DNA from: Rhodospirillales bacterium
GTDB taxonomy: Bacteria > Pseudomonadota > Gammaproteobacteria > Nevskiales > Nevskiaceae
Assembly: GCA_903970615.1 (NCBI GenBank)
Contig: CAJCJH010000018.1
Coordinates: 1 to 42,744 of the forward strand
Direction of reading: 5' to 3'
DNA: 42,744 bases
The notes under the pieces were generated by a model, which saw only the letters and a list, made by a program, of their open reading frames with translations, did no database searches and had not been told where the DNA came from. Below, one piece after another: positions 1 through 42,744 of this stretch; position 1 is the stretch's first letter; every line of letters starts with the position of its first letter. Both the position numbers and the translations under genes were made by a program.

Positions 1-962
1 GAGCCGTAGCTCATCAAACGCTGATAGCGCTCGCTGAGCAGCCGCGTCATCGGAATCTGCACCAGCCGTTCGAGGTTACTCACCAACCGTTCCTTCACGG
101 CGGCGAGCATGGCGGCGGGATCGCGGTGGGCGCCGCCGAGGGGTTCGGGAATGATCTCGTCGATCAGCTTGAATTCGAGCACGTCCTGCGCGGTGATGCG
201 CATGGCCTCGGCGGCATCCTTGGCGCGCTCGGCTTTCTTGAACAGGATCGATGCGCAGCCTTCGGGCGAGATCACCGAATAAATACTGTATTGCAACATC
301 ATCACATGATCGCCGACGCCGATGGCGAGCGCACCGCCGGAGCCGCCCTCACCGGTCACCGTCACCAGCACCGGCGTGCGCAGGCGCGAGAGCTCGAACA
401 GGTTGCGCGCGATGGCTTCGGACTGATTGCGCTCTTCGGCGCTGATGCCGGCGTAAGCGCCGGCGGTATCGATCAGCGTGATGATCGGCAGGTTGAATTT
501 CTCGGCCAGCTTCATGACGCGCAGCGCCTTGCGGTAGGCCTCCGGCCGCGGCGAACCGAAGTTGCGATAGATGCGTTCCTTGGTGTCGCGGCCTTTCTGA
601 TGGCCGATCACCGCACACGCGCGGCCTTCGAGCCGGGCGATGCCGCAGACGATGGCGGGATCGTCGCCGAAATGCCGGTCGCCATGCAGCTCTTCCCATT
701 CGGTGAAGATGCCATTGAGATAGTCCAGCGCATACGGCCGCTGCGGATGCCGCGCGATCTGCGCCACCTGCCACGGATTGAGATTGGCGAAGATCTGCCG
801 CGTGGCTTCGCCGATCTTCGCTTCGAGCCGCGCGATTTCGTCGGTGAGATTCAGCTCGCTGCCGCCGGTCATGAAGCGCAGCTCGTCGATCTTCTTCTGC
901 AGCTCGGCAATCGGCTGCTCGAAATCCAGATAGGTTGTCGATGGGTTGGGATTATTCGCCAT
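1..962 (-). CDS. accA: Acetyl-CoA carboxylase carboxyltransferase subunit alpha (3' end at window edge)
   Basis: AccA pairs with AccD to form the carboxyltransferase half of acetyl-CoA carboxylase, which makes malonyl-CoA for fatty-acid synthesis in the cytoplasm. The reading frame starts at ATG 962 ([20 protein letters not shown]) and carries family stretches such as [30 protein letters not shown] and [13 protein letters not shown], the carboxyltransferase core that binds acyl-CoA. It is open to the window edge at residue 320. The last residues, [10 protein letters not shown], match the usual AccA C-terminus, so only a few codons at most are missing. Its start lies inside the end of dnaE (11-bp overlap), which implies co-transcription and probably coupled translation. 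The gene order dnaE-accA is the usual one in gammaproteobacteria. Confidence 0.96.
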
Positions 963-3900
963 AGGATCGGTTCCGTTGGGTCGCCGGCGGGACAAAGCGC
1001 CGGTAGCTCACCTGCACGCTATTGTGACCCAATAAGCGCTGCAGTTCAGCCAGTGTCGCCTCCTGCAGTTTGATGCGCCAGTCCGCGCCGAATTCCAGCG
1101 TTGCGCGGGCGCGGCCGTTGAGGTAGTCCAGCGTCACCTGCGCGCCGCCTTCAAAGGTGCGTAAATCCGCCAGACGCTTTTGCAGCAGCGGCACTTCAGC
1201 CACCGGCCGGCGCCAGGTGAGCAGCAGTTTGTCGGCGTAGTGGCGGATCACGCCATCGAGATCGAAAAACTGCGTGGCGTAAAGCCGGTGCTCCAGATCG
1301 CGGCCTTCGCGCTGTACTGCGCGGATATCGCCGGTGGCGAACACCAGCGAATCGCGCCGCAGTACAGTCTGGAATTTCTGCCAGGCGTCGAGATCGAGCC
1401 AGCTGATGATCTGGCTACTGCGATCATCCAGCATCACGATCTTGCCGGGACGTTCGCCGCCGATGTTGCGTACCTCGCCGAGCCAGCCGGCGAGCATTAC
1501 GGTTTTACGAAACGGCCGGCGACGGCGCGAACTGCCTTCGTCTTCATCGCCGCCATCGAAGGCATCCATCGGCGGCGCGGTTTCATCGATCAGCTGCTTG
1601 ATGCTGCCGGAACAGATTTGATCGATCAGGCGGCGATACGCCGTGATCGGATGGCCGGACAGATACAAACCGAGCACTTCCTTCTCGCGTGCGAGTCGTT
1701 CGTTGTCCGGCCAGTCCGCTTCGATTCGCGCCGCCACTTTCTCGCCCGCCGCAGGGCTGGTACCACCCAAGCCGAACAGATCTTCCTGGCCAGCGTGAAC
1801 ACCCGCTGCAGTCTGCTCCGCCAGTTGCAGCGCGCTCGGCAAAGTCGCCAGCAAACTCGGGCGATTGAGGCCGAAGCCATCCAGCGCGCCGGCGCCGATC
1901 AGCGCTTCCATCACGCGCTTGTTGGCACGACGCAAATCGATGCGGCGGCAGAAATCGAACAGGTCGCTGAACGCACCATTGGCACTGCGCTCGGCGAGGA
2001 TGCCTTCGAGCGCGCCTTCGCCAACGCCTTTGATCGCGCCAAGTCCGTAAAGGATTTCGCCGGCCGCATCGACGGTGAAACGATATTGCGAACGGTTGAT
2101 GTCCGGCGACGCCACTTTCAACTTCATGCGTTCGCATTCGGCCAGCATCACCACCACGGTTTCGGTGTGATTCATTTCCGCCGACATCACCGCGGCCATG
2201 AATTCCGCCGGGTAATGCGCCTTCAGCCACGCGGTTTGATACGACACCAGCGCATACGCCGCGGCGTGACTTTTGTTGAAGCCGTAATTGGCGAACTTCT
2301 CCATCAGATCGAACACTGCACTCGCGGTTTTGGCTTCGATGCCCTTGGCCTGTGCGCCGTCCTGGAACACGCTGCGCTGCTTCGCCATTTCCGACGCGAT
2401 CTTCTTGCCCATCGCACGCCGCAGCAAATCCGCACCGCCGAGCGTGTAGCCGGCGAGCTGCTGCGACATCTGCATCACCTGTTCCTGATAAACGAAGATG
2501 CCGTACGTCGGCTGCAGCACGGTTTCCATATCCGGGTGCAGATACTCGATCGGCGACTCGCCGCGCTTGCGTTTGCAGTATTCCGGAATCAGCTCCATCG
2601 GGCCGGGCCGATACAGCGAAACCAGCGCGATGATGTCCTCGAAATTATCCGGCTTCAAATCCCTGGAAGCCTTCTGCATGCCGGGCGATTCCATCTGGAA
2701 CACCGCGGTAGTTTCACCTTTCGCATACAGGCCATACGCGCGCTTGTCGTCGAGCGGCAATTGCAGGATGTCGAGCTTGCGCTCGGGCGTGCGCATGTTG
2801 ATCTGATCGACCGCGGCCTGAATGATGGTGAGTGTGCGCAGACCGAGGAAATCGAACTTCACCAGCCCGACCGCTTCGAGATCCTTCATGTCGAACTGCG
2901 TGCGCAAACCCGCGCCGCCGGCTTCGCAAAACAGCGGCGTGTACTCGATCAAAGGCTTCGGCGCGATCACCACACCGCCGGCGTGAATGCCGACGCCGCG
3001 CGTTAAATCTTCGAGCGTCAGACCCAGATCGATGATCGCGCGGACTTCCTCGTCCTCGTCGTAGAGTTTTTTCAGCTCGCTATTATTTTTATCGTGAAGC
3101 ACCGCATATTCGAGCACCGAACAATCGGCTTTCTCGGCTTCGGTCTTGTAAGCGGGAATGCCGGGAATGAGTTTGGCGATGCGATCGCCCATGCCATAAG
3201 GATGCCCCAGCACGCGGGTGACATCGCGCACCACGTTGCGCGCCGCCATGCTGCCGTAGGTGATGATCTGGCAAACGCGATCGCGGCCATAACGCTGCGC
3301 GACATAATCGATCACGCGATCGCGGCCTTCGATACAGAAATCCACATCGAAATCCGGCAGCGAGACGCGCTCTGGATTGAGGAAACGCTCGAACAACAGG
3401 TTGTACGGCAGCGGATCGAGATCGGTAATGCCGATCGCATACGCCACCAGCGAACCTGCGCCGGAGCCACGCCCCGGACCGACCGGCACACCATTGTTCT
3501 TGGCCCAGGCGATGAAATCCGCAACGACCAGAAAGTAGCCGGCAAAGCCCATCTTCTCGATCACCGCCAGCTCGTATTCGAGCCGCTGCCGATATTCCTC
3601 GATCGGCTTCGCGGGCGCATGCGTGGTCAAGCGATGCGCGAGCCCGGCACGCGATTGCTCGGCCAGCAATTGCGATTCGGTAACGTCGTCGGCAGTCGGA
3701 AAATTCGGCAGATGATTCACGCCGAACTTCAAGCTCAGCGAGCAGCGGCGCGCGATCTCCAGCGAATTCTCGATCGCTTCCGGCAGATCGGTGAACAGCG
3801 CGCACATTTCGTCGGCGGATTTCAGATATTGCTCCGCCGAATATTCGCGCGGACGCCGCGCGTCGTTGATGACGCGGCCCTGTGCGATGCAGGTGCGTGC

Positions 3901-4566
3901 TTCATGCGCATCAAAATCGCCGCGTTCGAGAAAGCGCACGTCGTTGGTCGCCACCACCGGCAACCCATCGCGCCGCGCCAGTGCCACCGCTGCGCGCAGA
4001 TGATCTTCATCGCCGCCGCGGCCGCAGCGGGTGATCTCCAGATAAAGCCGATCCGGAAATAGCTCGCGCCAGAACGCGGCCGCTGCACGCGCGCGCGGCA
4101 GATTGCCCGCCAGCAAGGCGCGGCCGATTTCGCCATTGCGGCCGGACAGCACGATCAATCCTTCAGACGATGCACTGAGCCATTCGCGCCGCAGCCGCGG
4201 TCCACCACGCTGCTGACCTTCCTGATATGCGCGCGACAGCAGTTGCGTGAGATTGCGATAGCCGCGATCGTTCTGCACCAGCAGCGTCACGCGCTCGGGT
4301 GGATCGTTATCGGCGCCGAGTTCGACGGCAACATCCGCACCCACGATCGGCTTGATACCGGCGCTCTCGGCGTACTTAAGGAACTTCACCATGCCGAACA
4401 GGTTGTGCTGATCGGTGATCGCCACCGCCGGCAGCTTTAGCGCTTTAGCTTGCAGCGTCAGCGTCGACACATTCGCGCCCGCACTCTTGCGCGCCGGCGC
4501 TTCCACGCGGATCAAGCCATCCGATAGCGAGAATTCCGTATGCAGATGAAGATGTACGAAGCTCAC
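952..4566 (-). CDS. dnaE: DNA polymerase III subunit alpha
   Basis: This is the catalytic subunit of the replicative polymerase, 1204 aa and of normal length for DnaE. The N-terminus is a PHP domain ([13 protein letters not shown] at residues 5-17). The palm domain has the acidic catalytic motif in LPDFDVDF, and the [20 protein letters not shown] and [13 protein letters not shown] segments typical of C-family polymerases follow. The region after about residue 890 corresponds to the helix-hairpin-helix and OB-fold parts. The start codon is GTG (4566-4564) and overlaps the TGA of rnhB as GTGA, so translation is probably coupled to rnhB. The 3' end overlaps accA. Confidence 0.97.
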
Positions 4567-5243
4567 GTCGAAATATCGGCTGGATTGCTGTAAATACTGG
4601 CATTCAGATCGATTGCACGCCGATCTTCTTTTACGGAAACGGGCGATGCCGGTTCATCGACGAGCACTTTTTGCAACGAGAGATAACTTTGCGCACACGG
4701 CGCGAAGCTGCGGCGGTGAATCGCACAAGGGCCATGCTGACGCAACGCGCGCAAGTGATCCGGTGTGCCGTAACCCTTGTGCCGCGAAAATCCATAGTGG
4801 GGATATTCCGCGCAGAGCCGCCGCATCTCGGCATCGCGCGCAACCTTGGCGATGATCGACGCCGCCATGATGCAGGCATGCAGCCCATCGCCACCGATCA
4901 CCATTTCTGTAGCCACGCCCAGTTGCGGATTCTGATTGCCATCCACCCGGCAAAGATCCGGCGCGATCTTGAGTGCCGCCAGCGCACGGCGCATCGCCAG
5001 GAATGTCGCCTGCAAGATATTGATCTCGTCGATCTCGGCCGGCGTGGCGACGCCGATGGCCCAGGCCAGCGCCGCCTGCTCGATCTGCGGCACCAGTTTT
5101 TCCCGCGCCGATGCACTCAGCGCCTTGGAATCGCGCAGGCCGAGTAACTGGGGCTGCAATGGCAGAATTACCGCGGCGGCATAGACCGGCCCGGCCAGAC
5201 AGCCGCGGCCCACTTCGTCGATGCCTGCAATCAATTCCGCCAT
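4563..5243 (-). CDS. rnhB: Ribonuclease HII
   Basis: RNase HII cleaves RNA in RNA-DNA hybrids and starts removal of misincorporated ribonucleotides. The protein opens with MAELIAGIDEVGRGCLAGPV, holding the conserved Asp-Glu of the active site. Downstream are LRDSKALSASAREKL, the VDGN motif and the ASIIAKVARD motif with further catalytic acids. I take ATG 5243 as the start (226 aa) because the family begins right at this motif; an upstream in-frame extension to 5336 has no family features. The C-terminal 30 or so residues (after SYLSLQKV) are an extension of no known role. The stop overlaps the dnaE GTG start. Confidence 0.95.
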   Translation of the reverse strand: MAELIAGIDEVGRGCLAGPVYAAAVILPLQPQLLGLRDSKALSASAREKLVPQIEQAALAWAIGVATPAEIDEINILQATFLAMRRALAALKIAPDLCRVDGNQNPQLGVATEMVIGGDGLHACIMAASIIAKVARDAEMRRLCAEYPHYGFSRHKGYGTPDHLRALRQHGPCAIHRRSFAPCAQSYLSLQKVLVDEPASPVSVKEDRRAIDLNASIYSNPADIST

Positions 5244-5427
5244 CCGTGTTCTGTCTGCGCCTGAATTGTTCGACTGCCCAATGAGTTGAAATCGGGAACG
5301 CTGCGGTACCGCGTGAACCGGGTCAAGCCTTGGCACCCTGCTCTATTATCGCTTCGTGGATACAGGCGTGCAGCGGCAAATTTCGAGGTTCATCTGTACC
5401 TCAAAGTTGACAGGCCTTTTTCGAGTT

Positions 5428-6573
5428 TCAGGCCGCAATCAAACGCGCAATCGCATCCGCAGCGCGCGCCGCCGCGTCCTGTTTGAGCGCAGCGCCTGCG
5501 GCGGAAAATTGAATCAACTGCGCCGCGCAAGCTTCGGCATCGGTCAACAGTCGCTCGATCGCCGGGCCGAAATTTTCAGCCTGTGCGTCTTCCTGCAGAA
5601 ATTCGGGCACGACCGCTTGCGCGCACAACAGATTCGGCAGACTCACGCGCGCAACCTTGAGCAGCCGAAAACTACGCAGCAGCCAAGCCGTGAACGCAGA
5701 AACGCGATAGCCCACCACCATCGGCCGCTCCAGCAGCAGGCATTCGAGTGTGGCCGTGCCGGAAGCCAGCAACACCACGTCGGCGGCACGCATCGCGGTG
5801 CGCGATTCGCCATCGAGCAGATGCCAGCGCAACGCAGGCGCATGCTGTTCGATGGCGGCTTCGAGCGCAGCGCGCAGGCCCGGTTTGGCCAGCGGCGCGA
5901 CGAAGCTCAGCTCGGGATTGCGCTGCGCCAGCCATTGCGCAGTTTTCACGAACGGCTCGGCCAGATATTTCAATTCGCCGGCGCGACTGCCCGGCAGAAT
6001 GGCGACGATCGGCGACTGTATCGGCAAATTCAATTGCTGCCGCGCGGCATCGCGCGCGATCGGCAGCTTCAGTTCCTCCGCCAGCGGATGCCCGATGAAT
6101 TCCGTCTTCAAGCGTGCGCCATGATCCGCATAAAACTTCGGCTCGAACGGAAACAGGCAGAGCAGCAGATCTATCGAACGCGCGATCGATTTCACGCGGC
6201 CGGCGCGCCAGGCCCAGACGGTCGGGCTGACGATGTGCGCGGTTTTCAGCCCGGCCTCGTGCAGGCGGCGTTCGAGCGGCAGATTGAAATCGGGCGCATC
6301 GACGCCGATCACGCAATCGGGCCGATCCTGCAGAAAACGTCGCGCCAGCGCGCGGCGCAGCTTCACGATCGCTGGAATTTTCGGCAGTACTTCGGCGAGG
6401 CCCATCACCGAGAGCGCATCGATATTGGCCACACTTTCGCAGCCGGCTTCGCGCATGCGCGGTCCGGTGACGCCATAGAATTCCGCTTCAGGAAACCGGC
6501 TGCGCAGCGCATGAATGATGGCAGCGCCGAGCAGATCGCCGGACGTTTCGCCTGCCAGCACTGCGAAGCGCAT
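5428..6573 (-). CDS. lpxB: Lipid-A-disaccharide synthase
   Basis: LpxB is a GT19 glycosyltransferase at the inner-membrane surface. It joins UDP-diacylglucosamine and lipid X to form the tetraacyl disaccharide of lipid A. The 381-aa protein has the N-terminal GETSGD motif, the conserved GVDAPDFN segment, VSPTVWAWR, LPGSRAGE in the nucleotide-binding half and SGTATLE near the donor site. Length matches the family. It lies 3 bp after lpxA in the leftward lpxD-fabZ-lpxA-lpxB group. The 184 bp between its stop and the rnhB start hold no gene that I can support. Confidence 0.97.
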   Translation of the reverse strand: MRFAVLAGETSGDLLGAAIIHALRSRFPEAEFYGVTGPRMREAGCESVANIDALSVMGLAEVLPKIPAIVKLRRALARRFLQDRPDCVIGVDAPDFNLPLERRLHEAGLKTAHIVSPTVWAWRAGRVKSIARSIDLLLCLFPFEPKFYADHGARLKTEFIGHPLAEELKLPIARDAARQQLNLPIQSPIVAILPGSRAGELKYLAEPFVKTAQWLAQRNPELSFVAPLAKPGLRAALEAAIEQHAPALRWHLLDGESRTAMRAADVVLLASGTATLECLLLERPMVVGYRVSAFTAWLLRSFRLLKVARVSLPNLLCAQAVVPEFLQEDAQAENFGPAIERLLTDAEACAAQLIQFSAAGAALKQDAAARAADAIARLIAA

Positions 6574-6576
6574 GCG

Positions 6577-7368
6577 CTATTTCTGGATCAGGCGTTTCGA
6601 GCTTTCGACGAATTCGCTGATGCGCCGAACCTGCATCGAAGTTTTGGCAAGCTCTGCAAGTTCGATGCGCGCTTCCGCGGCCGGCACATCGGACAGGAAC
6701 AGAATGCGATAAGCGTGCTTGATATCGGTCAGGTCTTCCGCGCTGAAACCGCGCCGGCGAATGCCTTCGATGTTGATCCCGCGCGGGCCGGCAGGATTGC
6801 CCTGCACGATGAAGAACGGCGGCACATCGCGGGTGACGCCCGCGCCGCCGGCGGTGAAACAATGCGCGCCGAGACGGATGTGCTGCGCGATCAGGGTGCC
6901 GCCGCCGAGCACGACGTGATCCTCGATCGTCACATGCCCGGCGAGGGTCGATTGATTGGCGAAAACGCCATGACTGCCGATCACGCAATCGTGCGCGATG
7001 TGGACGTAGTTCATGATCCAGTTATCGTCGCCGATGCGGGTGACGCCGGTGTCTTTCAAGGTGCCGCGCTGGATCGTGACGAACTCGCGGATGGTATTGC
7101 CGTCGCCGATTTCGACCGAGGTCGCGTCATCAGACCTGGCGGTCTTGTCCTGCGAAACTTCACCGACGGCCGTGAACGAATAAATACGATTGTGCTTGCC
7201 GATGCGCATCGGGCCTTTCAGCACCGCATGCGCGCCGATCACCGTGCCTTCGCCGATCTGCACGTTCGCACCGATGACGCTGTAAGCGCCGACTTCTACG
7301 CTTGGATGCAACTGCGCGCTGGCGTCGACGATTGCGGTTGGGTGAATCGGCCCTGCGATCGCGCTCAT
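6577..7368 (-). CDS. lpxA: UDP-N-acetylglucosamine O-acyltransferase
   Basis: LpxA catalyses the first step of lipid A synthesis: transfer of a 3-hydroxyacyl chain from ACP to UDP-GlcNAc. The 263-aa protein is a left-handed parallel beta-helix made of hexapeptide repeats (for example VEVGAYSVIGANVQIGEGTV). The motif NYVHIAHDCVIGSH contains the catalytic His of the family. A C-terminal alpha-helical part (AEDLTDIKHAYRILF) completes the usual fold. The ATG overlaps the fabZ stop as ATGA, which suggests translational coupling. Confidence 0.97.
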   Translation of the reverse strand: MSAIAGPIHPTAIVDASAQLHPSVEVGAYSVIGANVQIGEGTVIGAHAVLKGPMRIGKHNRIYSFTAVGEVSQDKTARSDDATSVEIGDGNTIREFVTIQRGTLKDTGVTRIGDDNWIMNYVHIAHDCVIGSHGVFANQSTLAGHVTIEDHVVLGGGTLIAQHIRLGAHCFTAGGAGVTRDVPPFFIVQGNPAGPRGINIEGIRRRGFSAEDLTDIKHAYRILFLSDVPAAEARIELAELAKTSMQVRRISEFVESSKRLIQK

Positions 7369-7880
7369 GCGTTTTGCACGGGCGTTTCGATTGCGGCTTG
7401 CGCGGCCGACGGCGATTTTTCCGGATATTTGAAGACGCAGATCAAGGTAGCTTCGCAGGCGAGTTCGCCATCGACGCTGGCCTTGGCCTTGAATTTCCAG
7501 AGATGCCGCTTGACCTTGTCGATCGCCACTTCGAGCGTCAGCGTATCGCCCGGAACGACGATGCGTTTGAAGCGCGCGTCGTCGATGCCGGCGAAGTAGA
7601 AAATCACGCCCGAATCGGCCTTGATGCCGGTATCGATGGAGGTCAGCAAACCGCAGGTCTGCGCCATCGATTCCAGAATCAGCACGCCCGGCATCGTCGG
7701 CACCTGCGGGAAATGGCCGGGGAAAAACGGTTCGTTGAAGGTGACGTTCTTGATCGCGGTCAGCGACTTGCCTTTGTCGTAAGCGATGACCTTGTCGACC
7801 AGCAGGAACGGCGAGCGATGCGCCAGCATGCCCATGATGTCGCGGATGTCGAACAGCGTATTAGAAATCGTCTTGCTCAA
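7365..7880 (-). CDS. fabZ: 3-hydroxyacyl-[ACP] dehydratase
   Basis: FabZ dehydrates 3-hydroxyacyl-ACP in fatty-acid elongation and so competes with LpxA/LpxD for the same substrates, which explains its place between their genes. The 171-aa hot-dog protein has [13 protein letters not shown] at the N-terminus and the active-site stretch [19 protein letters not shown] with the catalytic His and Glu. It is about 20 residues longer than E. coli FabZ because of an Ala/Pro-rich C-terminal tail ([16 protein letters not shown]). The start lies within the end of lpxD (20-bp overlap). Confidence 0.96.
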
Positions 7881-8934
7881 CTTCGGAATCTCCCTGAGAC
7901 GGCTTGATTTTGAGTGCCTGTTCGATTGCCTGCATGCGCTGCGCGGTGCGCGGCAAACGCCGCACGCGCCCTACCAGTTTGCGCCATTCCCGTGCCGGCA
8001 TTACCGGTAAACCCGAGCCGTAAACGCCCGGCGCGGACAGCGATTTTGTCACCATTGCCAAGCCGAGAATGACAATATCGTCGCCAATTTCCAGATGACC
8101 GCCAATGCCGGCCGCGCCGCCGATCAGACAACGCGCGCCGATTCGGGTGCTGCCGGCGATGCCGACGCAGGCGGCGATTGCGGTGTCTGCACCGATGCGG
8201 CAGTTGTGCGCGATCTGGATCTGGTTGTCGAGCTTCACGCCATTTTCGATGACGGTGTCGTCGAGCGCACCGCGGTCGATGGTGGTATTGGCGCCAATTT
8301 CGACATCGTCGCCAACAATCACTGCGCCCAGCTGCGGCACCTCGATCCAGCCGCTTTTGGCGCGCGCCAAACCGAAACCGCGACTGCCAATCACCGCGCC
8401 CGGCTGCACTTGCGCGCGCGCACCGAGCCGGCAGCGCGAGGCAATCCAGACATTGGCTTCGAGCCGGCTGCCTTCGCCGATCACCGCATCGCGGCCGATC
8501 ACGCAGTTCGGGCCGATGAAGCTGTTGGCGCCGATCACCGCGTTCGATTCGATCACGGCACCGGCGCCGATCCAGCAATCCGCACCGATTTTGGCATCGT
8601 CCGCAATGCTGGCGGAGGAATGCCAGCCGGCGATGAAATTCGCGCGGTCGTCGAACTGTTTGGCGATCCGCGCGAAGGCGACGGCCGGGTCGGCAGCGAT
8701 CAGCGCATTACCGCCGAATGTTTTCGCATCACGCGGCGCCAGCACAAGCGCGCCGGCCTGCGTCTGCCCGATAGCCGAGCGCAAGCGCGCGTCCGCGCAG
8801 AAACTCAAATGCCTGGGCTTGCCCGGCAACAACGAGCAGACACCGATGATTTCAATATCGGCGTCGCCCGCGATTTGCAGATTGAAGGTCTGCGCCAGAT
8901 CAGCAAGCCGCATGGCCGGCACGACGGAATGCAT
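7861..8934 (-). CDS. lpxD: UDP-3-O-(3-hydroxyacyl)glucosamine N-acyltransferase
   Basis: LpxD adds the second hydroxyacyl chain in lipid A synthesis. The protein (up to 357 aa) begins with the MRLADLAQ-type uridine-binding domain, followed by a long hexapeptide beta-helix and QIQIAHNCRIG with the catalytic His. GALDDTVIENGVKLDNQ is also typical. Two starts are possible: ATG 8934, or ATG 8913 eight codons in (MRLADLAQTF), which fits the family N-terminus a little better. Neither has a strong ribosome binding site. Confidence 0.95.
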   Translation of the reverse strand: MHSVVPAMRLADLAQTFNLQIAGDADIEIIGVCSLLPGKPRHLSFCADARLRSAIGQTQAGALVLAPRDAKTFGGNALIAADPAVAFARIAKQFDDRANFIAGWHSSASIADDAKIGADCWIGAGAVIESNAVIGANSFIGPNCVIGRDAVIGEGSRLEANVWIASRCRLGARAQVQPGAVIGSRGFGLARAKSGWIEVPQLGAVIVGDDVEIGANTTIDRGALDDTVIENGVKLDNQIQIAHNCRIGADTAIAACVGIAGSTRIGARCLIGGAAGIGGHLEIGDDIVILGLAMVTKSLSAPGVYGSGLPVMPAREWRKLVGRVRRLPRTAQRMQAIEQALKIKPSQGDSEVEQDDF

Positions 8935-8988
8935 CAGGCGATGGCGGCTTCGGGAAAACTCCCGAAGTCCATCACGCGCGGCCTGGAC

Positions 8989-9513
8989 TTACTTGCCAGC
9001 GTCGGGCGCTGCGGCGAGACGCTTCAGCACTTCATCGGAAATATCGATGCTGGCAGCGGCGTAAACCGGATCGGTGACGACGAGATCGAAGCCTTTTTCC
9101 TTCGCAACCTGCGTAATCACGGCGCGAATCTGCGTAACGATCTGCTGGGTCAGGTCACGATTACGGGTGGTGAAATCGTCCTGGAATTTCTTCTGCGCAT
9201 ATTGCAAATCGATCTGCCGCTGCTGCAAATCCTTTTCGGTTTTCGCACGCGCGTCGGCGCTCAGCACGTCATGATCTTTTTGATACTTCTGCGCGTCATC
9301 CTGCAACTGCTTGCCCTGACTTTCGATATCGGCCTTGCGTTTGCCGAATTCGGTCGACACTTTCGTGTCGGCGGCTTTATATTGCGGCGACTTTTGCACG
9401 ACTTCTTCAAAATTGATCGCGCCGATCTTGGTATCTGCAAACGCCGGCAAAGCGAAGCCGAGGGAAATTGCGGCGACAACGCCAACGGCCGCAAAAATAC
9501 GCTGGTAAATCAT
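8989..9513 (-). CDS. skp: Periplasmic chaperone Skp (OmpH family)
   Basis: Skp holds unfolded outer-membrane proteins in the periplasm and hands them to the Bam complex. The 174-aa protein starts with a signal peptide (MIYQRIFAAVGVVAAISLGF, cleavage after ALPAFA). The core IGAINFEEVVQKSPQYKAAD is typical of the family. The middle (about 50-125) is charged, Gln/Lys-rich and coiled-coil-like, as expected for the Skp tentacles. The C-terminal strand is KGFDLVVTDPVYAA. An AAGAGAG-like ribosome site precedes the ATG. It lies directly after bamA, its functional partner. Confidence 0.94.
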   Translation of the reverse strand: MIYQRIFAAVGVVAAISLGFALPAFADTKIGAINFEEVVQKSPQYKAADTKVSTEFGKRKADIESQGKQLQDDAQKYQKDHDVLSADARAKTEKDLQQRQIDLQYAQKKFQDDFTTRNRDLTQQIVTQIRAVITQVAKEKGFDLVVTDPVYAAASIDISDEVLKRLAAAPDAGK

Positions 9514-9596
9514 GATGGTCTCTCTTTAGGTTTTACGTTGAAGCAAGTGGATGAAGTGCCGGAAGTTGGCCGGCCAAAGACGAAATCGTTGGCGGC

Positions 9597-11909
9597 CTAA
9601 AAACCCTGGCCGAACGAAATCTGGAAGTGCGCGGTCTCGTCGCCGGGCTTTGGGTTCAGCGGGAAAGCGTAACTCAAATCGAGCAGGCCGAGAATCGGCG
9701 TGAAGAAACTGAAGGCCAATCCGTAAGCCATGCGCAATTGATCGGCACGAAAATCGCTCGGTTTTGCGAAGACGTCGCCGATATCATAAAACACGCCCAG
9801 TCGCGTGATTTTGTTATCGCTGACCAGCGGCAGCGGCAGCACCAGCTCGGACTGCGAAGTGGTGCGCAATCGACCGCCGAAAGGATTGTTGTTCGGCGTA
9901 TCGCGCGGGCCCAGCTCGCCATCGCGGTAGCCGCGCACCGTGGTCGGGCCACCGGCGAAATAGTTTTCGTAGGGCGGCACATCGTGGGTCGAACCGTAAG
10001 TCCCGAGCATGCCGGCCGACGCATTGAACTGCACGAAGAACTTGTACGGCAGCGTCAGATAAAGCTGCTGCTCGAAACCCAGATTGTAGTATTCGATATC
10101 GCTGCCGGGGATCGTGATGTCCGCCGTCAGCCGGGTCAGGGAGCCGCGATTAGCGAAGAAAGTCTTGTTGCGCGTGTCGCGGCCGATACCGGTCTTCAGC
10201 TGGTAATTGTTGAACACCACGCCATTGTTGATGACGAAATCCAGCACCTGATCCGAAGTCGCGCCCGGGAACGTCTGGATCGCGGTTTGCGAGATGCCGC
10301 CACCAAGCCGCAGCGACATGAATTCGGATAGCGGAATACCATAGGTCAGGTCCGCGCCGATAGTGTCGTAATCCAGACCGGAGCTGTAACGGATCAAACC
10401 CTTGGTGCGCCGATAGGACGTCGAAATCGTCTGGCTGATGCCGTCTTCGGTGAAATAAGGATCGGTCCAGCTGAGGTTGACGACGCGCGTCAGCACGCTG
10501 TTTTCCGCCGTGATCGCCACCCGATCGCCGGTGCCGAGGAAGTTGTTATTGACCACGCTGGCGTTGATCAAAAAACCTTGCGCGCCCGAGTAACCGACGC
10601 CGAACTGCACCGCGCCCGGCGCACGTTCCTTGACCTTGAATTCGATATCCACCAGATCGTCGGAGCCGGCCACCGGCTTGGTATCGACCTCGGCGGATTC
10701 GATGTAAGGCAGTCGCGCCAGACGTTGACGCGAACGCTCGACCGAACTCTTGGAGAAGGGTGCGGCTTCCAGCTGACGCATTTCGCGCCGCAGCGTTTCG
10801 TCGTTGGTACCGGCATTGCCGACGAAATTGATGTGCCGTATGTAGGCGCGTTTGCCGGGTTCCATGAAATAGTTGATGCCGACGGTACGCGCTTTTTCGT
10901 CGACTTCCGGCAGCGGCGTGACTTTCGCAAACGCATAGCCGATATCGGACAGCGCATTTTCGATGCGATTGGAACTTTCGGTAGCTTCCTTGCGCGAGAA
11001 TTGATCGCCGTCGTGCGTGCTGATCAGGCGTTCGAGGAAAACTTCGTTGAGCACCGTCTCGCCGGAAAAACGATGCGACTTGACCTTGTACTTCTCGCCC
11101 TCCTCGACATTCAGCGTGATGTAAATGTCTTTCTTGTCGGGCGACAGCGACACCTGCACCGAAGTGATGTTGAACTGCAGGTAGCCGCGATCCTGATAAT
11201 ACGAACTCAGCGATTCGAGATCGCCGCCGAGCTGCTGCTTCGAGTACTTGTCCTTGGCGATGAAGGGAATCCAGTAGGATGGCTGCAGCTTGAACTGCTT
11301 CAGCAGTTCGTCCTTCGGGAAAACCTTGTTGCCGATGATGTTGATCTCCTTGATGTGGGAGACCGGACCTTCGACCACCTTGATGTGGATGTCGACGCGG
11401 TTGTTCGGCAGATCAGTAACCTGCGTATCGACGCTGACATCGTAAAAACCATTCGCCAGATATTGCCGCTGCAATTCCTGTTCGACACCATCGAGCAGGC
11501 TGCGCTTGAACAATTCGCCTTCGACCAGGCCGAGATCCTTCAACGACTTTTTCAGATCGTCGCCACCGATCTTTTCATTGCCCTCGATCTTGAACGACGC
11601 GATCGATGGTCGTTCCTTGACCTTGATGACCAGCGCATCGCCATCGCGCAGCAGCTGCACGTCCTGGAACAGGCCGGACTGATACAGCGACGTGATCGCC
11701 TGCGTCGAAGTGGTGCCATTGAGCTGATCGCCCACCGACAGCGGCAGGTAGGTAAGCACCGTGCCGATTTCGATGCGCTTGAGACCCTCCGCACGAATTT
11801 CGCGGATGGTGAAAGCATCAAAAGCCCAAGCCGAACCCTGGAAAGCGATGCCTGCGGCCAGCGTTGCGGCAACCCGGCGGATGCGGTTGCGTCTAAAGTT
11901 CTGGCCCAT
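9597..11909 (-). CDS. bamA: Outer membrane protein assembly factor BamA
   Basis: BamA is the Omp85 core of the machine that inserts beta-barrels into the outer membrane. The 770-aa protein has a signal peptide (to about residue 29, ending SAWA), five POTRA repeats up to about residue 420 (starting FTIREIRAEGLKRIE) and a C-terminal 16-strand barrel. The barrel contains GGPTTVRGYRDGELGPRD, the loop-6 motif (here VRGY for the usual VRGF), and ends in a Phe (FQISFGQGF), the outer-membrane C-terminal signal. It sits between rseP and skp as in most gammaproteobacteria. Confidence 0.98.
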   Translation of the reverse strand: MGQNFRRNRIRRVAATLAAGIAFQGSAWAFDAFTIREIRAEGLKRIEIGTVLTYLPLSVGDQLNGTTSTQAITSLYQSGLFQDVQLLRDGDALVIKVKERPSIASFKIEGNEKIGGDDLKKSLKDLGLVEGELFKRSLLDGVEQELQRQYLANGFYDVSVDTQVTDLPNNRVDIHIKVVEGPVSHIKEINIIGNKVFPKDELLKQFKLQPSYWIPFIAKDKYSKQQLGGDLESLSSYYQDRGYLQFNITSVQVSLSPDKKDIYITLNVEEGEKYKVKSHRFSGETVLNEVFLERLISTHDGDQFSRKEATESSNRIENALSDIGYAFAKVTPLPEVDEKARTVGINYFMEPGKRAYIRHINFVGNAGTNDETLRREMRQLEAAPFSKSSVERSRQRLARLPYIESAEVDTKPVAGSDDLVDIEFKVKERAPGAVQFGVGYSGAQGFLINASVVNNNFLGTGDRVAITAENSVLTRVVNLSWTDPYFTEDGISQTISTSYRRTKGLIRYSSGLDYDTIGADLTYGIPLSEFMSLRLGGGISQTAIQTFPGATSDQVLDFVINNGVVFNNYQLKTGIGRDTRNKTFFANRGSLTRLTADITIPGSDIEYYNLGFEQQLYLTLPYKFFVQFNASAGMLGTYGSTHDVPPYENYFAGGPTTVRGYRDGELGPRDTPNNNPFGGRLRTTSQSELVLPLPLVSDNKITRLGVFYDIGDVFAKPSDFRADQLRMAYGLAFSFFTPILGLLDLSYAFPLNPKPGDETAHFQISFGQGF

Positions 11910-11961
11910 TCAGGGTCGGCTCGGAGTTGCGGAAAACGGGTACGAAAGCGGATCGATACGA

Positions 11962-13338
11962 TCAGCCGAATTGGCGCGCGATGTCATTAAAAATTGCGAA
12001 TCCCATAATCAAAACCAAAAGCGCCAGCCCTAGCTGCTGTACCAGCACCTGCGCCCGCTCCGACAACGGCTTGCCCTTGACCACCTCGATCAGGCAGCTG
12101 ACGATCTGACCGCCATCCAGCACCGGAATGGGGATCAGATTGACGATGCCCAGATTGAGGCTGACAAAAGCGATGAACCCGAGGAATACCGAAACACCCG
12201 CTTTGGCGGCACTGCCTGCCGCCTGCGCCGTGCTGATCGGCCCACTCAGGTTCTTCACCGAAATATCGCCTGTCAGCATCCGGCCAAACAGCTGCGCAAC
12301 CATGCGCGTCATTTCCCAGGTTTGCTGTAACGCAGCGGGAACGGCCGCAAACGGACCCAAGCGCAACTCGGCACCCAAATCGTGCCACATCTTGTCTTCG
12401 TTGACCATGCGTGCCGACGCCGCACCCAGATATCCGCGGGTCTCGCCGCCACGGCTGAGGCTGCCGATCAGCACGGTTCGCGCAATCGTTTCGTCACCGC
12501 GCTGCAAGCTGAAGTGCAGCGATTCGCCCGGATGCGCCGCGACGATTTTCTGCAATTGCTGGAAAGTGGAGAGCGGCTCGCCATTGATCGCCAGCACCAC
12601 ATCGCCGGATTTCAGGCCGCCGGTTTCCGCAGCGCCGCCTGCAATCAAATCGCCAAATTTCGGTGGCAGCGGCGGCTGATAACGCTCCAGGCCGAGATCG
12701 TCGAACAGATACTGCGGGTCGACACGCACCTTGCTGAAATCCAGTTGCACCGCGCGCTCGACGCCGGACTTGTCGGCCACCACCATCGAAGCCGGCTGAT
12801 GATTCAAAACGGCCTCGATCAACTCCGTGCGCAGCACGCTCCAGGTCTTGATTTCCTGGCCGTTGAGACTGACCACGCGATCGCCTTCGTGAAGATCGGC
12901 AGCCGCTCCCACCGAGCCGGGCGTCGGTGCGGCGAGCAGAGGCTTGAAATCCGGAATGCCGACGACGAACACGGCCCAGTAAAACACGATCGCAAGCACG
13001 AAATTGAATGCAGGACCGGCAGCAAAAATCGCAATGCGCGACCACGCCGGCTGACGATTGAACGCGCGATGAACCTCCGCGGCAGGCACTTCGCCTTCGC
13101 GCTCGTCGAGCATTTTCACGTAGCCGCCGAGCGGGATCATCGCCAGCACGTATTCGACGCCATCCTTGGCGGTGTGCTTCCACAAGGGTTTGCCGAAGCC
13201 GACCGAAAACCGCAGCACTTTTACGCCCAGCCGACGCGCCACCCAGAAATGGCCGAACTCGTGAAACGCCACCAGAATGCCGATGGCCACGATGAACCAG
13301 ACCGTGTTGTGTACGCCGTTATTGAGCATTTCGAACAT
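11962..13338 (-). CDS. rseP: Site-2 intramembrane zinc metalloprotease RseP
   Basis: RseP cuts the anti-sigma factor RseA inside the membrane during the sigma-E envelope stress response and also clears signal-peptide remnants. The first membrane segment has the zinc motif HEFGH (AFHEFGHFWVARR). Two PDZ domains fill the middle (about residues 120-300). The C-terminal membrane segment has the third ligand region in PVLDGGQ. I choose ATG 13338 (MFEMLNNG, 458 aa): GGGAG stands 7 bases upstream and the family starts here. A longer in-frame extension to 13407 looks non-coding. In most relatives dxr lies next to this gene or a few genes away; here cdsA follows after 133 bp. Confidence 0.96.
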   Translation of the reverse strand: MFEMLNNGVHNTVWFIVAIGILVAFHEFGHFWVARRLGVKVLRFSVGFGKPLWKHTAKDGVEYVLAMIPLGGYVKMLDEREGEVPAAEVHRAFNRQPAWSRIAIFAAGPAFNFVLAIVFYWAVFVVGIPDFKPLLAAPTPGSVGAAADLHEGDRVVSLNGQEIKTWSVLRTELIEAVLNHQPASMVVADKSGVERAVQLDFSKVRVDPQYLFDDLGLERYQPPLPPKFGDLIAGGAAETGGLKSGDVVLAINGEPLSTFQQLQKIVAAHPGESLHFSLQRGDETIARTVLIGSLSRGGETRGYLGAASARMVNEDKMWHDLGAELRLGPFAAVPAALQQTWEMTRMVAQLFGRMLTGDISVKNLSGPISTAQAAGSAAKAGVSVFLGFIAFVSLNLGIVNLIPIPVLDGGQIVSCLIEVVKGKPLSERAQVLVQQLGLALLVLIMGFAIFNDIARQFG

Positions 13339-13471
13339 CAGGCAACTCCCGGCAAACTCGAAGCTAAAATCAAAACCGGCGCGGCGCGGGAAACCCGAAC
13401 CGCACAAGCGTTAATTATGAGCGTTTGCGGCGAACAATTCCTGCGTTCAATGGAATACGCGTGTAAAGACA

Positions 13472-14287
13472 TCAAAGTGCCAGCCAATAGAGGCCAAGCG
13501 CCAGCGCCGGCGCGCCGGCCAGCAGGCTATCCACACGATCGAGAATGCCGCCGTGACCCGGCAGCAGCTTGCCGCTGTCCTTGATGCCGGAAAGCCGCTT
13601 GAACATGCTGATGCCGAGATCGCCGACGATCGACAGTACAGCCACCGCGAGACTCAACGCCACGATCCGCAGCAACTGCATCGCATCGTTTGGCATGAAC
13701 ACATAAGCGCCGGCGGCGATCGACCACAACACGCACACCAGCAAGCCGCCGGCCGCGCCTTCGCGCGTTTTGCCGGGCGAGACTTTTGGCGCCAGTTTAT
13801 GCCGGCCGAAATTGCGCCCGGCGATATACGCGCCGACATCCGCGGCCCAGATCAGCACCAGCAGATAAATCAGCCGCTCCGCGCCTTGCGGCATCGCGCG
13901 CAGCATCACCATCGATAACACCGCCGGCGTCCACAGCAAAGGTCCAAGCAGACCGAGCATCCAGGCTGCTGGTCGATGACGCTGCAAATTCTCCGGAAAG
14001 CCGAACATCAGATACAGCGCGAACACCCACCACAAAACTTCCACCGCCGCCAGCCATTGCCAATCTGCCTGCCGCCACCACGCCAGCGTCAGCAGCGCTG
14101 CGCTGAACGCGACGTACACCCACCGCGCTGGCCGCGAGATCAAGCCCAGCAATGCCGACCATTCATGCGCAGCGATGAGTGCGACCACCGAGAACGCCAG
14201 ATAAAGCCAGTCCAGCGGCGCGAACCAGGCGATCGCCAATACCAGCGGCAACAGCACCAGTGCGGTCAGCACACGTTGGAGGAGCAC
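13472..14287 (-). CDS. cdsA: Phosphatidate cytidylyltransferase (CDP-diglyceride synthase)
   Basis: CdsA makes CDP-diacylglycerol from phosphatidic acid and CTP in the inner membrane. The protein is almost entirely hydrophobic (about 7-8 membrane segments) and ends with the family signature, visible as ISMFKRLSGIKD followed by LLPGHGGILDRVDS. The frame is open up to 14395, but its first ~36 residues overlap uppS and lack family character. I place the start at GTG 14287 (VLLQRVLTALVLLP, 271 aa); this choice is inference and no strong ribosome site decides it. Confidence 0.9.
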   Translation of the reverse strand: MLLQRVLTALVLLPLVLAIAWFAPLDWLYLAFSVVALIAAHEWSALLGLISRPARWVYVAFSAALLTLAWWRQADWQWLAAVEVLWWVFALYLMFGFPENLQRHRPAAWMLGLLGPLLWTPAVLSMVMLRAMPQGAERLIYLLVLIWAADVGAYIAGRNFGRHKLAPKVSPGKTREGAAGGLLVCVLWSIAAGAYVFMPNDAMQLLRIVALSLAVAVLSIVGDLGISMFKRLSGIKDSGKLLPGHGGILDRVDSLLAGAPALALGLYWLAL

Positions 14288-14348
14288 GCTCAGTAATATC
14301 CGCGATCGAGATGGAAAACATCGCCTGCCGCACTGCCCGATGTTGAAC

Positions 14349-15068
14349 TCATACGCCTTCCGGCACGCGCCCGAAGCGCCGCTGACGTCCGCCATACCAA
14401 TGCAGCGCCTGCGCGAATTCAGCCTCGCCGAAATCCGGCCACAGCGTATCGACGAACAACAGTTCGGTATACGCCAGCTGCCACATCAGGAAATTGCTGA
14501 GCCGCTTTTCGCCGCCGGTGCGGATCAGCAAATCCGGATGCGGCAATTCGGGCAGGATCAAGCGCGATTCGATGTTCTCTGGCGTGATCGGCAAACCCTC
14601 TGCGCACAAGCTGCTCGCGGCGCGCGCGATGTCCCACTGGCCGCCATAACCAGCGGCAACCACCAGAGTGAGATCGGTGTTGCCGAACGTGGTGGCTTCG
14701 GCATTGGCCATCAACTGCCTCAGCGAGGCCGGGAAATCACGATGATCGCCGATGAAGCGGATGCGCACGCCGTTGTTGTGCAGGTTCGCCACTTCGCGTG
14801 TCAGCGTGCGGATAAACAACTGCATCAGCAGGCTCACTTCCGTCGGCGGACGCTGCCAGTTTTCCTGACTGAACGCGAACAGCGTCAGTACTTCCACACC
14901 GTGCTGATGGCAAGCCCGCACGATGCGCCGCGCGGAACCCACACCGGCGCGATGGCCGAACGCGCGCGGACGATTGCGTTGTTTGGCCCAGCGTCCATTG
15001 CCATCCATGATGACCGCAACATGCCGCGGCACGGCTGGTTGCGGGATCGAAGGTGGATCGCGGGTCAT
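14349..15068 (-). CDS. uppS: Isoprenyl (undecaprenyl diphosphate) synthase
   Basis: UppS is a cis-prenyltransferase that makes the C55 lipid carrier for peptidoglycan and O-antigen. The 239-aa protein has the catalytic HVAVIMDGNGRWAK motif with the metal-binding Asp near residue 22, LFAFSQENWQRP, and the C-terminal IRTGGEKRLSNFLMWQLAYTE region. Length is normal. It is 42 bp from frr. The dxr gene that E. coli carries between frr and uppS is absent. Confidence 0.97.
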   Translation of the reverse strand: MTRDPPSIPQPAVPRHVAVIMDGNGRWAKQRNRPRAFGHRAGVGSARRIVRACHQHGVEVLTLFAFSQENWQRPPTEVSLLMQLFIRTLTREVANLHNNGVRIRFIGDHRDFPASLRQLMANAEATTFGNTDLTLVVAAGYGGQWDIARAASSLCAEGLPITPENIESRLILPELPHPDLLIRTGGEKRLSNFLMWQLAYTELLFVDTLWPDFGEAEFAQALHWYGGRQRRFGRVPEGV

Positions 15069-15110
15069 GGCATCAAGGCGCTGGCGTAATTTCTTCAGGC
15101 CGTCAGCGCA

Positions 15111-15668
15111 TCAGACCGCGAGCAATTCTTTTTCTTTCGCGGCCATCACTTCTTCGGCTTTGGCGATGAACTGGTCGGTCAATTTCTGCGTTTCGGTTTC
15201 CGCCTTTTTTTCGTCATCACTCGTGATGATTTTTTCCTTGGCGAGTTCCTTGATGTCCTGATTCGCATCGCGCCGCACGTTGCGAATGGCGATGCGCGCA
15301 TGCTCGGTTTCGGACTTCACCACCTTGATCAAATCGCGGCGGCGCTCTTCGGTCAGCGGCGGCAGATTGATGCGGATAGTGGTGCCAGCAGTATTCGGCG
15401 TGAGGCCCAGATCGGACGCGAAAATCGCTTTCTCGATAACGCCGACCATGCTCTTTTCATACGGCGAAATCGAAATCGTGCGGGCATCCTCCACTACCAC
15501 GCTGGCGACCTGCGTCAGCGGCGTTTCGTTGCCGTAATAATCGACACGGATGTGTTCCAGAATCGCCGTATTGGCGCGGCCGGTACGCAGCTTGACCAGC
15601 GATTGTTTCAGCGCATCCAGGCATTTCTGCATGCGCACCGTTGCATCTTTCTTGATGTCTTCAATCAT
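15111..15668 (-). CDS. frr: Ribosome recycling factor
   Basis: RRF works with EF-G to split the ribosome after termination. The 185-aa product starts MIEDIKKDATVRMQKCLDAL, has LRTGRANTAILEHIRVDYYG, and ends in the usual helical bundle (TQKLTDQFIAKAEEVMAAKEKELLAV). ATG 15668 is chosen because AAGGAT stands 6-7 bases upstream and it gives the standard RRF length; an upstream in-frame ATG at 15692 is less likely. Confidence 0.97.
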   Translation of the reverse strand: MIEDIKKDATVRMQKCLDALKQSLVKLRTGRANTAILEHIRVDYYGNETPLTQVASVVVEDARTISISPYEKSMVGVIEKAIFASDLGLTPNTAGTTIRINLPPLTEERRRDLIKVVKSETEHARIAIRNVRRDANQDIKELAKEKIITSDDEKKAETETQKLTDQFIAKAEEVMAAKEKELLAV

Positions 15669-15766
15669 GAATGATCCTTGTTCCATTGCCACTTTGCCGC
15701 TGCCATCGCATGCAATTTCCGCCTCTGGCGATATCTTTCCCGCGCAGCACCATACCGTTGAATTCT

Positions 15767-16495
15767 TTACTGCACCTGAACCAGCGTGCCAATGCTGCTA
15801 TCGCCCTTGACAATGCTGAGCAGCGCGCCGGGCCGTTCCATGTCGTACACGCGCAGGCGAATCTTGTTGTCGCGGCACAGCACCAGCGCGGTTTGATCCA
15901 TCACGCCGAGCCGCTGATCCAGCGCCTGATCGTAGGTCAGCGTGTCGTAGCGCTTGGCGGACGAATCCTTCTTCGGATCGGCCGTGTAGATGCCATCGAC
16001 CTTGGTCGCCTTCAATAACAAGTCGGCATTGATTTCGATTGCGCGCAGCGCGGCTGCGGAATCCGTCGTGAAGAAAGGATTGCCGGTGCCGGCAGCGAAA
16101 ATCACCACGCGGCCTTTTTCCAGGTGACGCACCGCACGCCGGCGGATGAAATCCTCGCAGACCTCGTTGATGCGGATCGCCGACTGCACACGCGCACCCA
16201 GGCCAACACGCTCCACCGCATCCTGCAAGGCCAGCGCATTGATGCAGGTTGCGAGCATTCCCATCTGATCGCCGGTGACGCGATCCATGCCGGCGCGCGC
16301 CAGACCTTCGCCGCGAAAAATATTGCCGCCGCCGACGACCAGGGCAACCTGCACGCCGAGATCGATCACCGCCTTGATCTCATTCGCCAGAAACGACATC
16401 ACGTCCGGTGAAATACCGAATTGCAGCGGGCCCATCAGGGCTTCGCCGGAAAGCTTCAGCAGAATTCGCTTGTACGGCAAAGGATCGTTTGTCAT
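15767..16495 (-). CDS. pyrH: Uridylate kinase (UMP kinase)
   Basis: PyrH phosphorylates UMP to UDP in pyrimidine synthesis. The 242-aa amino-acid-kinase-fold protein has [12 protein letters not shown] at the N-terminus, [10 protein letters not shown] for phosphate binding, [20 protein letters not shown] and the [14 protein letters not shown] motif. Length matches E. coli. It is separated from tsf by 198 bp that hold a strong terminator-like hairpin, so part of its expression may need its own promoter or readthrough. Confidence 0.97.
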
Positions 16496-16621
16496 CCCGC
16501 AATCCCTGCGTGGCAGATGCGGCGACCATCGCGGATGCAGAATGTCGTCAAAGGATCAGAAAGGCTGTCGTTCACTGTGGAATTCTTCGGCAACATCGGT
16601 ACGGGCCCGTTCGTAAGTGTT

Positions 16622-16651
16622 CGTTTAGAAAGAGGCCCCGTTGCCGGGGCC
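16622..16651 (-). terminator. Intrinsic terminator between tsf and pyrH
   Basis: Read on the minus strand, a 7-bp GC stem (GGCCCCG/CGGGGCC) closes a GCAA tetraloop and is followed by TCTTTCT. It lies about 45 bp after the tsf stop. The GNRA loop makes it a very stable hairpin, and the U-rich run is short, so termination may be partial. Confidence 0.75.
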
Positions 16652-16693
16652 GATTTCGTATTTTAGAGCTTTTCCCGACGCCGACCTATCGCG

Positions 16694-17617
16694 TCAGACT
16701 TTCGACGCCGCCGCCACTTCTGCCGCAAAGTCGGTCTGCTTTTTCTCGATGCCTTCGCCGACCGCGAGCCGCGCGAAGCTCGCCACCGATGCGCCTTTCG
16801 ATTTCAGCAGTTTCTCGACCGTCTGATCCGGGTCCTTGACGAACGGCTGACCCAGCAGCGTGATTTCGCCGACGAACTTGCGCAGCTTGCCATCGACCAT
16901 CTTCGCCAGGATTTCGGCAGGTTTGGCCTTGTATTCCTTGCCTGCTTCTTTCGCGGCAGCCTCGGCTTCTTCCTGCTCCTGCGCGACCTGCGCATCGATC
17001 ACCTTTTTTTCTGCGGCGATGATATCGGCCGGCACGGAAGCGGCGTCGAGATAGCGCGGCTGGCTGGCAGCGACATGCATCGCCAGGTCTTTCGCCAGCA
17101 GTTCGTCGCCAGCGGTCAGGGCCACTACCACACCGATGCGCGAGCCATGCAGATAAGTGGCGATTGCGCCGCCGGCTTTCTGCACCACTTCAAAACGCCG
17201 CACCGTCATGTTTTCACCGATCTTCGCTACCAGCGCCTTGCGCTTTTCTTCCAGCGACTGGCCATCCACTTTCAAGGCCAGCAGCGCTTCGAGGCTCGCC
17301 GGACGATGTTCCAGCGCCAGCTTGGCGGCGGTGTTGGCGAGATCCTGGAAATCCGCGCCTTTGGTGACGAAATCGGTTTCGCAATTGACTTCGGCCAGCG
17401 CAATCGCGTCGGCGCCAACCGCGATGCCGATCATGCCTTCGGCAGCGGTGCGCCCGCCTTTCTTATCGGCCTTGGCCATGCCTTCAATGCGCAGCTTTTC
17501 GGCAGCGCTGTCGATATCGCCGCCGGTGGCTTCGAGCGCTTTCTTGCAGTCGATCATGCCCGCGCCGGTGCGGTCGCGCAGTTCTTTCACCTGCGCTGCG
17601 GTAATGGGTGTGCTCAT
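16694..17617 (-). CDS. tsf: Elongation factor Ts
   Basis: EF-Ts exchanges GDP for GTP on EF-Tu. The product (307 aa) starts MSTPITAAQVKELRDRTGAG, includes MIDCKKALEATGGDIDSA in the N-terminal UBA-like domain and the core TDFV motif in LAEVNCETDFV. The start at ATG 17617 follows the family; an AAGAGAA element lies 6-12 bases upstream, and the longer frame to 17686 runs through the intergenic region. It follows rpsB as in nearly all bacteria. Confidence 0.97.
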   Translation of the reverse strand: MSTPITAAQVKELRDRTGAGMIDCKKALEATGGDIDSAAEKLRIEGMAKADKKGGRTAAEGMIGIAVGADAIALAEVNCETDFVTKGADFQDLANTAAKLALEHRPASLEALLALKVDGQSLEEKRKALVAKIGENMTVRRFEVVQKAGGAIATYLHGSRIGVVVALTAGDELLAKDLAMHVAASQPRYLDAASVPADIIAAEKKVIDAQVAQEQEEAEAAAKEAGKEYKAKPAEILAKMVDGKLRKFVGEITLLGQPFVKDPDQTVEKLLKSKGASVASFARLAVGEGIEKKQTDFAAEVAAASKV

Positions 17618-17679
17618 TGGATTTCTCTTATTGGGGTCGGTGCTTTCACATCGGAATCTGTGAAAGCCATGCAAATTGA

Positions 17680-17731
17680 AGATCAAATAACAAAATCGCC
17701 CGCGGCAGGCGAGGTTCGCTTGCCGCGGGCG
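17680..17731 (-). terminator. Strong hairpin/terminator between rpsB and tsf
   Basis: A 15-bp stem with one G-U pair (arms 17697-17711 and 17717-17731, 5-base loop) is followed on the minus strand by ATTTTGTTATTT. This is a good intrinsic terminator or attenuator right after the rpsB stop. In E. coli a similar rpsB-tsf intercistronic element makes tsf expression lower than rpsB; the same role here is inference. Confidence 0.75.
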
Positions 17732-17742
17732 CGTGTTGCGGA

Positions 17743-18591
17743 TCAGCCCTCGGTCTTTTCGGCTTCGACGGCGATAGCGTCGCCGACCACTTCGGCCGGC
17801 TTGTCGCCTTTGGGTACTGCCTTGCGCGGACGGCGCGTGCTCTTGTTGGCGCGCTCCTCGGCAGCCGTGCTGCTATCGGCGGCGAATTCATCCGGGCGGC
17901 CATTGGTATTGCTGCCGCGGCCTTCGATGATCGCGTCGGCGATGCACTGCGCGTAAACCTTGATCGCACGCGTCGCGTCGTCGTTGCCGGGAATGACGTA
18001 GTCGATCTTGTCCGGATCGTTATTCGTATCGACCACCGCGACCACCGGAATGCCGAGCTTCTTGGCTTCGGAAACGGCGATGTTTTCGTAGCCGGTGTCG
18101 ATCACGAACAGGCAGTCCGGCAGACTCGGCATATCCTTGATGCCACCGAGCGAGCGGTTCAGCTTTTCGCGCTCGCGCGAGAACACGAGTTGTTCCTTCT
18201 TGGTCAGGCGATTGACGGTGCCGTCCTCAATCTGCTTTTCCATTTCCTGCAAGCGCTTGATCGAAGCCTTGATCGTCTTGAAGTTGGTCAGCGTGCCGCC
18301 GAGCCAGCGCTGGCTCACGAACGGCTGGCCGCAGCGCGCTGCTTCGACTTCCACCGCTTCGCGCGCCGCACGCTTGGTGCCGACGAACAGGATGCGGCCG
18401 CCATTCGCGGCGAGCTTGCCGACAAAGCTGCAGGCATCTTTCAGCAGCGGCAGCGAATATTCAAGGTTGATGATGTGAATACGGTTACGGCTGCCGAAAA
18501 TGTAAGCGTCCATTTTCGGATTCCAGTACCGCGTGCGATGGCCGAAGTGAACGCCGGCCTCCAGCAATTGACGCATGGTGATGCTCGACAT
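17743..18591 (-). CDS. rpsB: 30S ribosomal protein S2
   Basis: S2 is an essential small-subunit protein that joins late in assembly. The core ([54 protein letters not shown]) is typical. The 282-aa protein is about 40 residues longer than E. coli S2 because of an Ala/Glu/Lys-rich C-terminal tail ([14 protein letters not shown]), a common variable part in S2. The ATG has a strong AAGGAGA site 7 bases upstream. Confidence 0.98.
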
Positions 18592-18787
18592 AGTCCAATC
18601 TCCTTGGGTTCATTCAAACCGTGCCTCAGTCACCTGTCTTCAGCTTTGAGCTGGACAGGCACCCAGGGACGAAGCACGGATGGGATTTGCGCCGATTGCG
18701 GTTATCGAAACTGCTTGCAGATTTTTGCAAGCCTGCAATCTTTCGATGGACTAAAGTCGGTCGCTTCATTGCCTTACGGCGGCGCGC
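18592..18787 (-). promoter_or_regulatory. Structured rpsB leader, candidate S2 autoregulation site
   Basis: The predicted transcript has about 190 nt before rpsB. It holds two clear hairpins: 18714-18731 (TGCAAG arms, 6 bp) and 18633-18659, where CCTGTC pairs with GACAGG and CAGCT with AGCTG around a 3-base loop, with a 2-base bulge. The second ends about 40 bases before the ATG. S2 is known to repress its own rpsB-tsf leader in gammaproteobacteria, so this is a reasonable S2-binding leader; that role is inferred from position and structure. Confidence 0.5.
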
Positions 18788-18816
18788 TTTATACCATAGC
18801 GGGCTGCGCGGAACAA
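18788..18816 (-). promoter_or_regulatory. Promoter of rpsB
   Basis: On the minus strand, TTGTTC (18811-18816) and TATAAA (18788-18793) are separated by exactly 17 bp, a near-consensus sigma-70 promoter. The bases after the -10 are GCGCGCC, a GC-rich discriminator of the kind found at stringently controlled ribosomal promoters. Confidence 0.8.
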
Positions 18817-18936
18817 CGCTCGAAGTGCGCGTTTCCGCCGTCCGATCGCTTCCCGCCTTCGCCTTGCCCACCTTGAATTTGTCGTCCATGTCATCGTCAA
18901 TGCGGCCTCAAATTTCGTACTATCGCCCTGCCCTGA

Positions 18937-19725
18937 ATGTCGATCACCCTCAAAAACGCTGAAGAGCAGCAGCTCATGCGCACCGCCGGCCGCGCGGCTG
19001 CAAGCGTGCTCGAAATGATCGCCCCGCACGTGAAAGCCGGCGTCACCACCGATACGCTGGACAAGCTGTGCCATGACTATATCGTCAACGAATTGAAGGC
19101 GATCCCCGCCCCGCTTGGTTATGGCGGCACGCGCGAGCGTCCGCCGTTTCCGAAGTCGGTTTGCACTTCGGTGAATCATGTGGTCTGCCACGGCATTCCG
19201 GGCGATAAACAGCTCAAGCGCGGCGATATCGTCAATATCGATGTGACGGTGATCGTCGATGGTTTCCACGGCGATACCAGCCAGACATTCTTCATCGGCG
19301 AACCGTCGGTGATGGCGAAACGGCTGGTGGAAGTCACTCGCGAAGCGATGTTCGCAGGCATTCGCCGCGTGCGTCCCGGTGCGCGGCTGGGCGATATCGG
19401 CCATGCCGTGCAGCAGCTGGCTGAGGCGAACCAGTTTTCGATCGTGCGCGAATATTGCGGCCACGGCATCGGCCGCGTGTTCCATGAAGATCCACAGATT
19501 CTGCATTACGGCCGCCCCGGTTCGGGCATGGAATTGAAACCGGGCATGACGTTCACCGTCGAGCCGATGCTCAATGCCGGCCGCGCCGAAGTGCGCCTGC
19601 TGCCGGATGGCTGGACCGTCGTCACCAAGGATCACTCGCTGTCCGCGCAGTGGGAACATACTGTGCTTGTCACAGAAACGGGCGTGGAAATACTGACCTT
19701 GCGCACAGGCGAGCAGACGCATTGA
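18937..19725 (+). CDS. map: Methionine aminopeptidase type I
   Basis: Map removes the initiator Met from nascent proteins. The 262-aa protein has all five metal ligands in context: NIDVT and GDTSQTF (Asp), CGHGIGRVFHEDP (His), FTVEPM (Glu) and AQWEHT (Glu). VCHGIP carries the substrate-side His. Length matches the short type Ia enzyme. It is divergent from rpsB, as in E. coli, and heads map-glnD-dapD. The 345 bp between the two genes hold the rpsB promoter and leader; a map promoter is not obvious (a TACTAT at 18918 lacks a good -35). Confidence 0.97.
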   Translation: MSITLKNAEEQQLMRTAGRAAASVLEMIAPHVKAGVTTDTLDKLCHDYIVNELKAIPAPLGYGGTRERPPFPKSVCTSVNHVVCHGIPGDKQLKRGDIVNIDVTVIVDGFHGDTSQTFFIGEPSVMAKRLVEVTREAMFAGIRRVRPGARLGDIGHAVQQLAEANQFSIVREYCGHGIGRVFHEDPQILHYGRPGSGMELKPGMTFTVEPMLNAGRAEVRLLPDGWTVVTKDHSLSAQWEHTVLVTETGVEILTLRTGEQTH

Positions 19726-19756
19726 TCGTGGTATCGAACAGCGGTAAAGCGAGCGA

Positions 19757-22444
19757 ATGAGCGTAGAAACCGAGGCGGCCGACGACGAGGCAGCGGCAGT
19801 ATTCTCGCCACGGCGCGTGCGCGCGCGCCTGCGTATCGAGGGCGATAACAAGCCGGTCGCGGTTTTCCGCGCGACGCTCGACTGGGGCAAGAAGCGTCTC
19901 TTCGGCATGTTTCACGAAGGTGCGCCGACCGATTCACTGGTGCGCGCGCGGGCGCATCTGGTGGATGAAGTGCTGCATCAGGCCTGGCTGCGATACCTGC
20001 CGGAAAAGGCGCCCGGCCTGGCTTTGATCGCCGTCGGTGGCTATGGCCGCAGCGAACTGCTGCCGCACTCGGATATCGACCTGCTGGTATTGCACGCTGG
20101 CGAAACCCTCGGCGATCAGCAGAATGCGCTGGAAAACTTTTTCGCCTTTCTGTGGGATATCGGGCTGGAAGTCGGCAGCAGCGTGCGCACGCCCGAGCAA
20201 TGCGCCGGGCTTGCCGCGCAGGACATCACCGTCATCACCAACCTGATGGAATCGCGCCATCTGGTCGGCGATACGCATCTTTATGCGGACTTGCAATCGC
20301 GCATCACGCCGGATCGTCAGTGGCCGGTGGATCGATTCTTCAGCGCCAAACTCGAAGAGCAGCGCAAGCGCTATGCGAAATACGACGACTCCGGCTACAA
20401 GCTCGAACCGAATGTGAAGGAAGGCCCTGGCGGCCTGCGCGATATCCAGACCATCGCCTGGGTTACCAAGCGGCATTTCGGCCAGAGTTCACTGACCGAA
20501 CTGCGCGATCGCGGCTTTCTCACCAAACCCGAATGCGACGAACTGTTCGCCGGTCAGGATTTTCTCTGGCGCGTGCGTTTTGCGCTGCACATGATTACTG
20601 GCCGCCACGAAGATCGCCTGCTGTTCGACAACCAGATCAAGCTGGCGGAACTGTTCGGCTATGTGGATGAGGATCACAACAAGGCGGTCGAGCTGTTCAT
20701 GCAGCTTTATTACCGCACGATTAAATCGCTGTCGTGCCTGAACGATATGCTGATGCAGTTGTTCGAGGAAGCGATACTCGGCAAGGGCCACGACGAGCAA
20801 CCGAAAATACTGAGTCCGCGCTTCCAGATTCGCGGACGCTATATCGAAGCGACGTCCGACGATGTGTTCGCACGCCAGCCGACCGCGCTGATCGAAATCT
20901 TCGCGCTATTGCAGCGTCATCCGGAACTCGAAGGCATTCGTGCTTCGACCATCCGCATGATCCGCCGCGACTGCCGTTTGATCGACGCGCAGCGCAACGA
21001 CATCCGCGCCCGCGCGTTGTTCATCGGCCTGTTCCAGGAAGGCGATGGCCTCACCGGCGCCTTGCGGCAGATGAATCGCTACGGCGTGCTCGGCCGTTAC
21101 CTGCCCGCCTTCGGCCGTATCATCGGCCACATGCAATACGACCTGTTTCATACGCTCACGGTCGATGAACATTCGCTGCGCCTGGTGCGCAATCTGCGCC
21201 GGCTGGCGATGGAGCAGTTCAAGGACGAGCTGCCGTATTTCAGCCAGATCATGCAGACGATTCCGCGGCCGGAACTGCTCTATATCGCCGGACTCTTCCA
21301 CGACCTGGCGAAGGGCCGCGGCGGCGATCATTCCGAACTGGGCGCAATCGATGCTGCGCAATTCTGCCTCGATCATGGCCTCTCGCACGCAGATGCCGAT
21401 CTGGTCGCCTGGCTGGTTCGCTCGCACTTGATGATGTCGCTCACCGCGCAACGGCAGGACATCAGCAACCCGGAAATCGTCACCGCATTCGCCCAGCGCG
21501 TGAGCACGCGCAGCCAGCTCGATCATTTGCTGCTGCTGACCGTTTCAGACATCCGCGCGACCAATCCGGCACTGTGGAATTCCTGGCGCGACAGCTTGCT
21601 GCGCGATCTCTACCACAGCGCTGCACGGGCGCTCGAACGCGGCCTTGACAATCCGCTCAGCGAAGAAGAACGCATTGCGGAATTGAAACGCGCCGCACTC
21701 AAATTGCTGCGCGAGCAAGGCGTCGAACCGCAGTCGGCCGACGCGATCTGGACCCGTTTCGACAACGATTATTTCCTGCGTCACTCGCCGGCCGAACTGG
21801 CGTGGCATCTGCCCGCGATCGCCGCCGCGAACGACGAGCAATTGCCGCTGGTGCTGGTGGATGTGATCGACGGCTTCGGCACCACCGTTTTCGTCTACAC
21901 GCGCGACCGCGATCATCTGTTCGGCTTGACCACCGGTGTGCTGGCCAAGCTTGGGCTCAACATTCTCGATGCACGCATCAATACGTCCGCCGACGGCTAC
22001 GCACTCGATTCCTTCGTAGTGATGGAGAGCGACGGCGGCGCAGTAGACCCGAAAGTGCGCAAGCAGGAAATCCGCGAACGCCTGCGCGCCGTGATCGGCG
22101 ATCCGGCCATTTCAGTGGTCGATGTCAATCGTCGCCGCGCCAATCGGCTCAAGCATTTCGACACGCCAACCACCGTGCATTTCCGCCAGGATTCCGCGCG
22201 CAGCCGCACGGTGCTGGAACTGGTGGCGGCCGATCAGCCCGGTTTGCTGTCGATGGTCGGCCGCATTTTCCACAAACGCGGCGTGCTGCTCGAAGCCGCC
22301 AAGATCGCCACTATCGGCGAGCGCGCGGAAGACGTTTTTTTCATCACCGACCGGCAGCACAAACCGATCACCGATGAGAAGATACTTGAAGAATTGCGCC
22401 AGGTGATGAAGCGTACCTTCGACAATAGCGACCCCATCAAATAG
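19757..22444 (+). CDS. glnD: [Protein-PII] uridylyltransferase / uridylyl-removing enzyme
   Basis: GlnD senses glutamine and adds or removes UMP on PII proteins, which sets nitrogen control. The 895-aa protein has the nucleotidyltransferase motif GGYGRSELLPHSDIDLLV (about residues 94-111), the GPGGLRDIQTIAW signature, an HD domain (LFHDLAKGRGGDHSELG), and two C-terminal ACT domains (VFVYTRDRDHLFGLTTGVLA and VLELVAADQPGLLSMVGRIF). Length is normal. It is 31 bp after map. Confidence 0.97.
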   Translation: MSVETEAADDEAAAVFSPRRVRARLRIEGDNKPVAVFRATLDWGKKRLFGMFHEGAPTDSLVRARAHLVDEVLHQAWLRYLPEKAPGLALIAVGGYGRSELLPHSDIDLLVLHAGETLGDQQNALENFFAFLWDIGLEVGSSVRTPEQCAGLAAQDITVITNLMESRHLVGDTHLYADLQSRITPDRQWPVDRFFSAKLEEQRKRYAKYDDSGYKLEPNVKEGPGGLRDIQTIAWVTKRHFGQSSLTELRDRGFLTKPECDELFAGQDFLWRVRFALHMITGRHEDRLLFDNQIKLAELFGYVDEDHNKAVELFMQLYYRTIKSLSCLNDMLMQLFEEAILGKGHDEQPKILSPRFQIRGRYIEATSDDVFARQPTALIEIFALLQRHPELEGIRASTIRMIRRDCRLIDAQRNDIRARALFIGLFQEGDGLTGALRQMNRYGVLGRYLPAFGRIIGHMQYDLFHTLTVDEHSLRLVRNLRRLAMEQFKDELPYFSQIMQTIPRPELLYIAGLFHDLAKGRGGDHSELGAIDAAQFCLDHGLSHADADLVAWLVRSHLMMSLTAQRQDISNPEIVTAFAQRVSTRSQLDHLLLLTVSDIRATNPALWNSWRDSLLRDLYHSAARALERGLDNPLSEEERIAELKRAALKLLREQGVEPQSADAIWTRFDNDYFLRHSPAELAWHLPAIAAANDEQLPLVLVDVIDGFGTTVFVYTRDRDHLFGLTTGVLAKLGLNILDARINTSADGYALDSFVVMESDGGAVDPKVRKQEIRERLRAVIGDPAISVVDVNRRRANRLKHFDTPTTVHFRQDSARSRTVLELVAADQPGLLSMVGRIFHKRGVLLEAAKIATIGERAEDVFFITDRQHKPITDEKILEELRQVMKRTFDNSDPIK

Positions 22445-22463
22445 CTGGTAAAAAGCTGGCAAA

Positions 22464-22481
22464 GCCGGCGAAAGTGCCGGC
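22464..22481. other. Short perfect hairpin between glnD and dapD
   Basis: Two GCCGGC arms flank a 6-base loop in the 64-bp gap. No T-run follows on the plus strand. It could be a weak pause site or a REP-like remnant; nothing more can be said. Confidence 0.35.
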
Positions 22482-22508
22482 CACTCAACTCAAAAATTTA
22501 TCGAAGTC

Positions 22509-23330
22509 ATGAGCCACTCTGAATTGCGCAGCCTGATCGAAAGCGCTTGGGATCGTCGCGACACGCTCAACGCCGGGGATGCGGACCTGGCCGCGGCGGT
22601 CGAAACTGCGATCGGCTTGTTGGACAGCGGCACCGCGCGCGTGGCCGAACCTTCGCCATCTGGCTGGATCGTCAACGAATGGCTGAAGAAAGCCGTGCTG
22701 CTGTACTTTCGCCTGCACGACAATGCGACTATCGAAATGGGCCAGCTCAGCGGCTACGACAAAGTGCCGCTGAAGTTTGAAGGCTGGACGGCGGATCGAT
22801 TCAAGCAGGCCGGCGCGCGCATCGTGCCGCCGGCGACCGTGCGCCGCGGCTGCTACATCGCACCCGGTGCGATCCTGATGCCGAGTTTCGTCAACATCGG
22901 CGGCTATGTCGGCAAAGGCACGATGGTCGATACCTGGGCGACGGTTGGCTCCTGCGCGCAGATCGGCGCCGGCGTTCACTTAAGCGGCGGCGTCGGCATC
23001 GGCGGCGTGCTGGAACCGCTGCAAGCCTCGCCGACCATCATCGAGGACGACTGCTTCATCGGCGCGCGCAGCGAGATCGTCGAGGGCGTGATCGTCGAAC
23101 GCGGCGCGGTAATCTCGATGGGCGTTTTCATCGGACAGAGCACGCCGATCTACGACCGCGAAACGGGCGCGATCAGCTATGGCCGCGTGCCTCCCGGCGC
23201 CGTCGTCGTCGCCGGCTCGCTGCCGCGCGATGATGGCCGTTACAGCCTGAACTGCGCCGTGATCGTCAAGCGCGTCGACGCCCAAACTCGCTCGAAAGTC
23301 GGCATCAACGCGCTGTTGCGCGATCTTTGA
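22509..23330 (+). CDS. dapD: 2,3,4,5-tetrahydropyridine-2,6-dicarboxylate N-succinyltransferase
   Basis: DapD succinylates tetrahydrodipicolinate on the way to diaminopimelate and lysine. The 273-aa protein has an N-terminal helical domain, then a hexapeptide left-handed beta-helix ([45 protein letters not shown]) and the conserved end [20 protein letters not shown]. It completes the map-glnD-dapD order known from E. coli and its relatives. The ATG has only a weak ribosome site. Confidence 0.97.
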
Positions 23331-23415
23331 ATCGAGAGAGAGGCGACCGATTCCAAACTCCGCATTCGCCAGCGGCGCAGCCAGTGGTTAAACTGATCGC
23401 GTAAGCATCAATATT

Positions 23416-23492
23416 CGGGGCGTAGCTCAGCCTGGTAGAGCGCCTGCTTTGGGAGCAGGAAGTCGCAAGTTCGAATCCTGTCGCCCCGACCA
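23416..23492 (+). tRNA. tRNA-Pro (anticodon UGG)
   Basis: A full cloverleaf is visible: acceptor arms CGGGGCG/CGCCCCG, D-arm GCTC..GAGC, anticodon stem CCTGC/GCAGG around TTTGGGA (anticodon TGG), T-loop GTTCGAATC and an encoded CCA end. It is the probable integration target of the element that starts right after it. Confidence 0.97.
23451..23492 (+). other. Candidate left attachment site (attL) in the tRNA-Pro 3' half
   Basis: A tyrosine integrase gene starts 95 bp beyond the tRNA in the same direction, the usual arrangement when the 3' end of a tRNA gene serves as attB. I found no second copy of the tRNA end downstream in the window, so the exact core and attR cannot be defined. The site is inferred. 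Confidence 0.6.
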
Positions 23493-23494
23493 CT

Positions 23495-23521
23495 AAATAC
23501 CTGAATTAGATAGTATTTTTT
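23495..23521 (+). terminator. Weak terminator after tRNA-Pro
   Basis: AAATAC pairs with GTATTT around a 12-base loop and runs into a block of seven Ts. The stem is AT-rich. It could end the tRNA transcript. Confidence 0.4.
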
Positions 23522-23557
23522 TACTTCTGGTTCCAATACCGATGCGTTATCTTGGCG

Positions 23558-23577
23558 ATCTGCACTCTATCTGCACT
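23558..23577. repeat. Two direct repeats ATCTGCACT just before the integrase gene
   Basis: ATCTGCACT occurs at 23558-23566 and 23569-23577, a period of 11 bp (one helical turn), ending 10 bp before the integrase ATG. Such phased repeats often bind integrase arms, Xis or a repressor; which one applies here is unknown. Confidence 0.5.
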
Positions 23578-23587
23578 GGAGTAGGTC

Positions 23588-24778
23588 ATGGCTTCGATAA
23601 GCAAGCGGGAACATCTCGGGACTGGCGGCAAAACCGTGGTCAAATACGACGCGACAATTACGCGTCGCGGAGTACGCCGCCAAACGAAAACGTTTTCGAC
23701 GAAGGCTGCGGCTGAAATGTGGGCTCGTAGAGTTGAAGGCGACATCGAATCTGGTACCTGGACTGATCTTTCTGCCGCCAAGCAAATGACCGTCGGACAG
23801 GCTTTGGATGTGTACGTGGTTGAAGTGGTGCCGCGCTTAAAATCCGCAGCTTGCGAACCGTTCAAAGCAAAAAATTTAAAAAGCCGCTTAGGCAAGCTGC
23901 CACTTTCTGCAATTTCATCAAGCGATCTTGCCCGTTATCGAGATGCGAGACTTTCGGACCGCGTAAGGCGTCCGGTTGGAACCAAGGGCGGCGGAACGAT
24001 CGAGATTGATCGAAAGGTCTCGCCGCAGACAGTTAAACATGAACTGGGAATGCTCAATAGAGCCTTGGCCCATGTCGAGCATGAGCATGGAATTGCTTTC
24101 CCTCGGGGTCGACCACGTCTCGACCATCGACGTAGTAATGCCCTTTCTCTGCCTCCGGGGCGCGATCGCATTCTGACTACTGCGGAGACAGACCGCCTGC
24201 AGTCCGCCTGTACCTTTGGTGAAGGGAAAAGTGACGGCCCTTATGCGAGCATGAAGGCATCAAGGTCGCCTTGGTTGTGGCCGATCGTTGAGTTTGCGAT
24301 GGAGACTGCGGCCCGTCGCGGCGAAATTCTTGCCCTGCGGTGGCGTGACGTCGACTTTATTGAGGGTACCGTTACGCTCAAGAACAAGAAAACTCAGCGC
24401 AGCAAAACACCGGAAAACAGAACTATTCCAATGTCGCCGCGTGTTAGAGAAATTCTGCGTGGACTCCCTAATTCATCAGACCCTTCCAGTAATGTCTGCG
24501 GTCGGATCACTGCAAGTGCGCTTGCACAGCAGTTCAAACGGGCATTGAGGCGAGCGGAAATTTCAAATTTTCATTTTCAGGATCTTCGTCATGTTGGCGC
24601 CACCCGACTGGCTTCAATCCTGAATGGTGATCTATTGATGATTGCTGATATGACGGGACATCAGGACATTAGGATGCTTCGTCGCTATGTAGCGCCTCGT
24701 CGCGCGGAAATCGCTCGGCTACTCGATCAAGCTCCCGCAGCGATTAACCCGAAGCTTCACGTGTCTCGGCGGAAGTAA
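23588..24778 (+). CDS. Tyrosine-type site-specific integrase
   Basis: The 396-aa protein is a phage/ICE-type tyrosine recombinase that should insert and excise the element at tRNA-Pro. It has an N-terminal arm-binding part (about 1-60), a SAM-like core-binding domain (about 65-180), and a catalytic domain. Box I is visible as ETAARRGEILALRW, the Lys strand as TLKNKKTQR, box II as FQDLRHVGATRLA, then MTGHQDIRMLRRYVAP with GH and the Tyr nucleophile. The first residue of the HxxR motif is Gln (QDLR) instead of His, which is a conservative but uncommon change. ATG 23588 follows GGAG by 6 bases. The region is less GC-rich than the host genes, consistent with transfer. Confidence 0.92.
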   Translation: MASISKREHLGTGGKTVVKYDATITRRGVRRQTKTFSTKAAAEMWARRVEGDIESGTWTDLSAAKQMTVGQALDVYVVEVVPRLKSAACEPFKAKNLKSRLGKLPLSAISSSDLARYRDARLSDRVRRPVGTKGGGTIEIDRKVSPQTVKHELGMLNRALAHVEHEHGIAFPRGRPRLDHRRSNALSLPPGRDRILTTAETDRLQSACTFGEGKSDGPYASMKASRSPWLWPIVEFAMETAARRGEILALRWRDVDFIEGTVTLKNKKTQRSKTPENRTIPMSPRVREILRGLPNSSDPSSNVCGRITASALAQQFKRALRRAEISNFHFQDLRHVGATRLASILNGDLLMIADMTGHQDIRMLRRYVAPRRAEIARLLDQAPAAINPKLHVSRRK

Positions 24779-24867
24779 AAAGTCACGCCGACGAATTTGA
24801 TAGCAAACATCTCTGTTACCACGGAGTAATACTCAGAGCCAATCGGACGTCGATAAACTTCATAGCG

Positions 24868-25131
24868 CTAACTGCGTCGAAAAATTCGCTCGATTTTTAC
24901 GAGTTCGTGTTGTTCTCGCTTCTCCATCCAGCGCATGACTGTTTCAACACGCCAGCGCAATGGACGCTGCCAATACGCCGGTGGCAATTTTTCTGGGGCG
25001 CGGCTGCGCAACGTCAGGATCGTTGCTTTCGGAATTTGGGCAAGACTTGAGAAACCTTGTATGTCTAGGACAGCCGATTCATTTGAGATTATTTGCAAGG
25101 CGTTCACAGATGGCCTGATTCGTTCCTTCAT
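24868..25131 (-). CDS. Small AlpA/Xis-like DNA-binding protein, candidate excisionase
   Basis: This 87-aa basic protein has a segment SSLAQIPKATILTLRSRAPE followed by LPPAYW..RPLRWRVETVMRWMEK. That is the layout of AlpA/MerR-like winged helix proteins (a helix-turn-helix, an LP turn, and an RW....V..W end), a group that includes recombination directionality factors. The start at ATG 25131 is my choice; the frame extends to GTG 25161 or TTG 25164. It lies between the integrase and the conjugation genes and directly downstream of a promoter shared with virB1. An excisionase role is inferred from size, fold and place. The 89 bp between it and the integrase stop hold nothing I can name. Confidence 0.65.
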   Translation of the reverse strand: MKERIRPSVNALQIISNESAVLDIQGFSSLAQIPKATILTLRSRAPEKLPPAYWQRPLRWRVETVMRWMEKREQHELVKIERIFRRS

Positions 25132-25180
25132 ATCGCTCAATGCCTTTGGTGTCCGCCGCACCAAATTTCAGCGGCAACAC

Positions 25181-25225
25181 ATTTCAACACTGGACGTGAG
25201 TGGCGTCACTAGCATTTATGCTAGT
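25181..25225 (-). promoter_or_regulatory. LuxR/TraR-box-like promoter of the excisionase-like gene
   Basis: An 18-bp dyad, ACTAGCATTTATGCTAGT (25208-25225, one mismatch in the centre), is followed on the minus strand by GTGACG (25204-25209), a 17-bp spacer and TGAAAT (25181-25186). With a start at about 25174, the dyad is centred at -42.5 and overlaps the -35 by two bases. That is the standard layout of LuxR-activated promoters. A near-identical copy stands at 37843-37887. The downstream gene starts 13-43 nt after the predicted transcription start. Confidence 0.7.
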
Positions 25226-25231
25226 CGTCAA

Positions 25232-25470
25232 AAATAAAATCTGGCTTGGAAGTAAGCGTACGCTGACCACCGCTTAGAGTTAGCGGTTAAGAGTGTGGAA
25301 GATGCGTGCTCCTCCGTGGGCATATCAAGTGCCCATCTAAATTAGGTGGGCACGATGTCCCAGGATTTGTCGGGCCGGATCATGCTAGTAGCTTAGCCGT
25401 ATCGGCCGTTGCTGTTGATCCGATGCTTCGGGCATCAATGGAGAGCTGTCGCCGATCGGCATAGCGAAAA
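25232..25470. other. Non-coding stretch with iterated inverted repeats, possible oriT region
   Basis: No gene is supported here. The region holds ACCGCT/AGCGGT (25269-25287), a GTGGGCA-TGCCCA-GTGGGCAC set (25316-25353) and GATGC/GCATC around TTCGG (25422-25436). It lies between the virD4 end and the excisionase promoter, a position where an origin of transfer could be, but no known nic sequence is recognised. None of the hairpins is followed by a T-run in the leftward direction. Confidence 0.3.
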
Positions 25471-25680
25471 TCACCAGCGCGAACGGTCCTGCTGTCGCTC
25501 GAGTTCACGCACTCCCCGATGCCGGATCAATTCCGGTAACGGTTGGTCACGTAGCAGATGACCGCGGATGTAGTCTTTCGTGATCCGCTCGAATTTCAGG
25601 CGATACGCCGCATCCTTGATGAACTTCGCAGCGAAACGCAGGATCGGCAGGTTTAGCAGTGACTTCTGCCGACCCCACAC
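25471..25680 (-). pseudogene. Probable displaced C-terminus of VirD4 (frameshift) or small overlapping gene
   Basis: A 69-codon frame, one base off the virD4 frame, has coding-like codon use and a sensible sequence (ILRFAAKFIKDAAYRLKFER, then PELIRHRGVRELERQQD). In the virD4 frame the same DNA gives Pro/Cys/Ser-rich text with no character. Taking one base from the CCCC run at 25673-25676 joins the two frames as MIDQFGVGRQKSLLNLP and gives a single 738-aa VirD4 ending at 25471. I think this is the true end of VirD4, cut off by a one-base insertion or sequencing error. A GTG at 25680 could alternatively start a small separate protein. Confidence 0.6.
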
Positions 25681-27688
25681 CGAACTGGTCGATCATGAAG
25701 ACCGCATGCAGCGATCTCATTTTGTCTTCGTCCAATTCATCAGCTGGAATTTCGATACGCGAAAAATCCAGGTCTAAATCGTCAAGGTCATCCTTCATGG
25801 TTTCAGCATTGCTCTCGTCTGTCATCGATCGGCGATCCGCCGACAAGGGAACCGTATATAAATCCGGCTGGTCTGCACCCGGATTCAGAAAGTCATCATT
25901 ACGATCCAGGTTGAGTAGCGCTGCGAGTGAGCTCTCCGACACCGATACCGCAAACGAATTGGTTGTTTCGGAAACACTCGGTCGAGCGGTTCTTGTTGAT
26001 ACGGCTGGCTCGACATGCACTAGCTCTAGCTGTGTGCGGATTTCAAGTAAGGGAACTGCCGGCGCCCTCATCAGACGTTCTTTGAAGATTTTTTCCCGGT
26101 AGTAATAAATCTTCTTGCACTGAATCGGCGGCGTACCTTCCGTCAGTAAAAGACTATTAGTCGGCCCGATATCCCGAACTTCCTGCGGCAGCAACAAAGC
26201 CCGCGGCAGCTCGAAGCTCGATTGCGATGCCATTTTCTTGACGAAGAATCCCTTGCCCTTCGACTCCGATCGACCCTTGATCGTGTCGTAGCCCAGGCTA
26301 TCGCTGATCTCCTTGCACACCGCAAACTCCCGCGGCGCGAATACGATCTGCAGAGCATGGTTGACGATGAAGGTGTCGGCGCCATCCTTGCCGTAGACCT
26401 CCCGAATCTGTGCGGGTGATTGGATGATCGGCAGCATGCGCAGGTTGTAGCCGGCGATATAGCCGATCCCCTTGGCCAGCACATTGATCTTGCCGATCGC
26501 CGTGAACTCATCCATCAGCATCAAACAGGAATATTTCAGGGCCGGATTCTGCTGCGGTAGTTGCTGCGTATTGGCATCGAGCGCAATCTGGAACAGCAGG
26601 TTGACGATCGGCTGCAAACGATCGAGGTTGTCGGGTGTAATGCCGATGTAGACCGACATCCGGCGCGTGCGCAGTTCCCGAAGATCGAAGTCGTTGGCGG
26701 AAGTCGCCGCGTCGACGACCGGGTTCAGCCACAGCTCCAGCCGCGAGGTGAACGTTTTCTTGATCGAACTGCGGGTGTTCTCGGACGTGACGCCGATGTA
26801 ATCGTTGAGCGCGGTCTGACACTCAAGGGACAATGGATGACTAGTCTTCGCGCGAGCATCAATTATGTTGGTGAAATGCTTTGCCGTTTCGATCCGAGTC
26901 AGCGTGCAACGAAGCACCTGGCCCAGCGTGCGCGGTAGCGAGGGTGTCTCGATCAGGTACAGCACGATGCCGACAAACAGCGAACGGCAGGATGCATTCC
27001 AGATCGGATCGACATTCGGCAGATCGGGATACAGCATGTTGGCGATCTTCTGAACGCTGTTGATCCGGAACGCCGGATCATCGCTGACATAGCCGAGCGG
27101 ATTGAAGCGATGCGTGCGCCGATCGGCGGCGGCAGGGTTGAACAGAAAACAGGGCTGGCCGTGCGTGGCGCGATAGCCGGCCGTCAGATCCCAGTTCTCC
27201 TGCTTGATGTCGAGCACCACCACCGAGTCGGGCCAGTTGAGGAGATTCGGAATAACGATACCCACACCCTTTCCCGAACGGGTCGGGGCCGCCATCAATA
27301 CATGCTGCTGTCCGCCGAACACCAGAAAGCGCGAGCCACGCTTGCCGACGATGATGCCGGTATCGGACATCAGGCCGGCCTTGCGAATCTGACGCTCGTT
27401 AGCGAACCGGGCAACGCCATAGGTCGAGCGCGGCCGCTTATGTAATAGCAATAGGACAGGCAGGATCAACACACCCGCACTAAGAAACCCGGACACGGCG
27501 AGAGGTCCGTCACGCAGCTGCGGGTAGTCTCCGAAATACCTCAGCCAAATGCCGAGCCGGTAATAGCGCATCGGCACATGGATTAGCTTCAGCAGGATCG
27601 CACCGGATAGAAAAAGCCATGTCGGCAGACCCAGCGCAACGGCGGCGATTGCGATGCCCAACTTTGCCGACTTGGGGAAACCGATCAA
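25547..27688 (-). CDS. virD4: Type IV secretion coupling protein VirD4 (TraG family)
   Basis: VirD4 is the inner-membrane ATPase that brings the relaxase-DNA complex to the secretion channel. The product has two N-terminal membrane segments (about 10-36 and 63-83), Walker A APTRSGKG (134-141) and Walker B LMLMDEF (389-395), with the all-alpha domain between. The TTG start at 27688 has GAGG 7 bases upstream and lies one base after the virB11 stop. The acidic tail (KDDLDDLDLDF) is followed by a likely frameshift near 25675, after which the final ~45 residues in this frame look wrong. Activity may survive because the ATPase core is intact. Confidence 0.93.
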   Translation of the reverse strand: MIGFPKSAKLGIAIAAVALGLPTWLFLSGAILLKLIHVPMRYYRLGIWLRYFGDYPQLRDGPLAVSGFLSAGVLILPVLLLLHKRPRSTYGVARFANERQIRKAGLMSDTGIIVGKRGSRFLVFGGQQHVLMAAPTRSGKGVGIVIPNLLNWPDSVVVLDIKQENWDLTAGYRATHGQPCFLFNPAAADRRTHRFNPLGYVSDDPAFRINSVQKIANMLYPDLPNVDPIWNASCRSLFVGIVLYLIETPSLPRTLGQVLRCTLTRIETAKHFTNIIDARAKTSHPLSLECQTALNDYIGVTSENTRSSIKKTFTSRLELWLNPVVDAATSANDFDLRELRTRRMSVYIGITPDNLDRLQPIVNLLFQIALDANTQQLPQQNPALKYSCLMLMDEFTAIGKINVLAKGIGYIAGYNLRMLPIIQSPAQIREVYGKDGADTFIVNHALQIVFAPREFAVCKEISDSLGYDTIKGRSESKGKGFFVKKMASQSSFELPRALLLPQEVRDIGPTNSLLLTEGTPPIQCKKIYYYREKIFKERLMRAPAVPLLEIRTQLELVHVEPAVSTRTARPSVSETTNSFAVSVSESSLAALLNLDRNDDFLNPGADQPDLYTVPLSADRRSMTDESNAETMKDDLDDLDLDFSRIEIPADELDEDKMRSLHAVFMIDQFGVGSAEVTAKPADPAFRCEVHQGCGVSPEIRADHERLHPRSSAT

Positions 27689-27689
27689 C

Positions 27690-28841
27690 TCAATGCCTCG
27701 CCAAACCCTGTAACGCCTGCCGCTTGCGTAAAGGGTTGTAGTAAATCTCGGTTGCGGTTTTGTGCTTCATGTGCAGCACCACATCGATGACCGTGTGCAT
27801 ATTGGCGTAAAGGTCTTCGGTGGACAGCGTCTGCCCGGTCTGCGAACTCTTGGTCAGTTTCAGCAACTCGGCGAAGGCTTCATCCGCGGAGTTGGCGTGG
27901 ATGGTCGTGATCGATCCGGAATGTCCAGAGCCCAAGCCGCGCAGATAATCCCAGGCTTCGTCGCCACGAACCTCCGACAAAAGAATGCGGCTCGGCAGTA
28001 GACGCATGCAGGCGCTCATCAGCAACTTCGGCGTGGATTTCGACACCCCCTGCCCGTTCTTTGAATAAAACAGATGCACATGATTCGGATGTTCCGGCAG
28101 CGGCAGTTCCGGGGTGTCCTCGATCGTGACGATCCGATCGGTCGCAGGGATTGCCTTGATCAGTGTCCGCGTGAGGAAGGTTTTGCCGGAGCCGGTGGCA
28201 CCGGCAATGACGATATTCTTCTCGGCAAGCACCGCGGTGCTCAGGAATTCTCCCCAGTTGCGTGATTTCAGATGGCGTAGCAATTCCATTTCTTCAGGCG
28301 AAGTCGACACATCGGCGATCAGGCGCTCGATCTCCTCGGGCGCGATCGCATTCGGTGAAGGCACACAACGAGAAAAGCGGCCGGCATCGCTGAGAGCGTC
28401 CAATGTCGATGAAGCGGTCGAGTGCTTCCTGAAGCTCAGGCACACCGTACCGGTCTGGCACGAGGGCGGAATCACGATCTGGCAGCGCTCGCCAATCAGC
28501 GGCACTCCGGCCGCGGCGAGCACCGCGACATCGGCATGAGCGGTTTCCAGGGGTAGCGAGGCCGACAGCAGATTGAACTGCTCGTCGAGTCGTTGATGCG
28601 TGTAGGTCGCAATCAGTCGTGCCAGCGCCATGCAGTAATCGAAACTCAGCACCGGTTCCTCATGGCAGGTCCAGACATCATTCGCCAGCACAAAGACTTC
28701 GCCAGGCCGGTTGATCGAGACTTCTTCTACACGTTCCCGATCCAGATAGCGGCGTACAGGTCTTAGCCAATAACGCAGCGCGGCACTGGCGGCCTCGTCG
28801 GTCGGACTAGCCGCCGCTGGCATGGGTGAGCCGAAGACCAT
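27690..28841 (-). CDS. virB11: Type IV secretion ATPase VirB11
   Basis: VirB11 is the hexameric traffic ATPase on the cytoplasmic side that switches the machine between pilus assembly and DNA transfer. The 383-aa protein has an N-terminal domain (YLDRERVEEVSINRPGEVFV) and a C-terminal RecA-like domain with Walker A GATGSGKT, the Asp box IEDTPELPLP, Walker B-like ILLSEVRGDEAWDYL and the His box SGHSGSITTIHAN. It overlaps virB10 by 35 bp from ATG 28841; a second ATG at 28823 would also work. Confidence 0.95.
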   Translation of the reverse strand: MVFGSPMPAAASPTDEAASAALRYWLRPVRRYLDRERVEEVSINRPGEVFVLANDVWTCHEEPVLSFDYCMALARLIATYTHQRLDEQFNLLSASLPLETAHADVAVLAAAGVPLIGERCQIVIPPSCQTGTVCLSFRKHSTASSTLDALSDAGRFSRCVPSPNAIAPEEIERLIADVSTSPEEMELLRHLKSRNWGEFLSTAVLAEKNIVIAGATGSGKTFLTRTLIKAIPATDRIVTIEDTPELPLPEHPNHVHLFYSKNGQGVSKSTPKLLMSACMRLLPSRILLSEVRGDEAWDYLRGLGSGHSGSITTIHANSADEAFAELLKLTKSSQTGQTLSTEDLYANMHTVIDVVLHMKHKTATEIYYNPLRKRQALQGLARH

Positions 28842-30048
28842 AGACGCCTGAGAAATCGAGATCGCGTGCGACGATCACGTTGATCTGGTCGCCCTGATTC
28901 TTGTAGAGCGTCGGCGGAATATTGATGCTGTTTTCCAGCGCGATGCTGGCCGAGTCCTTGACGGCACCCTGGGTATTCGAGGTGGATTGCACTCCTGCCC
29001 CTTGGCTCGATGCCAATACTGTAAAGGCATCGTTGACCACCGATACCAGCAGCGCGCCGCCGAAGCGCGCCCAGAAATGCGTATCCACGAATCCGCGCAT
29101 ACCGGCTGCACCGAGTCCATCGGTGCCCGGACTGCCCAGATTGATGATGACGCCATGTGGCGTTTCCGCGCGTGTCCACAGCGCAAAGATGCGCGCCTCG
29201 CCCTGCTTGATGCCGCCCGAATATTGGCCGATCAGCTGGGTCCCGCGCTCCAGCAGCACAACGCGGCCCGAGTCGGAATAAATATCTCGTGTCAGCAGAC
29301 ATTTCGTGAATCCGGGCACCGTCGTATCGAGTGCGGTTTCCAGCGTGCAATCGAGGAAGGCGCCTTCGGTCAACAGCAGATCACGATCGCCGAGTGTTGT
29401 CGCCGATACGGCAGAAAGCTTGGTCGGCGTCAGCCTGGACTCAAGCTCTTTCTGAGGCGCAGGCTGTACAGGATGCATCTGGCTGCCGATCGCGGCGATC
29501 GTCACCGCGGCTTGATCGGCGGTCATCGCACCCGTAGCCGTGCCGGCACGGGAAGGCGCGGTGGCGCTGCCCTCACGCTCTGACTGACCGCCGAATGCCA
29601 GCAAGGGCGAACGCTGACGGCGCTCGATCAGGTCGTCCGCGGCTTTCTTGTCGCGGTCGATCTGTGCCTGATCCGCTGCAGGGATAATCGGCGGTGGCAG
29701 TTGCTCGGTCCGGACCTGCTCAATGACCACAGGCTTTTTCGAATCGTGCTGCTGCATCAGCTTGGCGATGTCGAGCGCAGGGATATCGCTATCGATACGG
29801 CCCTTGTCGTTCTTGACTACGACGCCACTGCCATTGACCGGGGTGGAGTTGCTGCGGTGATGCGGCAGATACAGATACAGCATTCCGAAACCGACGAGCG
29901 CGGCAACCGTTATCAGAACGCTCTGCAACAACTTCCCGCCGCCGGTTTGCGGTCGATTGACACTCGGCACCGTGCGTTCGCCTTCCGCATACGTGGATGC
30001 TGGTGTCGGCGTCGGGCCTGGATCATGGTCATTCGATGGCAGTTTCAT
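28807..30048 (-). CDS. virB10: Type IV secretion channel protein VirB10
   Basis: VirB10 spans both membranes and links the inner ATPases to the outer core. The 413-aa protein has a short cytoplasmic tail, one membrane helix (about 40-61, LLQSVLITVAALVGFGMLYL), a flexible periplasmic linker, and a C-terminal beta-barrel domain (GAFLDCTLETALDT, VVLLERGTQLIGQY, and IPPTLYKNQGDQINVIVARD at the end). The ATG overlaps the virB9 stop as ATGA. Confidence 0.95.
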   Translation of the reverse strand: MKLPSNDHDPGPTPTPASTYAEGERTVPSVNRPQTGGGKLLQSVLITVAALVGFGMLYLYLPHHRSNSTPVNGSGVVVKNDKGRIDSDIPALDIAKLMQQHDSKKPVVIEQVRTEQLPPPIIPAADQAQIDRDKKAADDLIERRQRSPLLAFGGQSEREGSATAPSRAGTATGAMTADQAAVTIAAIGSQMHPVQPAPQKELESRLTPTKLSAVSATTLGDRDLLLTEGAFLDCTLETALDTTVPGFTKCLLTRDIYSDSGRVVLLERGTQLIGQYSGGIKQGEARIFALWTRAETPHGVIINLGSPGTDGLGAAGMRGFVDTHFWARFGGALLVSVVNDAFTVLASSQGAGVQSTSNTQGAVKDSASIALENSINIPPTLYKNQGDQINVIVARDLDFSGVYGLRLTHASGG

Positions 30049-31058
30049 GGCGAGACTCCTGCGGGCGTAGAAAGCGTTGGCAGAGCAGGCACCACGATCG
30101 GATCATGTGAGGTCACTGGCACGGCACTCACGGTTGTTGTGAGCGGCGGATAGACGTTGATCGACTCGGCTTTAACCGTTGAATCAGGATCATGTGCCGG
30201 TAGCGACGCTGGTGGCGGCACGTCCTCACCCTTGACCGTGCGGGTCACTTGGCTGGTAATCGTGCCGGTGCCGGTGGTCTTGCCGACCGGGTCGTAATTC
30301 TGGTTAACCACTTCCGCCACTTCATTACCTTTGCGCAGAATGAAGTTCCCGGAAAGGCGTTGCGCAACGATCGTGTCGCCCTTCACCGTCGTATTCAGTA
30401 GGCTTTCGGTTTTCTTGTCCTTGACGATCGTTTCGAGAAACACCGCCGGCATCTCGCGGTTGCCGCGGAAGCGGAAGTAGGTAAAGGTTCCATCGTCGAA
30501 AGTCTCATCGGGCGTCACCGTCTGACTACCGCGTGACCAATAGTTGATGTTCTTGCGCGCCGGACTTTCTGAAGTTCGGAGTGCCTCGGCGACGTCACCT
30601 TCGTGTTGTGCCTGATGCGCCAGCGTAAGAGCTGCGGCATTCGCCGCCGCCACATCGTCGGGATAGTTGAACAGCACCTTGTAGTAAAGGGGTCTGCGCA
30701 GCGGCGATTTCGGTATCGCGCTCAGCTGGAATTCGTAGGCGCGCCGCGAGGTGAGGATGCTGAGATTGGTATCTGCGTGGGTCTCGGTCGGTTTCAGGAA
30801 CAGATGGTTGTGGACTGGCGCTACTTGCCAGGCCAGCGTATCGCCGAGCGCCACTGATCTGATCTCTTCGTCGGCTTCAAAAACGATGTGCGTCGAAATG
30901 CCGTAAGTGCCGATGATCTGCACGATGTCATTGGCGTTATAGGTCACCGTCCGGACCCGGTCATCCGAGACCAGTGGATTCGGCACAGTGAGGGCGTAAC
31001 TCTCGCCATTGATCACAATCAGTGAGGCGATGAGTAAATATCGGGCAATCGGTTTCAT
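30045..31058 (-). CDS. virB9: Type IV secretion outer-core protein VirB9
   Basis: VirB9 forms the outer ring of the channel with VirB7 and VirB10. The 337-aa protein has a signal peptide (MKPIARYLLIASLIVINGES), the VRTVTYNANDIVQIIGTYGI beginning of the CagX/VirB9 fold, HLFLKPTETHADTNLSILTS, and the C-terminal domain with FDDGTFTYFRFRGNREMPAVF. The C-terminal ~60 residues after the fold are Pro/Val/Thr-rich and seem peculiar to this system. Overlaps virB8 and virB10 by 4 bp each. Confidence 0.95.
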   Translation of the reverse strand: MKPIARYLLIASLIVINGESYALTVPNPLVSDDRVRTVTYNANDIVQIIGTYGISTHIVFEADEEIRSVALGDTLAWQVAPVHNHLFLKPTETHADTNLSILTSRRAYEFQLSAIPKSPLRRPLYYKVLFNYPDDVAAANAAALTLAHQAQHEGDVAEALRTSESPARKNINYWSRGSQTVTPDETFDDGTFTYFRFRGNREMPAVFLETIVKDKKTESLLNTTVKGDTIVAQRLSGNFILRKGNEVAEVVNQNYDPVGKTTGTGTITSQVTRTVKGEDVPPPASLPAHDPDSTVKAESINVYPPLTTTVSAVPVTSHDPIVVPALPTLSTPAGVSP

Positions 31059-31864
31059 GGTGAGGCTCCTGGCGCCGGCACCGGTATGGTGCTGTCGTCG
31101 GATGGCGACTCGGCGTTTTGCAGTACGGTTTCCGGGTCGGTGCGATAGTCGCTAACCAGGAAGCCCAGTGGATTGATTTCGCGGGCCTGCTCGGCCTGCG
31201 GACTGTTGACGTAACGGAAGCTGACGGTCGCGATCCAGTCGCTTTGCGTGGTAGAGCTGCCGACGCGCTGAATGCGCCGGTAACGGATCGCCGCAGTGTT
31301 TTTTTTCAGGAACGAGATCGACTTGATCTTGGCCGCCACCTCGCCTTCGGTGTTGTAGATTTTGAGTGGCGATTTCGGATTCTTGACTGGATCGAAATAC
31401 ACCTCGTATTGCCGACGCTCGTTCGGATCGGACATCAGCGTGACTAGGTCATAATTAGATTCCGCCAGCGGGCGCGAATAACCTTCTCGCGCATGGATGT
31501 ACTCGGCGAGAAAATATTTGGTGATCGCTTCGTTGTATTCGGTGCTGCCGGTCCGCAGTGATTTGACGATATCGACAATTCCGGTGGTGTTGTCGACCCT
31601 CACCACAAAGGCATCGACCTGCTTGAGCGGTGTCAGCAGCATCACCGCCGTCACCGACAAGGCGGCGATGACACTGGCACCACCTGCAATCCACCAAGCA
31701 ACGGTCTGGCTACGTGCAGAAGTTCGCTGTCGATCGATCTCCCATGCGGTGGCTTCATCGAAGTAACGCTGTTCGTCCTGTTTGAGCACTAGTCGCTTGC
31801 GGCGCTGAAGCTTCGACGTAAGCGAATCATTCATCACTGCGCTGTCGATTACTGTCGTGGACAT
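31055..31864 (-). CDS. virB8: Type IV secretion protein VirB8
   Basis: VirB8 is an inner-membrane assembly factor with a periplasmic NTF2-like domain. The product (269 aa from ATG 31864) has a cytoplasmic tail, one membrane helix (VAWWIAGGASVIAALSVTAV) and the periplasmic domain containing KYFLAEYIHAREGY and YRRIQRVGSSTTQSDWIATV. GGAGG stands 7 bases before this ATG, which decides the start against an upstream extension to 32014 that overlaps virB7. Confidence 0.94.
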   Translation of the reverse strand: MSTTVIDSAVMNDSLTSKLQRRKRLVLKQDEQRYFDEATAWEIDRQRTSARSQTVAWWIAGGASVIAALSVTAVMLLTPLKQVDAFVVRVDNTTGIVDIVKSLRTGSTEYNEAITKYFLAEYIHAREGYSRPLAESNYDLVTLMSDPNERRQYEVYFDPVKNPKSPLKIYNTEGEVAAKIKSISFLKKNTAAIRYRRIQRVGSSTTQSDWIATVSFRYVNSPQAEQAREINPLGFLVSDYRTDPETVLQNAESPSDDSTIPVPAPGASP

Positions 31865-32055
31865 GAAATGACCTCCGGTTGGGTCGATGGCGGCGAAGCG
31901 GCATAACAGCCGCCTTGCGGCGAATTCATGCCGGTCTGCTGTTCGCCATTGATGGGGATCAGCCGGCCCTCGGGCTGCGGCGGCATGGGATGGGTCGCAC
32001 AGCCCGATAAGCACAGCGCAGCAGTGATGCTCAAGATTGAAGCAGGAGATTTCAT
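31849..32055 (-). CDS. virB7: VirB7-like lipoprotein
   Basis: This 68-aa protein has a lipoprotein signal (MKSPASILSITAALCLSGC, lipobox LSGC) and a short Pro-rich mature part. Its place between virB6 and virB8 and its size make it the VirB7 outer-membrane lipoprotein of the core complex. It contains further Cys residues (GGCYAAS and SCPRQ) that could form a disulfide with VirB9, as in Agrobacterium. It overlaps virB8 by 16 bp. Sequence similarity itself is too low to prove the name. Confidence 0.8.
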   Translation of the reverse strand: MKSPASILSITAALCLSGCATHPMPPQPEGRLIPINGEQQTGMNSPQGGCYAASPPSTQPEVISCPRQ

Positions 32056-32076
32056 AGGGTGCCTTTGGGGGTGTGA

Positions 32077-33084
32077 TCAGCCGCGGCCGATCGTGGTGCT
32101 GAAGCGGCCTGCGCGCTGGTTGCGCTGACGGGCTGCGTCCTGAATGCGTTGCATGCGCGCGAGCCGCAGTTCGGTCAGATGGCGGCCGATGGGTGTGGCT
32201 GCGAAGGCGGCGGAGCCAAGTCGGCTGCCGCCGCTGGTGAGCACCCGCCCTATGCTATTCGAGATGGCGAGCGCCACACCCGATGCCAGTGCCGCAGCGA
32301 TCTGCGGCACATGCAGAATGATGACGAAGATGAAGGCAGCCGATAACAGCAGGTAGGCCATGTCCTCGGTCGAGGGTGTGGTCTTGGCGATGGCGTTATC
32401 CGCAAAGGCATCGAAGATCTGGATCAACAGCGTCAGTACGGCGATGACCAGTACTTCGACCAGCAGGTAATTCAGACACTGTGCGATCCAGGCATCGAAG
32501 AATCTCTTGGTGGCATCGAACATCGTGCAGACGATGAACAGCGGGCCGAGTGCCACCAGAATGGTCAGCACGATTTTTGAGAGCGCGATCATGATTCCTG
32601 CTATCGCAGTAGCGCCGAAGGTCGACAGCCAGATCAGCAGCGCAATGAACAGATCGCCGACATCGCTCAAGCCGCCTGCCTGCCATGCGGCCTGCCCGGC
32701 GTTGTAGCCCTTGGTCAAGGCGATATCGAGGACCTGGGTCTGCTGGTTCTCGGTCTGGGCATTGCTGCCATTAATCAGTGTCGTCGAGAGCTCATCCGCA
32801 CCATGGGTGAGGAAGCTGGCGAGGTAGGTGTTGTAGTTGCCGGCATTCAGCGCAATGCCGGTAATGGTGACGATCTTGAGGATGCGCAGGATGCCGTCCC
32901 ACACCGGCTCTTGGATCGAGCCGCGCATCATGCTGATCCCCCACAGGATGACGTAGATCGCCATCATCGCGGTGACTACCGGCGAGATGAAGGCGATGAT
33001 CGAAACAACTCGGCTCGAAAGAAATTTCGAGAGATAGCCGTCCAGAAACTGGAAGTACCCGGTGTAGAAAGTGAGCTGCGGCAT
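32077..33084 (-). CDS. virB6: Type IV secretion inner-membrane protein VirB6
   Basis: VirB6 is a polytopic protein at the base of the channel. The 335-aa product has five or more membrane segments (for example VVSIIAFISPVVTAMMAIYV, LFIALLIWLSTFGATAIAGI, ILVALGPLFIVCTMF, LVEVLVIAVLTLLIQIF, YLLLSAAFIFVIILHV). ALGPLFI followed by a Phe/Trp-rich stretch (TKRFFDAWIAQCLNYL) is the TrbL/VirB6 signature. The C-terminus is short and basic. The 86 bp before it (up to virB5) hold no supported gene. Confidence 0.92.
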   Translation of the reverse strand: MPQLTFYTGYFQFLDGYLSKFLSSRVVSIIAFISPVVTAMMAIYVILWGISMMRGSIQEPVWDGILRILKIVTITGIALNAGNYNTYLASFLTHGADELSTTLINGSNAQTENQQTQVLDIALTKGYNAGQAAWQAGGLSDVGDLFIALLIWLSTFGATAIAGIMIALSKIVLTILVALGPLFIVCTMFDATKRFFDAWIAQCLNYLLVEVLVIAVLTLLIQIFDAFADNAIAKTTPSTEDMAYLLLSAAFIFVIILHVPQIAAALASGVALAISNSIGRVLTSGGSRLGSAAFAATPIGRHLTELRLARMQRIQDAARQRNQRAGRFSTTIGRG

Positions 33085-33170
33085 GATAGATACCTATCGA
33101 TACAGAGCAATTCGATGCAGAGTAATGGGCTGCAAAAAATCCTCTCCGAACTGAAAACGGCGATCGCAGC

Positions 33171-33950
33171 TCATGGCACCAGCCCAGATAACAGCCCGGC
33201 CGCATCCGTATGCTGCGAAGCACTGCGCAAGTGCGCCTCGGTCGACTGGTTGCCATAGGTGTCGCGTGTTGCCTGCTGCAGCTGCATCGTTGCCAGCAGA
33301 CGGATGACTTCGTTGGTCAGGAACAGCTGCTCCGCATTGATGCGGGTATCCAATTCCATGATCGACTTCACATCGGGTGCAGAATTGATGTTGTCGACGA
33401 AGGTTTGTAGCTGCGCGATGCGTGCGCCGGTTTCCTGAAAGCTCGCCTGCCCGGTGCTGTTGAACACGGCCGCCGCATCGGTCTGGCCATCGTGAATCGT
33501 CGTCACCGGGGCGCCGGCGGGGATACTCAGCTGCGAATCCGGAAATAAGCTGTTGGCGTTTTTCAAGGCTTGTGTTGCACCGGAGAGCGTTGCGTACTGC
33601 CCGCTCGATACGCCCTGCGAAAGGCCGAGCGTCTGTTGCCAGTTGAGCGGGATGTAGGCTCGATTCTGTTGCGACAACGGATCATTCAGCAGTGCCGAGA
33701 ATCCGCGCACGCCGGTGAGACTGGCGTACTGCTGCTGTTGCTGCTCCAATTGTGAAACGCCATTGGAGAGCTGGTTCTGCATCGTCTCCAGTTGCTGTAC
33801 CTCGTTGAGAATTTGCGTGATCTCGTTGACCAGCGATGCCACGTCGATCACCGGTATGCCCTGCCCTTCCGATGTCGTCGGCAGGATCGTGGTCGCAGCG
33901 AATAGGGCGCCGACTGCCATGACCAGGATTTTCTTCTTCATTGTGTTCAT
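33171..33950 (-). CDS. virB5: Type IV secretion minor pilin VirB5
   Basis: VirB5 sits at the pilus tip. The 259-aa product (ATG 33950, GGAGAG 7 bases upstream) has a signal peptide (MNTMKKKILVMAVGALFAAT) and the typical start of the mature part, GIPVIDVASLVNEITQILNE. A Gln-rich coiled-coil follows (QLEQQQQQYASLTG), then RAYIPLNW and C-terminal helices. The ATG overlaps the virB4 stop as ATGA. Confidence 0.93.
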   Translation of the reverse strand: MNTMKKKILVMAVGALFAATTILPTTSEGQGIPVIDVASLVNEITQILNEVQQLETMQNQLSNGVSQLEQQQQQYASLTGVRGFSALLNDPLSQQNRAYIPLNWQQTLGLSQGVSSGQYATLSGATQALKNANSLFPDSQLSIPAGAPVTTIHDGQTDAAAVFNSTGQASFQETGARIAQLQTFVDNINSAPDVKSIMELDTRINAEQLFLTNEVIRLLATMQLQQATRDTYGNQSTEAHLRSASQHTDAAGLLSGLVP

Positions 33951-36331
33951 GCGGGGACTCTCCGTTCGTAGAACTTGGGTAACCACAGATTCGGTTCGTC
34001 GCTAACTTCGGCGATGATCCGGTTGACCAGCTCGACATTGGCGGTGGTGCCCGACAGCACGGCCAATTCCTGCGCGAATCCTTTCAGGTCGAGCTCGGCG
34101 ACCACGCTGTTGTGGCCTTGCTTGATGAGGAACCGCCGGGATTTGTCTGGCAGCGTCCGGACGATGTCGAACTCGCGTTCGGTCAACTTGAATCCGTCGA
34201 CATAATCTTCGTGGTCGGCGGCCGCGTTCGGCATGAAGATTTTCGTCGGCGATTGCTCGATGATGGTTTTCGCAATCGGGCTTTTGAGGGTGTCGCTCGG
34301 TGACTGCGTCCCGGTGACCAGAAAGCCGTTCTGCTTGCGGATGGTCTTGAGCTTGTTCTTGGCAAAATCCTGAAACGCTTCATCGCCCATCGCCTTCCAG
34401 AATTCATCGATGAAACAGACGAAGCGCTGGCCGGTGATCAGCTGTTCCATCCGCTGAAACAGGTACAGGATGATTGGCGTTCGGGTTTCGGGATTGTCGA
34501 GAAACTCGGTGATATCGAAGCCATAAAGACGATGCCGCTCGAAATCCAGATCGTCGGTTTCGTTATCGAACACCCAGGACAGTTGTCCGCCCAGACACCA
34601 CTTCGCCAGCCGCGCACGCACGCCATCCGGATCGGTCGGGTCGAGGAACGACAGCACCTGCGAAAGTCGCCGTAGCGGCGGCGGCAGACCGTAGACATTG
34701 CGGATCGCCGCAGCCATGTTCTTCTCGTCGCGGACGCTGTAGGCCTTCACCGTATCGGCTGGCGACACTAGCGCTTTCATCAGCTTCTGCAGAATCTGCT
34801 CATATACTGGCGTCAACGCAATCTGGAATGGGTTGAATCCGGTTGGCCGGCCGGTCTGGAGCGGCATGTAGTAGCCGCCCTGCGCACGAATGAAGATTTC
34901 CGCGCCGCGGTCCTTGTCGAAGAACACCAGCCTGGGTTTGAATTTCTCCAGCTGCGCGACCAGGAAACCCTGCAGCACCGTCTTGCCGGTTCCGGAGGGG
35001 CCGATGATGGTGGTGTTACCCAGATCGTTGACGTGGAAGTTGAAGTAATACGGCCCGCCGGATGCAGTTTTGAGCAGGGCGACCGCGGGGCCCCAGTGAT
35101 TCGGTTTAGGCGCGAGTCCAGGATTTCCAGTCGGATAGTTATGCAGAGAAACAAACCCGGCAAAGTTACGGCTGCTGATCGCCGCCGGTCTCGCGCGATA
35201 GGCAAAGTTGCAGGGCAACTGCGCCCAGAACGCCGCTTCGAGTGCCAGGTCTTCGCGCGCGATCACCATGCCGCAATCGGAGAGTGTGGCCCGTGCCGAT
35301 GCGAGTGAATCGCTCAAACTCTTGATCGTGTCTGCGCGGACCAGCAGGCTCAAGTGATGATCGCCGAACACAAAGCGGTTCGAGGTAATGTCGTCGAGCG
35401 CGTCACCTAACTCTGCGATCTGGGTTTCCGCCAGATCGCCCGCACTGATCAGACGGTCGCGCTGTCGTCCGAGCCGGCCCGTGGCCGCCTGCTTGCTCAG
35501 GAATGCGAAGGACTGGCACAGGATGAACTCGTAGGGCGCTGACAACAGGCCATTCAGAAAACCGGGTGCGGTTTGCGACGGGTATTCCTTGATGCCGAGG
35601 ATTGCGCAGACCACGCTGGTTTCCGGGCCGCGCAGTTCGATCGCCTCGGTCCCGAAAAACGGTCGGCTGGTGCCGATGACATCCGACAGTGGCGCACGCG
35701 GCACCGGCATTTTCTGGGCATGGCCGTTGACCAGATAGGCGAGGAATTCCAGCGGTTCGGAATACACATGGCCGTGTTGTTCGTAGGTCGTTAGCAGCGA
35801 CGGCTCGTAGCGGCTCAGCGAGGCTTTGACCTGTTCGCAGAGATCGTCGAGCTTGGCAAGATCATCGCCCAGTTGGGCTCTGATGTCGGACTCGCTGCGC
35901 TGCTTGAAGCGATCGACCAGCTTCAAAGTATTCAATGGCTGCGGCCGATAGATGATGGTCACGTACAGCTCGTTGACCAGCATGCGCGTGCCCTGCAGCG
36001 AGCGCCGGTATTTGGCGTCGAAGTCGCGGGCGAAGCCGGCGTCGAATGTACCGCTGGGGTATGCGTTCTGAACCCGGCGGATTGTGTGGGTCCAGAGTGC
36101 GACATGGGTCGAGGCCAGATTGCGCAGCAGGATATTGAGCTGCTCGAGCCAGACATTCAGATCTTCGTCATCCGCACTTTCGTGGGCGACGCCAGCGATG
36201 CGGAAGACTCGGAAGAGGTCTTTCTGCTTCGTGCGCAGCGTCGTCGTATCGAGATGCACCGTATATGGAATGTGCATCGATAGCGGCTTCTCGCGGTTGA
36301 TGATTTTGTGATTGGCAACGGCGCTCATCAT
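33947..36331 (-). CDS. virB4: Type IV secretion ATPase VirB4
   Basis: VirB4 powers pilin extraction and substrate transfer. The product (794 aa from ATG 36331) has the CagE/VirB4 N-terminal domain (about 1-430) and a C-terminal ATPase domain with Walker A GPSGTGKT, GRPTGFNPFQ, Walker B FVCFIDEFWKAM and the TGTQSPSDTLKS motif. The start is set by GGAG 9 bases upstream. An in-frame extension to 36475 runs back into virB3 and is not real. Gap to virB3 is 20 bp. Confidence 0.96.
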   Translation of the reverse strand: MMSAVANHKIINREKPLSMHIPYTVHLDTTTLRTKQKDLFRVFRIAGVAHESADDEDLNVWLEQLNILLRNLASTHVALWTHTIRRVQNAYPSGTFDAGFARDFDAKYRRSLQGTRMLVNELYVTIIYRPQPLNTLKLVDRFKQRSESDIRAQLGDDLAKLDDLCEQVKASLSRYEPSLLTTYEQHGHVYSEPLEFLAYLVNGHAQKMPVPRAPLSDVIGTSRPFFGTEAIELRGPETSVVCAILGIKEYPSQTAPGFLNGLLSAPYEFILCQSFAFLSKQAATGRLGRQRDRLISAGDLAETQIAELGDALDDITSNRFVFGDHHLSLLVRADTIKSLSDSLASARATLSDCGMVIAREDLALEAAFWAQLPCNFAYRARPAAISSRNFAGFVSLHNYPTGNPGLAPKPNHWGPAVALLKTASGGPYYFNFHVNDLGNTTIIGPSGTGKTVLQGFLVAQLEKFKPRLVFFDKDRGAEIFIRAQGGYYMPLQTGRPTGFNPFQIALTPVYEQILQKLMKALVSPADTVKAYSVRDEKNMAAAIRNVYGLPPPLRRLSQVLSFLDPTDPDGVRARLAKWCLGGQLSWVFDNETDDLDFERHRLYGFDITEFLDNPETRTPIILYLFQRMEQLITGQRFVCFIDEFWKAMGDEAFQDFAKNKLKTIRKQNGFLVTGTQSPSDTLKSPIAKTIIEQSPTKIFMPNAAADHEDYVDGFKLTEREFDIVRTLPDKSRRFLIKQGHNSVVAELDLKGFAQELAVLSGTTANVELVNRIIAEVSDEPNLWLPKFYERRVPA

Positions 36332-36351
36332 GTGTTTGATCTCCGTAGGTG

Positions 36352-36690
36352 TCAGAGGCAGAGCAGCTGCCACACCCGCTCCTGGAGCGCATCTTTGCGG
36401 CGTGCTGCGAAGGGCTGATACGAACTGGCTTTCCAGTAGCGCCGGTTGAAGCACGCACCTTTGGTCTTCGCCCACAAGGCCACCAGACTAAGCATGCGTG
36501 GCTCGTTCTTGCACAAGCCCCAGGCAATGCCGTGCAGAGGCAGGACCATCAGCAGATACAGGGGATTGTTGGCGAACAGATAGGTCAACGCCGAAATCAT
36601 CATGTTGGCGGTGAAGAAATTCATCGTCACCCCGAACATCATGGCTGGGCGTGTCGCGCCGATGAACAACGGTTCGTGATTGAGGGCCAT
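36352..36690 (-). CDS. virB3: Type IV secretion protein VirB3
   Basis: VirB3 is a small inner-membrane partner of VirB4. The 112-aa product starts MALNHEPLFIGATRPAMMFG, where PLFIGATRP is the family hallmark, and has two hydrophobic segments (residues about 17-55). The ATG overlaps the virB2 stop by one base (TGATG), so translation is probably coupled. Confidence 0.93.
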   Translation of the reverse strand: MALNHEPLFIGATRPAMMFGVTMNFFTANMMISALTYLFANNPLYLLMVLPLHGIAWGLCKNEPRMLSLVALWAKTKGACFNRRYWKASSYQPFAARRKDALQERVWQLLCL

Positions 36691-37055
36691 CAGGTCGATG
36701 AACCGCCGCCATTGGTGGTCAGGAAATCGACGATGGTCGTTGCGCCATTGGCGACGATGATGCCGGCACCGACCTTGGCGACCAGACTCCATTCCATCTT
36801 GCCGAAGCCGGCGGCAAGGCCCATGACGATGATTGCGATCACGCTGAGCGGTCGAAGCACCGCATTGAATTCGGCCAGAAGGCTGGTGGCAGTCTTGGTC
36901 CAGACCTCGGTGGTTTGTGCGATTGCGGGATCGGTCAGTACGACTTGCATCGCGATCAAAGCAAGCACCGGTAAAGCGGGCTTCGCTGAGTTTGCAAGGC
37001 GTGATGCGTTCAATCTGATCTGGCTAAGCGCGGGTAGTAACAAGTAATTGGTCAT
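36690..37055 (-). CDS. virB2: Type IV secretion major pilin VirB2
   Basis: VirB2 is the pilus subunit. The 121-aa prepilin has a long signal peptide with probable cleavage after DPAIA (residue about 46), giving a mature peptide of ~75 aa with two hydrophobic helices (LRPLSVIAIIVMGLAAGFGK and KVGAGIIVANGATTIVDFL). This is the usual TrbC/VirB2 layout. Ends in GGGSST. Confidence 0.93.
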   Translation of the reverse strand: MTNYLLLPALSQIRLNASRLANSAKPALPVLALIAMQVVLTDPAIAQTTEVWTKTATSLLAEFNAVLRPLSVIAIIVMGLAAGFGKMEWSLVAKVGAGIIVANGATTIVDFLTTNGGGSST

Positions 37056-37105
37056 AAATTTCTCAAGTAAAGGCAGCGTGATAACGAACGAAGTGCTCGT
37101 AATAC

Positions 37106-37720
37106 TTAGGGGTTGTCAGATCGGTAGACGTTGGCTCCGCCATCCGTATCGAATACATCAATGGCGGTTGCGACAACGACGACAGGGATTGATCGAGTCG
37201 GCGTAGCGCGGCGTGCTCGCAGCACGGCATCGACATATCCGTTTCGGAATCCCAAGGTGGGATTGCCAGTGTTGTAGTAGGACAAGGCGGTCAGTACCGG
37301 CTGTTTTACGCCGGCATTTTGTGCCGTTATGAAGCCAGCACTCAGCAAAGCAGCTGAGGCGGAAAGGTTTTTGCAGTCGTCGAATGCGTCGGCAACGCTC
37401 AAGTGAAAATGCTTGAGATTACGAACATTGATCTGGCCCAGGCCAAGATCGAGGTCATATCCTTGGTCGATAAGCCACTGCGCGGTGCGAATGGCGTCTT
37501 CCCGGTTGCCGGGTTGATATGCGAGTTGCCGGGGGCCGTTGACTTGGATGGCGAAGACATTCCCGCCACTCTCGAAGTCGATGATGCGTGCCATTGTGCT
37601 GACCGTAATCGTGGGCGCACAGCGCGCGATGGTCTGCGGCAACGACTCGGCAGCGGCGGTGAGATTGGGAATACACAGCAATGCCAGTATCGGCATTACT
37701 GACTCAAAGTATTTCTTCAT
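37106..37720 (-). CDS. virB1: Type IV secretion lytic transglycosylase VirB1
   Basis: VirB1 opens the peptidoglycan for assembly of the secretion apparatus. The 204-aa product has a signal peptide (MKKYFESVMPILALLCIPNL, then TAAAE) and an SLT domain: MARIIDFESGGNVFAIQVNG with the catalytic Glu in FESGG, DLGLGQINVRNL, and LTALSYYNTGNPTLGFRNGY. I start at ATG 37720 because the signal peptide begins there; the frame is open back to 37849. It is the first gene of the leftward operon and lies about 115 nt after the predicted LuxR-box promoter. Confidence 0.93.
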   Translation of the reverse strand: MKKYFESVMPILALLCIPNLTAAAESLPQTIARCAPTITVSTMARIIDFESGGNVFAIQVNGPRQLAYQPGNREDAIRTAQWLIDQGYDLDLGLGQINVRNLKHFHLSVADAFDDCKNLSASAALLSAGFITAQNAGVKQPVLTALSYYNTGNPTLGFRNGYVDAVLRARRATPTRSIPVVVVATAIDVFDTDGGANVYRSDNP

Positions 37721-37842
37721 GGTCTTGCTGACCGGCAGGGTCTGTTGATGAGCCTTTGAAAGGGATTCCGAAAGCCATCTGCACGAATGCAATAGGGCGT
37801 TGTCGGAAGACTTCACGGACATGCAGCTTTTCCGCGAAGAAG

Positions 37843-37887
37843 ATTTCAACAGCCGAGAGGAGCGCCGTCACTAGCATTAATGCTAGT
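37843..37887 (-). promoter_or_regulatory. LuxR/TraR-box-like promoter of the virB operon
   Basis: ACTAGCATTAATGCTAGT (37870-37887) is a perfect 18-bp palindrome. On the minus strand it is followed by GTGACG (37866-37871), 17 bp and TGAAAT (37843-37848), the same pattern and spacing as at 25181-25225. The predicted start is at about 37836 and the dyad centre at -42.5. The surrounding bases are also conserved (TTTATTT before, GACG and GTTGAAAT after). It lies between virB1 and the divergent NTF2-like/luxR pair. Confidence 0.75.
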
Positions 37888-37981
37888 CATCGCAAATAAA
37901 CTTTCGGACATGCCATGGGTGTCATTTGGCACACATCGCATTTTTTTCGTCGGTCTGGCTCCACAACGCAGGAGCATCCGC

Positions 37982-38506
37982 ATGGCAAACGAAAGCTTTA
38001 TTCCAGCAGTGGATTTTCAGAACACCATCAGCGGTTTTGTCGAGGCATTCAACGTCAATGACCTCGATACAACGATGACGTACTTCGCGGACGAGGCGGT
38101 TTATTTACCCGGCGATGGCAAGCAATATCGAGGACGATCGGAAATACGTGCGGCATTCAAGCCTCAGTTTTCGTTGGCCTGGGGCCGGATGACGTTCGAC
38201 GAACATGATCGAATCATCGACATCTCGGCACGCAAAGCGGTGATACGCTGGGTTTGCCGCCACGACTTGTCAGAAGCGACGTTCTATTCATGGTCGCATT
38301 GGCTGCAACGACTCGCTATCGGAATTTCTGTGGGCAAGCGTGCGGGCTGGGAAGGTGTGGATGTGTTTCATTTCGACGGCGCAGGCAAAATCGTCGGTAA
38401 GTTCACCTACGCCAACTACAACCGCCCACTGCTCAAGAAAGATCTGGGTTTGTCGACGGTGATCCGGAAGCAGCCTGTGCTGGTCCATGCGGCTTCAGGA
38501 ACATGA
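37982..38506 (+). CDS. NTF2/SnoaL-like protein of unknown function
   Basis: The 174-aa protein has the look of the SnoaL/NTF2-like fold: a first helix (ISGFVEAFNVNDLDTTMTYF), ADEAVYLPGDGKQYRGRSEI and a final strand region FHFDGAGKIVGKFTYANYNR. Such proteins bind small molecules or act as enzymes or dimer partners. ATG 37982 has AGGAG 7 bases upstream; the frame is open back to 37880. It is 3 bp before the LuxR-type gene, so both are almost surely one transcript. A role in the signal chemistry or in modulating the regulator is possible but only inferred. Confidence 0.75.
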   Translation: MANESFIPAVDFQNTISGFVEAFNVNDLDTTMTYFADEAVYLPGDGKQYRGRSEIRAAFKPQFSLAWGRMTFDEHDRIIDISARKAVIRWVCRHDLSEATFYSWSHWLQRLAIGISVGKRAGWEGVDVFHFDGAGKIVGKFTYANYNRPLLKKDLGLSTVIRKQPVLVHAASGT

Positions 38507-38509
38507 GCC

Positions 38510-39298
38510 ATGGACAATATTCTTCACACCACTGCCGATCTTTGCCTGCAACTAGATCAGCCGCAGCGGCTGTCTTCGGTCGAGGAAGTCTTGCGTAGGG
38601 CCACCCATTTGTTCGGGGTGACGTTCTTCATGTTCGGAATGCGGACCGGCAAGAATATTTCTCCACCGGAACAGATTGTTCTGTCGAGCTATCCGAAACG
38701 CTGGCAGGCTTATTACGACGGGCAACAGGCGCATCGATTCGATCCGATATTCAACTTCGGTATGGCAGCTACCGGACCTTTTCGCTGGGAGGGACGTCAC
38801 GTCACGCCGGAGCAGCGAGCACTCCGGGAAATGTCCGTCAACTGCGGGATGGAGTTCGGCTTTTCATGCACCGATCGCGGTGCGGATGGCTCGATTGCGA
38901 TGCTGTCCTTGTGTGGAGGACAGCCTATTGCGCAGGAGCCGATGCTCTGGAAGCACACATCTACGGCAGTGAGCATGCTGACGGGCGCTATTCATCGCGC
39001 GTTGATTCGTTTAACACTGGCTCGGATAGCACGAGCCGATCTTGCGAAAGAGCCGTTAAGTGAATCCGAACTTAAAGCGATAGCGATGACGGCAAGTTCG
39101 ATGACTGCTAAAGAAGTTGCTAAGGTGCTCGGTGTTCAGCGCGGTACGGTTCATTACTATCTTGATCGGGCAGCGGTGAAGTTTGGCGTCGCAACGCACA
39201 AAGAGGCAATCACGAAAGCTTTGGCTGAGGGCATTGTCGATGTGCGGAATTTTCCGAAAGCGGGGTTTACAGGTAACGAGCGGGGTTTCGACAATTAA
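38510..39298 (+). CDS. LuxR-family regulator with autoinducer-binding domain
   Basis: The 262-aa protein has an N-terminal AHL-sensor domain and a C-terminal LuxR helix-turn-helix. Key sensor residues fall at exact TraR spacing: W65, Y69, D78, P79 and W93 (TraR W57, Y61, D70, P71, W85); G113 and G117 lie in the CGMEFGF stretch. The DNA-binding end (about 182-245) reads LSESELKAIAMTASSMTAKE, then VAKVLGVQRGTVHYYLDRAA and KFGVATHKEAITKALAEGIV. No luxI-type synthase is in the window, so it may be a solo receptor. Its place beside the 18-bp dyad makes it the best candidate to bind both copies and to control transfer and excision, in the way TraR does on Ti plasmids. Confidence 0.88.
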   Translation: MDNILHTTADLCLQLDQPQRLSSVEEVLRRATHLFGVTFFMFGMRTGKNISPPEQIVLSSYPKRWQAYYDGQQAHRFDPIFNFGMAATGPFRWEGRHVTPEQRALREMSVNCGMEFGFSCTDRGADGSIAMLSLCGGQPIAQEPMLWKHTSTAVSMLTGAIHRALIRLTLARIARADLAKEPLSESELKAIAMTASSMTAKEVAKVLGVQRGTVHYYLDRAAVKFGVATHKEAITKALAEGIVDVRNFPKAGFTGNERGFDN

Positions 39299-39347
39299 GA
39301 ACGGCTACTTTTGGCTTTGACTTGCAACTGAAACAGTTCAGTGCGTA

Positions 39348-39371
39348 TTGACATGACACCAAAATCATGTC
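39348..39371 (+). promoter_or_regulatory. Inverted repeat overlapping a TTGACA element
   Basis: GACATGA (39350-39356) and TCATGTC (39365-39371) form a perfect 7+7 dyad with an 8-base centre, and overlap TTGACA (39348-39353). No clean -10 is at standard distance (TAGTAT is 22 bp away). It stands 114 bp before the small exported-protein gene and 51 bp after luxR. It could be an operator different from the 18-bp dyad. Confidence 0.45.
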
Positions 39372-39484
39372 GGAATAGTATGCTAACGCAGTAACTTATA
39401 CGTGCGGACCCGCCGGGAGAAATCGGGTCGAAGTTAAGTGCCAAGGACGGCAGTAATTGTCTATCTTCGCTCGGGGGAGCAGAC

Positions 39485-39778
39485 ATGCGGTTCCTGGCCC
39501 AATATCTTTTAGCGCTGTTGATGTTATCGTCTTGGGAAGCCCATGCCGCGTGCGAGGTCAACAACCTCTCCGGCTCGGTGCTCGCCATCGCCGCACAACA
39601 GAAAAGTCCTGACGATACGGCCCAGATCGCCTACGGCGCATTAGCAAGCGCCTTGCCCAAAGAGATCGACGAAACCACTTTTGGACCCATCATCCGGAAA
39701 TCGGTGCTGCCTCCCGCCATCGCCGCCGCGGCAGGTGATGCAAAAAAGTGTTGCTGCTCACTGAAAACTGACCAATAA
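39485..39778 (+). pseudogene. Small exported protein, 3' end cut by IS21
   Basis: The gene starts with GGGGGAG 5 bases before ATG 39485 and encodes a clear signal peptide (MRFLAQYLLALLMLSSWEAH, cleavage near AHA-A) and a small mature part beginning CEVNN. Native sequence ends at about residue 88 (39748); the last residues, CCCSLKTDQ, come from the end of the IS. I do not recognise the family. Its place next to the conjugation genes and its export signal suggest an envelope role in the element, now probably lost. Confidence 0.6.
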
Positions 39779-39807
39779 ACCGAGGTTCTGCTCACTGAAA
39801 ATTGACC
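39755..39807 (+). repeat. IS21 left end, two terminal repeats
   Basis: TGCTCACTGAAAACTGACC (39755-39773) and TGCTCACTGAAAATTGACC (39789-39807) differ by one base and are the binding repeats for IstA at the left end. Confidence 0.85.
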
Positions 39808-39855
39808 AGGGTGTTCTGACCTAGCCTGCGGGGTTTATCCCAGCAGGAAGACGAG

Positions 39856-41412
39856 GTGCACACCATGGCGATGTACGCAAAAGTACGTAGGATGCGGTTC
39901 CGTGACGGACTGTCGATCAGTGAGATCACACGCCGCACAAGTTTGTCGAGAAACACCGTGAAGACGTGGCTGCGGGAGCCGGTCCGCAGCGAGATGTTGT
40001 ACGGGCGACCGGCCGGGCTGAAGAAGATTGACGCTTATGTCGAGTGGTTGCGGCAGGCCCTGGAAACGGATGTCCACCGACCGAAAGCTGAGCGACGCAC
40101 GGCCTTGCGCTTGTTCACGCAGCTTCAGGATCAGGGCTACACCGGCAGTTATAGCGGAGTCACGCGGTTCGTTCGCGTATGGCGTGCAGCCGCCGGTGCC
40201 GTCACCGCGCGATCCGCTTATGTGCCATTGAAGTTCGAGTGGGGCGAAGCGTTCCAGTTCGACTGGAGCGAAGAGGCGCTGGTCATCGGCGGCATCTGGC
40301 GCAAGAAGATTCAGCTGGCGCACATGAAGCTGTGTGCGTCACGGGCCTTCTGGCTGGTGGCCTATCCGAGCCAGGGCCATGAGATGCTATTCGATGCGCA
40401 CACCCGCTGTCTGACCGGACTCGGCGGCGTCGCCCGTCGCGGCATCTACGACAACATGAAGACGGCAGTGGATCGCGTGCCGGGTCGTGGCAAGGCACGG
40501 ATCGTCAATGCACGGTTTGCGGCGATGACGGCGCATTACCTGTTTGATCCGGATTTTTGCAATGTCGCATCGGGCTGGGAGAAAGGCCGGGTCGAGAAGA
40601 ATGTGCAGGACACCCGTCGCCGGATCTGGCAGCGCGCACAGGATCAGCGTTTTGAGAGTTTCGCCGAGCTGAATGTCTGGCTGGCCACCCAGTGCATCGC
40701 CGCCCGGGCAGCACCGCATCCGGAGTTTCCGGGGATGAGCATCGCTGAAGCCTGGGAGTATGAGCAGCCCCAGCTGATGCCGATGCCGACGGTCTTCGAC
40801 GGCTACGTCGAATCCCCGGCGCGGGTCACCAGCACATCGCTGGTCAACGTGGCGCGTAATCGCTATTCAGTACCGTGCGCGCTGGCCGGACACCGGGTCA
40901 GTGTGCGGCTGTATCCCGAGCGCGTGGTGATCGTCGCGGAGCAGAGCGTAGTCGCCGAGCATGCGCGATCGCTGGACCGGGATCGGGTGATCTATGACTG
41001 GCGACACTACCTGCCACTGATCGAGCGCAAGCCGGGTGCACTTCGCAACGGTGCACCTTTCGCGGAGTTGCCGGAGCCGCTGCAACGACTTCGAAAGGCG
41101 CTGCTCCGTCGCGACGGCGGGGACCGGGTCATGTCCCGGGTACTGATGGCGGTGCCGGCCTGTGGGCTGGAGGCGGTGCTGGTCGCGGTCGAGCTGGTAC
41201 TCGAATCCGGACACCCGAGTGCCGAGCACGTCCTCAATGTACTGGCGCGATTGCGGGACGGCCCGCCGCCGCAGATGATCGATACGCATCTCACCGTCCA
41301 CACCGCACCGATTGCCGATACCCAGCGCTATGACACGCTACGGGAGGCGGGGTCTCCGGGAGGTGGCGGGTTACTTCCTGGGGTACTCGAGGAGGTGAGC
41401 CATGGCCATTGA
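39856..41412 (+). CDS. istA: IS21 transposase IstA
   Basis: IstA is the DDE transposase of the element, here 518 aa. It has an N-terminal helix-turn-helix ([20 protein letters not shown], about residues 17-36) and an rve/DDE core with Asp in FQFDWSEEA, Asp in [13 protein letters not shown] and Glu in [13 protein letters not shown]. The C-terminal domain ([20 protein letters not shown]) is typical. ATG 39856 is the first possible start; others follow within a few codons ([10 protein letters not shown]). The gene is intact. It overlaps istB by 11 bp. Confidence 0.95.
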
Positions 41413-42208
41413 TCTGATCGCCGAGCTCAAAGCCCTCCGGCTCTATGGGATGGCCGCTGCCTATGCCGAGCTGATGGAAAACAATCAGCCGGATTCGATC
41501 ACGACACCGAAGATGCTACTCGAGGGTCTGCTGCGAGCAGAAACCACCGATCGGGCGATGCGCTCGATCCGCTACCAGATGCATGTCGCACGCTTTCCGA
41601 TTCATCGGGATCTGGCTGGATTCGATTTCGATCAGTCCAAAGTGGATCGTCGGCAGATCGATCACTTCTCCAGTACCGAGTTCACCGAGCAGGCCGAGAA
41701 CATCGTGCTGATCGGCGGGACCGGTACCGGCAAGACGCACCTGGCGACCGCACTCGGCATCCAGGCGGTCACCCGTTACGGCAAGCGCGTGCGCTTCTAC
41801 TCGACCATCGAACTGGTCAATACGCTGGAGCAGGAGAAGGCGATGGGTAAAGCCGGACGGCTGGCCAACCAGCTGATGCACCTGGACCTGGTGATCCTCG
41901 ATGAACTGGGCTACCTGCCGTTCTCACAGACCGGTGGGGCGCTGCTGTTTCATCTGCTCTCAAAGCTCTACGAGCACACCAGCGTGATCATCACCAGCAA
42001 TCTGGTCTTCGGAGAGTGGGCATCCGTCTTCGTCGATCCGAAGATGACGACCGCTCTGCTGGATCGGCTCACCCATCACTGTCACATCGTCGAAACCGGC
42101 AACGAGTCCTACCGCTTCCGGCAGAGCAGTGATTCCGCCAAGTCGCGGATCAAAGCGCGTGAGAAAACCAAAACTGAAACCAAGGAGGAAGCCGATGAAC
42201 CCTTCTGA
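41402..42208 (+). CDS. istB: IS21 helper ATPase IstB
   Basis: IstB is a DnaC-like AAA+ ATPase that loads on target DNA and activates IstA. The 268-aa protein has an N-terminal helical part ([20 protein letters not shown]), Walker [16 protein letters not shown], Walker [13 protein letters not shown] and sensor region [17 protein letters not shown] precedes the ATG. Intact. Confidence 0.96.
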
Positions 42209-42260
42209 CGAAGCCTGATCGAATCGTCAACAACTACGCTAAATCGATACACTTAAAACA

Positions 42261-42283
42261 GGCCGGGGAACTACTCCTCGGCC
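42261..42283 (+). terminator. Hairpin after istB inside the IS
   Basis: GGCCGGGGA pairs with TCCTCGGCC (one G-T pair) around a 5-base loop, 52 bp after the istB stop. The T-run behind it is poor (TTCC), so it is a likely but weak terminator. Confidence 0.5.
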
Positions 42284-42294
42284 TTCCATTCCCT

Positions 42295-42337
42295 GGTCAA
42301 TTTTCAATGAGCAGACAGGGTCAATTTTGAGTGAGCA
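42295..42337 (-). repeat. IS21 right end, two terminal repeats
   Basis: GGTCAATTTTCAATGAGCA (42295-42313) and GGTCAATTTTGAGTGAGCA (42319-42337) are the inverted counterparts of the left-end repeats. Confidence 0.85.
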
Positions 42338-42343
42338 GCAACA

Positions 42344-42744
42344 ACTTCGATCAAACCGCAACATATCTATCAGTACGTTGATAAGCGTACGGCGAAGACT
42401 TCGGCCGCTCGCGAGATCGAAGTGCTTTCGCACGCCTTCACCAAGGCAGTGGAGTGGGGTTTCCTGGATCGGCATCCGTTTAAGCGAGAGGTTCGACTGA
42501 CCGGACAGAAGCCGCGCGACCGCTACGTGGAGGACTGGGAGATCGTCGAATGTCTCGCGCTCGATTCGCGCCGGAAACGGGGCAGCGTTCTGGCGATCCA
42601 GGCGTATATCCGACTGAAGCTACTTACGGCGATGTCCCAGGGTGATTTGCTGCGACTGAGCCCGGCCGAGCATTTCAAGGACGACGGCATTCATGTCCAG
42701 CGGCACAAGACCGAAGCAAAAAGCGGCAAGCGCACCATCTATGA
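42344..42744 (+). pseudogene. Second tyrosine integrase, 5' end lost at IS21, runs off the window
   Basis: Reading from the IS edge, 133 codons are open. They show a SAM-like core-binding domain (HIYQYVDKRTAKTSAAREIE, VLSHAFTKAVEWGFLDRHPF) followed by the start of a catalytic domain (LKLLTAMSQGDLLRL, then HVQRHKTEAKSGKRTIY, the beta-strand with Lys). This is the short-integrase type found in many beta- and gammaproteobacterial islands and is unrelated in sequence to the integrase at 23588. At the box I position, where TGxRxGDLL is usual, the sequence is TAMSQGDLL, without the Arg. The N-terminus is missing, so the gene is broken whatever follows. Confidence 0.75.

Follow-up and report, generated by a model that had tools for sequence, protein, structure and literature searches.

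Class II-type LuxR boxes may place the transfer genes of a probable ICE at tRNA-Pro under its own LuxR-type regulator

Are excision and conjugation of a probable ICE switched on by one regulator? This question is raised by two matching promoters in genome G000, with which relatives, designated by other G-numbers, were compared. They lie in the window (the whole 42,744-nt stretch of DNA that was analysed), at the following positions:

25208..25225, no strand assigned: LuxR-type box 1, 18-bp dyad (motif scan, shuffle test, assembly scan)
37870..37887, no strand assigned: LuxR-type box 2, 18-bp perfect dyad (motif scan, shuffle test, assembly scan)
25204..25209, minus strand: -35 element GTGACG of promoter 1 (sequence and site comparison)
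25181..25189, minus strand: extended -10 TGTTGAAAT of promoter 1, transcription predicted to begin near 25174 (sequence and site comparison)
37866..37871, minus strand: -35 element GTGACG of promoter 2 (sequence and site comparison)
37843..37851, minus strand: extended -10 TGTTGAAAT of promoter 2, transcription predicted to begin near 37836 (sequence and site comparison)

On the basis of sequence comparison, we consider it likely that the element is an ICE at a tRNA-Pro gene and that its own LuxR-type protein controls its transfer genes as one regulon, through class II boxes.

The near-identical 18-bp dyads claimed in the preliminary description were indeed found, with ACTAGCATTWATGCTAGT located at both places. 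None of 100 dinucleotide-shuffled versions of the window contained the dyad at up to three mismatches, and at this tolerance the 3.17-Mb G000 assembly had only these two places. A reversed-pattern control run on the assembly matched at 2 forward-strand and 4 reverse-strand places, so the number of places is unremarkable; it is the near-exactness of the two dyads, not their count, that is remarkable. Both belong to a 58-nt repeat (25181-25238 and 37843-37900, 79% identical), which the repeat finder returned among the 20 of 50 families listed. Class II tra- or lux-box promoters carry a dyad of about 18-20 bp that overlaps the -35 element and is centred near -42.5. The minus-strand arrangement GTGACG-17-TGAAAT was confirmed at both dyads, and taking TGAAAT as the -10 element places their centres at -42.5. 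With the TRAART-like hexamer counted as the -10 element, seven of the eight sites compared across genomes were centred at -42.5, and the G012 site at -43.5. The extended -10 (TGn), conserved at all eight, adds to the module as originally noted.

To the right of the tRNA gene, the element encodes an integrase and a set of conjugation genes:

23416..23492, plus strand: tRNA-Pro(TGG) (ARAGORN), presumed insertion site and left end of the element, with chromosomal genes on its left
23588..24778, plus strand: tyrosine integrase (Pfam Phage_integrase, 9.5e-20)
25547..27688, minus strand: virD4 coupling protein (Pfam T4SS-DNA_transf, 8.8e-109)
27690..28841, minus strand: virB11 (Pfam T2SSE, 3.5e-22)
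28807..30048, minus strand: virB10 (Pfam TrbI, 1e-51)
30045..31058, minus strand: virB9 (Pfam CagX, 1.8e-56)
31055..32014, minus strand: virB8 (Pfam VirB8, 8.7e-52)
32077..33084, minus strand: virB6 (Pfam TrbL, 4.1e-46)
33171..33986, minus strand: virB5 (Pfam T4SS, 1.1e-35)
33947..36475, minus strand: virB4 (Pfam CagE_TrbE_VirB, 3e-53)
36352..36792, minus strand: virB3 (Pfam VirB3, 4.4e-25)
36690..37055, minus strand: virB2 pilin (Pfam TrbC, 2.1e-14)
37106..37720, minus strand: virB1 lytic transglycosylase (Pfam SLT above cut-off; NCBIfam VirB1 4.6e-23, below the model cut-off); probable start near 37720, picked by eye, in an ORF that opens at 37849

No right end was found before the end of the G000 contig, and a search of the G000 assembly for the PF03432 relaxase family found none. 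The G015 element, inserted in tRNA-Pro(CGG), is bounded on the far side by a second copy of a 47-bp repeat, the two copies beginning 76,945 bp from each other with the relaxase gene between them, and thus combines integrase, T4SS, PF03432 relaxase and att repeats within one element. Its relaxase led us to set aside protein secretion instead of conjugation, for G015 only and not for G000. The idea that its 16-kb int-to-luxR block was a whole island without relaxase was dropped, given the tRNA-end repeat 77 kb away. A third box, found in G015 by a dyad-only search, precedes a NikA/MobC-like gene (PF21983, 2.4e-08; PF05713, 5.3e-07) and the relaxase gene (PF03432, 1.4e-13), with the same promoter but, less favourably, a predicted start about 3 nt ahead of the ATG.

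The relatives' loci were chosen because they encode a LuxR homologue, and the dyad-only scan was run afterwards. The module was present at the LuxR loci of four relatives, with LuxR identities of 80, 53, 52 and 50% (G015 being the closest), and the dyad-only scan of these loci was positive at both homologous places of G015 as well as in G014 and G011. In six whole genomes, the exact dyad occurred at five places in four genomes (two in G000, the others in G015, G014 and G011), all at element loci. A further 13 places differed by one mismatch, three of them at element loci: the xis-like and the additional (mob) sites of G015 and the virB/SnoaL site of G012. Eight of the ten off-element places were inspected and lacked such a promoter (L036, L039, L040, L041, L042, L044, L045 and L048); the one-mismatch dyads of G000:C86 and G015:C11 had no match to the composite of box and promoter in a scan of 58 family genomes. 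Promoter parts that were absent from the dyad-only query nevertheless recurred: GTGAC and TGn at 8/8 sites, and the 17-bp spacer at 7/8, that of G012 being 18 bp. The upstream TTTATTT was retained at the G015 virB site, and was absent at the G015 mob site and in G014, G012 and G011.

The composite, at no more than one mismatch, was found at seven places in four of the 58 family genomes, all LuxR-bearing, the remaining matches having three mismatches each; this query was derived from the sites themselves, so that the independent information lies only in its absence elsewhere. The expected co-occurrence of the box with this LuxR clade was thereby borne out. Box and LuxR co-occurrence is confounded by common descent. 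In 369 genomes of the class, an exact match was obtained in G000 only, with three others at two mismatches versus two control matches. At loose tolerance, control matches were as common as true-pattern matches in the assembly, 6-genome and 58-genome scans. Viral contigs yielded no relatives, by pattern or by alignment. In whole assemblies, G014, G012 and G011 each had a single box at up to one mismatch, further one-mismatch places lacking the promoter; a multi-promoter regulon was thus observed only in G000 and G015. In G011, the promoter faced no clear gene, virB11 and virD4 being directed toward luxR. The motif had been expected always to precede virB1 and the small AlpA-like gene. This was found for both genes in G015, and on the virB side also in G014 and G012 (with the 18-bp spacer), but it did not extend to all elements: an excision-type gene lay behind a box in only two of the five (G000 and G015), and the G011 promoter had no clear target. 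The coupling of excision and conjugation through one regulator, as first proposed, is thus partly supported: the class II-like geometry favours it, as do the modules before the virB genes and, in G000 and G015, the small gene, with the excision side limited to two of the five elements.

The gene behind box 1 bears directly on this coupling:

24868..25131, minus strand: small HTH protein of 87 aa, candidate excisionase (G015 orthologue; weak PHROG excisionase match); probable start at 25131, which gives the spacing to the box that G015 has

Its position and weak profile matches suggest an excisionase. It is 55% identical to the G015 orthologue at the same position, and in both genomes the gene adjoins the integrase gene and is convergent with it. 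In G040, G009 and G012, homologues had an integrase homologue no more than about 1 kb away, while those of G025, G038 and G032 had none within the 1.5 kb examined. Among the 11 matched places of xis-like homologues, the composite was confined to those of G000 and G015, and the G012 int/xis-like locus, on a separate contig, had no box. The gene might instead encode another HTH regulator or cargo, a reading that we find rather unlikely but that can hold alongside the preferred account of the boxes; the regulon would then couple conjugation with something else. In its favour, no Pfam family scored above cut-off, the best PHROG match of the window protein was a function-unknown family (E 0.01), and the structural model (pLDDT 63) had no PDB match at E ≤ 0.001 (two Foldseek matches, E 7.8 and 9.5). 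The location beside the integrase, in G000 and G015 and among part of the homologues, argues against it, as does the excisionase profile PHROG 66 among the weak matches (E 0.1 for the window protein, 0.04 for that of G015).

The presumed regulator is encoded on the other side of box 2:

37982..38506, plus strand: SnoaL-like protein (Pfam SnoaL_2, 2.9e-12, on ORF 37880-38506); probable start at ATG 37982, picked by eye, outside the dyad
38510..39298, plus strand: LuxR-type regulator (Pfam Autoind_bind, PF03472, 9.2e-24; GerE, PF00196, 1.2e-05)

Both the autoinducer-binding domain and the GerE HTH of the regulator scored above cut-off. Seven residues that we take to form the autoinducer pocket (Y, W, Y, D, P, W and G, after TraR and LasR) were kept at columns 61, 65, 69, 78, 79, 93 and 113 of alignment A2, the sole exception being the G055 LuxR, with F at columns 65 and 69; an alignment with LasR was also made. 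The ligand is thus probably an AHL. No LuxI (PF00765) was found above cut-off in the six genomes with a LuxR orthologue (assemblies 91-98% complete), sub-cut-off scores being 20.6 bits in G000, 22.9 in G014 and 22.2 in G055, which suggests that the regulator is a LuxR solo. The SnoaL gene adjoined the LuxR gene in five of the six orthologous loci.

This neighbourhood allows another reading, in which the dyad chiefly serves SnoaL-luxR as an autoregulatory operator, and virB, if affected at all, is affected secondarily or repressed. Indeed, the box lies directly upstream of the SnoaL gene in G000, G015, G011, G014 and G012; the last three yielded no other box, and in G011 SnoaL is the sole clear neighbour of the box. 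However, GTGAC-(17/18)-TGn-TRAART was directed away from SnoaL in 5/5 luxR-side loci, and boxes far from luxR (xis-like in G000 and G015, mob in G015) carry the same directional promoter parts, which makes an operator role improbable. Slightly less probable still is that a different regulator, of element or host, binds the dyad while LuxR has its targets elsewhere: the 47% identical LuxR of G055 had no promoter-like box nearby (just a 3-mismatch dyad on its 13.4-kb contig), but box and LuxR co-occur across 50-80% LuxR identity, and an 18-bp inverted repeat over the -35 is a known tra-box form of the LuxR family in the cited part of PMC3907764.

In the preferred reading, control by the element's own LuxR-type protein, a liganded dimer would bind the 18-bp dyad (approximately ACTRGCANNNNTGCYAGT) overlapping a weak -35 and, by touching RNA polymerase, would fire class II promoters of the form GTGACR-17-(TGn)TRAART. 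In the window these would drive the excisionase-like gene together with the operon virB1-virB11-virD4, and in G015 a third would drive the NikA/MobC-like and relaxase genes. Excision, nicking and the channel would thus all answer to a single signal. With no LuxI above cut-off in the genome, the ligand would be supplied by neighbours or by a non-LuxI source, which raises the question of whether the element listens to neighbouring bacteria. More tentatively, at somewhat below even confidence, the LuxR solo may be a direct master switch of the ICE: it would bind near-identical class II boxes in front of the genes for excisionase, relaxosome and VirB/D4, signals from other bacteria would trigger transfer of the whole element, and the SnoaL-like protein would supply, modify or remove the ligand.

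The letters of the dyad match no lux, las or tra box known to us, and to that extent the suggested new box type stands. Its layout does not support novelty, as an 18-bp inverted repeat overlapping the -35 is the ordinary tra-box arrangement according to the cited part of PMC3907764. As with TraR of the Agrobacterium Ti plasmids described there, the promoters are of class II-like form and one LuxR-type regulator is predicted to serve relaxosome and T4SS-type operons. Unlike in that system, there is no LuxI above cut-off, the channel is VirB-type and not Trb-type, the element is integrated and an excision-type gene is added; if the preferred reading is true, tra-box logic has been carried to an integrated element with excision as a further direct target. 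In ICEMlSym and ICEMcSym of Mesorhizobium, quorum sensing induces excision and conjugation, as proposed here, but the targets of TraR are traI1 and traI2-msi172-msi171, and FseA relays its effect to the excisionase (the TraR-FseA-RdfS cascade), as given in the cited part of PMC5882170. Here, the box lies directly before the excisionase candidate, the T4SS genes and, in G015, the mob genes, so the present regulon would have no FseA relay. SetCD (SXT/R391) and AcaCD (IncA/C) are likewise element-encoded master activators with a dedicated motif, acting on transfer genes and on excision genes of mobilised islands, but are FlhCD-like complexes, in contrast to a ligand-sensing LuxR type (PMC4542580, in the part cited). 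Among the titles and abstract openings listed from the PMC literature, subscription journals excepted, none described such a regulon.

Among 369 genomes of the class, only G000 had the regulator at E ≤ 1e-30 (1/369), and a scan of the genome contig collection returned one weak, uninformative locus. Plasmid homologues of the regulator numbered 456 records, all below 60% identity (24-28% among the 40 of 456 listed). Box and promoter together may be used as a tag for sister elements (4 of 58 family genomes at up to one mismatch, LuxR-bearing only).

Both 18-bp LuxR-type dyads of the preliminary description were found where it had placed them, at 25208-25225 (box 1) and 37870-37887 (box 2), as was their shared module of about 60 bp: each dyad lies in a 58-nt block, with 79% identity between the two places. 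On the minus strand, both blocks read dyad-GACG, 17 nt, TGAAAT, and the first two bases of GTGACG are the last two of the dyad. Because of this overlap, the dyad centre falls at -42.5 at both boxes, as had been proposed, provided that TGAAAT is the -10 hexamer. No dyad match with ≤3 mismatches occurred in 100 shuffled versions of the window, and the whole assembly (G000) contained only the two boxes at that threshold. The backwards-pattern control for this assembly gave 2 and 4 matches; what counts is thus how nearly exact the match is and that the module is shared, rather than the number of places. Box 1 is directed at an 87-aa HTH gene and box 2 at virB1, in the following arrangement:

23416-23492, tRNA-Pro(TGG)
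after the tRNA gene, plus strand, tyrosine integrase
24868-25131, minus strand, 87-aa HTH gene, convergent with the integrase
past the HTH gene, minus strand, virD4, then virB11 to virB1
37982-38506 and 38510-39298, SnoaL-like gene and LuxR gene (the latter on the plus strand), divergent from the virB genes

The stretch at 1-23.3 kb resembles chromosomal DNA, with Pfam domains of DNA polymerase III alpha, RNase HII, LpxB/LpxA/LpxD-type proteins, Omp85, EF-Ts, ribosomal protein S2, GlnD and DapD-type proteins. No virB7 was recognised by Pfam in the window. To the right of the LuxR gene lies a 97-aa ORF without family. IS21-type genes (istA/istB, 39856-42208) separate luxR from a stretch at the contig end that resembles, by eye, part of another tyrosine integrase.

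The LuxR search covered 58 family genomes plus 85 from the order. Matches at E ≤ 1e-10 were found in 13 of the 58 family genomes and at E ≤ 1e-70 in six, including G000 itself, with identities of 80% (G015), 53% (G014), 52% (G011), 50% (G012) and 47% (G055). When the relatives' LuxR loci were scanned for the dyad alone (≤5 mismatches), it was found at both homologous places in G015, and also in G014 and G011, where it adjoins the SnoaL gene; a 5-mismatch dyad in G011 (stretch L029, 3824) lacked this promoter. The G012 box was found only by a later whole-genome dyad scan (≤1 mismatch), and the LuxR contig of G055 carried no promoter-like box.

In G015, the int-to-luxR block is syntenic, and a 47-bp repeat of the 3' part of tRNA-Pro marks the element edges, 76,945 bp apart from start to start. 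The expectation that relatives carry the box before virB1 and the xis-like gene held for both in G015. In G014 and G012, the box is directed at virB2-virB4 genes, with no virB1 recognised at the box loci; in G011, it is directed only at a 118-aa ORF without family, followed by an opposite-strand type III restriction gene. Each of these three whole assemblies yielded one box, so several promoters under one box type were found only in G000 and G015. Directly past luxR, G015 has a second integrase-like gene, matched in two frames (L026 19291-20000, L027 291-1366), and PADLOC places matches to DndA, DndC and DndD, plus an AbiEi/AbiEii pair, among the cargo of its element (L027 14380-19408 and 5915-7646).

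In the six whole genomes, the dyad alone (ACTRGCANNNNTGCYAGT, ≤1 mismatch) matched exactly at 5 places and with one mismatch at 13. Every genome had more matches to the backwards control (7-16 versus 2-4), so a one-mismatch place means little by itself. One of the 13, G015:C2:722961-722978, lies within the same G015 element and is accompanied on the minus strand by GTGACG-17-TGAAAT; downstream are a gene whose product has matches to NikA-like and MobC families, and then a PF03432 relaxase. This third box comes closest to a tested prediction: a search with the dyad alone yielded the promoter and gene content that a regulon of excision, relaxosome and VirB/D4 genes needs. A weak point is that the ATG lies about 3 nt past its predicted start, which would require leaderless translation or a later translation start. 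ParA- and KorB/ParB-like genes lie just upstream of the box (L052 7231-9110). No PF03432 relaxase was found in the G000 assembly, whose element may therefore be incomplete, immobile or dependent on another relaxase.

Eight sites were compared (two from G000, three from G015, one each from G014, G012 and G011). GTGAC and a TGn ahead of the -10 hexamer, the latter read by eye, were present in all eight, and the spacer was 17 in seven and 18 in G012. The hexamer was TGAAAT, TGAAGT or, in G011, TTAAGT. The dyad arms were kept; among its four central bases, the outer two varied and the inner two were AA (promoter strand) in 7/8. The promoter module is real and conserved.

The 58 family genomes were scanned with a composite of dyad and promoter, built from the known sites. 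With up to 3 mismatches allowed, 27 gave some match, and the backwards control was likewise common. At ≤1 mismatch, seven places remained in 4/58 genomes (two in G000, three in G015, and G011 and G014), all at the element, which bears out the proposed co-occurrence with this LuxR clade; every other match had 3 mismatches. With TGn included (≤2 mismatches), 4 of 369 class genomes matched, G000 exactly and three at 2 mismatches, against 2 for the control. Homologues of the 87-aa protein, tentatively a candidate excisionase, occurred at 11 places in 8/58 family genomes, with a composite (≤6 mismatches) nearby in G000 and G015 only. The other nine places (seven distinct stretches, two pairs overlapping) had none at that threshold; L111, L113 and L114 had 3-mismatch dyads without promoter, and G012, whose LuxR sits on another contig, accounts for one of these nine places.

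From these sequence features, the box-bearing promoters very likely form a LuxR regulon; the single boxes in G014, G012 and G011 lowered our confidence in this explanation slightly, leaving it fairly high. Ti-plasmid TraR acts at 18-bp inverted repeats of class II promoters for traCDG/traAFBH and traI-trb (PMC3907764, PMC7690428), Mesorhizobium ICE TraR reaches the excisionase RdfS via FseA (PMC5882170), and the master activators SetCD/AcaCD are non-LuxR (PMC4542580). The lux box is described as 42.5 nt upstream of the start (PMC7585371) and overlapping the -35 (PMC1766932). The predicted regulon would work like that of Ti-plasmid TraR, which it resembles in sequence features, and may be a TraR-type variant with an excision-type gene added.

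The window's regulator has both LuxR domains, and the residues that we take to form the autoinducer pocket are kept. No LuxI (PF00765) exceeded the cut-off in the six genomes with LuxR orthologues, so the regulator appears to be a LuxR solo. The SnoaL-like gene lies beside luxR in 5/6 orthologous loci, its relative orientation being changed in G012; that its product is a ligand-handling partner is possible, as a guess. Type III restriction and methylation genes lie near the SnoaL-luxR pair in G011 (L028 12634-19318).
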